A DNA stretch of 64,000 nucleotides from Petroclostridium xylanilyticum (GCF_002252565.1 NZ_NPML01000029.1:186001-250000); one strand, 5' to 3'; positions 1 to 64,000 are shown, counted from the first letter of the stretch. Made by a program: numbers and translations. The notes: generated by a model not told the origin, from the letters alone.

Positions 1-1
1 C

Positions 2-589
2 GTTTTTGTAAAGATTGCCGCTGTTCACAATTCCCCAGCAATAGCATCGGGTATAGCCAGGGCCGGGGCCGATGTTATTGTGATGGATGGTTACAGGGGA
101 GGTACGGGAGCTGCACCTACGAGAGTTAGGGATAATGTAGGTATTCCGATAGAGCTGGCTCTCGCATCAGTAGACCAGAGATTAAGAGATGAAGGAATAA
201 GAAATCAGGTATCTCTTGTTATTGCAGGTAGTGTAAGAAACAGTGCCGATGTGGTGAAGGCTATTGCATTGGGGGCAGATGCAGTTTATATTGCCAGTGC
301 TGCCGTTATTGCAATGGGATGCCATATGTGCCAGAAATGTTATACCGGCAAATGCAACTGGGGTATCGCAACGCAAAGACCTGATTTGGTGAAAAGATTA
401 AATCCTGAAATTGCTTATAAAAGACTTGTCAACCTTGTACATGCCTGGGATCACGAGATAAAAGAGATGCTGGGTGGAATGGGTATCAACTCGATAGATA
501 GTTTGAGAGGCAACCGTTTAATGTTAAGAGGTATCGGGTTAAATGAAAAAGAGCTTGAAATTCTGGGCATTAAGCACGCCGGAGAGTAA
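2..589 (+). CDS. Glutamate synthase, FMN/Fe-S synthase domain (5' end outside window)
   Basis: This is the C-terminal part of the synthase domain that uses ammonia and 2-oxoglutarate to make glutamate. The frame is open from base 2, so the gene starts upstream. The segment GADVIVMDGYRGGTGAAPT matches the FMN-binding barrel loop. CHMCQKCYTGKC has the C-x5-C-x4-C spacing of the 3Fe-4S cluster. In the archaeal/clostridial type the enzyme is split into separate amidotransferase, FMN and GXGXG polypeptides, and the GXGXG piece is found at 2327. An amidotransferase gene would be expected just left of the window. The stop lies 18 nt before the next start, so the genes are co-transcribed. Family assignment is secure; the exact subunit name varies. 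Confidence 0.93.
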   Translation, partial: VFVKIAAVHNSPAIASGIARAGADVIVMDGYRGGTGAAPTRVRDNVGIPIELALASVDQRLRDEGIRNQVSLVIAGSVRNSADVVKAIALGADAVYIASAAVIAMGCHMCQKCYTGKCNWGIATQRPDLVKRLNPEIAYKRLVNLVHAWDHEIKEMLGGMGINSIDSLRGNRLMLRGIGLNEKELEILGIKHAGE

Positions 590-606
590 GGAGGGGGTTG
601 ACAGTT

Positions 607-1056
607 ATGAAAAAGGTTTATGCAGTGGAAGAATATTGTGTAGGATGCAAATTATGTGAGGTGCATTGTGTTGTAGCTCACTCGAAATCAAAAGATATCA
701 TAAAAGCCTATAAAAAAGAAAATCCAAGGCCGCTGCCAAGGGTAATCGTAGAAGAAGATATGCCTGTATCCTTTGCATTGCAGTGCAGGCATTGTGAGGA
801 TGCTCCATGTACAAAAGCGTGTATTACCGGGGCAATGCATAAGGATGAAGTGACGGGAGTTGTTACAAATCGAGAAGAACGTTGCGTGGGCTGCTGGACC
901 TGTATACTGGTCTGTCCCTACGGGGCCATTGTTAGAAATGAGCAGGACAAAAAGGTTGCTACAAAATGCGACCTTTGTTCTGAATCCGGTGACATTCCGG
1001 CTTGTGTAAAAAATTGTCCTAATGAAGCATTAAAGTTTGAGGAGAGGGGTGAGTGA
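607..1056 (+). CDS. Polyferredoxin-like 4Fe-4S protein of glutamate synthase cluster
   Basis: This roughly 149-residue iron-sulfur protein probably passes electrons between the FAD oxidoreductase downstream and the FMN synthase subunit. Four cysteine groups are visible: CVGCKLCEVHC near the N terminus, CRHCEDAPCTKAC, CVGCWTCILVC, and CDLCSESGDIPACVKNC. These suffice for up to four 4Fe-4S clusters of the HycB/DmsB-like type. ATG 607 is preferred over the in-frame TTG at 598 because AGGAGGGGG (589-597) stands 9 nt before it and would overlap the TTG closely. The stop overlaps the region of the next start, so translation may be coupled. The electron-transfer role is inferred from family and position. 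Confidence 0.88.
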   Translation: MKKVYAVEEYCVGCKLCEVHCVVAHSKSKDIIKAYKKENPRPLPRVIVEEDMPVSFALQCRHCEDAPCTKACITGAMHKDEVTGVVTNREERCVGCWTCILVCPYGAIVRNEQDKKVATKCDLCSESGDIPACVKNCPNEALKFEERGE

Positions 1057-1058
1057 GT

Positions 1059-2327
1059 ATGGAATATGTTATCATTGGAAATTCTGCAGCAGCTGTTGCA
1101 GCAGTAGAAGGCATCCGAAAAAATGACAAGGATGGCAATATCACCCTCATTTCTGATGAAAGGCACCATACCTATTCACGGCCATTGATCTCCTATTACC
1201 TTGGAGATAAGGTGAAAACCGAAGGTATGTACTACCGGGACCAGGATTTTTATATTAAAAATAATGTAAAAGCTATTCTTGGGAAGAAAGCGGTTGAAAT
1301 AAAACAGGAGCAGAAGAAAGTAGTTCTTGAGAATGGAGAGCAGGTAGCTTATGACAAGCTGCTTATCGCTACCGGCAGCGTTCCTTTTGTACCGCCTATG
1401 GAAGGTTTGGAGAATAAAGAAAATATATTTACCTTTCTTAAATGGGACGATTCTATCACTTTAAAGGATAAGGTGAATAAAGATTCCAAAGTGGTTATCA
1501 TAGGTGCAGGCTTGATCGGCTTAAAAGCAGCTGAAGGGCTAAATAAGCTGTGTGACGATGTCACTGTGGTAGAACTTGCCGACAGGGTATTGAGCACAAT
1601 TCTTGATAATCAGGCGGCAGGCATTGTACAAAGACACATGGAGCACAAGGGAACTAAATTTATTTTGAATAATACAGTATCAAAGATATGCGGTGAAGGT
1701 AAGGTTGAAAAGGTAGTCCTTAAAGATGGCACTGAGCTGCCTTGTGATATCCTTGTAGTTGCCATCGGCGTTAGGCCTAATGTAGCTTTGGCTCAAACTG
1801 CAGGAGTGCAGGTACACCGTGGTATTATGGTAGATAGCAGGATGGAAACAAGTGTAGAGGATATCTATGCTGCCGGAGATGTTACCGAAAGTATGGATAT
1901 CACAGTAAATACCAATCGGATACTTGCTTTATGGCCTAATGCGTATTACCAGGGGGAAATAGCCGGCTGCAACATGTCCGGCGGAACAATGCAGTTCAAT
2001 GGGGCATTCCCTATGAATGCCATAGGATTTTTCGGACTGCCTATGATTACTGCGGGGATTGTGAACCCAGTGGGAGATCAATATTCCATATACATGGAGT
2101 ACAACGAAGATGAGGAATGGTTGAAGAAATTTGTAGTGAAAGGTGATGTTCTTGTAGGGTTTATTTTGTTAAATAAAGTAGATAGGGCAGGAATATATAC
2201 CAGCTTGATAAGAGATAAGGTACCCTTAAAAATGATAAAACACGATCTGCTGGAAGACGGATTCGGTTTGAAGGCCTTCCCGAAATCAATACGTAAAGAA
2301 AAAATGTTGATGGGAGGGAAAGAATAA
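1059..2327 (+). CDS. FAD/NAD(P)-dependent oxidoreductase of glutamate synthase cluster
   Basis: This flavoprotein of about 422 residues belongs to the NADH oxidase/rubredoxin reductase fold. It has an N-terminal FAD Rossmann motif (VIIGNSAAAVAAVEG), a central NAD(P)H-binding motif (VVIIGAGLIGLKAAEG, residues about 150-165), and the second FAD motif DIYAAGDVTE near residue 275. The C-terminal part resembles the dimerisation domain of the family. It probably oxidises NAD(P)H and feeds the adjacent ferredoxin and FMN subunits. ATG 1059 is chosen because GGAGAGG (1041-1047) is well spaced; GTG 1053 is an alternative. The stop overlaps the next ATG (TAATG), which indicates translational coupling. 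Confidence 0.88.
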   Translation: MEYVIIGNSAAAVAAVEGIRKNDKDGNITLISDERHHTYSRPLISYYLGDKVKTEGMYYRDQDFYIKNNVKAILGKKAVEIKQEQKKVVLENGEQVAYDKLLIATGSVPFVPPMEGLENKENIFTFLKWDDSITLKDKVNKDSKVVIIGAGLIGLKAAEGLNKLCDDVTVVELADRVLSTILDNQAAGIVQRHMEHKGTKFILNNTVSKICGEGKVEKVVLKDGTELPCDILVVAIGVRPNVALAQTAGVQVHRGIMVDSRMETSVEDIYAAGDVTESMDITVNTNRILALWPNAYYQGEIAGCNMSGGTMQFNGAFPMNAIGFFGLPMITAGIVNPVGDQYSIYMEYNEDEEWLKKFVVKGDVLVGFILLNKVDRAGIYTSLIRDKVPLKMIKHDLLEDGFGLKAFPKSIRKEKMLMGGKE

Positions 2328-3061
2328 TGGAATTGGTTGCCGGATTAAGACCTTATGTTGAATTAAACAAGGAAATAAGACGTATTTTTGAATCGGATAA
2401 GAAGATTATTTTAAAAGATGTTAACGGGCAGCGCTATATTGGGGATGGTTTACACGGGGACGGAAAAATTAAAATATACGGAACCCCCGGCAATGATTTG
2501 GCTGCATATATGAATGGTCCTGAGATTGAGGTTTTCGGAAATGGGCAGGATGCTTTAGGCAATACCATGAATAGCGGAAGAGTTATCGTCCATGGCAACT
2601 GCGGGGATACTACCGGATATGCAATGAGAGGCGGAGAGATTTTTATCAAAGGCAATGTAGGATACCGTGTAGGCATTCATATGAAAGAGTACATGGAGGC
2701 AAAACCCGTTATTGTCATAGGTGGTAAAGCAGGAGATTTTTTGGGGGAGTATATGGCCGGCGGAATGATACTTCTTCTTGGATTAAACCTTGAGGACGGG
2801 GAGGAAATGGTAGGCAAATTCTGTGGAACTGGCATGCACGGTGGAGTAATGTATATCCGCGGAGAAGTTGAACCTTATAAATTAGGCAAAGAGGTAAAAG
2901 CTGTTGAGCCTGGTGAAGAGGATTACAAAATCATAAGAAACTATGTTAAAAAGTACTGCCATTACTTCCAGAGAAGTGTGGATTTTGTAATGAATAAGCC
3001 TTTCATCAAGCTCATCGCGTACAATAAGAGACCGTATAAGAACCTTTATACAGCATATTAA
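2327..3061 (+). CDS. Glutamate synthase GXGXG (alpha-C-like) subunit
   Basis: This stand-alone subunit of 244 residues corresponds to the right-handed beta-helix GXGXG domain of glutamate synthase. The Gly-rich helical repeats are plain: MNGPEIEVFGNGQDALGNTM, GRVIVHGNCGDTTGYAMRGG, IFIKGNVGYRVGIHMK and GGKAGDFLGEYMAGG. In the single-chain enzyme this domain structures the ammonia path between glutaminase and synthase sites. Here it is the last gene of the cluster, overlaps the oxidoreductase stop by 1 nt, and is followed by a terminator-like hairpin at 3138. Closely related proteins occur as formylmethanofuran dehydrogenase subunit C, but the context decides for glutamate synthase. Confidence 0.9.
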   Translation: MELVAGLRPYVELNKEIRRIFESDKKIILKDVNGQRYIGDGLHGDGKIKIYGTPGNDLAAYMNGPEIEVFGNGQDALGNTMNSGRVIVHGNCGDTTGYAMRGGEIFIKGNVGYRVGIHMKEYMEAKPVIVIGGKAGDFLGEYMAGGMILLLGLNLEDGEEMVGKFCGTGMHGGVMYIRGEVEPYKLGKEVKAVEPGEEDYKIIRNYVKKYCHYFQRSVDFVMNKPFIKLIAYNKRPYKNLYTAY

Positions 3062-3137
3062 AAGCAATTGAGATTATATAAATCACCTAAATAATTTACT
3101 TTGGAGTACGTAAGAAGGTAAATAATAAAAATCATAA

Positions 3138-3177
3138 AAAGAGAATGTACAAAAGTTTTTAGATGTACATTCTCTTT
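3138..3177 (+). terminator. Hairpin ending the glutamate synthase cluster
   Basis: AAAGAGAATGTAC (3138-3150) pairs perfectly with GTACATTCTCTTT (3165-3177) around a 14-nt loop. It lies 77 bp after the GXGXG gene. The T-run is short, so termination efficiency is uncertain. The remaining bases 3178-3385 are very AT-rich with no visible gene. Confidence 0.65.
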
Positions 3178-3385
3178 CATAAAATTTATCTTAGTATATG
3201 TTTTTGCATTTCAGTTATCAATAATATAATTAGTTAATGTACTTATCTAAGGTGTTTATATTATTTATGAATTAAATTTAAAATAAAAATGCATAAAATT
3301 TATTAAAAATTACTATTTCATATGTATACAAACGATAAAATGCAATTTTGTAATATAAAAATTGCAAAAAAAATTAAATTACCTC

Positions 3386-3413
3386 TTGCGTTTTTGAAAA
3401 TTTATGGTATAAT
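3386..3413 (+). promoter_or_regulatory. Probable glnA promoter
   Basis: TTGCGT (3386-3391), a 16-nt spacer, and TATAAT (3408-3413) preceded by TG-G (extended -10) form a sigma-A-type promoter. Transcription would begin near 3420, leaving a leader of about 185 nt before glnA. Confidence 0.6.
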
Positions 3414-3419
3414 AAAACT

Positions 3420-3530
3420 AAGCTTGATGATTATCAATTTATAAACAAAAAATTTAAAAGTTTTTGGGACAACGACGTTCTTTAAAGATAGCAGTTTTAT
3501 ACTATCTTTATACTGGACGTCTTTTTTATT
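3420..3530 (+). promoter_or_regulatory. glnA leader: hexaloop hairpin overlapping an intrinsic terminator (candidate ANTAR target)
   Basis: GGGAC (3466-3470) and GTTCT (3477-3481) enclose the hexaloop AACGAC, which has A at position 1 and G at position 4, the signature of ANTAR-bound hairpins. The 3' part of this hairpin overlaps GACGTTC (3474-3480). That segment can instead pair with GGACGTC (3515-3521) around an inner 9-bp hairpin (3483-3491 with 3502-3510), followed by TTTTTT. The two folds exclude each other, as expected for antitermination. A second upstream hexaloop hairpin is not convincing: TTGAT-GATT-ATCAA at 3424-3437 has the wrong loop. The ANTAR regulator gene directly follows glnA. 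Pairings are seen; the regulation is inferred. Confidence 0.55.
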
Positions 3531-3604
3531 TTTAATTTAGAATAGAATGAAAATATAAAAGTTGGGAACATTTTAAAATTAATAATGAAAGGAGTTTGAT
3601 ATAT

Positions 3605-4936
3605 ATGCCTAACTATACCAGGGAAGATGTAATAAGGATGGTAAAAGAGCAGGATGTTAAATTCATAAGGCTTCAGTTTACCGATATTTTTGGAACGCTT
3701 AAGAATGTTGCTATCACTTCCAGTCAATTAGAGAAAGCATTAAATAATCAATGCATGTTTGATGGTTCTTCCATAGAAGGATTTGTAAGAATCGAAGAAT
3801 CGGATATGTACTTGAGACCTGACCCCAATACTTTTGCAATATTTCCATGGCGGCCACAGCCGGGGAGAGTGGCAAGACTGATATGCGACGTATATAACCC
3901 GGATGGAACACCTTTTGAAGGGGATCCAAGATACATTCTCAAAAAAGTTATTAAAGAAGCAAAAGATATGGGATATACCTTTAACGTTGGGCCGGAATGT
4001 GAATTCTTTTTATTCCTTACTGACGAGAACGGAGATCCTACCACTATTACCCATGATAATGCCGGGTACTTTGATTTAGGACCTATTGACCTTGGAGAAA
4101 ATGCCAGAAGAGATATGTGCCTGATGCTTGAAGAAATGGGATTTGAAATAGAAGCCTCCCACCATGAAGTTGCAAGAGGCCAGCATGAGATTGATTTTAA
4201 GTATGCTGAAGGATTAACTACAGCAGATAATATTATGACTTTTAAGCTAGTAGTAAAAATGATGGCCCAAAGGCATGGATTACATGCAACTTTTATGCCT
4301 AAGCCTATTTTTGGAATCAATGGTTCCGGGATGCATACCAATATGTCCCTTTCCAAGGATGGTAAAAACGCCTTTTACGACCCGGATGATCAATTAGGCC
4401 TTAGTGAAATTGCGTACAACTTTATTGCAGGCATATTAAAGCATATAAAAGGAATGGCTGCCGTTACCAATCCTATTGTTAACTCATATAAAAGATTGGT
4501 ACCGGGCTATGAAGCGCCGGTATATATTGCCTGGTCTGCTAAAAATAGGAGCCCATTGATACGTATTCCTGCAGCAAGAGGAGCAAGCACAAGAATAGAA
4601 ATGAGGAATCCAGATCCGGCTTGTAACCCGTATCTTGCCCTTGCAGTTTCGTTAGCAGCCGGGTTGGATGGAATAAAGAATGGGTTAAAGCCTCCGGCGA
4701 GTGTTGAAAAAAATATTTACCACATGGATGAAGCAGCAAGAAAAGAACATGGCATTGAAAGTTTGCCGGGCAGCCTGTATGAGGCAATAATAGAAATGCA
4801 AAATGATGAGTTAGTCAAAAAGACTCTTGGGCCTCATGCATTTGAACGATATGTTGAAGCTAAGCTGATTGAATGGAATGATTACAGGACAAAGGTTCAT
4901 CAATGGGAAATCGACCAGTATCTCACCAGATATTAA
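3605..4936 (+). CDS. glnA: Glutamine synthetase type I (GSI-alpha)
   Basis: This gene encodes the ATP-dependent ligase that makes glutamine from glutamate and ammonia. Its 443 residues match the short GSI-alpha class. Diagnostic segments are [19 protein letters not shown] (N terminus), GPECEFFLF (metal ligands), [15 protein letters not shown], the ATP-region [15 protein letters not shown], and [16 protein letters not shown] near the C terminus. The extra stretch seen in adenylylated GSI-beta enzymes is absent, so feedback and transcriptional control are expected rather than adenylylation. ATG 3605 is preferred because AAAGGAG (3588-3594) sits 10 nt upstream; TTG 3596 would be too close. The next gene begins 38 nt after the stop, so glnA and the ANTAR gene form one unit. 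Confidence 0.97.
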
Positions 4937-4974
4937 TCGACATCAGTTGATGAGATGATGGGAGAGTGTAGGTG

Positions 4975-5547
4975 ATGAATCATTCGGATATCATTGTCGC
5001 AATCAACAACATGGACTTGGGAAACCGCATCAGGAATGTACTTAACCAAAATGGTTTAAGCGTAATTGACGTGTGTTCTTCAGGGAATGAGGCCATTCGA
5101 AAGGTTCGTATGTTAAAGCCGGACCTGTTGATTATTAACTTTGAACTTCCGGATACTACAGGATTTGAGGTTGCTAAAATTATTGCCGGAGATAAATTAA
5201 GCACGGTAATACTTTTAACCAACCAGACCCAAAAAGAGTATGCTGAAAGCTTGATTGGCGATTTGGATATTATATGTTTGAACAAACCCTTGAATAAGAC
5301 AACATTGCTTCAGACCATTGACCTTATTTTGCGAAGCAAGAGAAAAGTAAAGCGACTTGAAGCAGAGGTTAACGAATTAAAGAAAAGTTTGGAACATAGA
5401 AAAATAATAGACAGAGCAAAAGGAATTTTAATGGAAAAACTGGGACTTTCAGAACCGGAAGCCTATAGAAAGATACAAAAACAGAGTATGGATACCGGAG
5501 TTCCTATGAAAGATATTGCGAAGGTGATAATTGATACAATGCAGTAG
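4975..5547 (+). CDS. ANTAR-domain antitermination regulator with degenerate receiver
   Basis: This 190-residue protein has an N-terminal receiver-like domain (about 1-118), a short coiled coil (KRKVKRLEAEVNELKKSLEH), and a C-terminal ANTAR RNA-binding domain (about 135-185, with RKIIDRAKGILMEKLG). The receiver appears inactive as a phosphoacceptor. The acidic pair is Asn-Asn (residues 11-12), and the phospho-Asp position is Asn55 (LLIINFELPD), while Thr82 and Lys104 of the fold remain. ANTAR proteins bind paired hexaloop hairpins and prevent termination; candidate targets lie upstream of glnA and of the P-II gene. Control by a partner protein rather than phosphorylation is an inference. ATG 4975 is preferred over GTG 4972 because of GGGAGAG at 4960-4966. 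Confidence 0.92.
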   Translation: MNHSDIIVAINNMDLGNRIRNVLNQNGLSVIDVCSSGNEAIRKVRMLKPDLLIINFELPDTTGFEVAKIIAGDKLSTVILLTNQTQKEYAESLIGDLDIICLNKPLNKTTLLQTIDLILRSKRKVKRLEAEVNELKKSLEHRKIIDRAKGILMEKLGLSEPEAYRKIQKQSMDTGVPMKDIAKVIIDTMQ

Positions 5548-5683
5548 TTTTTAAGACTCAGATTTAGATTCAGATTAAGGATGTTGTAAACAGTAAATAT
5601 CATAAGTTAAAAACAGAAACTGCTAAATATTTTTACCACAGACAGGACTATGAATTATAAACTATTTTTGTACTAACTAAATA

Positions 5684-5749
5684 GCTCATCGTTGAGCAGT
5701 TTAATAATGTGGCTAAGGCGCCGTGAATCATCACAGGCGCCTTTTTTTT
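5684..5749 (+). promoter_or_regulatory. P-II/amt leader: hexaloop hairpins and intrinsic terminator (candidate ANTAR target)
   Basis: GCTC (5684-5687) and GAGC (5694-5697) enclose the hexaloop ATCGTT, with A1 and G4 as in ANTAR-recognised hairpins. Eleven nt later GTGGC (5709-5713) can pair with GCCGT (5720-5724) around a second six-base loop, TAAGGC, which has G4 but not A1. That second hairpin shares bases with the terminator AAGGCGCCGTGA (5715-5726) / TCAC-A-GGCGCCTT (5731-5743), which is followed by TTTTTT. The dual-hairpin layout with P2 overlapping the terminator is what antitermination requires. Pairings are seen; ANTAR binding is inferred. Confidence 0.6.
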
Positions 5750-5790
5750 ATATTAAAAAATCAATAAATATAAAGGAGAGGTGCATTTGT

Positions 5791-6129
5791 ATGAAAAAAC
5801 TTGAAATTATTATTCGTCCCGAGAAATTGGAGGATCTCAAGGAAACCTTGAATAAGGTTGGGGTTAAAGGGATGATGGTTTCTACTGTAATGGGGTGTGG
5901 AAACCAGAAAGGTATTAAAGAAATGTACAGAGGTACAGAGCTGACCATTAATTTGCTCCATAAACTAAAAGTAGAAATAATTGTGGCAGACGGTATGGTT
6001 GAAACAATTATCAAAAAGGTTAGAGATACAGTAAATACCGGGAATGTGGGAGATGGAAAGATTTTTATTTACAATGTGGAAAATGCAGTAAGAATCAGGA
6101 CAGGAGAAACAGGAGAAAGTGCAATTTAG
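5791..6129 (+). CDS. glnK: Nitrogen regulatory protein P-II (GlnK-like)
   Basis: This 112-residue P-II signalling protein binds ATP/ADP and 2-oxoglutarate and normally gates the ammonium transporter. It begins MKKLEIIIRPEKLEDLKETL and carries the T-loop GCGNQKGIKEMYRGTELTIN and the C-terminal GDGKIFIYNVENAVRIRTGE. The Tyr of YRG is present, but the classical uridylylated Tyr of the proteobacterial T-loop is replaced by Leu (TELT), so uridylylation is unlikely. ATG 5791 follows AAGGAGAGG (5773-5781); upstream in-frame codons lie in the leader terminator and are not used. It precedes amt, the usual glnK-amtB order. Confidence 0.95.
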   Translation: MKKLEIIIRPEKLEDLKETLNKVGVKGMMVSTVMGCGNQKGIKEMYRGTELTINLLHKLKVEIIVADGMVETIIKKVRDTVNTGNVGDGKIFIYNVENAVRIRTGETGESAI

Positions 6130-6253
6130 CAACAATGTACCTTTGTATGCAGTGTATCTTCATCATTATTTGTGCCGGGGCAGCCCGGCGTGGCAGTTAA
6201 TATAAAAAAAACAAATATAAAAAATTTATTTTAGATATGAAAGGGTGGTTTTA

Positions 6254-7567
6254 ATGTTAAGACGTATTTTTATTATATTATTAATTGCAAGTATTGTTTT
6301 AGTGCCCATTATGGTATTTGCGGCAGATGAGCCTACGGTTGCAGATTTACAGGTAAGACTGGACGTTGTGTGGGTACTCATTGCAGCGTTTTTGGTATTC
6401 TTTATGCAGGCAGGTTTTGCAATGGTAGAAGCTGGTTTTACCAGAGCAAAAAATGCAAGCAACATTATCATGAAAAATCTTATGGATTTTGCAATAGGTT
6501 CTATCATATTTTTTGCTTTTGGTTTTGCATTCATGTTTGGTGAAGATATCGGTGGATTTATAGGGTCAACAGGCTTTTTTGGCACCAGCAGCATGGAGCA
6601 TCTTGGCTTAAGCATTCCCATCGAGGTATTTATTATATTCCAGACAGTGTTTGCAGCAACAGCTGCAACCATCGTATCCGGGGCAATGGCTGAAAGGACT
6701 AAATTCTTAGCCTACGTAATTTACAGTGCAGTGATAAGCTTGATTATCTATCCGGTAGTTGGTCACTGGACATGGGGAGGCGGCTGGTTGTCCAAGATGG
6801 GATTTATTGATTTTGCCGGATCTACAGTTGTTCACTCGGTAGGTGGATGGGCGGCACTGGTGGGAGCTGCCATTATCGGTCCAAGGATAGGCAAGTATGG
6901 TGAAAACGGCAAGGTATATGCAATACCAGGACATAATATAACATTAGGGGCGCTGGGAGTATTTATTCTCTGGTTTGGCTGGTTTGGATTCAACCCGGGC
7001 AGTACACTGGCCGCCAATCTGGATACAGGTAGAATTGCAATGACTACAAACCTGGCCGCTGCAGCGGGAGCTTGTACCGTAATGATCATGACCTGGTTAA
7101 AATATGGCAAGCCGGATGTCAGTATGACGCTTAATGGTGCTTTGGGCGGCTTGGTAGCTATTACAGCAGGTACTGCGGCAGTAAGTATGTGGGGTGCTGT
7201 TGCAATCGGCACAATTGCAGGATTTGTTATTGTTTATGGAATAGAATTTATAGATAAAGTACTTAAGATAGATGACCCTGTAGGTGCAATAGGTGTACAT
7301 GGCTTATGTGGAAGCACAGGTACGATTTTGGTAGGGCTGTTTGCAACAGAAGGCGGTCTGCTGTATGGAGGAGGAGTGAAACTTCTACTTGTCCAACTGA
7401 CAGGAGTTATGGCAGTAGCTGCATGGACATTAATAACAACATTTATTCTCTTCAAAACGTTGAAGGCAACTGTAGGATTAAGGGTTGACAGACAGGATGA
7501 AGAATTGGGGCTCGATCATGGTGAACATGCAACACAGGCCTATGCAGACTTTGTATTGAAAGTATAA
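6254..7567 (+). CDS. amt: Ammonium transporter (Amt/MEP/Rh family)
   Basis: This 437-residue polytopic membrane protein conducts ammonium/ammonia. It has an N-terminal signal-like helix ending at VFAADEP, then eleven hydrophobic segments. Family landmarks include FFMQAGFAMVEAGFTRAKN, the conserved VGHWTWGGGWL, DFAGSTVVHSVGG (signature 1), and the second pore histidine in DPVGAIGVHGLCGSTGT. ATG 6254 is chosen because AAGGGTGG (6241-6248) lies 5 nt upstream; GTG 6245 would sit inside that site. The P-II gene is 124 nt upstream, consistent with an operon in which P-II blocks the channel in nitrogen excess. Confidence 0.96.
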   Translation: MLRRIFIILLIASIVLVPIMVFAADEPTVADLQVRLDVVWVLIAAFLVFFMQAGFAMVEAGFTRAKNASNIIMKNLMDFAIGSIIFFAFGFAFMFGEDIGGFIGSTGFFGTSSMEHLGLSIPIEVFIIFQTVFAATAATIVSGAMAERTKFLAYVIYSAVISLIIYPVVGHWTWGGGWLSKMGFIDFAGSTVVHSVGGWAALVGAAIIGPRIGKYGENGKVYAIPGHNITLGALGVFILWFGWFGFNPGSTLAANLDTGRIAMTTNLAAAAGACTVMIMTWLKYGKPDVSMTLNGALGGLVAITAGTAAVSMWGAVAIGTIAGFVIVYGIEFIDKVLKIDDPVGAIGVHGLCGSTGTILVGLFATEGGLLYGGGVKLLLVQLTGVMAVAAWTLITTFILFKTLKATVGLRVDRQDEELGLDHGEHATQAYADFVLKV

Positions 7568-7584
7568 AACAGGATATATAACAT

Positions 7585-7618
7585 AAAAAGGGGACTGTAT
7601 TGAAGCAGTCCTCTTTTT
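7585..7618 (+). terminator. Terminator after amt
   Basis: AAAAGGGGACTG pairs with CAGTCCTCTTTT (one G-T pair) around TATTGAAG, and the T-rich 3' arm serves as the U-tract. It ends the nitrogen block. Confidence 0.85.
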
Positions 7619-7772
7619 ATGTTGTTTGGGTAAAGAGAAGATGACAATCGTAACAAAAAAACTTAAAAAAGTTTGTTAAAAAAAACCAGACATATACTAT
7701 TGACTATCAAATTTAACGGGACTATAATGTGTTTATCATTAAAAATACTTAAAATTACCGAGGTAATTTAAT

Positions 7773-9035
7773 ATGTCACAGGAGACAGATAAACAGAGAA
7801 TTTCAGATATTTCAAGGCAGTATTTTGTACATATGAAATATAATGCTGTCAATAGTATCACTGATGGAATATTTTTTACTTTGGGGACGGGAATGGCATC
7901 CGGGACGGTACTTACATATTTTGTAAGTACCTTTACTAGTTCTAATGCGGTCATTGGTTTATTAACTACTTTACACTCACTGCTGGTAAACGTCCCGCAA
8001 TTTTTTGTAGCACCCTATGTAGAAAAAAAGGAAACATACAAGCCTGCGCTAAAAATGCTGGGATTTTTTCAAAGAGTAGTATGGTTGTTATTAGGAATCA
8101 GTACATTTCTGTTGGCACAAAAATTTCCTGTTTTCTACCTGGTGCTGTTGTATTTTTTTTATGGTTTATTTGGATTATTTACCAGTGCCTGTTCTGTTTT
8201 GTGGATAAGTCTGATTACCAAAGTTATCCCCCACGACCACCAAGCTAGGTTCTTCGGGGTAAGGTATTCATTGTGTGGAGCGGCGGAAATATTGGGTTCA
8301 TTTGCAGCTTCCATGATTTTTAAATTTGTTCCATATCCAACAAACTATGGAATAATCTTTGTTATAGTATTTATCCTTTTGATGGTTTCATATTATTTTA
8401 TGTCCAATGTATATGAACTTCCTACCCAGGTAAAGAAGATAAGACAAACGGGTTATTTTTCGAGAATCAAAGAAATATTGATAGAAGACAGGAACTTTTT
8501 GATGTACTTTATTTCTACCGTCGCTATTATTTTAGGGAAAGCAGGATTTTCCTTCCAGGTTATTTACGCTAAAGTAAAGCTGGGTATTAGCAGTGAACAG
8601 GCTGCATTTATTGCAACGGGCATATTCATCAGCCAGACTGCCGGATACATTTTTTGGAGCTACATTAACACTAAATTTAATTACAAAAAATCTATAGAAA
8701 TGTCATCGCTGTTGTTTATTCCGGCTATTGTCGCCATGCTGTTAATGGATAACATTTTTATGCTCTATGTATCAGTGGCATTATTTGGGTTTGCACAAAG
8801 TGCGCGGAATTCAGGGGAAAACAACCTGGTCATAGCAATATGTCCAAGAGAACAGGATAAGCCGGCCTATGTAGGTTTAAGAAATACTTTGCTTGGACCT
8901 TTCTTTGCGTTTGTGCCTTTGCTTGCAGGGGTGGCAGCAGACATATTCAATTATGAAATAATGTTTATGGGTTCTATTATTTTTGTTGTTATTGGATATA
9001 TATTGATGAAGTTTTTTGTGAAATTAGAAAAATGA
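7773..9035 (+). CDS. MFS transporter
   Basis: This protein of 420 residues has about twelve hydrophobic helices in two halves separated by a basic loop (VKKIRQTGYFSRIKEILIEDR). It has the general architecture of the major facilitator superfamily. No substrate-specific motif was recognised. It precedes a second MFS gene, an AraC regulator and an alpha-mannosidase, all on the same strand, so uptake of a mannoside or another sugar conjugate is possible but unproven. GAGGTAA stands upstream of the ATG. The 150 bases before it are AT-rich and may contain the promoter. Confidence 0.8.
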   Translation: MSQETDKQRISDISRQYFVHMKYNAVNSITDGIFFTLGTGMASGTVLTYFVSTFTSSNAVIGLLTTLHSLLVNVPQFFVAPYVEKKETYKPALKMLGFFQRVVWLLLGISTFLLAQKFPVFYLVLLYFFYGLFGLFTSACSVLWISLITKVIPHDHQARFFGVRYSLCGAAEILGSFAASMIFKFVPYPTNYGIIFVIVFILLMVSYYFMSNVYELPTQVKKIRQTGYFSRIKEILIEDRNFLMYFISTVAIILGKAGFSFQVIYAKVKLGISSEQAAFIATGIFISQTAGYIFWSYINTKFNYKKSIEMSSLLFIPAIVAMLLMDNIFMLYVSVALFGFAQSARNSGENNLVIAICPREQDKPAYVGLRNTLLGPFFAFVPLLAGVAADIFNYEIMFMGSIIFVVIGYILMKFFVKLEK

Positions 9036-9142
9036 GTAGTAGAGTAGGTTGTAGATAGACAGCAATATTTTTGTCTATTAAGGAAACAGCTTGTGCAAAA
9101 AACTGTGGCGCCTTTGTTCTTGAAGAATATGTGGAGGTTAAT

Positions 9143-10387
9143 ATGATTATGATTGGGAAAGCACTAAATAACTACAGTAAGGACTTTTTATTATTTATAC
9201 TTTGCAGTATATTTATAGGAATAGGAATGGGAATAAATGAAACTACTTTTAATAACTTTCTGGATAAGACCTATAGCATTACGCCTTTTATGAGGGGATT
9301 AACCGAGTTCCCGAGGGAATTCCCCGGATTTTTTGTTGTACTCATTTCTTTTTCTGTTTTTCATTTTTTAGGGGATATACGGTTGGCTATCATTGCGAAT
9401 ATGATTGCAGCAGTGGGTATGGTGGGCATTGGCTTTTTTGCACCTACTTACGGAATTTTATTAATATGGCTTTTTATTATGAGTTCAGGTATTCACATCT
9501 ACTTACCTTTAACTTCAAGCATAGGAATGTCTTTATCCGATGGCAAAAAAGATGGCAGTGTTTTAGGGATGTTTCAGGGTATTTCTACAGCTGCTACCGT
9601 AATGGGGTGTGCCGTCGTCTGGCTGGGTTTTAGATTTTTTAATTTTAACTACAGGATTACCTTTTCAATTTCAGCAATAGCACTGGCATGTGCAGCATTG
9701 ATTTTTATGTCCATGACCCGGGGGACATACCAACCCCGTAAAACGAGAGTATTGCTTAAAAAAAGATACCTGTTATTTTACTGGTTGAATATACTCTACG
9801 GTGCCCGTAAACAGGTATTTCTGACTTTTGCTCCATGGGTACTGATTAAAATATTTAAGCAGGATGTGGAAATATTTGCAGTACTGGGGATTATAGGTGC
9901 GGTTACAGGCATGTTTTTTAAACCCGTACTGGGGAAATTAATTGATTTGCTGGGGGAAAAATTCATATTGGCAGCAGAAGCTGTCATACTGGTGTTTGTA
10001 TGTATAGGATACGGATATGCTGAAAAATTGGGGTTAGGCAAATATGCGATATATCTCGCTTTTACCTGCTTCATTATAGACCAGATGCTAATGGCCGTAA
10101 GTATGGCAAGGGCAACATATATCAAAAAGATAGCAGAGGAACCGGGAGATATTTCACCTACCATTGCAATGGGAGTAAGCATCGACCATGTTGTTGCAAT
10201 GACCATACCGTTTATCGGAGGGATTCTGTGGGACCAATTTGGATATGAGTATGTTTTCCTCTGCGCAGCGGTGATCGCAGTAATAAACTTTTTCTCGGTT
10301 ATGCGAATGCAAGTACCGTCCGAAACTACTAAAAAAGTCATGTTTGCACAGGAAGAAGGGATGCAGCTTGGGGACGGTTCGACATAA
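9143..10387 (+). CDS. MFS transporter
   Basis: This second MFS permease of about 414 residues has roughly twelve predicted helices and starts MIMIGKALNNYSKDF. ATG 9143 is preferred because GGAGG (9133-9137) lies 5 nt upstream; the longer in-frame N terminus from 9071 is not hydrophobic and lacks a ribosome site. Sequence similarity to the preceding MFS protein is low by eye, so this is not an obvious tandem duplication. The last codons lie in GGGGACGGTTCGACATAA, which resembles the core of the palindromic repeat at 49635 and could mean that a repeat forms the 3' end. Its neighbours suggest a role in carbohydrate uptake. Confidence 0.78.
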   Translation: MIMIGKALNNYSKDFLLFILCSIFIGIGMGINETTFNNFLDKTYSITPFMRGLTEFPREFPGFFVVLISFSVFHFLGDIRLAIIANMIAAVGMVGIGFFAPTYGILLIWLFIMSSGIHIYLPLTSSIGMSLSDGKKDGSVLGMFQGISTAATVMGCAVVWLGFRFFNFNYRITFSISAIALACAALIFMSMTRGTYQPRKTRVLLKKRYLLFYWLNILYGARKQVFLTFAPWVLIKIFKQDVEIFAVLGIIGAVTGMFFKPVLGKLIDLLGEKFILAAEAVILVFVCIGYGYAEKLGLGKYAIYLAFTCFIIDQMLMAVSMARATYIKKIAEEPGDISPTIAMGVSIDHVVAMTIPFIGGILWDQFGYEYVFLCAAVIAVINFFSVMRMQVPSETTKKVMFAQEEGMQLGDGST

Positions 10388-10419
10388 ATTTTTATTTTAA
10401 GGGTAATGGGGGAACTGTT

Positions 10420-11319
10420 TTGAAAATTGATTTACTAAAAGCTTCACGTAACCTTTCGGAACTTGACTTAAAAATTATAGCAGATAATCTCCTAATAGAT
10501 GTTTTATGGTTTAGGGCAATGGTTAATGAAGGAGATTGGATAATCAACAGGCACACTCATTCTACCTATGAATTTCACTTTATTTCTTCCGGCTGTTGTA
10601 GGGTTATACTTGATGGTGGAGAATTTAAGGCGAGTGCAGGTGAATTTTATTTAACCGCTCCTGGGATACATCATGAACAAAGGAATATTGGTAAGGAAAA
10701 ATTTATTGAATATAGCTTAAATTGTGATATTAGCCTTATTGAAGATAAAATTTCAGAAGCATATTATCTTATAAGAATACTAAGAGAAACCCCCTGTATG
10801 ATTTTTAAAGACTCCCAGGGAGCAATAAGACTTTTTGATAAGGCATTGGGGGAGGCACACCAGCAGAATATAGGATTTTATAATAACATTAAAAGTATTG
10901 TTGTACAGATCATTACAGCAGCTGCTAGGGCGATGAACCGGGATTCAGCGGTCAGATATGATGTGCCTTTCAAGCGAAAAAAAGATGATTACCGGTTTTT
11001 GCAAATACAAAAATTCATTGAGGATAATATCTCAAATCCTATTTCAACAATAGACGTAGCAAGATACATGTGCCTGAGTGATAAACAGGTATGCCGCATC
11101 ATTAAGGAGAGAATGGGAATCTCTACAAAAGATTTCATCCTTCAGATGAAACTGAAAAAATCAAAAGAATTACTGGAAAATACAGGCCTTTCAATAAAAG
11201 AAATAGCAGATGCACTTGGGTTTTCCAGCGAATATTATTTTAGTCAGTTTTTCAAAAGGCATGAAGGGTTTCCTCCCGGCATTTTTAGAGATAACGTACA
11301 AAATGTCCAAAAATATTAA
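10420..11319 (+). CDS. AraC-family transcriptional regulator with cupin sensor domain
   Basis: This 299-residue protein has an N-terminal cupin-like ligand domain (RHTHSTYEFHFISSG, residues about 46-60) and a C-terminal double helix-turn-helix AraC domain (about 195-295). The recognition region reads SIKEIADALGFSSEYYFSQF. It starts with TTG 10420 behind TGGGGGAA. It lies between the two MFS genes and the GH38 mannosidase on the same strand and most likely activates that small locus in response to a sugar. The ligand is unknown. Confidence 0.9.
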   Translation: MKIDLLKASRNLSELDLKIIADNLLIDVLWFRAMVNEGDWIINRHTHSTYEFHFISSGCCRVILDGGEFKASAGEFYLTAPGIHHEQRNIGKEKFIEYSLNCDISLIEDKISEAYYLIRILRETPCMIFKDSQGAIRLFDKALGEAHQQNIGFYNNIKSIVVQIITAAARAMNRDSAVRYDVPFKRKKDDYRFLQIQKFIEDNISNPISTIDVARYMCLSDKQVCRIIKERMGISTKDFILQMKLKKSKELLENTGLSIKEIADALGFSSEYYFSQFFKRHEGFPPGIFRDNVQNVQKY

Positions 11320-11398
11320 AAAATAGTCCTTTTTTTAAATTTATCCATACCGCCATTGTTAATATAATAGAAGCATCAAATTACAAGGAGGTATGGAT

Positions 11399-14300
11399 AT
11401 GTTTTTTGCCGAGGAAAGAATTAAAAGGATTTTGAGTGACCTGGACAAATATATATACCCGGAATATGAGACGATAGCTTCATATAAAATGAAGCAGGGC
11501 TCTTTGCAAGGTGGTGAGCGGATGGGACTGGAGACCACCGCATGGGATTCGTTCCTTCCGGGAGAACGCTGGGGCGGCAGAGACCAGCACTGCTGGTTCA
11601 GGACGGAAGTTACAATACCTGCCAGATTTGATGGGAAAACAGTAGTGTTTGAAGTAAGGACTGGAAGAGAAGGGCAATGGGACGCGACAAACCCCCAGTT
11701 TCTTATCTATGTAAATGGAAAGCTTATACAAGGTCTGGATGTAAACCACAGGGAAATTATACTTTCTGAAAAAGCTAATGCCGGGGAAGTCTTTGAAATA
11801 GCGTTACATGCTTATTCAGGAATGAATGACGGACTGGTGGAACTAAATTCCAGGATCGCAGTGCTTGATAAAGAAGCAGAAAAGCTGTACTACAATATTA
11901 GTGTACCTCTTCAGGTTGCTGTTCTTCTGGATAAGGAAGACAAAAGAAGAATTGACATTTTGAATTTTCTTAATCAGGCAGTAAACATGCTGGACCTCAG
12001 GAAGCCTTTTTCAGAAAGCTATAATCGTTCTGTTAAAGAAGCCAACCGGTTTTTAGAAGAAGATTTCTATGGTAAATACTGTGGCTGTGAGGATGTCATA
12101 GCGCATTGTGTGGGTCATACCCATATCGATGTAGCGTGGCTGTGGACAATAGCACAAACCAGGGAAAAAGCAGCAAGAAGCTTCTCTACAGTACTCAACC
12201 TGATGAAAGAATATCCTGAGTATATTTTTATGTCAAGCCAGCCCCAGCTTTATAAGTTCATAAAAGAAGACCATCCTGAGCTTTACGGGCAAATTAAAGA
12301 AAGAGTAGGGGAAGGAAGATGGGAACCGGAAGGTGCTATGTGGCTTGAAGCTGACTGCAATCTATGCTCCGGAGAGTCATTGGTAAGACAGCTACTGTTT
12401 GGGACAAGATTTTTTGAGAAAGAATTCGGAATCAAAAATAAAATATTGTGGTTGCCGGATGTATTCGGATATAGTGCTGCACTTCCACAAATCTTAAAAA
12501 AATCGGATATTCATTATTTTATGACCACTAAAATAAGCTGGAACCAGTTTAATAAAATACCGTATGATACTTTTATGTGGAAAGGTGTAGACGGGACAGA
12601 AATCTTAACCCATTTTATTACTACAAGAGATCATAAATCCCAGGAGCATAGTGGAAATTCCAACTTTACAACCTATAATGGCCATATTCACCCAACTGCC
12701 ATTATGGGAGGCTGGGAAAGATACCAGCAAAAAAATATTAATAATGATATTCTCATTGCTTTTGGGTATGGTGATGGCGGCGGCGGTCCAACCAAGGAAA
12801 TGCTGGAGAATGCCCGGAGAATGGGAAGAGGTATTCCCGGATGTCCAAAGGTAAAGATGGGCACAGCCGGTGAATATTTTAGAAAATTGGAGAAGAAGGT
12901 AGCAGGAAGCAAGTATTTGCCTAAATGGGTAGGAGAGCTATATCTTGAATACCATCGAGGGACCTATACCTCCATGGGCAGAAACAAGAAATATAACCGC
13001 AAGAGTGAGCTTCTCTATCAGGATGTAGAATTTTTATCCACACTCGCTATGACTTTAGGTAAGGAATATCCGCAAGAGAGCATTAATCAGAACTGGGCAA
13101 TCATTTTACTCAATCAGTTCCACGATATACTGCCCGGTTCTTCCATTAAGGAAGTCTATGAAGAATCAAGGGAGCAGTATGAAAAAGTACTGGCTGAAGG
13201 AAATAAGATGGCCAGACAGGCTGTAGACAGCATTGCTGCAAATATTAAACTGGAAAAACTTTCGGTTGTAGTATACAATACCTTATCTTTTGAACGGAGT
13301 GACATAGCAATTTTTGATATACCTGATGGTATGGTTAACCCATGTATTGTAGATGAATTGGGCTATAAAGTTCCATGCCAGGCAGTTGAAGGACAAGGAC
13401 AAAGAAAAGCTATGTTTTTTGCGGAAAACATTCCGGCGAAAGGGTATAGAACTTATGTTTTGGAAGAGGCACAAACCAGTGAAGTAAGTAATCTTAATAT
13501 TAGTGAGAACAAACTTGAGAATGCATACTTTGCCATTGAAATAGATGAAAAGGGGACCTTGTCGTCTGTCTATGACAAGATCAATAGACGGGAGGTACTC
13601 AAGCAAGGTGGGCGGGGCAACCAGCTCCAGGCATTCGAAGATAAACCTATGAACTACGACAACTGGGACATAGATATCTACTATCAGGAAAAGATGTGGG
13701 AAGTAGACCAGGTAGAAAAAGTAGAGGTTATAGAAAATGGTCCGGTTCGGGGCGGGGTGAGAATTTATAAGAAATTCCTCGACTCTACCATTATCCAGAA
13801 TATATATATTTATAAAGATGTCCCAAGAATAGATTTTGATACCTATGTAGACTGGAAAGAAGACCAGGTGCTGTTAAAAGCAGCTTTTCCGGTAGACGTA
13901 CATGCCGATAAAGCTACCTATGAAATACAATATGGAAATGTAGAACGTCCAACCCACTGGAACACTTCCTGGGATGTGGCACGTTTCGAAGTGTGTGCCC
14001 ATAAATGGGCGGATATTTCTGAAGAAGGATTTGGGGTTAGCTTGTTAAATGACTGCAAGTACGGCCATGACATTAAGGATGGGAATATACGATTAACTTT
14101 AATTAAATCAGGGATTCACCCGAACAAGGAAGCTGACAGGGAAGAACACTATTTTACTTATTCACTCTATCCCCATGGAGGAGACTGGAAAGCCGGCAGG
14201 ACAGTTCAGATGGCATACAGCTTAAATATTCCACTATATACTAAGGTAGAGCAACCTCATGATGGCATATTACCCTCCAGCCTGTCCATGGTCCATGTGA

Positions 14301-14551
14301 GCCGGGATAATGTAATCATTGAAGCAGTTAAAAAGGCAGAGGACAGCGATGAGATTATCATAAGGTTGTATGAATGTCATAACCGGCGAAGTAATGTCCG
14401 GGTAACGTTTTATAAGGAATTAAGACGGGTAGTTGAATGCAATCTAATGGAAAAAGAATTGGAGGAAATCGTCCCTGAGGGTAATAGTTTCTCTTTCCAA
14501 ATTAAACCTTATGAGATCAAGACGTTTAAATTAAATGCACCCCATTGTTAA
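11399..14551 (+). CDS. Alpha-mannosidase, glycoside hydrolase family 38
   Basis: This large cytoplasmic enzyme (about 1050 residues, no signal peptide) removes alpha-linked mannose. The zinc-binding GHTHIDVAWLW is at about 238-248 (His240 and Asp244), and WLPDVFGYS supplies the catalytic nucleophile Asp at about 354. The middle helical domain and the long beta-sandwich C-terminal half match bacterial and vacuolar-type family members in size. ATG 11399 is chosen because AAGGAGG (11385-11391) stands 7 nt before it, while ATG 11393 is only 1 nt away. A TATAAT-like box lies just upstream (near 11363), so it may have its own promoter in addition to read-through from the AraC gene. Preferred linkage cannot be read from sequence. 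Confidence 0.94.
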   Translation: MFFAEERIKRILSDLDKYIYPEYETIASYKMKQGSLQGGERMGLETTAWDSFLPGERWGGRDQHCWFRTEVTIPARFDGKTVVFEVRTGREGQWDATNPQFLIYVNGKLIQGLDVNHREIILSEKANAGEVFEIALHAYSGMNDGLVELNSRIAVLDKEAEKLYYNISVPLQVAVLLDKEDKRRIDILNFLNQAVNMLDLRKPFSESYNRSVKEANRFLEEDFYGKYCGCEDVIAHCVGHTHIDVAWLWTIAQTREKAARSFSTVLNLMKEYPEYIFMSSQPQLYKFIKEDHPELYGQIKERVGEGRWEPEGAMWLEADCNLCSGESLVRQLLFGTRFFEKEFGIKNKILWLPDVFGYSAALPQILKKSDIHYFMTTKISWNQFNKIPYDTFMWKGVDGTEILTHFITTRDHKSQEHSGNSNFTTYNGHIHPTAIMGGWERYQQKNINNDILIAFGYGDGGGGPTKEMLENARRMGRGIPGCPKVKMGTAGEYFRKLEKKVAGSKYLPKWVGELYLEYHRGTYTSMGRNKKYNRKSELLYQDVEFLSTLAMTLGKEYPQESINQNWAIILLNQFHDILPGSSIKEVYEESREQYEKVLAEGNKMARQAVDSIAANIKLEKLSVVVYNTLSFERSDIAIFDIPDGMVNPCIVDELGYKVPCQAVEGQGQRKAMFFAENIPAKGYRTYVLEEAQTSEVSNLNISENKLENAYFAIEIDEKGTLSSVYDKINRREVLKQGGRGNQLQAFEDKPMNYDNWDIDIYYQEKMWEVDQVEKVEVIENGPVRGGVRIYKKFLDSTIIQNIYIYKDVPRIDFDTYVDWKEDQVLLKAAFPVDVHADKATYEIQYGNVERPTHWNTSWDVARFEVCAHKWADISEEGFGVSLLNDCKYGHDIKDGNIRLTLIKSGIHPNKEADREEHYFTYSLYPHGGDWKAGRTVQMAYSLNIPLYTKVEQPHDGILPSSLSMVHVSRDNVIIEAVKKAEDSDEIIIRLYECHNRRSNVRVTFYKELRRVVECNLMEKELEEIVPEGNSFSFQIKPYEIKTFKLNAPHC

Positions 14552-14575
14552 TTTCATCTTGATTTGTGGTATAAT
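14545..14575 (+). promoter_or_regulatory. Probable promoter of the cysteine T-box operon
   Basis: TATAAT (14570-14575) with an upstream TG-G (extended -10) lies 19 nt after TTGTTA (14545-14550). The -35 overlaps the stop codon of the mannosidase. Transcription would start near 14582, just before the T-box stem I. Confidence 0.5.
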
Positions 14576-14581
14576 AATAGC

Positions 14582-14866
14582 ATATAATAAATAAGTAAGA
14601 CATCTAAAATATTGAAAGATAAATGCTTCGATTGAGAAGAGTAAGTTACATATGCTTACAGAGAGAGACTGCCGCCGGGTGAAAGCAGTCTTAATGTCAT
14701 ATGTATCTGAAGTGCGCTCATGAGCAGAAAAGGGGAAAGGATAGTATCTTTTTCCGGTTGGCACCGTTAAATGCCATAGGAGATGAGAAGGAATTCTCAA
14801 ACAGAGTGGGACCGCGAACAACTTCGCCTCTGTGCTTTTATGCGCAGGAGCGAAGTTTTTTATTTT
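14582..14866 (+). ncRNA. T-box riboswitch, probably cysteine-specific
   Basis: The invariant T-box AGAGTGGGACCGCG is at 14803-14816. It is followed by the terminator AACTTCGC (14820-14827) / GCGAAGTT (14850-14857) and a T-run. Upstream is a stem I with a GAGAGA purine segment and the apical hairpin GACTGCCGCCGGGTGAAAGC (about 14668-14687). In the descending strand GAAGTGCGC (about 14709-14717) presents TGC, a cysteine codon, where the specifier is expected. Uncharged tRNA-Cys would stabilise the antiterminator and allow transcription of cysE and cysS. The T-box is certain; the specifier assignment rests on the TGC and on the downstream genes. Confidence 0.93.
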
Positions 14867-14930
14867 GATATTGGTTATCGATATAATGTTGGATAGTATT
14901 AAGGGGAATCAAAGGTGTGGGGGTTATAAT

Positions 14931-15620
14931 ATGTTTAAAACAATTAAGGAAGAAATAAAAGTAATACTGGAAAGGGATCCGGCAGCAAGAAGCTGGCTGG
15001 AGGTATTATTGCTCTATCCCGGCCTTCATGCTGTATTAAGCCATAGGCTTGCACACTGGTTTTATAACCGGAAGATGTTCTTCATTGCCCGGGCAATATC
15101 TCAGATAAGCCGGTTTTTTACAGGCATCGAGATACATCCCGGAGCTAAAATAGGCAAGGGATTGTTTATAGACCATGGTATGGGCGTGGTTATTGGAGAG
15201 ACAACTGAAATAGGCGACAATTGTACCATATATCAAGGTGTAACACTTGGAGGAACGGGGAAAGATAAAGGTAAGAGACATCCTACCATTGGTAACAATG
15301 TGCTGATAGGTTCAGGTGCGAAGGTTTTGGGACCTTTCAAAGTTGGGGATAATTCCAAGATTGCTGCCAACGCAGTAGTGCTTAGGGAAGTTCCGCCTAA
15401 CAGTACCGTTGTCGGCGTGCCCGGCAGAGTTGTTACAAAGGATAATAAGAGAGTGGCCCCTGCCATTGGGGTGGATTTAGACCAGATTCATCTGCCCGAT
15501 CCGGTATCTATGGAAATGTGCAGATTATTGGCAAAAATTGAACAATTGCAGCAAGAGCTGCACGATTGTCAGTTGCGACAAAGAAACAACGATACCAGTA
15601 TAAAAGAAAGTGAAACATAA
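14931..15620 (+). CDS. cysE: Serine O-acetyltransferase
   Basis: This enzyme makes O-acetylserine from serine and acetyl-CoA, the first step of cysteine synthesis. Its 229 residues show the N-terminal helical part ([20 protein letters not shown]) and a left-handed hexapeptide beta-helix ([20 protein letters not shown], then [17 protein letters not shown], with the catalytic His in DHG). ATG 14931 follows a GGTGTGGGGG purine stretch. An upstream in-frame start at 14832 is rejected because it lies inside the T-box terminator. The gene is the first of the T-box operon; cysS follows after a palindrome and an inserted IS607 element. Confidence 0.95.
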
Positions 15621-15653
15621 TCATGAAAAACGTATCTATTACACCATAAACTA

Positions 15654-15774
15654 CGCAATATATTTATGATGTGTCATAGTGGGGAGTGGACAGTGGGGAG
15701 TGTTTTTTGAACTTGATCGGTAATTTACTCCCCACTCCTCACTCCCCACTACTTCGCACTTTAAATATATTGCG
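15654..15774. repeat. Palindromic intergenic element
   Basis: Outer arms CGCAATATATTTA (15654-15666) and TAAATATATTGCG (15762-15774) are perfect inverted repeats. Inner arms built on AGTGGGGAGTGGACAGTGGG (15678-15701) and its near-complement (15727-15750) continue the palindrome. The roughly 121-bp structure lies between cysE and the cysS ribosome site. It looks like a small non-autonomous repeat (MITE/REP type) rather than a terminator, because no T-run follows. Confidence 0.7.
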
Positions 15775-15810
15775 AATAATTGCGCTACCATGAAAGTGGA
15801 ACAAATTCAT

Positions 15811-15818
15811 AAAGGAGG
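15811..15818 (+). promoter_or_regulatory. Stranded ribosome-binding site of cysS
   Basis: AAAGGAGG is a near-perfect Shine-Dalgarno sequence followed by TTGACAACA and then the left end of the IS607 element. The cysS start codon at 17892 is preceded by GACAACAATC at the other end of the element. Joining the two flanks gives AAAGGAGG-TTGACAACAATC-ATG. This site therefore probably served cysS before the insertion. Confidence 0.65.
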
Positions 15819-15900
15819 TTGACAACAGTTAATAAAAAGTTATAAATTAATGTTGACATTTATAATTTAGTATAGTCTAATACAATTAGAGGTGGTTAAT

Positions 15901-16518
15901 GTGAAGTATTATACTATACATGAGTTTTCTAAATTAGTTGGAAAAACTCCTCAAACATTAAGAAACTGGGACAAAAAAGGATTACTTATTCCACATCATA
16001 CAGGTGCTAATGGATATAGATATTATTCGCATGACCAATTAAAACAAGTATTAAATATTAAAGAAGATAAAAAATCAAAAGTTATTATAGGATATTGCCG
16101 AGTATCTTCGTATAAACAAAAAGACGATTTACAACGACAAGTTGAAAACATGAAATTATATTTAGACAAACAAAATAAAAATTATGAAATAATTGAAGAT
16201 ATAGGCAGTGGGATTAATTATACTAAAAAAGGATTAAGAACATTATTAAGAAAAATAGTCAACAATGAAGTTGAAAAAGTCGTTGTTCTTTATAAAGATA
16301 GATTGTTAAGATTTGGTTTTGAATTGGTGGAATATATATCTAATCTGTATGGATGTGAAATTGAAGTAATAGATAGTACAGAAAAAACTGAACAACAAGA
16401 ACTTGTTGAAGATTTAGTGCAAATAATAACTGTATTTTCTTGTAAACTTCAAGGTAAAAGAGCAAACAAAGCACGTAAAATGATTGAGGAGTTGACCGAA
16501 GATGATAAAGACAATTAG
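15901..16518 (+). CDS. tnpA: IS607-type serine recombinase TnpA
   Basis: This transposase of about 205 residues has a MerR-like helix-turn-helix at its N terminus (YTIHEFSKLVGKTPQTLRNW), which binds the element ends. A small serine recombinase domain follows, starting IIGYCRVSS, where the second Ser is the predicted nucleophile; further conserved residues are in YKDRLLRFGFELVE. This helix-first order is the hallmark of IS607 transposases. GTG 15901 is preferred over GTG 15892 because AGAGGTGG (15889 onward) precedes it. A TTGACA (15853-15858) and TCTAAT (15876-15881) with a 17-nt gap could drive it. It overlaps tnpB by 17 nt. Confidence 0.95.
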   Translation: MKYYTIHEFSKLVGKTPQTLRNWDKKGLLIPHHTGANGYRYYSHDQLKQVLNIKEDKKSKVIIGYCRVSSYKQKDDLQRQVENMKLYLDKQNKNYEIIEDIGSGINYTKKGLRTLLRKIVNNEVEKVVVLYKDRLLRFGFELVEYISNLYGCEIEVIDSTEKTEQQELVEDLVQIITVFSCKLQGKRANKARKMIEELTEDDKDN

Positions 16519-17716
16519 AGTACAATTATTACCTAACAATAAACAAAAGACTTTATTAAAGAAATGTGCAGATGTGGCACGATGGGCTTATAATTGGGCT
16601 TTATCTAAGCAATTAGAAAATTTTAAAAACGGTGGCAAGTTTATAAACGATGGAGAGTTAAGAAAGGAACTAACACAACTAAAGAAAAATCCTGAATATA
16701 ATTGGTTAAATGAAGTTTCAGCACAAATACCAAAACAAGCAATAAAGGATTTATGCATAGCTTATAAAAACTTTTTCAGAATAGAAAATAAACATTATTC
16801 TGAAAAAACTAAGAAAAAAGCATTAAGACAAGGTAGACAATTGACAGTTTATGATTTAGAAGGACATCCAAAATTTAAAAGCAAAAAAGATGTACAACAA
16901 GGGTTTTATCACAGAGAAGATTTAGGACATTTAAAATTTAAAGGTGATAAAGTAAAACTTGAAAAGATAGGATGGATTAAACTATCTGAAAATAGAATCG
17001 AATTACAAACAGCGGAAAAATTTTATAATCCAAGAATAAAATTTGATGGTTTTAATTGGTTTATAACCGTAAGTATTGATTATAAACCTACCAACAACCA
17101 AAAGTATTCAGATGGAATAGGCATTGACTTAGGAGTTAAAGATTTAGCAGTAATTAATGATGGTAGAAAAATACCTAATATTAATAAGAGTCAAGAAATA
17201 AGAAGATTAAATAAAAAATTAAAAAGACTCCAACGTAAATTATCAAGAAAATATGAAAAACAAAAAGAAGGAGGTGTAAACCGTTATAAGAAAACTAAAA
17301 ACATTATTAAGTTGGAGTACCTTATTCGTAAAGTTCATAAAAAAATAAAAGACATTCGTACAAATTATTTACATCAAGAAACTGCTAAACTGGTGAAAGC
17401 CAAGCCAGAGTTTGTATGTATGGAAGATTTAAACGTTAAAGGCATGGTTAAAAATCATAAATTAGCAAAATCCATACAAGAACAAACATTTAGTGAGTTT
17501 CGTAGAATAATAGAATATAAATGTAAATGGAACAATATTAGATTTATAGTAGCAGACAGGTATTATCCATCAAGCAAGACATGTAGTGAATGTGGATATA
17601 TTTTAGATAAGATGTCTTTATCAACAAGAAAATGGGTGTGTCCTGAATGTGGAATAATGCATGACAGAGATATAAATGCAGCTATAAATCTAATGAAATA
17701 TGGAAAATCAGCATAA
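16502..17716 (+). CDS. tnpB: TnpB RNA-guided nuclease (IS607 accessory protein)
   Basis: This 404-residue protein is of normal TnpB length. RuvC-like catalytic residues are present: Asp209 in GIGIDLGVKDLAV, Glu308 in CMEDLNVKGM, and Asp388/Asp390 in HDRDINAAINLM. A zinc ribbon (CSECG, later CPECG) lies between the last two. TnpB proteins cut DNA guided by an omega RNA made from the 3' end of the element and thereby favour element retention. All catalytic residues are intact. ATG 16502 overlaps tnpA, so translation is probably coupled. Confidence 0.95.
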   Translation: MIKTIRVQLLPNNKQKTLLKKCADVARWAYNWALSKQLENFKNGGKFINDGELRKELTQLKKNPEYNWLNEVSAQIPKQAIKDLCIAYKNFFRIENKHYSEKTKKKALRQGRQLTVYDLEGHPKFKSKKDVQQGFYHREDLGHLKFKGDKVKLEKIGWIKLSENRIELQTAEKFYNPRIKFDGFNWFITVSIDYKPTNNQKYSDGIGIDLGVKDLAVINDGRKIPNINKSQEIRRLNKKLKRLQRKLSRKYEKQKEGGVNRYKKTKNIIKLEYLIRKVHKKIKDIRTNYLHQETAKLVKAKPEFVCMEDLNVKGMVKNHKLAKSIQEQTFSEFRRIIEYKCKWNNIRFIVADRYYPSSKTCSECGYILDKMSLSTRKWVCPECGIMHDRDINAAINLMKYGKSA

Positions 17717-17881
17717 TTCACTTAACGAATTATGTTGGTATGTACGGTGTCGTCACATCGGAATTTAAGCCTTTGGAGAGTCATACCAAACGCAAGTAGG
17801 ATTCCGAAAGCGGACTCTATGAATAAGGAAAAGAACATAAAAGTTATAAAATTTATAACTTTTTATAAGTTTCTTATAACG
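17700..17881 (+). ncRNA. Candidate omega (right-end) RNA of TnpB
   Basis: The 165 bases between the tnpB stop and the right end of the element contain no gene. They contain paired segments such as GGTATG (17735-17740) with CATACC (17782-17787) and GAGTC/GACTC (from about 17776 and 17813). TnpB guide RNAs come from this position, extending from the end of tnpB to the element boundary, and the flanking DNA supplies the guide. The exact 5' end cannot be seen. The last segment (17839-17864) is the palindromic transposase-binding region. Confidence 0.55.
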
Positions 17882-17891
17882 GACAACAATC

Positions 17892-19295
17892 ATGAAACTA
17901 TATAATACACTTACACGACAAAAAGAAGAATTTAAACCAGTTACCCCAGGTGAGGTAAGAATGTATTCCTGCGGCCCTACAGTATATAATTATTTTCATA
18001 TCGGTAATGCAAGACCATTTATTATATTTGATACATTGAGAAGATATCTTGAATATAGAGGTTATAAAGTAACCTTTGTACAGAATTTTACTGATATAGA
18101 CGATAAAATGATTAAGAAGGCCAACGAAGAAGGAATTACTGTTAAGGAACTGGGTGAAAGATTTATTGCCGAATATTTTAAAGATGCAAAGGGACTGGGA
18201 ATCAAAGAAGCAACTGTACATCCAAAAGCTACTGAAAATATAGATGCCATTATTGAACTTATCAAAAAATTAGAAGAAAAAGGATTTGCCTATAATGTAG
18301 ATGGAGATGTTTATTTTAATACTAAAAAGTTCAAAGAGTACGGAAAGTTGTCCCATCAACCGCTCGAGGCCCTGGAGGCAGGGGCGAGAATAGATGTAAA
18401 TGAACAAAAGAGAGATCCCATGGACTTTGCATTGTGGAAAAAGCAAAAGCCGGGTGAGCCTGCATGGGAGAGCCCTTGGGGAATGGGCAGACCGGGGTGG
18501 CATATTGAATGTTCTGCAATGGCAAATAAGTATCTTGGAACTACCATTGATATACACAGCGGCGGGCAGGATCTGATTTTCCCTCATCATGAAAATGAGA
18601 TAGCACAGAGTGAAGCCGCCAACGAGGCACCTTTTGCCAACTACTGGCTGCATAATGGTTATATCAATGTAGATAATCAGAAAATGTCAAAATCGTTAAA
18701 TAATTTCTTTACGGTAAGGGATGTAGCAAAAGAATATGATTATGAAGTAATAAGATTTTTTATGTTATCAGCTCATTACCGCAACCCCATTAACTTTAGC
18801 AAAGATTTAATGGAACAGGCAAAAGGCGGGTTGGAAAGAATGTACACCTGCCTTGGCAACCTGGAATTTTTCAAACAAAATGCCCAGGATAGGGCCATGA
18901 ATGGACAGGAGATGGAACTGGCCAGCAGGCTAAATAAGTATAAAGAGAACTTCATTGCAGCCATGGATGATGATTTGAATACTGCTGATGCTATCGCGGC
19001 CATGTTTGAAATGGTCAGGGAAATCAATGCAAATATTACGGCTACAAGCAATTCATCCGTAGTAATTATAGAATTTGCTGCAAACCTGCTAAAGGAGTTA
19101 GGGAACGTATTAGGAATATTGCAAAAGTCACAGCAGAATTCTCTGAATGCTGAAATAGAAGAACTAATTGCTAAACGGCAACAGGCGAGGAAAGAGAAAA
19201 ACTGGACTTTAGCCGACAGTATACGTGACCAGTTAAAAGAAATGGGAATCGTACTTGAAGATACTCCACAGGGGGTAAAGTGGAGAAAGGTATAA
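17892..19295 (+). CDS. cysS: Cysteinyl-tRNA synthetase
   Basis: This class I aminoacyl-tRNA synthetase of 467 residues charges tRNA-Cys. It shows the zinc/active-site region [20 protein letters not shown] (HIGH-type HIGN), the WHIECSAM motif with [15 protein letters not shown], and KMSKS as [12 protein letters not shown]. The C-terminal anticodon-binding part is complete. No Shine-Dalgarno sequence stands before the ATG; the upstream bases are the right end of the IS607 element, and the likely original site is stranded at 15811. The gene is probably essential, so it must be expressed despite the insertion, by read-through from cysE/tnpB, a weak internal site or an element-borne promoter. In many Firmicutes mrnC follows cysS directly; here it lies at 38396. 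Confidence 0.96.
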
Positions 19296-19429
19296 ATCAG
19301 AAAAATGATACTCAGCCCAATGTGATGTACCAAGTACGATGTATATCCCTGTTTATCGTGAACAATGAACGGTTTTTGTGCTGTATTGCAGCATGGCGGT
19401 TAATAACAAATAACAGGAGGCTGGTCAAA

Positions 19430-21025
19430 ATGGAAGCAATCAGCGTCATGCTTGTAGACGATGAAAGACTTGCGATTGAAGACCTGAGAAATTTAATCCG
19501 GTGGGATGAATATGGGTTTGAAATTGTTGCTGAAGCCACCAACGGGAAAAAAGCTTTAGGACTTTATGAAAAGTATTTTCCACAGATCGTAATTGTCGAT
19601 ATACGCATGCCGGTAATGGACGGTTTGGAATTCAGCCGGAGGCTGCTCTCCCATGGAAGACATACCAAAATTATACTTTTGACTGCTTATAAAGATTTTG
19701 AGTACGCAAAGCAGGCAATAGAAATAGGTGTTTCCAACTATATCTTAAAACATGATATCAATGAACAGAGTCTCCTGAGTGAACTCAACAAGATAAAAAA
19801 GGAACTGGAGACGGAAAAAAGAAGGCATGGCGTTCTGAGACAGCAATTTTTAAAGGAAGTTTTAGAGGGCAGGACTCCTGATGAATGGATAAGATATGAA
19901 AATAAGGACTATATAGAGAATCCAAAAGAAAATTTTGCTTTACTGTTGGTACATCTTGATGTCCCGTACCCGGTGATGGATGGGTTTGTACACATTACAG
20001 GAAATCCTATCGATGAAAGGCTGGATTTAACCGGACTAATATTGCCTGAAAGCATCTATTACATGGAAAAGATAAGTATTGATCATGAAACGCTTGCTAT
20101 CCTTGTTTCCATTAAAAAAATCTACAGCCAGCGTGAGGTCAGGGAAACACTGTACCAGACAGCATGTCACATCCAGAAAAAATTTAGGCAGCAATGGGGG
20201 GATACGGTATCAATTGTCATGACGTCAACCAGTTGTGGCATAGAAGGTATATCCCCGCTTTACCAAAAAGCCTTGAATGTTATCCGCTACAGTGTCTTTG
20301 CAGGGAGGGAAAAAATTTTCCGCCACCAGGAACTGTTTGACAGGATAAGCCATAGTCCAATCAATGTTGAACCTGGACTCGGGAGAATGTCAAAAAGTTT
20401 GAAAAGTGTGGAAATTAACCTGGTAGAGGCAGAAATTGAGAATTTATTTATGCTGGCAACCTTTCCCGGCTGGAATTACTTTGGGTTGAAAAAAGTATGC
20501 AGCGGGTTGTTATATTTATTAGAAAATTACAGGCAGAATAACGCCCTGGCTTCAATATCAGCTGATGTACCCAATCGGAATGATGAATGGACAGATTGCT
20601 GGTATTCTGTTGACGGGATAAAGTGCTGGTTTAAAGAAGAGTTCGCCAAAGCGCTGAAAAGCGTCATGGATATTAAGGCCAACGGATATTCCAAAAAAGT
20701 ACAGAAGGCAATCAACTATATCGAAAAGCATTACAGTGACGACCTGACCGCCGAAAGGTTAGGAGAACTGTTTGAAATCAACGGCATTTATTTAAGCCAG
20801 TTGTTAAAAAAAGAAACGGGATACACGTTTCTGGAATATCTCACCAACTGTCGGATCAAAGCAGCAAAAGATTTGCTGGCTACCGGAAAATATAAGGTCT
20901 ATGAAGTAGCGGAAATGGTAGGGTACAAAACAAGCCAGTATTTCAGCCAGGTATTCCGGAAGGTGACCGGTATCAATCCGCTGGACTTTATGGAAGGTGG
21001 GGAAAATGATGAAAATGAGCATTAA
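19430..21025 (+). CDS. YesN-type response regulator (receiver plus AraC DNA-binding domain)
   Basis: This 531-residue regulator has an N-terminal receiver with the acidic pair Asp10-Asp11 (VMLVDDERLA) and phospho-acceptor Asp57 (VIVDIRMPVMDG). A long central region of unknown role follows. The C-terminal AraC-type double helix-turn-helix (about 430-525) includes YEVAEMVGYKTSQYFSQVF. ATG 19430 follows CAGGAGG at 19414-19420; the longer in-frame extension has no ribosome site and overlaps the cysS end. It overlaps the start of the histidine kinase gene, forming a two-component system. It sits directly before a sugar ABC transporter and galactan hydrolases, which it probably activates. Confidence 0.93.
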   Translation: MEAISVMLVDDERLAIEDLRNLIRWDEYGFEIVAEATNGKKALGLYEKYFPQIVIVDIRMPVMDGLEFSRRLLSHGRHTKIILLTAYKDFEYAKQAIEIGVSNYILKHDINEQSLLSELNKIKKELETEKRRHGVLRQQFLKEVLEGRTPDEWIRYENKDYIENPKENFALLLVHLDVPYPVMDGFVHITGNPIDERLDLTGLILPESIYYMEKISIDHETLAILVSIKKIYSQREVRETLYQTACHIQKKFRQQWGDTVSIVMTSTSCGIEGISPLYQKALNVIRYSVFAGREKIFRHQELFDRISHSPINVEPGLGRMSKSLKSVEINLVEAEIENLFMLATFPGWNYFGLKKVCSGLLYLLENYRQNNALASISADVPNRNDEWTDCWYSVDGIKCWFKEEFAKALKSVMDIKANGYSKKVQKAINYIEKHYSDDLTAERLGELFEINGIYLSQLLKKETGYTFLEYLTNCRIKAAKDLLATGKYKVYEVAEMVGYKTSQYFSQVFRKVTGINPLDFMEGGENDENEH

Positions 21026-22778
21026 AACAAAAATTCTGTTAAGTACAAGTCTTGTCATTATGGTTTCCCTTATCCTGAGTGGAACATTTGCCTATTACTA
21101 TTTTGCAAATATTTTAAAAGAACAGGCGGTGAAGGATGACAAGGTAAAGCTTCGGCAAACCGCACGCCAATTGGAATACTATTCAGAAGATATCATCAAA
21201 TTTTCGCAAAATATTATTACTGATAAAGATGTGCAGGAATATATGCGGAAGGATAATACGGTTGAAGATCCATTTGCCATGTTATCTGCAAAAAGTAAGG
21301 TCATTGAGCGCTTGAAAGATTATATCGCGTTGAGGGGCGGCTACATCCACAGTGCTGTCCTGATTAAAAATGACGGCAGTATTTGCTTTAATTTAGTGCC
21401 TTTCAGTGATGATTATATGAGGAATCACCTGAAAGAAGACTGGTATCCTGCCTATGAGGACAGAAAAAACAACTATTATTTTTCCAGGCCCCATCATATG
21501 GACATACGGGGCGTGCCGGCTGACGTAATCAGCTGTATTGTGACCATTCAAAGCGTTAATCAGTCGGACAAGGTACTGGGAGAGTTAATTCTGAATCTGA
21601 GTATGCCGTATTTTATAAAGTATATTGATGAAGCAAGCAAAGGGTTTGATGATTTCATGTGGGTTAACCAGGAAAACTGTATAATATATGCCAAAGCCGG
21701 TGATAAAAAATATCTTGATGTGAAGGACATTGCTGCCTATGTTTCGGGACCGCCTGTACAAGAGCCCCAGTTGATTTCAAAGCCGGACGGATACATTGTA
21801 TTGGACCGGTCAATGGACAACGGATGGAAACTGGTATCCTTTACTTCAAACAAACGGCTTTTTCAGCGTATAGAATATATTTTTTACTTTTTTGTTTTTT
21901 TTATTCTTGCAAGTCTGATTTTTATCATAGCCGTTATTATGCCTATCATTCTCAATATTACAAAGCCCATCACAAAGCTCACAAGAAAGATAAAAGAGGT
22001 TTCCGGCGGCAATCTTGATGTAGAAATACAGATATCCAGCGGAGATGAAGTGGAGGCTTTATGTACGGGATTTAACAAAATGATAGGAGATATAAAAAGA
22101 CATATCAATGAATCCATTGAGCACGAGAAGGTGAAAAGGAAAATGGAATTTGATATCATGCTGTCTCAGATAAATCCTCATTTTATTTATAATGTACTCA
22201 ATACAATTATATACATGGCCAGAAAGGAGAAAAATCAAAACATTGCAAAAGTTACAGATTCATTGATAAGAATACTGCAGGATGGCATAAAGCTTGGAAA
22301 AAGCGGATTGTATACCAGTATCCGGCAGGAGATGGAAATCGTTAATCATTATGTTGAAATACAAAAATTCCGTTATAGTGAAATCTTTGTACTGGAGTGG
22401 AAAGTGGACGAGAGTCTCCTGGATTGCCTGATTCCCAAGACACTTATCCAGCCTTTGATAGAGAATGCACTATTTCACGGTATTTGCCCTAAAGATGAAA
22501 AGGGGACAATTATTGTTTCCATTTTTAAAGATGAAAAGGATGTAAAAATTATTATTGAAGACGATGGTGTCGGGATGGACCAGGATATGATCGATTCCAT
22601 ATTAATAGGAGAAAAGCATCTCAACTCCGGGGATAGTGTAAGGCATATCGGGATTTCCAATATCAGGGACAGACTTAAATACCTATATGGTGAAGACTAC
22701 CGGCTTGAAATAGACAGCAGGCCGGGTGAAGGTACAAAAATTACTTTAAAAGTTCCCTTTGTGATGGGTGAATCTTAA
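21006..22778 (+). CDS. YesM-type sensor histidine kinase
   Basis: This 590-residue membrane sensor has a transmembrane helix at about 9-30, an extracytoplasmic sensor domain of roughly 250 residues, and a second helix near 290-315 (FYFFVFFILASLIFIIAVI). HAMP, a LytS/YesM kinase region with the phospho-His at about 392 (LSQINPHFIYNVLN), and an ATPase domain (LIENALFHGI, EDDGVGMD) follow. ATG 21006 overlaps the response regulator stop by 20 nt and uses GGAAGGTGGGG inside that gene, indicating translational coupling. Such kinases sense extracellular oligosaccharides, often through a partner binding protein; the SBP gene follows 100 nt downstream. Confidence 0.92.
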   Translation: MMKMSIKTKILLSTSLVIMVSLILSGTFAYYYFANILKEQAVKDDKVKLRQTARQLEYYSEDIIKFSQNIITDKDVQEYMRKDNTVEDPFAMLSAKSKVIERLKDYIALRGGYIHSAVLIKNDGSICFNLVPFSDDYMRNHLKEDWYPAYEDRKNNYYFSRPHHMDIRGVPADVISCIVTIQSVNQSDKVLGELILNLSMPYFIKYIDEASKGFDDFMWVNQENCIIYAKAGDKKYLDVKDIAAYVSGPPVQEPQLISKPDGYIVLDRSMDNGWKLVSFTSNKRLFQRIEYIFYFFVFFILASLIFIIAVIMPIILNITKPITKLTRKIKEVSGGNLDVEIQISSGDEVEALCTGFNKMIGDIKRHINESIEHEKVKRKMEFDIMLSQINPHFIYNVLNTIIYMARKEKNQNIAKVTDSLIRILQDGIKLGKSGLYTSIRQEMEIVNHYVEIQKFRYSEIFVLEWKVDESLLDCLIPKTLIQPLIENALFHGICPKDEKGTIIVSIFKDEKDVKIIIEDDGVGMDQDMIDSILIGEKHLNSGDSVRHIGISNIRDRLKYLYGEDYRLEIDSRPGEGTKITLKVPFVMGES

Positions 22779-22878
22779 AATTTTATACAAAATCTTAAAG
22801 TTGTTATGTTTTGCTTTAGGAATCGGTGTGATACCATAAAACTGTAAAAATTATTAAGCCGTGTGAGGAGGATTTTCA

Positions 22879-24243
22879 ATGTACAGAATTCAATGGAAAA
22901 AAGCAATATGCATGGTGGCGGCCGTATTCATGCTCAGCAGCCTGCTTGCGGGGTGCGCTGGCAATAATGCCACAAAGCCGGCAGAAGATGCCGCAAAAAA
23001 AGAGGAGACGGCAAAAACTGAATTTTCGGCTGACAAAAAACCGGAAGACTACAACTGTACGCTTACAACCTGGGGCTGGGATGAGAATTACTGGAATACT
23101 GTAACCTCAGCCTTTAACAAGAAATACCCGAATGTAAAATTTGAATACACGCCTATGGCAAATGGTGATTCGGTGCAGAAATACCAGACTGCACTTGCTG
23201 CAGGGACTGAGCTGCCGGATATTGCATGGGCCATCATCGATTCAAGGGCCAAGCTTTTCGAGCTGGACATGTGGGAACCATTAAACAAGCCCCCATATAA
23301 TTTTGATATTAATCAGGTGTTTGATTATTTGAAACCTGTTATGGTAAACTCAAAAGGCGATGTGTGCGGTATCGAGCAAAGTGTCAGTCCTGCCGGCCTT
23401 GCCTATAGAAGAGATTTGGCAAAGCAGTATCTGGGAACAGATGACCCTGCAGAACTGGAAAAGATGTTACCTACCTGGGACGCTTTTATTGAAAAGGGCA
23501 AGGAAATAAAGCAGAAAAGCGGCGGTGAAATCTTTATGTGGCCCGGGATGGGAGATGCAGCGCAGTTTATCAGGGAACAAAATCCCAGCCCGTGGGTTGA
23601 AAATGGTAAAATCATGGCCACCAAATCTCTCAAGCCGACACTTGACCTGCTGGTAAAATTCAGGGATGCCGGTATTGTTGACAAACTTGATGCATGGTCA
23701 CCGGCATGGTATGCTTCCTATGGACAGGGGAAACATATGTTCGCCGGCTGCGCAACATGGACATCACAGTTTGTTATCCAACCCAATGACAAAGATGGCA
23801 AAGGTAAAGGACATTGGGGCTTGATGAATGCTCCGGGCGGCAATATCAGCTGGGGCGGTACCACGCTGGGAATTTCAAAAACATGCAAGAATAAGGACGC
23901 AGCCTGGGAGTTTATTAAGTTTGCCACACTTTCCAAGGAAGGAGCAGAAGCAATTAAACAGATCGGGAATTTTACTTCTGCAAAAGAACCTTACAAAGAT
24001 CCCAATTTTGCATCCTTCAAAGACGAATGGTTTGGAGGCCAGGATACAGGAAAATTCTTTATAGAGCAGGTAATCCCTCAAATTAAGCTAAGACCGATGA
24101 CCAAGGATGACAATATCATTCATGACGCAATGCAATTGGTAACTACTGCTTTAAATTCTAATCCGCAAATGACTTCGGATGAAGCGTTGAAGAAATTGAT
24201 TGAGGAAATTAAAAACAAGCTTCCCGATGCACAGATAGAATAG
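22879..24243 (+). CDS. Sugar ABC transporter substrate-binding lipoprotein (CUT1 family)
   Basis: This lipoprotein of 454 residues captures extracellular oligosaccharides. It has a signal peptide with lipobox LLAGC (Cys at about 26), an acidic/Lys linker, and a MalE-like fold with typical phrases such as YNCTLTTWGWDENYWNTVTS near the start and the C-terminal helices. GAGGAGG precedes the ATG. Its position between the two-component system and two CUT1 permeases, upstream of GH35 and GH53 enzymes, points to galacto-oligosaccharides as substrate. It is separated from the permease genes by a structured region (24335-24464), which may lower downstream expression as is common for binding-protein genes. 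Confidence 0.92.
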   Translation: MYRIQWKKAICMVAAVFMLSSLLAGCAGNNATKPAEDAAKKEETAKTEFSADKKPEDYNCTLTTWGWDENYWNTVTSAFNKKYPNVKFEYTPMANGDSVQKYQTALAAGTELPDIAWAIIDSRAKLFELDMWEPLNKPPYNFDINQVFDYLKPVMVNSKGDVCGIEQSVSPAGLAYRRDLAKQYLGTDDPAELEKMLPTWDAFIEKGKEIKQKSGGEIFMWPGMGDAAQFIREQNPSPWVENGKIMATKSLKPTLDLLVKFRDAGIVDKLDAWSPAWYASYGQGKHMFAGCATWTSQFVIQPNDKDGKGKGHWGLMNAPGGNISWGGTTLGISKTCKNKDAAWEFIKFATLSKEGAEAIKQIGNFTSAKEPYKDPNFASFKDEWFGGQDTGKFFIEQVIPQIKLRPMTKDDNIIHDAMQLVTTALNSNPQMTSDEALKKLIEEIKNKLPDAQIE

Positions 24244-24245
24244 TA

Positions 24246-24276
24246 TGAAAATAGCTTGGAGCTCGGGGCTCAGAGT
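24246..24276 (+). repeat. Short dispersed repeat, copy 1
   Basis: AAATAGCTTGGAGCTCGGGG begins at about 24249, and the segment continues to GAGTTT. It matches the segment after the rubrerythrin terminator (35165-35193, AAATAGCTCGGAGTTCGAGG and onward) at about five sixths of positions. Both copies lie immediately after a transcription unit. Function is unknown. Confidence 0.45.
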
Positions 24277-24334
24277 TTGGAGTATGTGAGACACAATAGA
24301 ACCGATGTGGGTGGGTATCATCATATATAAAATG

Positions 24335-24464
24335 TTGCAGCCGGAAAATCACCATGGAGGGTGATTTTAGGCTTATCCCGGCACGGATGCCGGTATAAGC
24401 CGACGGCAAAACATGGAATACATGATGGTACCCATCCGTGGGAATGTATTTTCATCATTTTTTT
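24335..24464 (+). ncRNA. Structured RNA: closed three-way junction with two hexaloop hairpins, then a terminator-like hairpin
   Basis: Hairpin A is AAAATCACC (24345-24353) / GGTGATTTT (24360-24368) with loop ATGGAG. Hairpin B is GGCTTAT-C-CCGGC (24370-24382) / GCCGG-T-ATAAGCC (24389-24401) with loop ACGGAT. GCCG (24340-24343) and CGGC (24404-24407) can close both into a junction. A further hairpin AATACAT (24417-24423) / ATGTATT (24444-24450), with inner CCCA/TGGG, precedes a T-run at 24458-24464. It lies between the binding-protein and permease genes, so it may stabilise the upstream message and attenuate downstream transcription. Both loops have A1 and G4. No known riboswitch class was recognised. 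Confidence 0.6.
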
Positions 24465-24508
24465 GTATTGCTCTCACCAATTAATTTTAAATGAAAGATG
24501 GTATCACT

Positions 24509-25465
24509 ATGGAAGTAATGTCAAATGCGAAAAATAACACTGCTTACTTGAAACGCAAAAAATATAATATCTGGCCGTATTTATTCCTGTTGCCGTTTTT
24601 TGCACTATATACTGCTTTTTTTGCGTATCCGACCCTTTATTCATTCTATATTAGTTTAACAGATTGGGACGGGGTGGCCGGGATCAATAAAATGAAATTT
24701 GTCGGATTGGCAAATTATATCCGGCTATTTACCCGCGATACCCTTTTTTATAAATCTTTATTCAATACTTTGCTGTTTATGGTTTTATATATTCCCGTCG
24801 TTATATTTGGCGGATTGGTGCTGGCTGTCTTATTATATAAGTTAAAAAGCAACCGCCGGTTGTTCCAAACTTTGAACGTACTTCCTTATATCACAACACC
24901 TGCAGCCATAGGCGTCATATTTGCGTTTATGTTTGACTGGTCAACCGGTATTATCAACAAAATCCTTGTTGCCTCCGGCCTTGTACAGGAAGGCATCAAC
25001 TGGCTCGGTATTGGAAGTACGGCACGATTTGTTGTTATCCTGATGCTGATATGGAAAAATTTTGGATATTATTTAATTATTTATCTTGCGGGATTATCCA
25101 CAATACCGGAAGAACTGACAGAAGCTGCACTGGTTGACGGCGCCAATGAGAGGCAGATATTTTTTAAGATTACCACGCCTTATTTGAGACCGATCACACA
25201 ATTCCTTATTATTACAAGTATTACCGGAGGGCTTCAGTTGTTTGACGAGCCAATGGTTTTATTTGGAGGAAGCGGAGGAGGACCCTTCCTGATTGGGGGT
25301 CCGGACAGGTCGTGCCTTACAGGAATGATATATTTCTATGATAGGGCATTTAAAAGTACGACTTTTCTGGGCTACGGCGCTGCGATTACCTACGGAATTT
25401 TCATTTTTATTGTATTGTTAAGTTTCATTAGCTCCAGGCTGCTATACAGAGAGGAGGAAAGATAG
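24509..25465 (+). CDS. Sugar ABC transporter permease (MalF-like)
   Basis: This inner permease subunit of about 318 residues has six hydrophobic helices and the cytoplasmic ATPase-contact loop EELTEAALVDGANERQIFFK (the EAA motif). It partners the permease that starts at its stop codon. No ATP-binding subunit is encoded in this locus, so a shared MsmX-type ATPase elsewhere is expected. ATG 24509 is preferred because AAAGATGG (24494-24501) lies 7 nt upstream; ATG 24491 has no ribosome site. It belongs to the galactan island. Confidence 0.9.
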   Translation: MEVMSNAKNNTAYLKRKKYNIWPYLFLLPFFALYTAFFAYPTLYSFYISLTDWDGVAGINKMKFVGLANYIRLFTRDTLFYKSLFNTLLFMVLYIPVVIFGGLVLAVLLYKLKSNRRLFQTLNVLPYITTPAAIGVIFAFMFDWSTGIINKILVASGLVQEGINWLGIGSTARFVVILMLIWKNFGYYLIIYLAGLSTIPEELTEAALVDGANERQIFFKITTPYLRPITQFLIITSITGGLQLFDEPMVLFGGSGGGPFLIGGPDRSCLTGMIYFYDRAFKSTTFLGYGAAITYGIFIFIVLLSFISSRLLYREEER

Positions 25466-26271
25466 TGAAAAAGCTGTTATTTATCGTTCCTCTGGCGATT
25501 ATAACCGTAATTTCCGTATTTCCCTTTTATTTTGTGTTCGTGATGTCTACCCACACCACGGCAGAAATTTATAAAGGAGATATATTTTTTCCCGGATATG
25601 CTTTTATAGAAAATTTTAAGACTATCATTCATGGCGGTTTTTTACGTTACTATTGGAACAGCTTTTATATATCCGTTTTATCTGCCGCTTTATGTGTATT
25701 AGTCAGTGCATTAGCCGGTTTTGCATTGACAAAATATGATTTCAGGCTGAAAAAGCAGCTTACAACATTTATTATATTGACCATGATGGTTCCGGGCCAG
25801 ATTGCCATGATAGGATATGCTGTTCAGATGAGGCATCTTAAGCTTTCCGGGACGCACGTACCCCTCATTCTGATATGGGGTGCCAGTTCTTATGCTGTAT
25901 TTTTCATGATGCAGTACATGAAACAGTCGGTACCCAATGAAGTTATTGAAAGTGCACGGATAGACGGCTGTAATGAGCTGAGGATATTTTTTGAAATCGT
26001 AACAGCATTTATAAAGCCTGCTGTCGGAAGCTTGTTTATGCTGATATTTTTATGGTCATGGAACAGTTTCCTATTACAGATGATTATGATTAATAAAAAA
26101 GAATTGTTTACCATACCACTGGGCATACAATCTCTGGCGACAGCCTATACGCAGGATTGGGGGGCAAGAGGTGCAGCTTTGGCAGTATCGGTAATCCCTT
26201 TGCTCATCATATTTGCAATTGGTTCCAAGAGTTTCATAAAAGGATTGGCGGCAGGTGCTGTAAAAGGTTAA
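25465..26271 (+). CDS. Sugar ABC transporter permease (MalG-like)
   Basis: This second permease subunit of 268 residues has six helices and the EAA loop VIESARIDGCNELRIFFEIV. GTG 25465 overlaps the preceding TAG by 1 nt and is preceded by GAGGAGG, so the two permeases are translated together. It completes the membrane channel for the binding protein encoded at 22879. Confidence 0.9.
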   Translation: MKKLLFIVPLAIITVISVFPFYFVFVMSTHTTAEIYKGDIFFPGYAFIENFKTIIHGGFLRYYWNSFYISVLSAALCVLVSALAGFALTKYDFRLKKQLTTFIILTMMVPGQIAMIGYAVQMRHLKLSGTHVPLILIWGASSYAVFFMMQYMKQSVPNEVIESARIDGCNELRIFFEIVTAFIKPAVGSLFMLIFLWSWNSFLLQMIMINKKELFTIPLGIQSLATAYTQDWGARGAALAVSVIPLLIIFAIGSKSFIKGLAAGAVKG

Positions 26272-26283
26272 AATAATAGTGCG

Positions 26284-26333
26284 TTAACAGGCTCTAAGCC
26301 TTTCCGCAACGTTCTTTTCATAATATTCTTCAA
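26284..26333 (+). repeat. Dispersed intergenic repeat, copy 1
   Basis: The segment starts TTAACAGGCTCTAAGCCTTT and ends CATAATATTCTTCAA. The reverse complement of the element at 38841-38912 contains almost the same 50 bases. A shorter relative with TTAACAGGCTCTA is at 33798-33810. It lies in the 113-bp gap between the permease and GH35 genes. Confidence 0.6.
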
Positions 26334-26384
26334 AAATATTAAATGCGCCCAAAACTATTCAATACTATGGCTTGAGGTGCTGAC

Positions 26385-28730
26385 ATGAGAGAATACAGTA
26401 TCAATCTGGAAAATTCAAATAAGAAAATTTATTCAGGACACATAAAATTGGGAGGGACCAGTCTAACGGGGGACAAAATCAGTTTTACAAATTACTATAT
26501 GGAGCTGAATGGAAAGCCTTTTTTCGGGATATGCGGTGAATTCCACTTTAGCCGCTGTGATGAACGGTTCTGGGAAGATGAAATCATCAAAATGAAAATG
26601 TGCGGGATCAACATCATTGCTACTTATATTTTCTGGATCCACCATGAGGAGGAGCAAGGCGTTTTTGAATGGAGCGGTAATAAAAATCTCAGAAGTTTTA
26701 TCCATTTGTGTGCAAAGCATGGCTTATATGTAATCATAAGAATTGGACCTTTTGACCATGGGGAATGCCGAAATGGGGGAATGCCTGACTGGCTTTTCGG
26801 GCGTCCCTTTGATGTGCGGTCAAATGATGAGGAATATCTGGTATACGTGCGAAGGTTATACAGGGAAATAGGCAAACAGGTCAAGGGCTTATTGTATAAA
26901 GATGGCGGGCCGGTGATTGGCACCCAGATTGAAAATGAATATATGCACGCCGGGGCTCCATTGGAGATGACCACCGGCGTAAGTAATGAATGGTTGCCTG
27001 CCGGCAGGGATGGAATCGAACACATGAAAAAGTTAAAGCAGATTGCTATTGAATCAGGCATCGATACACCCATTTATACTTGTACAGCCTGGGGAGGGGC
27101 AGCCGCGCCGGAAGATGAAATGCTTCCTCTTTGGGGAGGCTATGCTTTCTGGCCGTGGATTTTTTATGGGGATGTCAAAGAACATCCTGCCACGCCTGAA
27201 TTTATTTTCAGGGACTACCACAATAATGCCATACCAAAATGCTACAATTTTGAACCGGGATATCCACCTGAAAGCTATCCGTATGCGTGTTGCGAAATGG
27301 GTGGAGGAATGACGGTATTCTATAAATACAGGTTCCAACTGCCTCCTGAAAGTGTTGAAGCGATGGCGCTGGTAAAAGCCGCAGGAGGATGCAATTTTGT
27401 TGGATATTATATGTTCCATGGTGGGTCGAACCCAACCGGGAAACATATAGTATATTTAAACGAGCACGCAACGCCTAAAATATCCTATGATTTCCAGGCT
27501 CCCATCGGTGAGTACGGGCAGATAAGAGAGCATTATAAAAGGCTCAAACTTCTCCATTATTTCTTTAAAGATTTTGAAGAAAGCCTGTGCAGCATGAAGA
27601 CAGTGCTTCCGTATAATACCGAAGATATGGATCCGTATGACATTGAAATACTGCGGTATGCGGCCAGAGTAAAAGATCGTGCAGGATTTTTGTTCATCAA
27701 CAACTATCAGGACCACGTCGAAACAAGAGAGCAAAAGGACTTTTGTATCCATCTGCAATTTGGCAGTGAAAAAATAACGATACCCGAAAAAGGCGGACTG
27801 ACTCTTGGAAAAGACGCCTGCTGTATCTTTCCCTTTAATTTGGAAATGGACGGGGTGCGGCTGAAATATGCGACAACGCAGTTGATTACATGTACCCAAC
27901 ACAATGGTGAAAAATATTACTTTTTCTTTATCCCGCCGGGAATGAAGGGAGAATATGGTTTTGATTCAATCCGGACTGACCGTATTGAGATTGACCATGG
28001 GGAGATCGAAAAGGACGGGGGAATCATCAGAGTCCGGGTCAATGAAGCCGGCATGAGCATTATTAAGCTGACTTCCTGTGAAGGCAATAAAATAAATCTA
28101 TGTACATTGACAAGAGAACAGGCTCTCAATCTATGGAAGGTTCATCTGTGGGGAAGAGAAAGATTAATTATCACCGACGCGAATCTTATTGTTTCGGAAA
28201 ATGAACTGAAATTAGAGTGTGTGGACAAGGAGACGATCAACTTTGGTATGTTCCCGGAAATAGAGGGGGAAGTATTGATTGCCGGTGCAAAAATCGGGGA
28301 ACCAATTAAAAGCGGAATATTTTCCGGTTATATGATCAATATACCTTATAAAAAAATTACGCCTGAAATCAATAAAATCAAAAAATCAAAAGCGGTTATC
28401 AGCTTTAAAGATAATTTATTCAATGGCCTGAAGGAAATTCTTCTCCGTGTTGATTATACGGGAGATATAGGCTATGCATTCATTGATGGCAGGCTTATCA
28501 ATGATAACTTCTGCAATGGCGCCGTCTGGGAAATTGGCCTTAAAAGATATGAGAGCGAGCTTGTTTCAAAGGGAATGTATATCCACATATCACCATTGAA
28601 AAAAGGAGCACATGTAAAAAGTGATTCGACAATGGCTGCACGGATGGAATTATGCGAACAGGAAATTGCAGAAATCCATTCGATTCAGGCGATACCGGTA
28701 TATGAAGTCTCAATAAAACAAAAGATGTGA
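26385..28730 (+). CDS. Glycoside hydrolase family 35 beta-galactosidase
   Basis: This enzyme of 781 residues lacks a signal peptide and so acts in the cytoplasm, releasing galactose from imported beta-galacto-oligosaccharides. The TIM-barrel landmarks FFGICGEFHFSRCDERFWED and VIIRIGPFDHGECRNGGMP fit the family. The acid/base is Glu185 (GTQIENEY) and the nucleophile about Glu304 (CCEMGGGM). The C-terminal half holds beta-sandwich domains. It lies between the oligosaccharide transporter and the secreted galactanase and is the expected next step in galactan breakdown. Substrate specificity is inferred from context. Confidence 0.93.
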   Translation: MREYSINLENSNKKIYSGHIKLGGTSLTGDKISFTNYYMELNGKPFFGICGEFHFSRCDERFWEDEIIKMKMCGINIIATYIFWIHHEEEQGVFEWSGNKNLRSFIHLCAKHGLYVIIRIGPFDHGECRNGGMPDWLFGRPFDVRSNDEEYLVYVRRLYREIGKQVKGLLYKDGGPVIGTQIENEYMHAGAPLEMTTGVSNEWLPAGRDGIEHMKKLKQIAIESGIDTPIYTCTAWGGAAAPEDEMLPLWGGYAFWPWIFYGDVKEHPATPEFIFRDYHNNAIPKCYNFEPGYPPESYPYACCEMGGGMTVFYKYRFQLPPESVEAMALVKAAGGCNFVGYYMFHGGSNPTGKHIVYLNEHATPKISYDFQAPIGEYGQIREHYKRLKLLHYFFKDFEESLCSMKTVLPYNTEDMDPYDIEILRYAARVKDRAGFLFINNYQDHVETREQKDFCIHLQFGSEKITIPEKGGLTLGKDACCIFPFNLEMDGVRLKYATTQLITCTQHNGEKYYFFFIPPGMKGEYGFDSIRTDRIEIDHGEIEKDGGIIRVRVNEAGMSIIKLTSCEGNKINLCTLTREQALNLWKVHLWGRERLIITDANLIVSENELKLECVDKETINFGMFPEIEGEVLIAGAKIGEPIKSGIFSGYMINIPYKKITPEINKIKKSKAVISFKDNLFNGLKEILLRVDYTGDIGYAFIDGRLINDNFCNGAVWEIGLKRYESELVSKGMYIHISPLKKGAHVKSDSTMAARMELCEQEIAEIHSIQAIPVYEVSIKQKM

Positions 28731-28825
28731 TAAAAATTCACCATTATTTTATCATTATCAATGTAATTGTAAGGGTTGGAAGGATAATATAGCTGGCCTT
28801 TAAACTGATTAGAAGGAGGAATAAC

Positions 28826-31800
28826 ATGAAACATTTGAAAAATACTGTTGTTAGTATAATCATGTTTGCAGTGGTATTTTCAATATTTGCGCCAACATAT
28901 GCTTCTGAGACGGTCGCAGAAAGCATTTGCGTAAATCCTATTAAAGGGCTTAACCCTGATTTCATCATGGGTGCAGACATTTCAATGCTGGCCGAAATTG
29001 AAAAAAACGGCGGAAGGTATTATGATCAGAACGGAGTAGAAAAGGATTGTCTCCAGATTCTGAAAGAACATGGAATAAACTGGATAAGGCTTAGGCTTTG
29101 GAACGACCCTACAACCGACGCAAATGGAAAAGCAGGAAATGATATCGTAACAGTTAATGGAAGTCCGGCACCCGAGGGAACACAAGCCGGAGGCGGTAAC
29201 TGTGATGAAGCCACTATAACAGGGCTTGCGGTCAGAGCAAAGGGGCTTGGCTTTAAGGTATTGCTTGACTTCCATTACAGTGATTTCTGGGCTGACCCCG
29301 GAAAGCAGACAAAGCCGAAAGCTTGGGAAGAACTGACAGGAGAAGGTTTGCAAGATGCAGTATATCATTATACCAAAACCGTGCTCAACAATATGAAGAA
29401 CGCCGGTGCAATGCCAGACATGGTACAGATCGGAAACGAAACAAACAGCGGAATGCTGTGGCCAGACGGTAAAACGTCCAATGGCTACGCCGGATGGATA
29501 GGATTGATTAATGCGGCCACAAAAGCTGTAAGGGAAGTGGGAGGAACAAATACCAAAATAATGATTCATCTTGCCGATGGTGGGGATAATGTTTTGTACA
29601 GAAGGGTTTTTGATAAACTTACAGATTTTTCCGATGCTACAGACTATATTGCATCAGCTGATAAATATAACGAGGGAAAGAGTGGGATAGATTTTGATGT
29701 GATAGGTTTGTCCTATTATCCATTTTGGCATGGTTCTTTGGATAAATTCAAAGCTAACATTGACGATATTGCCAAAAGATATGGAAAGGAAATTGCTGTG
29801 GCCGAGATTGGCTACGGTTATACCTTTGCAAACGGGGACAGCCAAAGCAATGCCTTCGGAGAAGGTATGGACGAGATCGGAGGTTATCAGGCCACCGTTC
29901 AGGGACAGGCACAGCTGTTAAGGGATGTCATGGAGGCTGTTTCACAGATTAAGGATAGTGAAGGAAACAGCAAAGGGATAGGTGTATTCTATTGGGCGCC
30001 TGAGTGGATTCCTGTTTTGGACGACAAAGGCAATAATCTTGCAGGATGGATCACAGGTCAAGGAAATGATAGTGAAAACAGGGCACTTTTCGATTTTAAC
30101 GGGAAAGTTCTTCCATCAATTAATGTTTTCAAGGATGTTAGAAAGAGTGTATCTGAACTACCTGAAGGCAAGCTTTATTCAGCAAAAATAATAAAGTTGC
30201 GTCCAGCAAGCGCTACAGTAACAGTCTCTGAAACGTCTGAACTGCCTGCTACCGTAAAGGCCGAATACAGCGACGGAACAATAAGGGATGTCTGCGTAAA
30301 ATGGGATAATATTAAATCTTCAGATCTTTTAAAACTGCATACAATTACTGTATACGGCAGTGTGGAGGGGACTACTGAAAAAGCCGTATTAAACCTTAAC
30401 GTGATAGGAAAGAAAAATTATGTAAAAGATTACAGTTTTGAATCCAGTAATTTGTCGAATTGGACGGTCACCAGAGATTCCGACAGTGTTCAGGCTTACA
30501 TTGAGAGCAGTCCCGGCAACAACGCATATACGGGAGACAGGGTGTTTCACTACTACATTTCCCCCAATTCGTCCGGTTTTACCGTGCAGCAGACAATTAC
30601 CGGCCTTCCAAACGGAACTTATACCTTGAAGGTCGTATCCCACGGCGGGGATTACGGTACGGTTGAAAGATATTTGTTTGCCAAGGATTACGGCGGAGAA
30701 GAAAAAAAGGTGAGTTTTGCCAATACCGGATGGCGGGATTGGAAACAACCTGAAATTAAGAACATTAACGTTACAAACGGCCAGTGTACGATAGGTGTCA
30801 GGATTGTTACCGCGGGAAGTGGCACATGGGGCAAACTGGACGATTTTGAGCTTTACCCGGACCTTTCTTCAGCCAATCTGGCTTTGCCGTATTCCATAAG
30901 TGCAGGTTCCAACTTTACGGTTAAGCTTTCGTACAGCAACCTGATTTACAATGTATATGCCCAGGACATAGCCATAAATTATGATAAGGACAAGCTTGAA
31001 TTTGTAGACGCAGTCGGTGCAAGCAGCGATATAAAAGTACTGAGCAAAGACACTGAGATACCCGGAATGGTAAGGATTATTGCCGCAAATACAGGTACTG
31101 GAGGGTTATCTTGGAATGCAGATGTGCTTAGTCTTTTCTTCAAGGCAAAAAGTGGGTCTATCGGAACAGACGACATAACCATCTCAAGAGTGCTGATGGG
31201 AACAGCCCCTGAAGGATCTGTGGTAGAACCGGCAGGATTGACAACCACAAGAACAGCCAAACCAAGCAGTAGCAGCAATGGCAGCAGCAGAGCAGATTCG
31301 CCTTCCGTTCCTGTGGAAACGACGCCTTCGACAAGCAGCGAGTTAGTAAAAGTGGCGGTTAAAACGCCTGTTGTAGAAAACGGTATAGTAAAAATTTCCG
31401 TAGACGAAATTGCGCTTAAAAATGCTTTTGAAACTGTTCAAGAGGATGCCAAAGGCATGAAAACTGTGCTTGTCTCAGTGGACAAAATTGAAGGACGGTC
31501 CGCGTATGAGGTAATTCTTCCAGCTGCAAGCCTTGCAACAAAAGATTTAAAATATATGATAAAAATTGATACAGGCATAGGAATGATAATTGTGCCTGCT
31601 AATATGCTGAGCATTTCTGAAACTCAGGGAGTGCAAAAAGTGAGTATTGTAATGACCAAAGCGGATAAGGCCGGCCTTGGTAATACGCTTGAAGCACAAA
31701 TATTGGATAGGCCGATAATAGAGATTAAGGTAAAACTTGATGAAAAAGAAATATCATGGGATAATCCTGATGCTCCTGTTACAGTATCCATTCCTTATAC

Positions 31801-32506
31801 GCCAGCTGCTGAAGAATTGAAGGTTCAAGAACATATCGTTGTATGGCATATAGATGATAGCGGAAATATTGCGGTGGTTCCGAATTCAAAGTATGATGCA
31901 ACCAGAGGAGGGGTTGTATTTTCTACGACACATTTCAGCAAATTTGCAGTTGCATTTGTGCATAAAACATTTGATGATATGGATCAATTTGAATGGGCGA
32001 AGAAACCTATACAGGTCCTTGCATCTAAAGGCATAGTCAAAGGTACTTCCGAGACAACGTTTACACCGGAAAAAAATATAACAAGGGCCGAGTATATTGT
32101 AATGCTTGTCAGAGCATTTGGTCTCACTGCAAAAGTGGATGGGAACTTTAACGATGTAAAAAGCACCGATTACTATTACCAAGCCGTTGGTATTGCCAAA
32201 AAGTTGGGGATAGTCACAGGGACTGACAATAACAACTTCAATCCCGGAGAAAGCATTACAAGGCAGGATTTGATGGTGTTGACGGCAAGAGCTCTTAAAG
32301 CAGCTAAAAGACTGTCGTCTGAGGGTTTTGCAGAAGATTTGGAAAAGTTCAAGGATGTATCGGAAATATCAGATTACGCATTGGAATCTGTTTCAGTACT
32401 TGTAAATAAAGGTATTGTAAACGGCAGAAATGGACTTATCCATCCAAAAGACGATGCTTCCAGGGCGGAAGCGGCAGTAATTATATATAGAGCGTCAAAA
32501 AATTAA
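28826..32506 (+). CDS. Secreted GH53 endo-beta-1,4-galactanase with CBM-like, cohesin-like and SLH modules
   Basis: This extracellular enzyme of 1226 residues cleaves the beta-1,4-galactan side chains of pectin. Visible modules in order are: signal peptide (1 to about 27); GH53 barrel (about 45-430) with acid/base Glu205 (QIGNETNSG) and nucleophile Glu327 (VAEIGYGY); an Ig-like domain (about 453-525); a carbohydrate-binding-like sandwich (about 529-680, NYVKDYSFESSNLSNW); a cohesin-like domain (about 682-808, VYAQDIAINYDKDKLEFVDA); a Ser/Pro linker; a domain common in S-layer proteins (about 836-1045); and three SLH repeats (about 1054-1226). SLH repeats bind the cell-wall secondary polymer. 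The cohesin-like module could recruit a dockerin protein such as the one encoded next. AAGGAGG precedes the ATG. Confidence 0.93.
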   Translation: MKHLKNTVVSIIMFAVVFSIFAPTYASETVAESICVNPIKGLNPDFIMGADISMLAEIEKNGGRYYDQNGVEKDCLQILKEHGINWIRLRLWNDPTTDANGKAGNDIVTVNGSPAPEGTQAGGGNCDEATITGLAVRAKGLGFKVLLDFHYSDFWADPGKQTKPKAWEELTGEGLQDAVYHYTKTVLNNMKNAGAMPDMVQIGNETNSGMLWPDGKTSNGYAGWIGLINAATKAVREVGGTNTKIMIHLADGGDNVLYRRVFDKLTDFSDATDYIASADKYNEGKSGIDFDVIGLSYYPFWHGSLDKFKANIDDIAKRYGKEIAVAEIGYGYTFANGDSQSNAFGEGMDEIGGYQATVQGQAQLLRDVMEAVSQIKDSEGNSKGIGVFYWAPEWIPVLDDKGNNLAGWITGQGNDSENRALFDFNGKVLPSINVFKDVRKSVSELPEGKLYSAKIIKLRPASATVTVSETSELPATVKAEYSDGTIRDVCVKWDNIKSSDLLKLHTITVYGSVEGTTEKAVLNLNVIGKKNYVKDYSFESSNLSNWTVTRDSDSVQAYIESSPGNNAYTGDRVFHYYISPNSSGFTVQQTITGLPNGTYTLKVVSHGGDYGTVERYLFAKDYGGEEKKVSFANTGWRDWKQPEIKNINVTNGQCTIGVRIVTAGSGTWGKLDDFELYPDLSSANLALPYSISAGSNFTVKLSYSNLIYNVYAQDIAINYDKDKLEFVDAVGASSDIKVLSKDTEIPGMVRIIAANTGTGGLSWNADVLSLFFKAKSGSIGTDDITISRVLMGTAPEGSVVEPAGLTTTRTAKPSSSSNGSSRADSPSVPVETTPSTSSELVKVAVKTPVVENGIVKISVDEIALKNAFETVQEDAKGMKTVLVSVDKIEGRSAYEVILPAASLATKDLKYMIKIDTGIGMIIVPANMLSISETQGVQKVSIVMTKADKAGLGNTLEAQILDRPIIEIKVKLDEKEISWDNPDAPVTVSIPYTPAAEELKVQEHIVVWHIDDSGNIAVVPNSKYDATRGGVVFSTTHFSKFAVAFVHKTFDDMDQFEWAKKPIQVLASKGIVKGTSETTFTPEKNITRAEYIVMLVRAFGLTAKVDGNFNDVKSTDYYYQAVGIAKKLGIVTGTDNNNFNPGESITRQDLMVLTARALKAAKRLSSEGFAEDLEKFKDVSEISDYALESVSVLVNKGIVNGRNGLIHPKDDASRAEAAVIIYRASKN

Positions 32507-32647
32507 TAATTTGGTGTTGAACATGTTTAGACGCATGGATACGGAAACATGTTCCGGCATGCTGTATGAATAAAGTGTATAAGGTGCTGGAAACGGCGTT
32601 TATCACCTTTTTGAAAACTATATGCAATATTGTAGGAGGAAAACTGC

Positions 32648-33679
32648 ATGAGAAATAAAACTAAATTCTTATCAGTTATACTGTCAGTGTTTCTACTGGC
32701 AGGAACTTTGGTTCCAAATGCGGTGGTATTGGCAGTTGAACAGACCAACTATGTGGTAAATGGAGACTTTGAAACTGATAGCGATTCAAATTGGAAACCG
32801 GACAACTGGATGGTATCGTCTGGCATTGAACCGCATACATGGCTGAGCGGTTCGGAAAACAAGGTATTGAGCATAAAGTCTACAGGTGTCGAAAACAGAG
32901 GGACCGTAACACAAGCTGTGTATGGCACAGACGGCGACAGACTGCCTGACGGTATATACACGCTGGAAGCGAAGATACAGGGGGATATAAGTGGAATCGA
33001 ATCATTGAAATTGTTTGTGACTGATACGGATGAATCGGACGAAACCAGTGAAGAATGTAAAGATCAAATAAACTCCAGTGAATTTACTACTTTGAAACTT
33101 GAAAATGTCAAAGTAACTGCGGGAAGATGCACAATCGGCATAGCAGTAGAACTTAACAATAGTTTGGCTGAATGGGCGTGGATACTGGATATAGACGACA
33201 TTTCGTTTTATAAGACAAGAAATATCGGTGAACAATTGCCGGTTGTCCAATCGGTGGAAAATCCAGAACCTATAAGCACGGTGGTGAACGAGGTGCCAAA
33301 ACTTCCGAAAACCGTAAAAGCATATTTGTCCAATGGTACTACTATAGATGCCGATGTGAACTGGATTTTGCCAAATCCGAATTTGTACACAGGAGAAGGT
33401 ACGATAGGAACGAGCTTTACGGTAAACGGAACCATAAGAGACAAGGTCGCCGAAACGGATATTCCTGTTGAAATTAATGTTACTGTCACATACAAGACGT
33501 TTGACCTAAATGGCGACGGGAGAGTTGATGTTGGAGACCTTGCAATAGCGGCGTACTATTATGGGACAGATTCAAATAATGATAACTGGCATAACATAGA
33601 AACTTATGATATCAACGGAGACGGAAAGATTGATCTAACAGAGCTTCAATTGATTGCTATTAAGATTGCAAACAACTAA
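32648..33679 (+). CDS. Secreted CBM-like protein with C-terminal dockerin-like module
   Basis: This non-catalytic-looking protein of 343 residues has a signal peptide (cleavage near VLAVE). A sandwich domain beginning NYVVNGDFETDSDSNWKPDN resembles the binding module of the adjacent galactanase. An Ig-like domain (about 203-280) shares the pattern of the one in the galactanase. The dockerin-like end (285-343) has two calcium-loop repeats, DLNGDGRVDVGD and DINGDGKIDLTE, each followed by a helix. Dockerins bind cohesins, and the neighbouring gene encodes a cohesin-like module, so the pair may assemble on the cell surface. It could add galactan-binding capacity. The two loops differ from the classical Ser-Thr recognition positions, so partner specificity is uncertain. 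Confidence 0.85.
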   Translation: MRNKTKFLSVILSVFLLAGTLVPNAVVLAVEQTNYVVNGDFETDSDSNWKPDNWMVSSGIEPHTWLSGSENKVLSIKSTGVENRGTVTQAVYGTDGDRLPDGIYTLEAKIQGDISGIESLKLFVTDTDESDETSEECKDQINSSEFTTLKLENVKVTAGRCTIGIAVELNNSLAEWAWILDIDDISFYKTRNIGEQLPVVQSVENPEPISTVVNEVPKLPKTVKAYLSNGTTIDADVNWILPNPNLYTGEGTIGTSFTVNGTIRDKVAETDIPVEINVTVTYKTFDLNGDGRVDVGDLAIAAYYYGTDSNNDNWHNIETYDINGDGKIDLTELQLIAIKIANN

Positions 33680-33718
33680 AAAAACAAAAAAGAATGTTAT
33701 CCAAATACTCAAGCCACA

Positions 33719-33809
33719 AGAGCCTGTAAACTTGTGTCTTAGGTCAGTAGGGCACAACTTCCTCCGCTTAGAAATGCCCCCTGAACCCAGCCGCAAGTTA
33801 ACAGGCTCT
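33719..33809. repeat. Palindromic element sharing the TTAACAGGCTCTA core
   Basis: AGAGCCTGTAAACTTG (33719-33734) and CAAGTTAACAGGCTCT (33794-33809) pair at 15 of 16 positions. The interior has further partly complementary segments (AGTAGGGCA with TGCCCCCT). It lies after the last gene of the galactan island. The core is shared with the repeats at 26284 and 38841. The rest of 33680-33975 holds no recognisable gene. Confidence 0.55.
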
Positions 33810-33975
33810 AGGACTTTTCGAAGTTTTTTACGTAATATATCGATAACCAGCATTAATGGTTAAAAATAAATTAATGCAGTTATCGATGAAATTAAGCGAC
33901 TTTAAAACAAACAGTATTTAGTTTTAAAGTTGGTTAATTATAAAAAATAAATACGCAAAAAATTATTAAAAAGTA

Positions 33976-34023
33976 TTGACAATTATTTGGTAGGTAATTA
34001 TAATAAAATTGTAATCATTACAA
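33976..34023 (+). promoter_or_regulatory. perR-rubrerythrin promoter with Per box
   Basis: TTGACA (33976-33981), 17 nt, and TATAAT (33999-34004) form a consensus promoter. TTGTAAT-C-ATTACAA (34009-34023) is a perfect 7-1-7 inverted repeat of the PerR/Fur operator type placed over the expected start of transcription. Autorepression by the downstream regulator is the natural reading. Confidence 0.85.
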
Positions 34024-34086
34024 AAATGGAAATAATACATTTGCTTTAATAACAAATCTTTGCAAGAATGGAGATATTTTACCAAT

Positions 34087-34500
34087 ATGATTAAAAATAT
34101 TAGTGAGTATCTAATTGACCACAATATAAAGCCATCTTATCCCAGAATTAAGATATATGAGTATCTGGTAACAAAAAAAAACCATCCAACGGTGGATGAA
34201 ATATATAGTGAACTGGTAAAAGAATTACCCACATTATCAAAGACAACAGTATATAATACTTTGGACCTTTTAATAGACGCCAATATTGCAAGGGTTGTTA
34301 CAATTGAAGAAAATGAGACAAGATATGATGCCGATATATCTGACCATGGGCATTTTAAATGCGAGAAATGCGGTCATGTTTTTGATTTTCAGATTCATGT
34401 AGAAAGCATTGAAACAAAGAATTTAGATGGTTTTAAAATAAACGAGAAAAATGTGTATTATAAAGGCATTTGTCCAAAATGTCTTTTAAATAAAAATTGA
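34087..34500 (+). CDS. perR: Fur-family peroxide-responsive repressor (PerR-like)
   Basis: This 137-residue metal-dependent repressor has an N-terminal winged helix (SYPRIKIYEYLVTKKNHPTV, LSKTTVYNTLDLL) and a C-terminal dimerisation part with the structural zinc cysteines CEKCG and CPKC. DISDHGHFKC carries the His/Asp metal-site residues. PerR identity over Fur is suggested by the adjacent rubrerythrin gene and the Per box upstream, not by direct assay. ATG 34087 gives a normal family length; the upstream TTG at 34060 lacks a ribosome site. The gene lies 12 nt from rubrerythrin, in one operon. Confidence 0.88.
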   Translation: MIKNISEYLIDHNIKPSYPRIKIYEYLVTKKNHPTVDEIYSELVKELPTLSKTTVYNTLDLLIDANIARVVTIEENETRYDADISDHGHFKCEKCGHVFDFQIHVESIETKNLDGFKINEKNVYYKGICPKCLLNKN

Positions 34501-34512
34501 GGAGGTATATCA

Positions 34513-35097
34513 ATGAAATCATTAAAAGGTACAAAAACTGCTGAAAACTTGATGAAAGCCTTTGCCGGCGAGTCACAGGCAAGAAACCGATATACATATT
34601 ACGCATCGGTAGCCAAGAAGGAAGGGTATATACAAATTTCCAACTTGTTTACCGAAACGGCTGAAAATGAAAAGGAACATGCAAAAAGATTTTTCAAATT
34701 CCTGAATGAAAGCCTAAATGGCGAAATGGTTGAAATCAATGCCTGCTATCCTGTTGCTCTTGGTGATACCAAAGCCAACCTGCTTGCAGCAGCTAATGGT
34801 GAAAATGAAGAATGGTCAGACCTTTATCCTGAATTTGCCAAAGTTGCCGATGAAGAAGGATTTCCTGCCGTAGCAGTAGTGTTCAGAAAAATTGCTGAAG
34901 TAGAAAAACACCATGAAACCCGTTACAGAAAATTACTTGAAAACTTGGAAAAAGAGACGGTCTTTAAGAAAGATACTGCTGTCCGCTGGAAGTGCAATAA
35001 CTGCGGATATATCCATGAAGGCGGCAGTGCCCCTGAAACATGTCCGGCATGCGCACATCCTCAAGGATACTTTGAAGTTTTTGTGGAAACTTATTAA
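34513..35097 (+). CDS. rbr: Rubrerythrin
   Basis: This 194-residue non-haem iron peroxidase protects anaerobes from hydrogen peroxide. The N-terminal ferritin-like four-helix domain has diiron ligands in [22 protein letters not shown] and [11 protein letters not shown]. The C-terminal rubredoxin domain has CNNCGY and [15 protein letters not shown]-type ribosome site GGAGGT (34500 onward) precedes the ATG. It is co-transcribed with the PerR-like regulator and probably derepressed by peroxide. A perfect 20-bp stem terminator follows. Confidence 0.97.
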
Positions 35098-35108
35098 TAA
35101 GATTCAGC

Positions 35109-35157
35109 AAGAAAAGCTGCAGATAATATGAGATGTATTATCTGCAGCTTTTCTTAT
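35109..35157 (+). terminator. Terminator after rubrerythrin
   Basis: A perfect 20-bp stem is formed by 35109-35128 (starts AAGAAAAGCTGC) and 35136-35155, with a 7-nt loop. The last bases of the 3' arm are T-rich (TTTTCTTATT). Confidence 0.9.
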
Positions 35158-35164
35158 TAATAAG

Positions 35165-35195
35165 GAAATAGCTCGGAGTTCGAGGTTCGGAGTTT
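35165..35195 (+). repeat. Short dispersed repeat, copy 2
   Basis: AAATAGCTCGGAGTTCGAGG and the following TTCGGAGTTT match the segment at 24249 with about five differences. It sits just after the rubrerythrin terminator. Confidence 0.45.
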
Positions 35196-35240
35196 ATAAT
35201 TTAAGGATGTCGAATTTAAGTGGGCAAATAGCTTTATTTT

Positions 35241-35478
35241 TATGTACGTTTGAGGAAAAGCAATCAAAAGATTACACCGAAGGCAATACAAGTTGCTAAC
35301 GAAAGAATTGAGCAAATTAAGCATTTATTAGATCAGATATTAGATAAAATATTGAAAGGGGAATTAGCGTGGATAAGAATGAAGTATTCAAGGATGCTTG
35401 GAGTTTGATAGACGAATTAGCAGTGGTGAATATAATCCTACAGTTGAGCAACTGTGGTCAAGAATTTGGGACTCTTAA
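35241..35478 (+). pseudogene. Frameshifted remnant of unrecognised small gene(s)
   Basis: Coding-like text appears in three frames in succession. The first reads ITPKAIQVANERIEQIKHLL (from 35271) and continues to a stop at about 35407. A second starts GTG 35369 after AAAGGGGA and reads DKNEVFKDAWSLIDELA. It continues after a one-base shift as SGEYNPTVEQLWSRIWDS and stops at 35478. A hairpin CCGCT/AGCGG with a T-run follows at about 35515-35545. No family was recognised. The rest of 35160-35568 shows nothing else. Confidence 0.4.
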
Positions 35479-35568
35479 TATCAATGCGACCGCAGAGGAA
35501 ATTATGTGAATTGCCGCTGCTTATAGAAGCGGTGGTCTTTTTACGGGAAAATAGATAAAGACAATGTT

Positions 35569-36450
35569 CTACTCTTTTGCAAAGGAATAGCACAGTTTAA
35601 TAAAATCCTTTACTGCCTCAGTAAGATACTTGTTTTTATGATAAATTATGCTGAATTTTCTAATGAAACGGATACCGTCAATGGCAACTTCCGACATTTC
35701 TCCATTTTGAACCTCTTTTTCAACAAGCCTCTTTGAAATAACAGTTACACCAATACCAGAAGCAACAGCGCTTTTTATGCCTTCTGAGCCGTTACATTCC
35801 CATAAAAGCTGCCATTTTATATCCATTGATGCAAGCATACTTTCAAAAAGCTCTCTTGTGCCGCTTCCTTTCTCCCTTACAATAAACTTTAGCTTTGAAA
35901 GTTCAAAGGGTGTAATGCTTTTAGCATTATATAATGAGTGGCTTTTGCCGCAGACAAGCACTAACTCATCGTCCATAAATGCAGTGGAAACAATGTCTGG
36001 TGTGTGGACAACACCTTCAACCACTCCAAAATCAATGACGTTTTTGATTATCAAAGCTTCTATTTCCTTTGTGTTTTTTATTGTAGCTTCTATCTGCATT
36101 GATGGGTGAGTTCTTGCAAACTCACTCACAAGCTGTGGTAAAAGAACGCTTCCGACAGTAACACTTGCACCCACTTTAAGTATGCCGTTTTTCTTAGTAT
36201 TTTTCATAGCCTGTTCCATTTCGTCAAATAAAGCGGTGATATGACGTGCATATCCTAAAAGCTGCTTACCGGCTTCGGTTATATACAGCCGCCGTGAAAG
36301 GCGGTCAAAAAGCTTAACATCGTAGTAGCTTTCAAGCTCTGAAACCGCTTGACTTACAGTCGGCTGTGCAATATACAAGCTTTCAGCCGCCTTAGTCATA
36401 CTGCTTAAATCGGCAACTGTAATAAATATTTTTAAATGCCTCAAGGTCAT
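35569..36450 (-). CDS. LysR-family transcriptional regulator
   Basis: This 293-residue regulator has an N-terminal winged helix (RHLKIFITVADLSSMTKAAE, IAQPTVSQAVSELE) and a C-terminal periplasmic-binding-like effector domain starting near residue 90. It is divergent from the YeiH-family gene with a 126-bp gap containing AT-rich promoter-like sequence, the classical layout for LysR control of a neighbour. Similar regulators near YeiH/UPF0324 genes respond to sulfur compounds, but the effector here is not determinable. Confidence 0.92.
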   Translation of the reverse strand: MTLRHLKIFITVADLSSMTKAAESLYIAQPTVSQAVSELESYYDVKLFDRLSRRLYITEAGKQLLGYARHITALFDEMEQAMKNTKKNGILKVGASVTVGSVLLPQLVSEFARTHPSMQIEATIKNTKEIEALIIKNVIDFGVVEGVVHTPDIVSTAFMDDELVLVCGKSHSLYNAKSITPFELSKLKFIVREKGSGTRELFESMLASMDIKWQLLWECNGSEGIKSAVASGIGVTVISKRLVEKEVQNGEMSEVAIDGIRFIRKFSIIYHKNKYLTEAVKDFIKLCYSFAKE

Positions 36451-36576
36451 AATACATCAACTCCAATGCATAGTCAAATACCTATAATATATATTGTATT
36501 ATAGTATTTTACAAAACAAAATACAAGAAGTAAAATAGTAAAATGTAAATAGACAAATTTAGGAGATGATATTTTT

Positions 36577-37587
36577 ATGACACAGCTTAAAAAAATATTG
36601 CCCGGCATTTTACTCTGCCTTGCTATCGCGGTTCCGGCGTGGTTTTTGGGCAAGGTTTTTCCAATAGTTGGCGGCCCTGTTTTCGGAATACTTTTTGGAA
36701 TGATTATTGCACTTATAAGAAAACCAAAATTCTTTGATGACGGTGTAAAGTACACCTCAAAAAAGCTGCTGCAATATTCCATTATATTGCTGGGCTTTGA
36801 AATGAACCTGTTTAATGTAATCAAGGTTGGCGGTCAGTCACTTTTTGTTATGCTGTTTACCTTGTCGGCTTCTTTTTTGACCGCATTTTTTGTAGGCCGT
36901 GCCTTAAAGCTCAAGGGCAAAATGGTAACCCTAATTGGCGTTGGTACATCTATCTGCGGTGGCTCGGCAATTGCAGCAACAGCTCCTGTTATACAAGCTG
37001 AAGACGAGGACGTAGCACACTCTATTTCAACAATATTTCTCTTTAATATTGTAGCCGTATTTATCTTTCCAGCACTCGGACATCTTCTCGGTATGAGCGA
37101 TATGGGCTTTGGTATGTGGGCAGGCACAGCCATAAATGACACTTCATCGGTTGTCGCAGCAGGAACTGCTTGGAGCAGTTCGGCAGGCAACGATATTGCA
37201 CTGAATTTTGCAACAATAGTTAAGCTTACACGCACACTTATGATTGTTCCTATAACCTTTGTACTTGCTATATACACATCAAGGGAAAGTGCAAAGTCGG
37301 CAAATGGCAGTACCTTTAATTTTGCAAAGGTTTTTCCGTGGTTTGTTTTAGGCTTTGTAGCAGCGGCAGTTATCAATACCTTTACAAATATTCCGGAAGA
37401 GGTTTCGCACGGATTAGTTACAGCAGGAAAATTTGTAATAGTTATGGCTATGGCGGCAATCGGGTTTAATACACACCTTAAAAAGCTTGTTACAAACGGC
37501 TTTAAACCCATATTCTTAGGGCTTTGCTGCTGGTTTGCTGTTGCAGAAGTTTCGCTAATAGTTCAAACAGTAATGAAAATGTGGTAA
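36577..37587 (+). CDS. YeiH/UPF0324 family membrane protein (putative sulfate/anion exporter)
   Basis: This polytopic membrane protein of 336 residues has about ten helices. The conserved family segments are GVGTSICGGSAIAATAPVI and MWAGTAINDTSSVVAAG. Members have been linked to export of sulfate or related anions, but the biochemical role of the family is poorly established. TTAGGAGATGA precedes the ATG. It is divergent from the LysR gene. A flavoprotein remnant follows, which suggests that a longer operon has decayed. Confidence 0.88.
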   Translation: MTQLKKILPGILLCLAIAVPAWFLGKVFPIVGGPVFGILFGMIIALIRKPKFFDDGVKYTSKKLLQYSIILLGFEMNLFNVIKVGGQSLFVMLFTLSASFLTAFFVGRALKLKGKMVTLIGVGTSICGGSAIAATAPVIQAEDEDVAHSISTIFLFNIVAVFIFPALGHLLGMSDMGFGMWAGTAINDTSSVVAAGTAWSSSAGNDIALNFATIVKLTRTLMIVPITFVLAIYTSRESAKSANGSTFNFAKVFPWFVLGFVAAAVINTFTNIPEEVSHGLVTAGKFVIVMAMAAIGFNTHLKKLVTNGFKPIFLGLCCWFAVAEVSLIVQTVMKMW

Positions 37588-37666
37588 TTAAATCAATGTA
37601 CAATTGATAATGAACATTATGGTGTGGCTATCGCCATGAAAATTCCAAAACGATTTCAAGCTAAAC

Positions 37667-37832
37667 AGCATTAACACCTTTGTAAGTACTGATGACGGAA
37701 GCTATGGTGCAAAGGGCTATGCAACCGATATTTTAGATGTGGCAAACTGCATTTTAAAGCGGTTGCAAAGAATGTCAAATTCAAATGGGCAAAAAACTAT
37801 GATGACTTTTTGGAAAAAATCGGGGAGAATTA
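37667..37832 (+). pseudogene. Remnant of a ferredoxin-reductase/PyrK-type flavoprotein
   Basis: INTFVSTDDGSYGAKGYATD (from 37670) resembles the NAD-binding segment TDDGSxGxKGxVTD of PyrK, AsrB and related electron-transfer subunits. After ILK the frame shifts by one base and continues as AVAKNVKFKWAKNYDDFLEK to a stop at 37832. No start or N-terminal two thirds is present. It is a decayed fragment downstream of the YeiH gene. Confidence 0.6.
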
Positions 37833-37981
37833 GAGAATTAGAAAAACATATTGTCTTATCCAGCATTGTATGATAAAATTTTTATAGTTCAGACGCAGGT
37901 AGTATTTAGGAATTATGTTGTGAATGATAGATAAAAGTGTGTTAATATAATGTGATTTCGGGGTAAGATAATAGTAAAATC

Positions 37982-38013
37982 AAAAAAGAAGTAAGAAGTC
38001 TTACTTCTTTTTT
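37982..38013 (+). terminator. Terminator-like hairpin
   Basis: AAAAAAGAAGTAAGA (37982-37996) is the exact complement of TCTTACTTCTTTTTT (37999-38013). The T-rich end makes a strong intrinsic terminator. It stands only 26 nt before the next gene, so it is either the end of the upstream unit or a leader attenuator. Confidence 0.8.
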
Positions 38014-38038
38014 AATTGAGTATAGGAGGTAGAGTGAC

Positions 38039-38380
38039 ATGACCATGTCGTGGAGAGGATTTAGATATCAGACCGGAGAAGTGAAGGAAATAGCCCAAAA
38101 GCTTAAAGAAAACGGATTGGTGGAAGCGGATGCAGATACGGATGAAGAGTTGGACGAATTAATAAAAGACCTTGAAAAGGAAGGGATTTACAGGGTTGAG
38201 GGATTACCCTATGACCATTCTGCCCGGGATCAGGTAGAAGAACCGGAATTTTATGCAAGAATAGGATTTTATACAAAACCTGTAAAAGTAGATGAGATTG
38301 ATAAGGATAAGATATTATACATTGATTTTTTTAGAATTGAAGAGCAGGAAGAAAGCTACGATGAAATATTCTGGGGCTGA
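38039..38380 (+). CDS. Hypothetical protein
   Basis: This acidic, soluble-looking protein of 113 residues was not recognised. It begins MTMSWRGFRYQTGEVKEIAQ, has a Glu/Asp-rich helix (DADTDEELDELIKDLEKEG), and ends in aromatic and acidic residues. No signal peptide or membrane segment is visible. AGGAGGT (38024-38030) stands 8 nt before ATG 38039. It is 15 nt upstream of mini-RNase III and probably co-transcribed. The ribosome site and compact spacing support a real gene. Confidence 0.75.
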   Translation: MTMSWRGFRYQTGEVKEIAQKLKENGLVEADADTDEELDELIKDLEKEGIYRVEGLPYDHSARDQVEEPEFYARIGFYTKPVKVDEIDKDKILYIDFFRIEEQEESYDEIFWG

Positions 38381-38395
38381 GCATGAGGAATATCT

Positions 38396-38839
38396 ATGTT
38401 TAACGAATTTATTAATAATGCATCAAGTATAATAAATGAGGAGCAGATTATTAATCCATCCCAATATTCGCCGCTGGTGCTGGCATATATCGGAGATGCT
38501 GTGTATGAACTATATATTCGTACCATGCTTGTAAAAAAAGGAAATGCTCCGGTTCACAGGCTGCATAAGCAGGCAACTCTTTTTGTAAAAGCGAAAGCAC
38601 AAAGTGATATTATCCATAAAATTGAAACAGCGCTTACAGAAGAGGAACTTTTAATTTTTAAGAGAGGAAGAAATGCAAAGTCAGGTACGGTTCCCAAAAA
38701 TGCAGATGTCAATGAATACCGTCATGCAACTGGCTTTGAAGCTTTACTGGGTTATCTCTATTTAGCAAAGAATAATCAAAGACTTAAAGAACTATTGGAT
38801 TTGGCGGTAAAAGATACAGGAAAAGACGGGTGCATTTAG
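38396..38839 (+). CDS. mrnC: Mini-ribonuclease III
   Basis: This RNase III-type nuclease of 147 residues lacks the double-stranded RNA-binding domain and matures 23S rRNA. The core motif YIGDAVYELYIRTML carries the catalytic Asp and Glu. A second acidic/basic region is RGRNAKSGTVPKNADVNEYR, and ATGFEALLGYLYL is the family end motif. In most Firmicutes it follows cysS; here about 19 kb separate the two, with the galactan island and other genes between. A 74-bp palindromic repeat follows the stop. Confidence 0.95.
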   Translation: MFNEFINNASSIINEEQIINPSQYSPLVLAYIGDAVYELYIRTMLVKKGNAPVHRLHKQATLFVKAKAQSDIIHKIETALTEEELLIFKRGRNAKSGTVPKNADVNEYRHATGFEALLGYLYLAKNNQRLKELLDLAVKDTGKDGCI

Positions 38840-38840
38840 T

Positions 38841-38912
38841 TTAGTTGATGAATATTATGGAAAGGACGTTGTGGAAAGGCTTAGAGCCTGTTAAATAATA
38901 TTCATCAACTAA
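38841..38912. repeat. Inverted-repeat element, copy 2 of the TTAACAGGCTCTA family
   Basis: TTAGTTGATGAATATTAT (38841-38858) and its exact complement (38895-38912) form 18-bp perfect arms around a 36-bp interior. On the minus strand the interior reads TTAACAGGCTCTAAGCCTTT and onward, nearly identical to 26284-26333. The perfect arms and dispersed copies suggest a very small non-autonomous element or a repeated RNA hairpin. Confidence 0.65.
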
Positions 38913-38961
38913 AAAGTATACACCTGCAAAGATTGAAATTTACATGATGGGAGAAGGATAT

Positions 38962-39825
38962 ATGTCCCGATTCAATTTGAGAAAGCTTTTAGGCGATTGG
39001 CAAAGTTATTTACTAATCATTGTTGGTTCTGTTATAACTGCAATATCCATCAATATGTTTCTTGTTCCCAATAAGATTGCCCCGGGGGGAGTAAGTGGTA
39101 TTGCTACAGTTCTTTACTACTTATTTGGGTTTCCTGTGGGTACTACCATGCTTGTCCTGAATATTCCTCTCTTTATTTTAGGAATAAGGCACTTAGGAGG
39201 GGTTTTCGGTGTTAAAACTCTCTTTAGCACGGTTGTCCTTTCCGTTGTTGTGGATTTAACAACTTTTTTGCCTGTTTTAACTAGAGAACCATTGCTTGCT
39301 TCCATATATGGAGGTATAATAATGGGGGCAGGATTGGGTTTGGTATTCCGTTCCGGGGCTACGACCGGAGGGACCGATCTTGCAGCTAAAATTATTCACA
39401 AGTTTATACCGTTTTTAACCCTGGGACAGCTTTTATTAGCTGTTGATTTTACAGTGATCGTTTTTGCAGCTGTTGTATTTAAAGATTACGACCTTGCATT
39501 ATATGCGATTGTTACCTTATTTGTTTCTTCGCAGGTAATTGATGGGCTTTTGGAAGGAGTCAATTTTGCAAAAGCGGTATTTATTATTTCTAACAAATCA
39601 AAATTTATAGCCGAAAGAATCATGAAAGACCTGGACCGGGGTGTGACAGGATTGGATGGCACCGGTATGTATACCGGCCAGGATAAAACGGTTTTGATGT
39701 GCGTATTAAGAAGACCAGAAATTCCAGTTTTAAAATCTATTGTCAGAGAAATTGATAAAAATGCTTTTATCATCCTTACTGATGTCAGGGAAGTATTGGG
39801 TGAGGGCTTTAAAACATATGAATAA
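38962..39825 (+). CDS. YitT family membrane protein
   Basis: This protein of 287 residues has about five or six N-terminal helices (VGSVITAISINMFLVPNKIA, GTTMLVLNIPLFILGIRH, SGATTGGTDLAAKII) and a C-terminal soluble DUF2179 domain (about 215-285). The domain pair defines the YitT/YebE-like family of uncertain function, with a few members tied to transport. ATG 38962 is preferred because GGGAG (38949-38953) is 8 nt upstream. The transketolase gene begins 18 nt after the stop, so the three genes are probably one operon. Confidence 0.9.
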   Translation: MSRFNLRKLLGDWQSYLLIIVGSVITAISINMFLVPNKIAPGGVSGIATVLYYLFGFPVGTTMLVLNIPLFILGIRHLGGVFGVKTLFSTVVLSVVVDLTTFLPVLTREPLLASIYGGIIMGAGLGLVFRSGATTGGTDLAAKIIHKFIPFLTLGQLLLAVDFTVIVFAAVVFKDYDLALYAIVTLFVSSQVIDGLLEGVNFAKAVFIISNKSKFIAERIMKDLDRGVTGLDGTGMYTGQDKTVLMCVLRRPEIPVLKSIVREIDKNAFIILTDVREVLGEGFKTYE

Positions 39826-39843
39826 ATGAAAGGAGCAAGATGT

Positions 39844-40689
39844 ATGGACAAGGAAAAAATAAGGCAGCTATCCATTACTGCTACAAAGATTAGAAAACAT
39901 GCGATTGAAGCGGTATACAGTGCAGGTTCAGGCCATCCCGGCGGTTCACTTTCCATCGCAGACATTTTAGCAGTATTATACTTTGATGTAATGAATGTGG
40001 ATCCTAAGAATCCAAAATGGGAGGACAGAGATAGATTTGTACTGTCCAAAGGCCACTGTACCCCTGCACTCTATGGAGCACTGGCAGAAAGAGGTTTTTT
40101 CTCCACTGACGAGATTAAAAACTTCCGCCACATTGACAGCTTCCTTCAAGGACATCCCGATATGAAAGGCGTACCGGGAGTGGACATGTCCACCGGTTCT
40201 CTAGGCCAGGGAATCTCTGCAGCAAACGGTATGGCATTAGCTGGAAAGTTGGATAACAAAAACTACAGGGTATATGCAATACTAGGAGATGGAGAACTCC
40301 AGGAAGGGCAGGTATGGGAGGCAGCCATGTTTGCACCCCATTATAAATTGGATAACCTGACCGCTTTTGTAGACTTTAATGGCCTGCAGATAGACGGAGA
40401 TATCTCTAAAGTCATGTCTCCCCTTCCAATCGATGAAAAATTCAGAGCCTTTGGCTGGCATGTCATCGTCATCGATGCCCACGACTATGAACAAATAGAA
40501 AATGCAGTGAGTGAAGCAAAAAACACAAAAGGTAAACCTACCATGGTTATCGCAAAAAGCATTAAAGGTAAAGGTGTATCCTATATGGAAAATGAAGCAG
40601 GCTGGCATGGAAATGCACCCAAAAAAGACCAGTATGAACAGGCCATAAAAGAGCTGGATGCACTTTTATCAAAATTGGAGGTGGAATAA
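39844..40689 (+). CDS. Transketolase, N-terminal (TPP-binding) subunit
   Basis: This 281-residue subunit binds thiamine diphosphate. The motif GDGELQEGQVWEAAMFAPHY is the GDG-to-N TPP signature, and SGHPGGSLSIADILAVLYFD and LSKGHCTPALYGAL are transketolase active-site segments. It works with the C-terminal subunit that starts at the next base to transfer two-carbon units among sugar phosphates. AAAGGAG (39829-39835) lies 8 nt before ATG 39844. Split transketolases are common in clostridia. It lies next to transaldolase-type genes and could link that locus to the pentose phosphate pathway. Confidence 0.95.
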   Translation: MDKEKIRQLSITATKIRKHAIEAVYSAGSGHPGGSLSIADILAVLYFDVMNVDPKNPKWEDRDRFVLSKGHCTPALYGALAERGFFSTDEIKNFRHIDSFLQGHPDMKGVPGVDMSTGSLGQGISAANGMALAGKLDNKNYRVYAILGDGELQEGQVWEAAMFAPHYKLDNLTAFVDFNGLQIDGDISKVMSPLPIDEKFRAFGWHVIVIDAHDYEQIENAVSEAKNTKGKPTMVIAKSIKGKGVSYMENEAGWHGNAPKKDQYEQAIKELDALLSKLEVE

Positions 40690-41628
40690 ATGGCAGAAAA
40701 GATAGCAACAAGAGAAGCCTATGGGAATGCACTGGCTGAATTTGGAGAAAAATATGACATCGTCGTATTGGATGCAGACCTATCCAAATCAACCAAAACT
40801 GAAACCTTTAAAAAGAAGTTTCCCGAAAGATTTATCAACATGGGGATTGCAGAAGGAAACATGATGTCCACAGCAGCAGGAATTGCAAGCTGCGGTAAGG
40901 TAGTATTTGCAAGCTCCTTTGCCATGTTTGCAGCAGGAAGGGCCTTTGAACAGGTAAGAAACTCCATAGGCTATCCAAACTTAAATGTAAAAATAGGGGC
41001 AACCCATGCAGGAATTTCAGTAGGAGAAGACGGGGCATCCCACCAGTGCTTAGAAGATATAGGCATCATGAGGACCATTCCCAATATGGTGGTAATAAAC
41101 CCTGCCGATGCCGTAGAAGCAAGGGCAGCCGTAGAAGCAGCAATAAAACACTATGGTCCTGTATACTTAAGGTTTGGAAGACTGGCGGTACCTGTGATAT
41201 TTGACCAGTCTACATACAAGTTTGAGTTAGGAAAAGGTGTACAGTTGGAAGAAGGAAAAGATGTCACCATCATCGCAACAGGACTGATGGTACCCGAAGC
41301 CTTAGAAGCAAGAAAAATACTGGATGAAGAGGGGATAAGTGCCAGGGTTGTCAACATACATACGATAAAACCAATTGATGCAGACATCATTGTAAAAGCA
41401 GCAAGAGAAACCGGAGCAATCGTTACTGCAGAAGAGCACAACATTATAGGAGGCCTTGGCAGTGCAGTAGCAGAAGTACTCTCCGAAAAATATCCTGTAC
41501 CATTAAAAAGGGTAGGAGTGGAAGATAAGTTCGGAAGGTCGGGAAAACCGGAGCCGCTGCTTGAAATGTACGGACTTACTGCTAAAAATATTGTAAGCAA
41601 AGTGAAAGAAGTTATAAAAATGAAGTAA
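40690..41628 (+). CDS. Transketolase, C-terminal (pyrimidine-binding) subunit
   Basis: This partner subunit has 312 residues, with the pyrimidine domain (about 1-165, DADLSKSTKTETFKKKFPER, NMGIAEGNMMSTAAGIA with the catalytic Glu) and the C-terminal transketolase domain (about 185-305). Its ATG follows the previous stop directly, and the ribosome site GGAGG lies at the end of that gene. Together they form one enzyme. Confidence 0.95.
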   Translation: MAEKIATREAYGNALAEFGEKYDIVVLDADLSKSTKTETFKKKFPERFINMGIAEGNMMSTAAGIASCGKVVFASSFAMFAAGRAFEQVRNSIGYPNLNVKIGATHAGISVGEDGASHQCLEDIGIMRTIPNMVVINPADAVEARAAVEAAIKHYGPVYLRFGRLAVPVIFDQSTYKFELGKGVQLEEGKDVTIIATGLMVPEALEARKILDEEGISARVVNIHTIKPIDADIIVKAARETGAIVTAEEHNIIGGLGSAVAEVLSEKYPVPLKRVGVEDKFGRSGKPEPLLEMYGLTAKNIVSKVKEVIKMK

Positions 41629-41640
41629 ATTAAAAAGGCG

Positions 41641-41676
41641 AAACGCTGGTCAATTTTTGATTAGCGTTTTATTTTT
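41641..41676 (+). terminator. Terminator after transketolase
   Basis: AAACGCT (41641-41647) pairs with AGCGTTT (41663-41669), followed by TATTTTT. It lies 12 nt after the transketolase stop. Confidence 0.75.
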
Positions 41677-41746
41677 GCCTAAGAAAAAGTATATTTACAG
41701 AGTACGGTTACATCATAAAAAAACTCTAGACGTTTTTCAAAACTGG

Positions 41747-41798
41747 ACATAAATAAAGAGTCAATTAAAATTTTAATTGACTCTTTATTTATGTTTTA
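41747..41798. terminator. Bidirectional terminator between convergent operons
   Basis: The 48 bases 41747-41794 form a perfect palindrome starting ACATAAATAAAGAGTCAATT, followed by TTTTAT on the plus strand and TTTT within a few bases on the minus strand. It separates the rightward transketolase operon from the leftward sugar operon ending at 41860. Confidence 0.85.
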
Positions 41799-41859
41799 TA
41801 GTCCCGTTGTATTAAAAAGATTTGTTTTTTTGTAATCAAAGGTAATGAGATACCTGTTT

Positions 41860-42438
41860 TTATTTCCACTTCGGATTATCTACAATTTCTACCTTACCAT
41901 CTTTTTCAACAATCAGCTTTCTATATCCTTTAGTTTCAATTGTTCCATAGTCATGACCTGCATCAGCCCTGAATACGAAGAAGGTAACCAAAGGTTCATT
42001 GCCTGCATTGATGCTTCTATGGGCGTATCTTGGAGGAACATATACGGCTTTTCCATGGGTCAGTTCTTGTACATCCCAGTTCCCTTCAGGATTTTCCATT
42101 AACATATAACCTTTTCCGCTCAAGCAGTAGTACACTTCGGCAGTATCCAATATAGTGTGGAAATGTCCTTTTGTCATAAAATATTCATTGCCAACCTTGC
42201 CGGGATAGGTGATACTGGTACCAAACAATAATTCTCCAGGTGTTTCAGGGAGACCCAATTCATAAAATTCATAAACAAGAGGATCACCGTTTTTTAGCAT
42301 TCTTTCTAGTGCAGCTTCGTCTGCAAACATACCCTTCATATTAGAAAGGTATCTCTTTGTAGAACTTCTTTCATTAGACATGCCATTTTTCAAATCAAAA
42401 TACATTGTAAACGGTTTAATAGTCATTTCTTTACTCAT
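41860..42438 (-). CDS. Cupin-type glucose-6-phosphate isomerase-like protein
   Basis: This metal-dependent cupin of 192 residues belongs to the archaeal-type phosphoglucose isomerase family. The metal site is visible as GHFHTILDTAEVYYCLSGKG (His-x-His and Glu) and the later His in VPPRYAHRSIN. It is unrelated to the usual bacterial enzyme. ATG at 42438 is preferred, since GAGGTG precedes it; the GTG at 42447 lies within that site. It is the last gene of the leftward operon. The true substrate could be a different keto/aldo sugar phosphate, given the unusual partners. Confidence 0.88.
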   Translation of the reverse strand: MSKEMTIKPFTMYFDLKNGMSNERSSTKRYLSNMKGMFADEAALERMLKNGDPLVYEFYELGLPETPGELLFGTSITYPGKVGNEYFMTKGHFHTILDTAEVYYCLSGKGYMLMENPEGNWDVQELTHGKAVYVPPRYAHRSINAGNEPLVTFFVFRADAGHDYGTIETKGYRKLIVEKDGKVEIVDNPKWK

Positions 42439-42476
42439 TATAAGCACCTCACATTTTTATTTTAAGTTTTATCCAC

Positions 42477-43418
42477 CTACCTCATTTCATTTGCAATTTT
42501 TTCACATTTATCAAATAATTCACCTTTAATATCAATATGGAATACTTCCGAAATCACCTGTGTCCAACCGTGAATGAAATAAATCCAACCGTCTTCTACA
42601 TGGAGATTTTTGGCATCTTTTTGTCTTAATGCCTGGTGCATAAAGTCAAGTTCACCTCTGTAATTAAGTTCCCATACTAAACTATCTTTTGGAAAATCAC
42701 AATCGTCGCATAGGGGAGACCCGGGTCTGTCTTTGCCTAACCCGGTAGCATTGATGACTAAAGAATGAGGCTTTAATCTTTTAAGTATTTCATCATTCTG
42801 TACTTCTTCCGGTGCGAGATAAAATTCTGCTGGCACATCGGGGTTGATTTCTTTTACAATTCTTTTAATTTCATCTAATCTTGGTTTGCTTCTATTGGTA
42901 ACAATTAATTTAGATGGGATATTGTCGCCTTTGTTTTTATTAAGCAGGTAGGAACTTATAGCAATAGCACTTCCGCCTGCGCCCATGATGAATACTTCGC
43001 CACCATTATCTTTCCAGTAATTCTTTGGAATAAACGCTTCCATAGCGAGACCACTGGAAATAGGATCTTTAGCATAGCCTTCAAGTCTTCCGTCTTTTTT
43101 AGAGATGGAGGACAGTTCCCCAAACATTGTCGCATAAGGATCAAGATATTCAAACATGTCTTTTGCAGCATTATAGAGGTCGATTTTGTGGGTAGTAACC
43201 AGTGCACCCAGAGATAATTCATCATTCTTGATAAATTCAACTACCTCTCTGTATACCTCCGGTTTTGCATGGATTTCAATATCAATCCCCTTAATAACTG
43301 CATTTTTTAATCCCAAGGCTTCTGACCATAGAGGGAAAAGCTTCATAATAGAGGATTTGGTTGTTGTTACACCTATAAAATACATGGTGGGTTGAGTTGC
43401 TTTTGCTGGTAAATTCAT
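42477..43418 (-). CDS. Shikimate dehydrogenase-like oxidoreductase
   Basis: This 313-residue protein has the AroE fold. VTTHKIDLYNAA places the catalytic Lys, GYAKDPISSGL the substrate-binding Asp, IMGAGGSAIAISSYLL the nucleotide-binding loop, and INATGLGKDRPGSPL the conserved post-Rossmann segment. It is longer than typical AroE (about 270), and several substrate-pocket residues differ (THK instead of the usual PxK), so shikimate need not be the substrate. It lies 39 nt from the cupin gene and 14 nt from the phosphotriesterase-like gene, within a catabolic operon with no other shikimate-pathway gene. Oxidation of a polyol or sugar acid is a reasonable guess. Confidence 0.78.
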   Translation of the reverse strand: MNLPAKATQPTMYFIGVTTTKSSIMKLFPLWSEALGLKNAVIKGIDIEIHAKPEVYREVVEFIKNDELSLGALVTTHKIDLYNAAKDMFEYLDPYATMFGELSSISKKDGRLEGYAKDPISSGLAMEAFIPKNYWKDNGGEVFIMGAGGSAIAISSYLLNKNKGDNIPSKLIVTNRSKPRLDEIKRIVKEINPDVPAEFYLAPEEVQNDEILKRLKPHSLVINATGLGKDRPGSPLCDDCDFPKDSLVWELNYRGELDFMHQALRQKDAKNLHVEDGWIYFIHGWTQVISEVFHIDIKGELFDKCEKIANEMR

Positions 43419-43431
43419 ACTTATTCTCCTT

Positions 43432-44412
43432 TCAAATTTTGTTTTTGTTGCTTATAAATGCCCTTGCGGGATTGTAAACAGTAAATTTTTTAATGATCTC
43501 ATCGGATAGCCCGAATTTCTTAAGCAGCGGTATAAAACTTGAAGAGATATAGTCAAGCCCAAGGGAACCACCGTAGCTTTTCATTCGTTCACGGGTTGTA
43601 TCCAGGCCTATAAGTATCCTGTCTTCATAGCCACGTTCAACCATTTTTACAATAAACTTGGCTTCGGCTTCATCGGAATGATATTTTAATCTCCCGATGG
43701 TATCAAATTCCATATAAACACCTGTTTCTGCTACCTGCAGGTGATAGTTTATATCATCTATCTTTCTATCAAGATGACATATAATCAGTGAATCGACGGA
43801 AATTCCATAATCCGTAAATAGTTGAATCTGTTCTAATGCTGCTTTTCCCATCTCAGTATGACTCAAAATGGGTGCACCTGTCTCTTTACAAGCTTCGGCG
43901 GCAGCTTCGAATAATCTATGATACTTTCCATTTATGCCGTCAATATCTGAAGCTGTTTTAATGACGCCGGGTTTAGCAGCAATTCGCCGGGTAGGGAGAT
44001 TACTGTCACCATCTATATACATGCCATCTTCAAATTCACTAATAAACAAACGGGCAAGTTCCGATTCATTCATTGAGTGAATCCAGTGGTCAGCAGGGTA
44101 GAAAATGAGTTTATGGAAACCTGTAGAAGCAATAATATTGATACCGGTGTTAACAGAAGCTTGAACCAGGTATTGTGCAATTCTTCCACATCCTACAGGC
44201 TGGGCATCTATAATACTTGCACCACCTGATTTTTTAAAAAGGCGAAGTTCAGCAACGGTTTTATCAAAATTATCCAGTTTTAAAGCAGGATTTAACTTGG
44301 CAGATTGCCCCTCGGCCAGAAAGAGATGTTCGTGGCTGTGGCAAAATCCTAGATCGCTATTTGAAATGGGGCCATTGACTGTCATAATGCAATTAGCAGG
44401 CATTTTATGCAT
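43432..44412 (-). CDS. Phosphotriesterase-family hydrolase (putative sugar lactonase)
   Basis: This amidohydrolase-superfamily enzyme of 326 residues has the binuclear metal ligands: His-x-His in FCHSHEHLFL, His residues in ILSHTEMGKAA and IICHLDRKID, and the terminal Asp in LIGLDTTRER. Characterised relatives in Firmicutes hydrolyse phosphorylated or free furanose lactones. The bridging carboxylate appears as a Glu or carboxylated Lys candidate that cannot be fixed by eye. In this operon it would open a lactone made by the flanking dehydrogenases. Specific substrate is unknown. Confidence 0.85.
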   Translation of the reverse strand: MHKMPANCIMTVNGPISNSDLGFCHSHEHLFLAEGQSAKLNPALKLDNFDKTVAELRLFKKSGGASIIDAQPVGCGRIAQYLVQASVNTGINIIASTGFHKLIFYPADHWIHSMNESELARLFISEFEDGMYIDGDSNLPTRRIAAKPGVIKTASDIDGINGKYHRLFEAAAEACKETGAPILSHTEMGKAALEQIQLFTDYGISVDSLIICHLDRKIDDINYHLQVAETGVYMEFDTIGRLKYHSDEAEAKFIVKMVERGYEDRILIGLDTTRERMKSYGGSLGLDYISSSFIPLLKKFGLSDEIIKKFTVYNPARAFISNKNKI

Positions 44413-44428
44413 TGTTTTTCCCTACTTT

Positions 44429-45367
44429 CTATTCAAGCATATCCAATAGATTTTGTGTTGACACTATTACCATTTTTTCAACTGCTTCATGGGTAAAAGC
44501 ACCAATGTGAGATGTTAAGATAAAATTATCAAGCTTTAATAGTTTTTCATCTTTGGAAGGGGGTTCAATGGAGAACACATCTTGTGCCGCCCCTGCAATT
44601 TTTTTACTAATAAGAGCATCGTATAACGCTTCCTCATCTACAAGTTCTCCTCGAGATGTATTGATGAGCAGTGCTGTAGATTTCATAAGCTCCAGTGCAT
44701 GTTTATTGATAATTCTTCTTGTTTCGGGAGTAGCAGGCACGTGCAGAGAAATAACATCAGATTCTTTAAAAAGATCATCTAAATTAATACATCTATGAAT
44801 ATTGTATTTTGATGCAAAGGCTTCATCGGTAAAGTATGGGTCATAGATGGAAACTTCCATTTCGAGTCCTCTTGCCCTTTTTGCTACTTCTCTGCCTATC
44901 TGTCCACCACCAATCAGACCAAGTTTTTTACCGGTGAGTTCAAAACCTATCACCCGGTCCCAGCCGCCTGTCTTGATGCCTGATGCGATAGAAGGGATAT
45001 TTCGCGCAATAGAAAACATTAAGGCAATGGTGTGCTCAGCGACAGAGATATTGTTAGTACCTACCGCATTTTTTACCTTTATTCCTAATTCTTTCGCCCT
45101 ATTAAGGTCGATATTGTCCATACCTACGCCATATTTTGAGATTGCGCGAAGGTCTTTACATTGTTCTAGTACTGAAGCAGGCAAAGGATCAATACCTATG
45201 ATAATACCGACCACATCTTTTTTTGCATAACTAACAATCTCCTGTTCTGACATGGTGCGACCTAATGTGTTTTCGATAATATCATACCCTTTTTGTGCTA
45301 GGAGAGGGTATGCTTTATCTTTATAGGTTTTAAAGGATTTAGGAGTTATTAAAATTTTTTTTGCCAT
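44429..45367 (-). CDS. D-2-hydroxyacid dehydrogenase (phosphoglycerate dehydrogenase-like)
   Basis: This NAD-dependent enzyme of 312 residues has the Rossmann loop LGLIGGGQIGREVAKRA, the catalytic Arg in NTSRGELVDE, a Glu in SIEPP, and the catalytic His in SHIGAFTHEAVEKM. The length fits the short type without ACT domain, so serine biosynthesis is less likely than catabolism of a sugar-derived 2-hydroxyacid. It is the first structural gene of the leftward operon and has inverted-repeat operators just upstream (45410-45480). Confidence 0.9.
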   Translation of the reverse strand: MAKKILITPKSFKTYKDKAYPLLAQKGYDIIENTLGRTMSEQEIVSYAKKDVVGIIIGIDPLPASVLEQCKDLRAISKYGVGMDNIDLNRAKELGIKVKNAVGTNNISVAEHTIALMFSIARNIPSIASGIKTGGWDRVIGFELTGKKLGLIGGGQIGREVAKRARGLEMEVSIYDPYFTDEAFASKYNIHRCINLDDLFKESDVISLHVPATPETRRIINKHALELMKSTALLINTSRGELVDEEALYDALISKKIAGAAQDVFSIEPPSKDEKLLKLDNFILTSHIGAFTHEAVEKMVIVSTQNLLDMLE

Positions 45368-45409
45368 ATTGACACCCCTTTGTTTAATAATTTATTTGTT
45401 ATATTTTAA

Positions 45410-45480
45410 ATAGTTACATTTCACTAATCGCCAAAATAATAAATGTAACTATATTGTCAGTATGTAATTATGTCATTACA
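45410..45480 (-). promoter_or_regulatory. GntR-type operator cluster upstream of the leftward operon
   Basis: ATAGTTACATTT (45410-45421) and AAATGTAACTAT (45441-45452) are perfect inverted repeats. TGTAAT and ATTACA (45463-45468, 45475-45480) form a second one. The same TGTAA half-sites recur upstream of the GntR gene (46287-46325). Repression by that regulator is inferred. An internal promoter for the operon is likely here. Confidence 0.6.
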
Positions 45481-45497
45481 TTTAGATGAAAAAAAGA

Positions 45498-46256
45498 TTA
45501 TATATCTTTTCTTTTTAGTTCAAAAGTAAATTTATTTCTATCACCTCTATATTTTGCTAGAGAGTATTCAATAGGTGTACCATCTGCTAGGTAAGTTATA
45601 CTTTCAAAAAATTGTATAGGAGCTCCTTTTTCTATTTGAAGCAATTTAGCCTCATATTCACCTGCCAATACTGATTCCAGGGTCCTGGTTGCGCTAGCAA
45701 GGGTAAGACCATATTCGTTTTCTAAAATTTTGTATAGTGACTCGTTTTCTAAGTTTTTTGTAATGATGCCAGGGCATTTCTCATAGGGCAGATAAGTCAC
45801 CACCACGACAATAGGTTCATCATTTGCAAATCGTAACCGCCTTAGCTGGACAACATCACTTTCTATGGGTAAATTGAGGGCTTCACTAACTTTTTCATCG
45901 CTTTTGATTACTTTAAGACTTAATATCTTGGTTGAAGGAGTTAGCCCTTTTTTCTGCATCTCATTATTAAAACTATCTAAAATTTGGAGAAAGTCTTGCT
46001 TGATTTTGGGTTTTGATATAAATGTTCCTTTTCCTTTAACACGATATAGATAACCCTCTACAACCAGTTCATTGATTGCCTGTCGAACAGTAGGTCTGCT
46101 TATATTAAAATGTGAACTGAGCTCGACTTCAGTCGGAATAGGCTGATCGATATCAGTATGGTGTTTTGTTATATATTCTAACAGTATCTCTTTTAGTTGA
46201 TAATACAAGGGGATAGGAATATCTTTATTTAAAGTTTTACTTTGAAAAAGTGACAT
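45498..46256 (-). CDS. GntR/HutC-family regulator with UTRA domain
   Basis: This 252-residue regulator has an N-terminal winged helix (PTEVELSSHFNISRPTVRQA, then GKGTFISKPKI) and a UTRA effector domain (about 95-245). HutC/UTRA proteins bind sugar phosphates or related small ligands. ATG 46256 follows AAGGAGAG. It is divergent from the transaldolase-type gene and upstream of the leftward catabolic operon, so it probably controls both through TGTAA-containing palindromes. The effector is unknown. Confidence 0.93.
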   Translation of the reverse strand: MSLFQSKTLNKDIPIPLYYQLKEILLEYITKHHTDIDQPIPTEVELSSHFNISRPTVRQAINELVVEGYLYRVKGKGTFISKPKIKQDFLQILDSFNNEMQKKGLTPSTKILSLKVIKSDEKVSEALNLPIESDVVQLRRLRFANDEPIVVVVTYLPYEKCPGIITKNLENESLYKILENEYGLTLASATRTLESVLAGEYEAKLLQIEKGAPIQFFESITYLADGTPIEYSLAKYRGDRNKFTFELKRKDI

Positions 46257-46286
46257 CAAATACTCTCCTTAAAAGTATAAGTGTAA

Positions 46287-46369
46287 TATATGTAAACATA
46301 TAAGCATGTAAATATGTAATTACATATTGTATAATTTGATTATAAGTGATATAATTATAAATGTCTAGA
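46287..46369. promoter_or_regulatory. Divergent promoters and operators of the GntR regulon
   Basis: ATGTAATTACAT (46314-46325) is a perfect palindrome, and TATATGTAAACATATA begins at about 46287. A rightward promoter TTGTAT (46327-46332), 17 nt, TATAAT (46350-46355) and a leftward one TAGACA (46367-46362), 17 nt, TATAAT (46344-46339) overlap face to face. The palindromes lie downstream of the leftward start and so suit autorepression. The rest of 46370-46578 shows no gene. Confidence 0.55.
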
Positions 46370-46578
46370 AAAGTAAATTGGCGTAAATAAGAGCAAATTT
46401 AAAAATCTATTATTAATAAAAAGATAAATTGGTTAAATAAGAATTTTTAAAAATTTGCTTATAGTATTAAAGTAAGGGGAAGTGACTTGAGAAGAAAAAG
46501 ATTCGTACTTATACATGCAAATCATTGTCAGCAGCATTTACATGCAAGCACTAAAAGTATTAAAGGAGAGATGTATAA

Positions 46579-47256
46579 ATGATAATAATGCTGGATACTG
46601 CAGATGTACAGGAAATTAAAAAATTTACTAAAATGTATCCTATAGATGGGGTTACCACTAACCCATCGCTTGTTGCTAAACAAAAAAGAAATTTTATTGA
46701 ATTAATCAAGGAAATAAGGGAAACTATAGGCGATAGAAAAATGTTGCATGTTCAGGCTCTTGGTAAAACTGCGGAAGAGATTGTGGAAGAGGCACAATAT
46801 TTAAACACAAAAATAGGAGGAACCCTGTATATAAAGATCCCTGTAGTAGAGGAGGGAATAAAAGCTATTATGATTTTAAAAGAAAAAGGAATAAAAACAA
46901 CCGCTACAGCAGTTTTCACCCCTTTACAGGCACTTATGGCTGCAAAAGCAGGAGCAGAATATATAGCACCTTACGTAAATCGTCTGGATAATATCTCTGC
47001 AGATGGCATTAAGGTTGTATCAGAGATTGTCCAAATTTTCAATGTACATGGTGTGGATGCAAAAGTATTAGCCGCCAGCTTTAAAAATGTTGAACAGATA
47101 CATAAAGCTTGCCTGGCAGGAGCACATTCAATCACGGCCGGTCCTGATATTATGAACCAATTGTTGTATCATCCGTTAACTAATTGGAGTGTAGAACAAT
47201 TTGTTAAAGACTGGGAAGATCTTTATGGAAAAGGAAAAAGAACTGATAACATTTAA
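46579..47256 (+). CDS. Transaldolase/fructose-6-phosphate aldolase-like protein
   Basis: This class I aldolase of 225 residues belongs to the short transaldolase (TalC/FSA) family. [16 protein letters not shown] and LYIKIPVVEEGIKAI (Schiff-base Lys) are diagnostic, as is the C-terminal HPLTNWSVEQFVKDW. It is one of two such genes here (the other is at 52646, with moderate identity by eye). AAAGGAGAG stands 8 nt before ATG 46579. It is the first gene rightward from the GntR regulator. Members cleave or form fructose 6-phosphate-like or dihydroxyacetone-containing sugars; the exact reaction is open. Confidence 0.9.
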   Translation: MIIMLDTADVQEIKKFTKMYPIDGVTTNPSLVAKQKRNFIELIKEIRETIGDRKMLHVQALGKTAEEIVEEAQYLNTKIGGTLYIKIPVVEEGIKAIMILKEKGIKTTATAVFTPLQALMAAKAGAEYIAPYVNRLDNISADGIKVVSEIVQIFNVHGVDAKVLAASFKNVEQIHKACLAGAHSITAGPDIMNQLLYHPLTNWSVEQFVKDWEDLYGKGKRTDNI

Positions 47257-47318
47257 AATGAGGTACAATATTCTTTGATTCTTATCAAAAACATTACAAG
47301 GGGAGGGAAGCAGGTAAT

Positions 47319-48836
47319 ATGGCTAAATATTTATTGGCCCATGATTTAGGTACTTCTGGTAATAAGGCAACATTATATACCACAGACGGTGATCTGGTTA
47401 AGAGTAAAGTATATTCTTATGATACAAATTACTTTAATAATAATTGGGTGGAACAGGAACCCGAGGATTGGTGGAGTGCAGTTTGTTCTACCACCAAAGA
47501 GATTCTCAAAGATATAGATAAAAATGATGTAGTAGCTGTATCGTTTAGCGGGCAGATGATGGGGTGTTTATGTGTTGACAAAAATGGCGTCCCTTTAAGG
47601 AAGTCTATTATTTGGGCAGACCAGAGAGCAGCAAAAGAGGCAGATTTTATCAGGGACAAAATAAGTGAAGATAAATTTTATAAAATTACCGGTCATCGCA
47701 TTAGCCCGTCTTATAGCCTTGAAAAGCTTTTATGGGTTAAGAATAATGAACCTGAGATATATCGTAATACCTATAAAATACTTAATTCAAAGGATTATAT
47801 TATTTTTAAGCTAACCGGTGAATTTGTTACTGATTATTCGGATGCTACCGGGACATGTATTTTGGATTTAAATACACTAAAATGGTCAGAGGAAATTATA
47901 AGTATTACCGGGATTGATGGAGATAAGCTTCCTGCTCTTAAAGAGTCGACTTATGTAGTAGGAGGAGTAACGGAAGAATCGGCAAGGCAGACAGGGCTTG
48001 CGGCCGGGACCCCGGTTGTATGTGGTGGAGGAGACGGCGTATGTGCCGCAGTAGGTTCTGGATGCATTAAGGAAGGTACGGCTTTTAGCTATGTGGGTTC
48101 TTCTTCCTGGATTGCATTAACTACGCAAAAACCTGTTTATGACGATCAAATGCGTACATTTAACTGGGCTCATATTATACCTGGCTATGTTGCTCCTTGT
48201 GGAACTATGCAAAGTGCAGGAGGTTCCTATAACTGGCTGAAAAATGAAATCTGTAAAATAGAGACAAAAGAAGCGCAAGAAAAGGGTATAAGTCCCTATC
48301 AAATCATTGATGAGGAAATTGCAAAATCCCCGGCAGGAGCGAATGGTTTAATATATCTTCCCTACCTGTTAGGTGAAAGGAGTCCGAGATGGAATCCTAA
48401 TGCTAGAGGAGCTTTCATAGGACTTAAAATGGAACACAAAAGAAATGATATTTTAAGGTCAGTGCTTGAGGGAGTTGCATTGAATTTAAATATCATATTA
48501 GAGGTATTTAAACAGTATGCTGATATAAAAGAAATGATTGTGATCGGTGGAGGAGCAAAGGGCAAGGTATGGCGTCAAATTATGGCAGACGTATATAACC
48601 TCAAGATTTTAAAGCCAAATTACCTGGAAGAAGCTACGTCCATGGGTGCAGCAGTTACCGGTGGAGTTGGTGTTGGAGTGTTCAAAGACTTTGAGGTAAT
48701 TAATAAATTTATAAAAGTAGAAAGTGTCCAGGAACCGATAGAAAGCAATAGTAAAAAATATAAAGAGATTATGCCTATATTTGATGAATGTTATCATTCT
48801 TTGGAGAAAGTTTATGAAAGCTTGGCTAAACTATAA
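47319..48836 (+). CDS. FGGY-family carbohydrate kinase (xylulokinase-like)
   Basis: This sugar kinase of 505 residues has the N-terminal ATP-binding segment LAHDLGTSGNKATLY, substrate-side phrases VAVSFSGQMMGCL and IIWADQRA, and the C-terminal FGGY ATPase region MIVIGGGAKGKVWRQIMADV. Overall phrasing is closest to xylulokinase, but family members phosphorylate many ketoses and polyols. It lies 62 nt after the transaldolase-type gene and is preceded by GGGAGGGAAG. It probably phosphorylates the incoming sugar of this locus. Confidence 0.9.
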   Translation: MAKYLLAHDLGTSGNKATLYTTDGDLVKSKVYSYDTNYFNNNWVEQEPEDWWSAVCSTTKEILKDIDKNDVVAVSFSGQMMGCLCVDKNGVPLRKSIIWADQRAAKEADFIRDKISEDKFYKITGHRISPSYSLEKLLWVKNNEPEIYRNTYKILNSKDYIIFKLTGEFVTDYSDATGTCILDLNTLKWSEEIISITGIDGDKLPALKESTYVVGGVTEESARQTGLAAGTPVVCGGGDGVCAAVGSGCIKEGTAFSYVGSSSWIALTTQKPVYDDQMRTFNWAHIIPGYVAPCGTMQSAGGSYNWLKNEICKIETKEAQEKGISPYQIIDEEIAKSPAGANGLIYLPYLLGERSPRWNPNARGAFIGLKMEHKRNDILRSVLEGVALNLNIILEVFKQYADIKEMIVIGGGAKGKVWRQIMADVYNLKILKPNYLEEATSMGAAVTGGVGVGVFKDFEVINKFIKVESVQEPIESNSKKYKEIMPIFDECYHSLEKVYESLAKL

Positions 48837-48940
48837 AGCAGCTGCCAAGCCGTATTCCTGACCAGTTGTGTAAAATCTTTAATGCGATTTACATAGAAAA
48901 ATTCTTGAATATTTTTTTGCCGTATGAAAGGGGAATTTTA

Positions 48941-49594
48941 TTGATACGGGGTATTATATTTGATATGGACGGGGTGTTAATAAACAGTGAATCTCTCCAT
49001 CGGAAGGCCTGGTTGGAAATTTTAGGTGGGTATGGTATAAAAACCGATGATGAAGAACTCAGGCGTTTTACAGGTATTAGCTGTAGTCATGTTCCAGGTT
49101 ACTATACAAAAAAGACAGGTGCTATTTTAGATAAAGATATTGTTGGCAAAAAAGAGGAATATTATAAAATTGTTGCACGAAAAGAGTTGGCTGCCATGCC
49201 AGGGGTCAAAGAGCTTCTGGATGAGTTAAAGAAAATAAATGTCTCTTTAGCTATTGCTTCTACCAGCCAACACGAGACAATTCAGTTTTCATTAAAAAAA
49301 ACAAAGTTGGGAAAATATTTTGACATTATTTGTGGCGGATCAGATGTAAAAAATTGCAAACCGGAGCCGGATATATTTTTATATGCCGCTTCAAAGTTAG
49401 GGTTAGACCCTTCAGAATGTATCGTTATTGAAGATTCTATATATGGGATTACAGGTGCTAAAAGGGCAGGAATGTTTACCTGCGGCTATACATCATCGTT
49501 TGATGGTAAAGCATTGAGCGAAGCAGGGGCTGATTATGTATTTGATGACTTCAATCAACTGCTGTTAAAAATAAATGACTTATCAAGGTTATGA
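48941..49594 (+). CDS. HAD-superfamily phosphatase/phosphomutase (beta-phosphoglucomutase-like)
   Basis: This 217-residue HAD protein has motif I FDMDGVLINSE (nucleophile Asp and general acid Asp), motif II IASTSQ, the Lys of NCKPEPDIFL, and motif IV VIEDSIYGITGAKRAG. The inserted helical cap (about 15-80) suits sugar-phosphate substrates. Start TTG 48941 is chosen because AAAGGGG lies 7 nt upstream; the longer N-terminal reading is hydrophobic noise. It may dephosphorylate a sugar phosphate from this locus. Confidence 0.85.
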   Translation: MIRGIIFDMDGVLINSESLHRKAWLEILGGYGIKTDDEELRRFTGISCSHVPGYYTKKTGAILDKDIVGKKEEYYKIVARKELAAMPGVKELLDELKKINVSLAIASTSQHETIQFSLKKTKLGKYFDIICGGSDVKNCKPEPDIFLYAASKLGLDPSECIVIEDSIYGITGAKRAGMFTCGYTSSFDGKALSEAGADYVFDDFNQLLLKINDLSRL

Positions 49595-49634
49595 AATCTA
49601 AGTAGCAAGTAAATGATGAATGGAAGTGTGGATG

Positions 49635-49783
49635 GACAATGGGGACGGTTCTTGTTGATAAATTACTTGAACAGAGCTAGGGAAATAGAGATTATGTCTG
49701 TTCTGGATATATTTTAGGATAACAGGTATTAATAGAACTGCTGTTAGCAAATCTTGACAATGAGAACCGTCCCCATTGTTTCA
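49635..49783. repeat. Palindromic repeat element with GGGGACGGTTCT core
   Basis: GACAATGGGGACGGTTCTTG (from 49635) and the inverted copy AATGAGAACCGTCCCCATTG (49759-49778) form near-perfect terminal inverted repeats of about 22 bp around roughly 100 bp of non-coding sequence. It directly abuts the 5'-truncated dhaL remnant, so it probably inserted into or recombined with that gene. A fragment of the same core occurs at 10373. Confidence 0.6.
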
Positions 49784-49798
49784 CAAGTCTTTTTTAAT

Positions 49799-50119
49799 AT
49801 GCTAAAAGCAGCCCTAACAGAGATACAATCTTTAGGAAATGCCAAAGTAGGAGACAAAACACTGCTGGATACGCTGGTTCCTGCGCTCAATGCGTATGAG
49901 GCTGCACTTAACGAAGGAAAAAGCTTCGTAGATGCATTGAAAGCTATGAAAAAAGCAGCAGAGGAAGGCAAAGATTCCACAAGAGATATGGTAGCAAAAG
50001 TGGGAAGAGCAAGCAGGCTTGGAGGACGTTCAAGAGGCATATTAGATGCAGGAGCAACTTCCTGCTATTTACTATTGGCAAGTATGGCAGATTCAATCAT
50101 TGCTTTAATCGAGAAATAA
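49799..50119 (+). pseudogene. 5'-truncated dihydroxyacetone kinase DhaL-like remnant
   Basis: The 106 residues from MLKAALTEIQSLGNAKVGDK through GGRSRGILDAGATSCYLLLA match the C-terminal half of the DAK2 (DhaL) domain, including the GDKTLLDTL and GRAS/GGRSRGILD nucleotide-binding segments. About the first 95 residues, which hold the metal-binding Asp residues, are missing. No ribosome site precedes the ATG, and a palindromic repeat abuts the break. The protein could not bind ADP/ATP normally. A dihydroxyacetone kinase step once belonged to this locus. Confidence 0.75.
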
Positions 50120-50137
50120 AAATAAAAGTTATTCATA

Positions 50138-50181
50138 ATAGGTATATTATAACATATCACAATATGCTATAATATACCTAT
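50138..50181. promoter_or_regulatory. Perfect inverted repeat upstream of the AraM-HAD fusion (candidate operator)
   Basis: ATAGGTATATTATA (50138-50151) and TATAATATACCTAT (50168-50181) are exact inverted repeats. The right half with flank, ATATGCTATAATATACCTAT (50162-50181), recurs on the minus strand at 53350-53369 with two differences, upstream of the class II aldolase gene. Shared control of both genes is suggested. The repeat also contains TATAAT boxes. Confidence 0.5.
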
Positions 50182-50225
50182 ATAATTTTAGGTTTTTATG
50201 CATATTTTGGAATGGGGGGTTAATT

Positions 50226-52424
50226 TTGCTGGATCTAAAAGAATTTAAAATTCAGGATTTCCTTAGAACAAGTTTTCTGTGCGACTGCGGAAAAGAACAT
50301 AGCGCGGATATTGAAAATATTGTAATAGACAAAGATGCGATCCTGGCTTTACCTGAATTAATCAATAGATATAATTTTAAAAAAATATTTATGGTTGCAG
50401 ATACAAATACGTATAAAATTGCAGGAGAGCATGTAGAGACAGTATTACTAAAGAACGGATTTAAGCTTCAAAAACATGTATTTGAGGGGAAACAACAACT
50501 GGTCCCGGATGAAAAAGCCATAGGCAGACTTATAGTGGAAATTGACAATGATACAGACTTGATTTTGGCAGTTGGTTCCGGAACTCTAAATGATTTGTCC
50601 AGGTTTTTAAGTTACAAATTAAAAATTCCCTATTTTATTGTAGCTACTGCTCCATCTATGGATGGCTATGCTTCTACAGTTTCAGCATTAATCATTAATA
50701 ACCTGAAAACTACATACGAGACCGTCAGTCCTAAAGCAATTATCGCAGACATCAATATCATCAAAAATGCACCTATGGACATGATTCTAGCAGGCTTGGG
50801 AGATATTCTCGGAAAATATACTTCCTTATGTGACTGGGAATTGGGTAGAATCATTAATGAAGAATACTATTGCAGTACTGTTGTAGAACTGGTAAGAAAC
50901 TCTATTAAAAAATGTGCAGGCAGCATTGAAGGAATTAAGGTCAGAAATGATGAGGCAATAAAAAATCTCATGGAAGGACTTGTGTTGTCCGGTATCGCCA
51001 TGAGCTTTGTAGGAAATTCCAGGCCGGCATCAGGATCGGAACACCATCTTGCCCATTTCTGGGAAATGAAATTTTTGTTTGATGGCAAAGAGGCGGTTTT
51101 ACATGGGACGAAGGTAGGAATTACTACAATTGCAATAGTCAAGTTGTATGAAATGCTAAAAACTGCAGTAGTTGACTTTAACCTTGCAATTGATAAAGTT
51201 AAAACTTTTAATCAACATAAATGGATAGAACTAGTTAATAAAACGTATAAGAATGCAGCTTCGGGTATTATTGAATTAGAGAAAAAAGCCAATAAAAATT
51301 CACTTAAAGAGCATGCTAAGCGAATTTCAGTTATAAAAGAAAGATGGAATGATATTATTCATGCTATACAAGAACTTATTCCTTCTACCCATGAATTTGA
51401 AGCAATTTTAAAGCAAGCCGGTGCCCCTATTAATCCTGCACAAATAGGTGTAGATGATGATACCGTGTTTAACAGTGTATTGCTGGCAAAAGAGATTAGA
51501 AACCGGTATACAATCTTACAGCTTTTATGGGACATTGGACTACTTGAAGAGTTTGCAGGTGGCATAAAAAACTATTTTAAAAATGAACAAAAAAATGACA
51601 AATTGTATCATAATCAAAACACAAAAGAAATACTAAAAAAGGTGAAATGTTTTATTCTTGATATGGATGGGACATTTTATCTTGGAGATAAGTTGATAGA
51701 TGGCTCTATAGATTTCATAAATTCATTGGGGAAATATAATAAGGAATTTTATTTCTTTACAAATAATTCATCAAAAAATGCTGAATTTTATCAAAACAAG
51801 CTTAAAAAGATGGGCTGTAATGTGGAAGACGGAAAAGTACTTATTTCAAACCAGGTAATTATTAAACATATTAAACAGTATATGCCCGGAAAAAAAGTTT
51901 ACCTTTTAGGTACCGAATACCTCCTATCGGATTTTACTAAGGCTGGCATTGAAATTACGGAAGATGTTCCTGATTTGGTAGTTGTAGGTTTTGATACAAC
52001 CCTGCAATATGACCGGCTATCAAAGGCGTGTGATTTTATAAGAAATGGAATTCCCGTTTTGGCGGTTAATCCTGACTTTAACTGTCCAACTGAGAAAGGA
52101 TTTATTCCTGACTGTGGTTCCATTTGTGCTTTGATTACTGCATCTACGGGAGTTGTTCCGGTCTTCTTTGGAAAGCCTTCGCAATATACCCTTCAGTATA
52201 TATTGGACTATACAGGATTCCAGGAACGGGAAATAGCCTTTATCGGTGACCGGCTATACACAGACATGGCAATAGGAAAGGATAACGAAGCAGTTACCAT
52301 TCTTGTATTGTCTGGAGAAACCAAAGAGGAAGATCTGGCAAAATCTAATATTAAACCAAACCTTGTTTTCAACTCTTTGAAAGAAATAAAAGCAGTACTA
52401 GATGAAATTTATTATTCTCTATAA
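50226..52424 (+). CDS. Fusion: AraM-type sn-glycerol-1-phosphate dehydrogenase plus HAD-IIA phosphatase
   Basis: The N-terminal part (about 1-440) resembles AraM/EgsA NAD-dependent glycerol-1-phosphate dehydrogenases: AVGSGTLNDLSRFLSYKL (nucleotide-binding GSGT), TAPSMDGYAST, and the metal ligands Asp in GLGDILGKYTS and His residues in SGSEHHLAHFWEM and LHGTKVGI. The C-terminal part (about 470-732) is a NagD-like HAD phosphatase: FILDMDGTFYLGDKLIDG, FFTNNSSKNA, and FIGDRLYTDMAIG. Reduction of dihydroxyacetone phosphate to glycerol 1-phosphate followed by dephosphorylation to glycerol is one reading; a longer sugar substrate is equally possible. It starts with TTG 50226 after GGGGGGT. The residue groups are intact in both halves. 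Confidence 0.88.
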   Translation: MLDLKEFKIQDFLRTSFLCDCGKEHSADIENIVIDKDAILALPELINRYNFKKIFMVADTNTYKIAGEHVETVLLKNGFKLQKHVFEGKQQLVPDEKAIGRLIVEIDNDTDLILAVGSGTLNDLSRFLSYKLKIPYFIVATAPSMDGYASTVSALIINNLKTTYETVSPKAIIADINIIKNAPMDMILAGLGDILGKYTSLCDWELGRIINEEYYCSTVVELVRNSIKKCAGSIEGIKVRNDEAIKNLMEGLVLSGIAMSFVGNSRPASGSEHHLAHFWEMKFLFDGKEAVLHGTKVGITTIAIVKLYEMLKTAVVDFNLAIDKVKTFNQHKWIELVNKTYKNAASGIIELEKKANKNSLKEHAKRISVIKERWNDIIHAIQELIPSTHEFEAILKQAGAPINPAQIGVDDDTVFNSVLLAKEIRNRYTILQLLWDIGLLEEFAGGIKNYFKNEQKNDKLYHNQNTKEILKKVKCFILDMDGTFYLGDKLIDGSIDFINSLGKYNKEFYFFTNNSSKNAEFYQNKLKKMGCNVEDGKVLISNQVIIKHIKQYMPGKKVYLLGTEYLLSDFTKAGIEITEDVPDLVVVGFDTTLQYDRLSKACDFIRNGIPVLAVNPDFNCPTEKGFIPDCGSICALITASTGVVPVFFGKPSQYTLQYILDYTGFQEREIAFIGDRLYTDMAIGKDNEAVTILVLSGETKEEDLAKSNIKPNLVFNSLKEIKAVLDEIYYSL

Positions 52425-52645
52425 GGGTGTGACTTTAAAACTAAACTTAAATCAAGCACAAATGAAGAAATATGAGTTGGAGGCTGTGTCTTATTTAAAT
52501 TTTATAATTTTGTATTTAAATTTGGATATAGTAAGAGCATGGGCATATAAATTAAATGCACCCATTGTAGGTATGTGTCTTTTTAAGAGTCCACATCTAT
52601 ACTTATTTTTTAAAATTTTGATATTCAAGGAAGGAGTGCTTATTT

Positions 52646-53293
52646 ATGAAATTATTTATTGACACGGCAAATGTTGCGGAAATCCGCAAAGCAAATGATC
52701 TGGGAGTAATCTGTGGTGTAACCACCAATCCTTCTTTAATCGCTAAAGAAGGAAAAGACTTTATAGAAGTTGTAAAAGAAATCACGACCATCGTAGACGG
52801 CCCCATCAGTGCAGAAGTGATAAGCCTTGAGTCGGAAGGGATGGTAAGAGAAGCACGAGAACTGGCAAAGATACACCGGAATATTGTTATCAAAATCCCA
52901 ATGACACTGGAAGGATTAAAGGCAGTAAAAATTCTTTCAGCAGAAGGAATAAAAACAAATGTCACTCTAATCTTTTCGGCAGCACAGGCACTTCTGGCTG
53001 CAAGAGCAGGAGCAACCTATGTAAGTCCTTTCCTGGGACGACTGGATGATATAGGAAATACGGGTATGACATTAATTGAGGAAATTGTTGATATCTTTTC
53101 AACCCATGGCATCCAGACGGAAATTATTGCTGCCAGTGTCAGGAATCCTATCCATGTCATAGAAGCAGCACGACTGGGCGCCCACATCGCAACGGTCCCT
53201 TACAAAGTTATCGAACAAATGTCAAAGCATCCTCTTACCGATATAGGAATAGAAAGGTTCTTAAAAGACTGGGAATCGGTACCTAAGAAATAA
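52646..53293 (+). CDS. Transaldolase/fructose-6-phosphate aldolase-like protein (second copy)
   Basis: This protein of 215 residues is the usual length for the short transaldolase/FSA family. [38 protein letters not shown] and [14 protein letters not shown] (Schiff-base Lys) are typical, with [15 protein letters not shown] at the end. It looks closer to the canonical clostridial TalC than the copy at 46579, so the two probably differ in substrate. Bases 52425-52645 hold no convincing gene. AAGGAAGGAG precedes the ATG. Confidence 0.93.
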
Positions 53294-53349
53294 GATTAGA
53301 AAAATCAATCTATTATTAATATATTTAATTTTTAAAAATTATTAACAAA

Positions 53350-53369
53350 ATAGGTATGTTATAGCATAA
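53350..53369 (-). promoter_or_regulatory. Second copy of the 20-bp motif found at 50162
   Basis: On the minus strand this reads TTATGCTATAACATACCTAT, differing at two positions from ATATGCTATAATATACCTAT at 50162-50181. It lies 100 bp upstream of the class II aldolase promoter. It may bind a shared regulator. Confidence 0.4.
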
Positions 53370-53468
53370 TAAGAATTAAAATTAAGAAAATTAACCTGTT
53401 TTTATGGACATAGGGACATTCTTCGATAAATGAGAGGTTTAGAACTAATACGCCCTAATAGGGGTTTA

Positions 53469-53497
53469 TTGACACTCAATAGTGAAAAATGTATAAT
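53469..53497 (+). promoter_or_regulatory. Promoter of the class II aldolase gene
   Basis: TTGACA (53469-53474), 17 nt, TATAAT (53492-53497) is a consensus sigma-A promoter. The leader that follows contains a stray AAAGGAGG (53510-53517) and the hairpin CTCCTA/TAGGAG (about 53521-53547) before the true ribosome site AAGGAGG at 53561-53567. Confidence 0.75.
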
Positions 53498-53573
53498 AAT
53501 TCAGAAATTAAAGGAGGTACTCCTAGCACATAATATTCTGTAGGAGCATTTATTTAACATAAGGAGGTTAATT

Positions 53574-54377
53574 GTGAATTCTGAATTTAAAATAAAGCAA
53601 GATATATGTGAAATCGGCAGAAGAATGTATGAAAAAAACTTTGTGGCAGCAAACGATGGGAATATTACTGTCAAAGTAAATGATAATGAATTCTGGGCAA
53701 CTCCTACCGGGGTAAGCAAGGGATTTATGACTCCTGATATGCTCATTAAAGTAAATATGGAAGGTAAAGTATTGGAAGGGACCTGGAAGCCTTCTTCCGA
53801 ATTAAAAATGCATCTTAGAGTTTATAAAGAAAGACCGGATGTAGGCGCAGTTGTCCATGCCCATCCCCCAACTGCAACGGGGTTTGCGGTTGCAGGTATT
53901 CCACTGAATAAATATATTATGCCGGAAGCGGTTATATTTTTAGGAAGCGTACCTATTGCCGAATATGGTACACCTTCTACAGACGAAGTCCCGAATGCAA
54001 TCAGCAAATATCTTCAAACCCATGACGCAATTCTACTCCAGAACCATGGTGCTTTAACGGTAGGACAAGATTTGTTCAGTGCTTATTTTAAAATGGAAAC
54101 CCTTGAATTTTATGCAAGGGTTAGTCTTATTGCAAGGCAATTAGGGGGAGAAAAAGAACTTTCACCTGATCAAGTAGAAAAATTAATGGAAATTAGGAAA
54201 AAATTTAATATTCCTGGCAGACACCCTGGTTACAAAGGCTGCTTACCAGAAAAAAACACTTGTAAATCCAAAAATGAAGATGGCACTGATATGGAAAAGG
54301 ATATTAATAAATCAGAAATGATAGAGATTATAACTAAAGTGACGAAAAGGTTATTGGACCAGTATAAGGTTAACTGA
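53574..54377 (+). CDS. Class II aldolase (L-fuculose-phosphate aldolase-like) with encapsulation-peptide-like tail
   Basis: This zinc-dependent aldolase has 267 residues. NDGNITVKVNDNEFWATPTG and the metal His pair in VVHAHPPTATGF, the catalytic Glu in PEAVIFLG, and the later His in LLQNHGALTVG define the family. The typical length is about 215. Here a flexible segment (KSKNEDGTDMEKDINKSE) is followed by a C-terminal amphipathic helix, EMIEIITKVTKRLLDQYKVN. Such linker-plus-helix tails are the mark of peptides that target aldolases to fucose/rhamnose bacterial microcompartments. No shell gene lies in this window, so targeting is a hypothesis. GTG 53574 has AAGGAGG 6 nt upstream. The aldolase would yield dihydroxyacetone phosphate and an aldehyde. 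Confidence 0.9.
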   Translation: MNSEFKIKQDICEIGRRMYEKNFVAANDGNITVKVNDNEFWATPTGVSKGFMTPDMLIKVNMEGKVLEGTWKPSSELKMHLRVYKERPDVGAVVHAHPPTATGFAVAGIPLNKYIMPEAVIFLGSVPIAEYGTPSTDEVPNAISKYLQTHDAILLQNHGALTVGQDLFSAYFKMETLEFYARVSLIARQLGGEKELSPDQVEKLMEIRKKFNIPGRHPGYKGCLPEKNTCKSKNEDGTDMEKDINKSEMIEIITKVTKRLLDQYKVN

Positions 54378-54461
54378 GAGCTTCTAAATATAAAAACATA
54401 AATTAATTTATATAAAATTGAAAGTAATACAAAACAAGCACATAAAATTTGACAAATATTC

Positions 54462-54490
54462 TTGAAATTCAGTTGACAAAATGCTATAAT
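54462..54490 (+). promoter_or_regulatory. Promoter of the Opp-type transporter operon
   Basis: TTGAAA (54462-54467), 17 nt, TATAAT (54485-54490) with an upstream TGC (extended -10). A palindrome AAAAGCGCTTTT (54541-54552) 50 bp downstream resembles a catabolite-responsive element (CcpA/LacI family operator). Confidence 0.6.
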
Positions 54491-54543
54491 TTATTCAATT
54501 GCTGAAAGAATATAAAATATAATTCGACTTAAATGGTATCAAA

Positions 54544-54594
54544 AGCGCTTTTAAAAAATTTAACGACTAAGTTAAGTTTTTTAGGCGTTTTTTG
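54544..54594 (+). terminator. Leader terminator (attenuator) upstream of the Opp-type operon
   Basis: A long hairpin runs from AGCGCTTTTAAAAAATTTAA through loop GACTAA to GTTAAGTTTTTTAGGCGTTT, about 15 pairs near the loop, followed by TTTTTT. It lies between the promoter at 54462 and the binding-protein gene at 54867, so transcription must read through it. The trigger is unknown. Bases 54595-54866 show no gene. Confidence 0.6.
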
Positions 54595-54866
54595 TTGTTG
54601 TATAATAAATAAAAGTTTTTGAATATTATAGATAAAGATAATAAAGTAGAGTAAGGTGATGTCTTTGCCTAAAATGTAAAAAAATTGAAAATATGGCACG
54701 ATATGAATATTTATTCGTCGAAATTAATAATTATTCACTTTATACAAAATAATTTAGTATGTTCCATATAATAATATTAAATCTTTGGGAGTAAAGGATG
54801 CTGAATTTTAATATTCTTGCATTCTATCTCTATATAAAAATTATAAAATTAAGTGGAGGGATTTTA

Positions 54867-56540
54867 GTGAAGAAAAAATCATTGATGATTGTAAGCATGG
54901 TGCTTGTATTATCACTAATGCTTACAGCTTGTTTTTCCAAAAAAGGGAGTGAAAGCAAGAAAGGAACTGAACCCAATATTGGTGGAAATGCTACCAAAGC
55001 TCAACCTAAAATTTTGAGGACCAACAACCAAAGTGAGCCAGGTTCTTTACATCCTGGAAAAGCACAGGGAACCCATGATTCCTGGGTATTGGAGCATGTA
55101 TTTGAAGGGTTAACTAGAAAAACTCCTGCCGGTGGTATTGAAGCAGGGGTGGCTAAAGAATGGAAGATTAGTGAAGATGGCTTAACCTATACATTTACCC
55201 TGCGTGATGATGCCAAGTGGTCCAATGGTGACCCTGTTACCGCACAGGATTTCGAATTTGCATGGAAATATGCGTTAAATCCGGCTACTGCCTCTGAATA
55301 TGCATATCAGCTTTACTACCTTGCAGGTGCTGAGGCATATAACACTACCAAGGAAACCGATGCTGCCAAGTTAAAAGCTTTGGAAGATGCCGTAGGCGTA
55401 AAGGCGCTTAACGATAAAACACTGGAAGTTAAATTGGCACAGCCAACACCCTATTTCCTTGAACTGGTATCTTTCTACACATATTATCCTGTTAATAAAA
55501 AAGTACAAGAAGCTAATAAAGATTGGGCGAATGAAGCCAGTACCTATGTATCCAACGGAGCATTCAAACTTGCTGAATGGAAACATAAGGAAAGCATCAA
55601 GCTTGCAAAAAATGAGAATTATTTTGATAAAGACAAAATCAAGCTGGATGGAATCGAGTTTGTCATGCTGGAAGATGAAAATACCGCATGGCAGATGTAC
55701 CGTACCGGTGATCTAGACCTGCTGTACCCGATACCTGCAGATGTAACTGCACAGTTGAATGCATCTAAAGATCCAGAACTGGTAATTGGTGATGATTTGT
55801 CAGTCTATTTCTATCGTTTTAATAATACCAAGAAACCATTCAATAATGTAAAAGTCCGTAAAGCACTATCAATGGCAATTGACCGTAAAGTAATCGTTGA
55901 AAGTGTTGCACAGGGCGGTGAAAGACCGGCTTACGGAATAGTACCTCCCGGAATTCCGGATGTGCAGGGAGATTACCAGAAAAATACCGGCAACTTATTT
56001 GAGGAAAATGTTGAAAAAGCAAAGCAGTTATTAGCTGAAGGGTTAAAAGAAGAAAAAATGGACAAATTGAGCTTTACCCTGTTGTATAACACCCACGACA
56101 AGCACAAGAAAATTGCCGAAGCCATCCAGGAAATGTGGCGTAAAAACCTTGGCGTGGAGGTTACATTGGAAAATGTTGAATTCCAGGTTAAGATTGACCG
56201 TGAGGATAAGCTTGATTACGATGTAGCTAGAGCTGGATGGATCGGTGACTATGTTGATCCTATGACGTTCCTTGATATGTTTGAATCTAAGAGCCAGCAA
56301 AATGATACCGGTTGGGCAAATGCGGATTTCGACAAGCTTATCAATCAGGCAAAAACTACAATGGATAACAGCGTACGTATGAAAGCCATGCATGACGCTG
56401 AAAAGATTTTTATAGAAGAAATGCCTGTTATGCCGATTTATTTCTATACAAAACCTTTTACGCAGAAACCATATGTAAAAGGGGTATATACTCCGGTTAA
56501 TAGATATCCGCAGTTCCATTATGCAGACATCCAGAAATAA
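54867..56540 (+). CDS. Opp/Dpp-type ABC transporter substrate-binding lipoprotein
   Basis: This lipoprotein of 557 residues has a signal sequence with lipobox LMLTAC and the SBP family 5 fold. NNQSEPGSLHPGKAQGTHDS, the signature VLEHVFEGLTRKTPAGGIEA, TFTLRDDAKWSNGDPVTAQD and the C-terminal part typical of OppA are visible. GTG 54867 is chosen because GTGGAGGG (54853-54860) lies 6 nt upstream and it begins the signal peptide. OppA-like proteins usually bind peptides, but several bacteria use this class for oligosaccharides. The neighbouring sugar locus leaves both possible. A strong hairpin follows the stop. Confidence 0.92.
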   Translation: MKKKSLMIVSMVLVLSLMLTACFSKKGSESKKGTEPNIGGNATKAQPKILRTNNQSEPGSLHPGKAQGTHDSWVLEHVFEGLTRKTPAGGIEAGVAKEWKISEDGLTYTFTLRDDAKWSNGDPVTAQDFEFAWKYALNPATASEYAYQLYYLAGAEAYNTTKETDAAKLKALEDAVGVKALNDKTLEVKLAQPTPYFLELVSFYTYYPVNKKVQEANKDWANEASTYVSNGAFKLAEWKHKESIKLAKNENYFDKDKIKLDGIEFVMLEDENTAWQMYRTGDLDLLYPIPADVTAQLNASKDPELVIGDDLSVYFYRFNNTKKPFNNVKVRKALSMAIDRKVIVESVAQGGERPAYGIVPPGIPDVQGDYQKNTGNLFEENVEKAKQLLAEGLKEEKMDKLSFTLLYNTHDKHKKIAEAIQEMWRKNLGVEVTLENVEFQVKIDREDKLDYDVARAGWIGDYVDPMTFLDMFESKSQQNDTGWANADFDKLINQAKTTMDNSVRMKAMHDAEKIFIEEMPVMPIYFYTKPFTQKPYVKGVYTPVNRYPQFHYADIQK

Positions 56541-56557
56541 ACATTGAACCAGGCATA

Positions 56558-56595
56558 AAAATGTGGTATGCTCAATTGCGGGCATACCTCATTTT
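56558..56595 (+). terminator. Intercistronic hairpin between binding-protein and permease genes
   Basis: AAAATGTGGTATGC (56558-56571) pairs with GCATACCTCATTTT (56582-56595) with a single mismatch. It probably protects the binding-protein message and reduces downstream transcription. Confidence 0.7.
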
Positions 56596-56650
56596 CTAGT
56601 GAAAAATAAAATATTAAAATATAAGACGTATAGTTAGGGGGAGGCGTATT

Positions 56651-57580
56651 GTGTCAAAGTATATATTAAAACGATTTGCAATGGCATTATTGACGTTGTG
56701 GGTTGTAATTACGCTCACATTTATACTGATGCACGCAATTCCCGGCAATCCTTTTGCAAAGGAAGGAAAGATGCCGCCGGGTGTTTATGAAAATTTATTA
56801 AAATATTACAATTTGGACAAGCCATTGGCAGTCCAGTATTTTCTCTATTTAAAATCGCTTCTCAGGCTTGATTTTGGTCCTTCACTAAAATCATCTGTCA
56901 TCACGGTTAACTATTACATTAAGAACGGCTTTCCTGTGTCTTTACACCTGGGAATTCAGGCACTTATTATTGCCATTACTTTTGGGCTTATACTGGGGGT
57001 GGTTGCTTCTTTAAACCATAACAGCTGGCCCGATTATTTATCAATGGTGATTGCAATCATTGGCATTTCGGTGCCAAGTTTTATTCTTGCAACTGTCTTG
57101 ATTAATTATGCAGGAGTGGAATGGAAGTTGTTTCCTGTGTCCGGATGGAAATCATGGAAGTATACTGTACTTCCCTCCATATCGCTGGCTATGATGCCAA
57201 TGGCCTATATTGCCAGGTTGATGCGTTCCAGCATGCTTGAAGTGCTTAGGCAGGACTATATTAAAACAGCAAAAGCAAAAGGATTGTCACGGGGCGTTAT
57301 TATTGTTAAACATGCAATTAGAAATGCAATTTTGCCTATTGTTACCGTACTGGGAATTATTACTGCCAACTTGGTAACAGGCAGTTTTGTAATAGAAAGA
57401 ATTTTTGGTATACCAGGCATGGGTGAAATGTTTGTGAAAGGAATTTTTAACCGCGACTATCCTGTTATCCTTGGTTCTACGGTTTTCTACAGTGCAATTT
57501 TAATTTTATTGAATTTTGTGGTGGATGTTACCTATACTTTCATTGATCCACGCATCAAGATCACGGAGGGGAGTCATTAA
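56651..57580 (+). CDS. Opp/Dpp-type ABC transporter permease (OppB-like)
   Basis: This permease of 309 residues has six helices. It begins MSKYILKRFAMALLTLWVVI, the conserved N-terminal helix of OppB/DppB, and carries the ATPase-contact loop VLRQDYIKTAKAKGLSRGVI. The end SFVIERIFGIPGMGEMFVKG is typical. It starts with GTG 56651 behind GGGGGAGGCG and overlaps the next gene by 1 nt. Confidence 0.93.
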   Translation: MSKYILKRFAMALLTLWVVITLTFILMHAIPGNPFAKEGKMPPGVYENLLKYYNLDKPLAVQYFLYLKSLLRLDFGPSLKSSVITVNYYIKNGFPVSLHLGIQALIIAITFGLILGVVASLNHNSWPDYLSMVIAIIGISVPSFILATVLINYAGVEWKLFPVSGWKSWKYTVLPSISLAMMPMAYIARLMRSSMLEVLRQDYIKTAKAKGLSRGVIIVKHAIRNAILPIVTVLGIITANLVTGSFVIERIFGIPGMGEMFVKGIFNRDYPVILGSTVFYSAILILLNFVVDVTYTFIDPRIKITEGSH

Positions 57581-58509
57581 TGAAGAATCAGATTAATTTT
57601 ACACAGGATATGTTTTTGCCGGTAACTCATAACTTTGAAGATGCAGAAAAAATTTTCCGGCCCAGTATATCCTACTGGTCAGATGTGTGGCGCAGACTGA
57701 GACAAAACAAATTGGCAATGTTTGGGTTGTTTATTATTGTCCTATTAATTATTTTTGCCATTATTGGTCCGTATCTTAACGGGTATACGTACTATGAACA
57801 GGATTTTACCAAAAAGAACCTTGCACCAAACAGTGAGTTCTGGTTCGGGACAGATTCGGCCGGGCGTGATATTTTTACCCGGGCATGGTATGGGGCGAGA
57901 ATCTCTTTATTTATAGGGATTATGGCTGCAGCCATTGATTTCATCATGGGAGTTATCTATGGAGGCATTTCCGGCTTAAAAGGAGGCCGTGTTGATGAAA
58001 TTATGATGAGAATTGCAGAAGTTTTATATAGCATTCCGTATCTGTTGGTGGTTATCCTATTGATGGTTGTAATGGGGCAGGGGCTATGGACCATTATATT
58101 GGCAATGACCATGACGGGGTGGATTCCTATGGCACGTCTTGTACGGGGGCAGGTACTTCAATTGAAAGAGCAGGAATATGTGCAGGCAGCTAATGCGCTT
58201 GGGGCCAGTACAAGCTGGATTTTGCTCAAGCATTTGATTCCAAATACTATGGGACCTATTCTTGTTAACATTACTTTAACAGTCCCTACAGCCATTTTTT
58301 CAGAAGCAACATTAAGCTTTTTGGGACTTGGAGTGCCGGCACCTATGGCAAGCTGGGGGACAATGGCCAATGATGCTCTATCCAGCTTATTGGTTGGGTA
58401 TGAATATCAGTTGTTCATTCCTGCTTTCCTCATTTCGTTAACCATGTTTGCTTTTAATGTGTTAGGTGATGGTTTGCGGGATGCACTTGATCCTAGATTG
58501 CGTAAATAG
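57580..58509 (+). CDS. Opp/Dpp-type ABC transporter permease (OppC-like)
   Basis: This second permease of 309 residues has the OppC N-terminal segment (SYWSDVWRRLRQNKLAMFGL), the LGTD-type phrase FWFGTDSAGRDIFTRAWYGA, and the contact loop LKEQEYVQAANALGASTSWI. It overlaps the OppB-like gene (TAATGA), indicating coupled translation. Confidence 0.93.
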   Translation: MKNQINFTQDMFLPVTHNFEDAEKIFRPSISYWSDVWRRLRQNKLAMFGLFIIVLLIIFAIIGPYLNGYTYYEQDFTKKNLAPNSEFWFGTDSAGRDIFTRAWYGARISLFIGIMAAAIDFIMGVIYGGISGLKGGRVDEIMMRIAEVLYSIPYLLVVILLMVVMGQGLWTIILAMTMTGWIPMARLVRGQVLQLKEQEYVQAANALGASTSWILLKHLIPNTMGPILVNITLTVPTAIFSEATLSFLGLGVPAPMASWGTMANDALSSLLVGYEYQLFIPAFLISLTMFAFNVLGDGLRDALDPRLRK

Positions 58510-58532
58510 TGAAGGGAAGGGGAAAACAATCA

Positions 58533-59531
58533 ATGAATAAAATTTTAGAAGTTAGAGATTTACATGTGTCTTTCCACACTTATGCAGGAGAAGTAAAGGC
58601 AGTCCGGGGTGTTAATTTTGAAGTATATAAGGGTGAGGCACTTGCAATTGTGGGAGAGTCGGGATGCGGCAAAAGTGTAACTGCCCAATCCATTATGCAG
58701 CTTCTTCCCATGCCGCCTGCTAAATATAAGCAAGGTTCCATTCTATTTGAAGGGCAGGACCTGTTAAAGAAAAGTGAGAAGCAGATGCAGCATATTCGTG
58801 GAAACGAAATAGGCATGATTTTTCAGGACCCTATGACATCGCTTAACCCGACGATAAAAATTGGACGGCAAATTGCAGAAAGTTTGATGAAGCACAAAAA
58901 ACTTTCAAGACATGAAGCATATAACCGTGCCATAAAAATGTTAGAAATGGTAGCGGTAGCACAGCCTGACAAGAGGGTAAACCAGTATCCCCATGAATTT
59001 TCCGGTGGTATGCGCCAGCGTGCCATGATTGCCCTGGCACTTGCCTGTGAACCTAAACTATTAATTGCAGATGAACCTACTACTGCCCTGGATGTGACCA
59101 TCCAGGCACAAATTCTGGAATTGCTGAAGGATTTACAGAAAAGGACGGGGACCTCTATCATTTTGATTACCCATGACCTTGGTGTTGTTGCAGAGATGTG
59201 TGACCGCGTAATCGTTATGTATGCCGGTAAGGTAGTAGAAACAGGAACAATAGATGATATTTTTTATAGCCCGCAGCATCCTTACACAAAAGGGTTATTA
59301 AAATCTGTCCCGCGTATGGATATGAATAGGAATGAAGCCCTTCATCCTATCGTTGGTACGCCGCCTGACCTGTTTAATCCGCCGGCAGGATGCCCGTTTT
59401 TTGCGCGCTGCCAAAATGCAATGAAAATATGTGAAAATTATGACCCGGACCTGGAAAATATAAAAGAATCTCATTATGCAGCCTGCTGGCTTCAACATTC
59501 GATGGCCCAGGTAGCTGCAGCACAGTGGTAA
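58533..59531 (+). CDS. Opp/Dpp-type ABC transporter ATPase (OppD-like)
   Basis: This ATP-binding subunit of 332 residues has Walker A GESGCGKS, signature FSGGMRQR, Walker B LLIADEPTTALD, and the C-terminal oligopeptide-transporter extension with cysteines (CPFFARCQNAMKIC) seen in OppD/DppD proteins that carry an iron-sulfur site. ATG 58533 is preferred over GTG 58509 because AAGGGAAGGGG (58512-58522) lies between them. Confidence 0.93.
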   Translation: MNKILEVRDLHVSFHTYAGEVKAVRGVNFEVYKGEALAIVGESGCGKSVTAQSIMQLLPMPPAKYKQGSILFEGQDLLKKSEKQMQHIRGNEIGMIFQDPMTSLNPTIKIGRQIAESLMKHKKLSRHEAYNRAIKMLEMVAVAQPDKRVNQYPHEFSGGMRQRAMIALALACEPKLLIADEPTTALDVTIQAQILELLKDLQKRTGTSIILITHDLGVVAEMCDRVIVMYAGKVVETGTIDDIFYSPQHPYTKGLLKSVPRMDMNRNEALHPIVGTPPDLFNPPAGCPFFARCQNAMKICENYDPDLENIKESHYAACWLQHSMAQVAAAQW

Positions 59532-59544
59532 AGGAGGGATGATG

Positions 59545-60552
59545 ATGAGTACGAAACGGTTTCACTCCCCTGGAGTAGAAAATAACTTGGACGATATCCC
59601 TCTTGTGCAGGTGCGCAACTTAAAGAAGTATTTCAAAGTGGGCGACCGTTATTTAAAAGCTGTAAATCGTTTGAACTTTGACATATACCGTGGAGAAACA
59701 ATAGGCCTTGTAGGTGAAAGCGGCTGCGGAAAATCTACAGCTGGCCGGACAATTCTTCGTTTATATGAACCTACAGAAGGGGAAGTAATCTTTGAAGGTC
59801 AAAATATTTATAAGTACTCAAAAAGTGAGATGAAAAAAATTCGGAAGCAAATGCAGATGATTTTCCAGGACCCTTATGCTTCCTTAAATCCACGTATGAC
59901 CGTTGAGGATATTATTGGAGAACCACTGGATATTCATAACCTGGCATCTGGAAGCAAGCGCAGGGAACGCATTGAAGAATTATTAAAATTAGTAGGACTG
60001 GCTTCGGAGCACATGGGAAGATTTCCGCATGAATTTAGCGGCGGCCAGCGGCAGAGAATAGGAATTGCCAGGGCACTTGCAGTAGAGCCGAAGTTCATTG
60101 TTTGCGATGAGCCAATATCGGCTTTGGATGTATCCATTCAGGCACAGGTTGTTAACCTTCTTAAGGAGCTGCAGGCCAAAATGGGGTTAACTTATTTATT
60201 CATCGCTCATGATTTGTCAATGGTCAGATATATTTCAGACCGCGTACTGGTAATGTACCTTGGAAACATGGTAGAGTTGGCAGAAAGTAATACATTATAT
60301 AATAAGCCGCTCCATCCTTACACCCAGGCGTTACTTTCAGCGGTACCCATTCCTGATCCGGAAGTTGAAAGAAAGAGGGAACGGATTGTACTGGAAGGGG
60401 AAGTACCGAGTCCTCTCGATCCGCCTAAAGGTTGTGCATTTTGCACAAGATGCCCGAAAGCAATGGATATCTGTACAAAAGAGGAGCCGCAGTGGAAAGA
60501 AGTTGAAAAAGGGCATTTTACTGCTTGCCACTTATTTGCAGGAATCAAATAG
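59545..60552 (+). CDS. Opp/Dpp-type ABC transporter ATPase (OppF-like)
   Basis: This second ATP-binding subunit of about 335 residues has Walker A GESGCGKS, signature FSGGQRQR, Walker B FIVCDEPISALD, and a C-terminal extension with CAFCTRCPKAMDIC. It pairs with the OppD-like protein. Of three adjacent ATGs (59539, 59542, 59545), the last is best spaced from AAGGAGGG. It is the final gene of the transporter operon; a long hairpin with T-run follows. Confidence 0.92.
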   Translation: MSTKRFHSPGVENNLDDIPLVQVRNLKKYFKVGDRYLKAVNRLNFDIYRGETIGLVGESGCGKSTAGRTILRLYEPTEGEVIFEGQNIYKYSKSEMKKIRKQMQMIFQDPYASLNPRMTVEDIIGEPLDIHNLASGSKRRERIEELLKLVGLASEHMGRFPHEFSGGQRQRIGIARALAVEPKFIVCDEPISALDVSIQAQVVNLLKELQAKMGLTYLFIAHDLSMVRYISDRVLVMYLGNMVELAESNTLYNKPLHPYTQALLSAVPIPDPEVERKRERIVLEGEVPSPLDPPKGCAFCTRCPKAMDICTKEEPQWKEVEKGHFTACHLFAGIK

Positions 60553-60608
60553 AATGGGACATCATGGATATATGACTCTAAAACTCAATGAAAGTTAAGC
60601 ATGGAATG

Positions 60609-60680
60609 ATACATGGAAACGGTTTTGCTGTTGCGCTTGATTGATGGCGTGATATAAAAACCGTTTCCATGTATTATTTT
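60609..60680 (+). terminator. Terminator after the Opp-type operon
   Basis: ATACATGGAAACGGTTTT (60609-60626) is the exact complement of AAAACCGTTTCCATGTAT (60657-60674), with a 30-nt loop and trailing TATTTT. The long perfect arms resemble a mobile repeat as well as a terminator. Confidence 0.75.
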
Positions 60681-60716
60681 GGGTCGTATGAAAATAGCTA
60701 ATGCGCTTTTGTCTAT

Positions 60717-61061
60717 TTATTCATCAAATTCTCCTATGTAATCGTCAATATGGTGTCCTAATACTTCTGCAAGGCCAACAAATTCGGCACCAATTTGATA
60801 GCCTTTATTGATTTTTTTGTTCCTTACAATTTTCAGCACACAATAGAACATTCTCTCATCATCTATGACAATTTTACTGTTAAAGAAATGATTTACCGGC
60901 AAATCAACCTCTGAGATAAAGCCGATCCCGGTTTTTGAGATATTGGTAATAATAATATCCGCATTGATTTTTATAGGTTCTTGTTCGCCCGACCTGAAAA
61001 GTGATTCAATTGATATTTTCGAATTAAAAGGAACTCTCCGGCTCCTACGCTTTTCATCCAC
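60717..61061 (-). CDS. PilZ-domain protein (cyclic-di-GMP binding)
   Basis: This single-domain protein of 114 residues has the two PilZ binding motifs: RRSRRVPF near the N terminus (RxxxR) and NISKTGIGF (D/N-x-S-x-x-G). Such proteins bind cyclic di-GMP and alter motility or surface functions through a partner. It stands alone on the minus strand after the Opp operon; no partner is evident nearby. Confidence 0.88.
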   Translation of the reverse strand: MDEKRRSRRVPFNSKISIESLFRSGEQEPIKINADIIITNISKTGIGFISEVDLPVNHFFNSKIVIDDERMFYCVLKIVRNKKINKGYQIGAEFVGLAEVLGHHIDDYIGEFDE

Positions 61062-61079
61062 AGCTATCCCCTCCTATAC

Positions 61080-62090
61080 TTAATGATATGTATAAATTGA
61101 TTATAACCGCTATTTCCGTTTGTATTATCATTATACTACTAATACTTGATTTAGAACACTAGAAATTTTCATAATCTGACTATCAAGTCTATTCTTTTGT
61201 TTTATTTGGCTTTCTCTATAAATTCTACATTTTGCAATGCATATTTTTAATAATTATGTTTATTAACTCATTCCTAAAACGATTGTTTTGCCTTAAGAGT
61301 TCATCTTTTTTATAATAATACCATTTTCGACAAAACAAGTCATTATTCGCTATGGACTATTTCTCAAAAGTATGTTAGATTAATTATAAATAAAAATAGC
61401 AAAAAATAAAAGATTTAGTCATAATATGTAAAAAAGTAATCTGCTGCCCATAGTAAATTAGGCATATCTACTTTCTGTATTTAATTGGTTTTTTACCATT
61501 TAAAAATAAAAACACCTTTAAGTCAATGGATTCCTGCTAAAAACTCATTTGACTTGAAGGTGTCCGGGCCCCTTACACAAAGTGGTAAGAGCGCTCATGT
61601 TTAATTATACACCACGATGGGATATTTATGCAAGGGAGATTCATATAGAAAGGAGTTAATTTATAGCGCTTTAGTTGTTGTCCTATCCCGACAAAAATAC
61701 ACCAAATTTTGAAAGGAGTACACTAAAATGAAGGCTTTGCAGCTTAATTTGATTTCGGTAGATTGAAAAAGACTATACTAAAGTACAGTGGAGATTTAAG
61801 TAACATTATGGTAGAATTATACTGGGAAATAAAGAAATATATAGATTTATTTAAAAAACATAAGTTGATTTTTAATAGTATCATTAAAATAAAATATCTT
61901 CAAATCAATAAGAAAGAGTATTCTGCTAATTATTAAGGTATTAAAATGTTTTGAATTAATGGGCAATTTGGTGTATTTGCCCATTAATTCAAAAGAATTT
62001 ATATAAATTTATAGATTTTTATAGAAAAGCATTTTATATTTAACAGCATTATGAATATTTGTAATTAATTGATAGTAAAGGGGAAAGGTA
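61080..62090. other. Gene-poor AT-rich stretch with palindrome and probable mobile-element debris
   Basis: About 1 kb without a convincing gene. ACACCTTTAAGTCAA (61512-61526) and TTGACTTGAAGGTGT (61549-61563) form an inverted repeat with a T-rich flank on the minus side, so it could be a leftward terminator. Further on, GAAAGGAG (from about 61710) precedes ATG 61729, which opens a 12-codon peptide MKALQLNLISVD. A second frame then runs without start for some 60 codons (LKKTILKYSGDLSNIMVELY). This looks like a truncated, frameshifted gene start, perhaps of a transposase, but no family was recognised. Confidence 0.35.
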
Positions 62091-62091
62091 T

Positions 62092-62505
62092 ATGCAGGTG
62101 AATAGAATTAAAAAAAGTATTATATATTTATTAATTTTATTAGTATATATTTACTCTACCCAATGGTTGCTAAAGTATTTTCACAATATTAAAGGTAAAA
62201 CTTTTATACACTTTCCTTATTTTTATAGCAGCATTATTATATCTATTCTTTTCGGAATGATAATTAATATAGATTATATAGTAAATGAAATTAAAAAACA
62301 AGGAAAATGGAAAGTAAATTTAGAAAAGTTAGTTCTTGTGGGAATACCTTCTTTATTTCTTATATTTTATGAGACTATTTATTATTTAATGGATTTTTCT
62401 TTTTTACCATCATTTTTGAAATTAATATTATATAGTGAAAGTTTTGAAATATTTACCTCAATTTTATTAGGGCATATTTTAATAACTAGCATATATAAAG
62501 AATAA
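62092..62505 (+). CDS. Small membrane protein of unknown function
   Basis: This 137-residue protein has about four hydrophobic segments: IIYLLILLVYIYSTQWLL, FYSSIIISILFGMIIN, LVLVGIPSLFLIFYETIYYL and a last one near EIFTSILLGHILI. Basic Lys-rich loops lie between them. No family was recognised. AAAGGGGAAAGG precedes ATG 62092. Codon usage is very AT-rich, like the gene-poor stretch before it, which may indicate recent acquisition. Confidence 0.65.
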   Translation: MQVNRIKKSIIYLLILLVYIYSTQWLLKYFHNIKGKTFIHFPYFYSSIIISILFGMIINIDYIVNEIKKQGKWKVNLEKLVLVGIPSLFLIFYETIYYLMDFSFLPSFLKLILYSESFEIFTSILLGHILITSIYKE

Positions 62506-62593
62506 AAGGATACGACAGAGGAGTATATCCTGTCGCATTTCTGCTTTTGTCATAGCCAATCTTAGAGTATAATTATTATTGGCAAAAATAAAA

Positions 62594-62616
62594 GGAAGAG
62601 GCAAAATACCTCTTCC
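62594..62616 (-). terminator. Terminator of the NagR-like gene (leftward)
   Basis: GGAAGAGG and CCTCTTCC form an 8-bp stem with a 7-nt loop. On the minus strand it is followed by TTTTATTTTT. It lies 100 nt after the leftward GntR gene. Confidence 0.75.
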
Positions 62617-62717
62617 CATCATACAAATCAAGCTGTAAAATATAATTGACTAGAAAACATATAAACCAGCAAGTAAAAAATAATAGAATAAAGGCTATTA
62701 CTAGCTAAGAGTTTTTG

Positions 62718-63449
62718 TTAGTAATCTTTTCTGTTAAAAATGCTTACTTTATAAGATAATTTATCTGACCTGTAGTAGCTTACTTCGTAAAAAAGTTCCA
62801 ATCCCGTACTTGTAATACTATTACCTGATACTTTCAATAAAGGCATAGTTTTGCTTACCTGTAACAATTGATGCTCTTTCTCGGTTGGAAGTACTGCCTC
62901 TATACTTAAATTGATCCGTTCAATTTTATATTGATACTGTTCAAGCAGTATTCTATATAATGAGCCGCTTAAGTCAAACCTGTCAATGTCAGGACAATAC
63001 TTTTCAGGAATAAATACTTCTTCAATTCCTATAGGAATCTCCTCCGCCTTTCTAAGCCTTTTAACCCTGTAGAATTTTGTTTCGGCTTCAACGCCAAGAA
63101 TCTTTGCAATGGCGGGGAATAGTGCATTTTTCTCAAACTCCAGTATTTCAGTGACTGGTGTAATACCTTTACTTTTAACCATTTCAGAAAAGCTCATGAT
63201 ATTCCTTTGTTCAATTTTCGATTTAGTGATATATGTACCTTTTCCTTTAAGCCGGTATAAGATACCCTCATTTACTAACTCATTGATAGCCTGTCGTACG
63301 GTCATCCTGCTGACCCTGGCCAGTGCACTGAGCTCACGTTCTGAAGGTATGGGCTGTTCCTTTTGCCATTGTCCCGATGAAATCTGGTCCAAAATATAAT
63401 TTTTCAACTGAAAGTATGCGGGAATAGGACTTTGTTTATCAATAAACAT
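62718..63449 (-). CDS. GntR/HutC-family regulator, NagR/DasR-like
   Basis: This 243-residue regulator has a winged helix (PSERELSALARVSRMTVRQA, GKGTYITKSKIEQRN) and a UTRA domain (about 90-240). It is divergent from nagB, and a DasR/NagR-type operator lies between them, so it probably represses amino-sugar genes and responds to glucosamine 6-phosphate or N-acetylglucosamine 6-phosphate. ATG 63449 follows AAGGTGG; GTG 63458 lies inside that site. It is similar in layout to the GntR regulator at 45498 but differs clearly in sequence. Confidence 0.88.
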   Translation of the reverse strand: MFIDKQSPIPAYFQLKNYILDQISSGQWQKEQPIPSERELSALARVSRMTVRQAINELVNEGILYRLKGKGTYITKSKIEQRNIMSFSEMVKSKGITPVTEILEFEKNALFPAIAKILGVEAETKFYRVKRLRKAEEIPIGIEEVFIPEKYCPDIDRFDLSGSLYRILLEQYQYKIERINLSIEAVLPTEKEHQLLQVSKTMPLLKVSGNSITSTGLELFYEVSYYRSDKLSYKVSIFNRKDY

Positions 63450-63564
63450 AGTTACCACCTTATAATTTTAGAATAAGCTCAAATATTCATCAGCTCAATT
63501 GAATGCACCCGGTAAATACATATTTATTATTTCTATAAGTATTTAAAAAATCCTTCAAAATCTA

Positions 63565-63616
63565 TTGAGTTATTCGCTAAAAAGATATATAATATAATTA
63601 ACTGGTATAGACCACT
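63565..63616 (+). promoter_or_regulatory. nagB promoter with NagR/DasR-type operator
   Basis: TTGAGT (63565-63570), 17 nt, TATAAT (63588-63593) form the promoter. ACTGGTATAGACCACT (63601-63616) differs at one position from the DasR/NagR consensus ACTGGTCTAGACCACT and covers the expected transcription start, as for a repressor site. Confidence 0.82.
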
Positions 63617-63637
63617 ATAAGTATAGGAGGGTTATCT

Positions 63638-64000
63638 GTGAATAAAATTATTTGTAAAAACTATGATGAAATGAGCAACATTGCTGCCGATATGGTTATT
63701 AGCCAGGTGAGACAAAAACCCGATTCAGTGCTGGGATTGGCTACAGGTTCAACACCTATTGGCATGTATAAAAAACTTATTCAAATGTATAAAGCCGGGC
63801 AGGCAGATTTTTCACAGGTAAAAACTTTTAATCTGGATGAGTATTATAAAATTGATAAAGATAATCCGCAGAGTTATAATTATTATATGCATGAAAATTT
63901 TTTCAAACACGTAAATATAAATCCTCAAAACATTCATATTCCTAACGGTAGCGCGGAAAATGCAGAAGAAGAATGCAGCAATTATGATAAGATGATCGAA
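63638..64000 (+). CDS. nagB: Glucosamine-6-phosphate deaminase (3' end outside window)
   Basis: The first 121 codons are present. The enzyme converts glucosamine 6-phosphate to fructose 6-phosphate and ammonia. [20 protein letters not shown] (phosphate-binding loop) and [20 protein letters not shown] (catalytic Asp region) are characteristic, with NIHIPNG further on. GTG 63638 lies 7 nt after AGGAGG (63625-63630). It is transcribed rightward under the NagR-type operator. Confidence 0.95.

Follow-up and report, generated by a model that had tools for sequence, protein, structure and literature searches.

Two adjacent genes of Petroclostridium xylanilyticum probably encode a minimal surface complex without a scaffoldin: the single cohesin of an anchored galactanase would capture the dockerin of a neighbouring gene's product as a second binding arm. 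They occupy positions 28826-33679 of the window, the whole 64,000-nucleotide stretch that was analysed (NZ_NPML01000029.1:186001-250000). Most work on cohesin–dockerin assembly concerns multi-cohesin cellulosomes, whose many near-identical modules blur specificity. The galactanase and its partner are a very small, directly testable relative of the cellulosome. With one cohesin and one dockerin in adjacent genes and an enzyme that would anchor itself, they offer a clean natural system for measuring what a docked binding arm gains.

The first gene (28826..32506, + strand, 1226 aa) encodes a GH53 endo-β-1,4-galactanase with the module order GH53–Big_4–CBM61–cohesin–linker–3×SLH, as assigned by Pfam and, for CBM61, by phmmer. 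Its N-terminus reads as a Sec signal peptide. The catalytic domain (aa 47-435, 28964..30130; Pfam PF07745, E 7.5e-119) contains the motifs GNE (203-205) and AEIG (326-329), whose glutamates we take, from what is known of clan GH-A, to be the catalytic pair; family profile and presumed catalytic glutamates together place the enzyme in GH53. An Ig-like Big_4 domain (aa 461-516, 30206..30373; Pfam PF07532, E 1.9e-12) is followed by a galactan-binding CBM61 module (aa ~528-677, 30407..30856), which phmmer relates to TmCBM61 (2xom, E 6e-25) and to the galactanase 9fli (E 6e-31). Beyond the cohesin, a linker of about 240 residues leads to three SLH repeats (from aa 1048, 31967..32503; Pfam PF00395, E 8.1e-35, in three stretches) with the motifs TRAE (1086), TRQD (1145) and SRAE (1212). 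The genome holds 36 SLH repeats in all and one wall pyruvylation gene of PF04230, the CsaB-type pyruvyl-transferase family (E 2.5e-45), so that SLH anchoring of the galactanase to the wall is plausible.

The cohesin of this enzyme (aa 678-812 as modelled, 30857..31261, + strand) has a Pfam core at aa 692-790 (PF00963, E 8e-11), which scores 42.7 bits against a curated cut-off of 24.1. An AlphaFold2 model of aa 678-812, for which the window's own sequence was aligned with seven from relatives (eight in all), reached a mean pLDDT of 88 and a pTM of 0.82 and shows the jelly-roll fold of cohesins. When the model was searched with Foldseek and VIA-align, the top matches were the cohesins of Clostridium perfringens glycoside hydrolases. 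Structure 2vo8 superposed with a Z of 19.9 and an rmsd of 1.5 Å over 130 residues, and 2jh2 with a Z of 18.6, whereas cellulosomal cohesins ranked lower (Z ~16 and below). The nearest solved relatives by sequence alone are the NagJ cohesins of C. perfringens (E ~1e-3).

The second gene (32648..33679, + strand, 343 aa) lies 141 bp further on and encodes a secreted partner with a signal-like N-terminus and no catalytic domain match in Pfam. It consists of a divergent CBM61-like module (aa ~27-190, 32726..33217), a Big_4 domain (aa 209-263, 33272..33436; Pfam PF07532, E 1.3e-7) and a C-terminal type I dockerin (aa 281-343, 33488..33676), all on the + strand. The dockerin matches Pfam Dockerin_1 (PF00404) over aa 285-336 (E 2.8e-8; 34.3 bits against a cut-off of 22.9) and has two complete F-hand calcium loops, DLNGDGRVDVGD and DINGDGKIDLTE, both with the canonical calcium ligands. 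Since this part of the partner model is of low confidence (pLDDT 45-65), the assignment rests on the sequence profile and the loop residues. A PDB sequence search returned mostly EF-hand proteins, such as calmodulin; this kinship was rejected as one of shared calcium loops only, and the Pfam match and the C-terminal two-loop layout decided for a dockerin.

Module matches in both open reading frames pass curated thresholds and are not due to chance. The initial annotation, made from the sequence, had placed GH53 catalysis, a binding module, a cohesin-like domain and three SLH repeats in one polypeptide, beside a secreted CBM-like protein ending in two dockerin calcium loops. The Pfam and CBM61 matches bear it out, as do the profile searches it proposed for both docking modules, and the cohesin fold on which it had staked residues 682-808 is present in the model. 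Its view of the enzyme as scaffold and anchor at once is supported. The Big_4 domains of both proteins and the identity of the binding module as CBM61 can now be added.

The galactanase and its partner close a cluster that lies entirely on the + strand. It begins with a two-component system (19280..22778; Pfam Response_reg, HTH_18, His_kinase) made up of an AraC-type response regulator (19280-21025) and a histidine kinase (20997-22778). An ABC importer follows (22879..26271; Pfam SBP_bac_8, BPD_transp_1), with a solute-binding protein (22879-24243) and two permeases (24491-25465 and 25465-26271). Upstream of the galactanase is a GH35 β-galactosidase (26385..28730; Pfam PF01301, E 3.8e-58) without an evident signal peptide, which is probably cytoplasmic. 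A promoter and terminator scan found no promoter-like site on the + strand from 31765 to 33976 and, within the scanned stretch, no + strand terminator-like site past 29585. The lack of intervening sites is consistent with a single transcript, and galactanase and partner are likely co-transcribed. A perfect consensus sigma-70 promoter (TTGACA-17-TATAAT, 33976-34004) just downstream of the two genes marks the end of the galactan cluster; the open reading frames behind it read as Fur-family regulator-like and rubrerythrin-like. Elsewhere in the window are a GH38 α-mannosidase (11393-14551) with four of four GH38 domains present and, adjoining cysS, an OrfB/IS605-type transposase (16502-17716; TnpB-like, with a Cas12f1-like TNB domain).

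Whether the two modules are meant for each other was approached through their occurrence in the genome, which was searched in six frames (3.86 Mb, 41 contigs, 99% complete). The Pfam models found one cohesin, that of the galactanase, with no other candidate, and one dockerin, that of the partner. A 12-row dockerin alignment searched against the whole genome up to E 10 gave no further dockerin. Under random placement in the genome, about 0.003 dockerins would be expected within 5 kb of a cohesin. A similar association holds for 19 non-cellulosomal relatives that have a cohesin as well as a dockerin: of the 58 dockerins among the matches listed, 24 lie within 5 kb of a cohesin, modules of the same open reading frame included, against 0.69 expected.

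The two-gene unit also recurs. Paenibacillus nanensis encodes a GH53-Big_4-CBM61-cohesin-SLH protein (L069, 9980-13540) and, after a gap of 22 bp, a CBM61-Big_4-dockerin protein (13563-14519); its cohesin is 35% identical to that of the window, and the enzymes are 51% identical in GH53. A further genome of the P. nanensis family, G653, carries a window-type unit (L249, 3110-6817 and 6814-7797) whose open reading frames overlap, with the stop and start codons as TGATG. The cohesin of the window groups with those of P. nanensis and G653 in a single clade (support 0.90). All three loci adjoin genes for a histidine kinase and an AraC-type response regulator; ABC permeases are likewise found next to those of the window and P. 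nanensis, the G653 stretch compared being shorter. The minimal two-gene unit proposed in the initial annotation is thus upheld by uniqueness in its own genome and by recurrence in others.

A permuted form of the unit was found in five loci of the P. nanensis family, namely in P. sinensis (L067), Paenibacillus sp. NFR01 (L071), P. spiritus (L072) and two further genomes (L250, L257). Here, the first gene encodes GH53-Big_4-CBM61-cohesin-dockerin and the second cohesin-SLH. The first dockerin loop is frequently degenerate, and it was often a local model derived from relatives, not Pfam, that detected the dockerin; the cohesin of the L257 enzyme falls below the Pfam reporting level. The permuted unit supports the reading of the window's genes as a docking pair. 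Three genomic tests therefore favour the pairing of cohesin and dockerin with each other: the genome's sole representatives are the two in question, the unit recurs, and so does its permuted version.

A cohesin is not a general feature of Paenibacillus GH53-SLH proteins, as none of the six examined carries one. The Paenibacillus and Cohnella galactanases at L065, L066, L068, L070, L073 and L074 share the arrangement GH53-Big_4-CBM61-...-SLH with the window enzyme, but they lack the cohesin and carry a second CBM61 or an fn3 domain within the chain instead of on a docked partner. Comparison of fused, window-type and permuted loci shows that a galactanase and its binding modules are held on the cell by three routes: in one chain, with the binding partner docked to the enzyme, or with the enzyme docked to an anchor. 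These three solutions raise the question of why a protein should be split and then re-joined via docking. In Selenomonadales, short proteins consisting mainly of CBM61 and without a dockerin are encoded directly behind a GH53-CBM61 gene (L076:11896-12426, L083:13703-14221); the idea of a CBM61 partner may be older than its docking. A relative from the window's own family (G003, L142, 1060-12963) has a small docking cluster of three proteins in a row: a 2085-aa protein with two cohesins and a dockerin, a 1228-aa cohesin-SLH protein and a 557-aa protein with a dockerin.

The weakest link of the proposed complex is the partner's ligand. The N-terminal module of the partner matches the enzyme's CBM61 only weakly (29% identity, E 2.7e-4), and Pfam gives a weak CBM_4_9 (E 0.01). 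A PDB sequence search with the module alone returned zero matches; in a fold search, TmCBM61 (2xom, E 1.2e-8) best matched the AlphaFold2 model. The module shares only ~20-30% identity with other CBM61s, and the NTGWxxW tract that its CBM61 relatives conserve is missing from it; its galactan specificity is therefore uncertain. For the pectic galactan complex of the initial annotation, this leaves galactan binding by the partner doubtful. This divergence, together with the CBM_4_9 match, would suit a pair that docks but whose partner binds another pectin or cell-wall glycan, the complex then targeting galactan embedded in a different polymer. Such an arrangement is unlikely, given that TmCBM61 is still the best fold match and that the corresponding modules of the P. 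nanensis and G653 partners are far more readily recognised as CBM61 (E 7e-17 against the module of the window enzyme; HMM E 2.6e-39). Because of these clearer relatives, the ancestral role of the partner module was probably galactan binding.

The cohesin and dockerin might also be relics or general interaction domains with their natural partners elsewhere, the galactanase recruiting dockerin proteins from other members of the community or the partner docking onto other bacteria. Some relatives do have a cohesin without a profile-detectable dockerin, or the reverse, and cohesins and dockerins can each bind across species in vitro. This is nevertheless very improbable where the genome's single cohesin and single dockerin adjoin each other, the unit is present, its modules complete, in two further genomes, and the dockerins of relatives lie near cohesins so far above expectation. 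Pairing between copies rather than simply one to one, or a non-adhesive role in which the partner shields or regulates the anchored enzyme, is scarcely credible: the titles of the solved complexes 2vn5/2vn6 allow dual binding modes for dockerins, but the partner has one dockerin only and a recognisable sugar-binding module.

For the preferred reading, a docked galactanase–partner complex, the following course of events can be proposed. The GH53 galactanase would be exported and tethered to a cell-wall polymer by its SLH repeats, while its CBM61 would grip β-1,4-galactan. Its cohesin would capture the partner's dockerin in a calcium-dependent manner, giving the enzyme a second, exchangeable binding arm beside the catalytic domain. 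Galacto-oligosaccharides set free by the enzyme would be taken up by the neighbouring ABC importer for cleavage by the GH35 β-galactosidase, with the adjacent two-component system in control. The module identities, the cohesin fold, the one-to-one occurrence in the genome and the recurrence elsewhere were established by computation; from them we infer binding, calcium dependence, the partner's ligand and the flow of substrate.

The initial annotation had contrasted the two genes with classical cellulosomes, in which scaffold and enzymes are separate, and this contrast was overstated. A classical cellulosome was itself rejected for this genome, which has one cohesin and no multi-cohesin scaffoldin, and whose sole dockerin belongs to a protein in which no catalytic domain was matched. 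Five C. perfringens proteins with enzyme-borne cohesins are described in PMC12997984, which sets them apart from scaffoldins and cites Adams 2008. The X82 cohesins of GH84, GH33 and other enzymes form pairs that resemble those of the window in having one cohesin within a glycoside hydrolase and in assembling pairwise without a scaffoldin, and they include the best structural matches to the window cohesin. Their dockerin partners are glycoside hydrolases that act on host glycans, whereas the window's partner is non-catalytic with a Big_4-dockerin end, and its enzyme, unlike theirs, is SLH-anchored and directed at pectic galactan. The window thus shares with C. perfringens the single cohesin fused to a glycoside hydrolase, but not a glycoside hydrolase as dockerin partner.

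A second precedent is the amylosome of R. bromii, in which the amylase Amy4, with a cohesin and a dockerin, doubles as scaffoldin Sca1 (PMC5814915), and Sas20 is a non-catalytic, dockerin-bearing starch-binding protein (PMC9112005). It shares with the window a cohesin-carrying enzyme and a dockerin-carrying binding protein, but it comprises five scaffoldins, 27 dockerin proteins and sortase anchoring, in contrast to one cohesin, one dockerin and SLH repeats on the enzyme. Chains combining cohesin and SLH, as in the window enzyme, have been described in cellulosomes as anchoring scaffoldins (class 4, PMC11557425); these are non-catalytic and occur in genomes with multi-cohesin scaffoldins, unlike the window protein. 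The survey in PMC11557425 counted only genomes that encode a protein with two or more cohesins and would therefore miss the window system. Searches of the open-access literature turned up neither a galactanase with cohesin and SLH repeats nor any other cohesin-bearing, SLH-anchored enzyme that has a dockerin partner of its own. Enzyme-borne cohesins and dockerin-bearing binding proteins are thus already known, and the SLH-anchored galactanase with its own partner is a variant of them.

A larger system of related design is encoded by P. nanensis, which has at least 29 cohesins and at least 22 dockerins; 18 of these dockerins closely follow a cohesin within one open reading frame, as judged by position and reading-frame length. 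On contig C42, at ~55-123 kb (L264-L267), a cluster of ~70 kb encodes large glycan-active proteins that end in cohesin-dockerin, with GH101, GH20, GH29, GH2, GH95, GH84 and sialidase-like enzymes. A 344-aa cohesin-SLH protein stands directly before the run led by GH101. When L269-L273 are included, nearly all glycan-active proteins, among them also GH43, GH10 and others, end in this tandem, and cohesin-SLH proteins of 344-383 aa lie beside several of the tandem-bearing proteins.

The P. nanensis tandem cluster looks like a surface system for O-glycan degradation that does without a scaffoldin and is possibly built head to tail, and the C42 proteins could form linear chains; alternatively, each cohesin-dockerin tandem may bind to itself instead. 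The same head-to-tail logic is seen at the scale of a single enzyme in the permuted GH53 loci. That the window's two genes are the smallest form of a broad scaffoldin-free type of assembly, in which enzymes carry the cohesins and dockerins themselves and are chained head to tail starting at an SLH-borne cohesin, is a tentative proposal with somewhat less than an even chance of being right. Cohesins were found in 191 of the 297 genomes sampled from the P. nanensis family, many of them with at least 13, and cellulosome surveys seem to understate greatly how widely Paenibacillaceae use cohesins.
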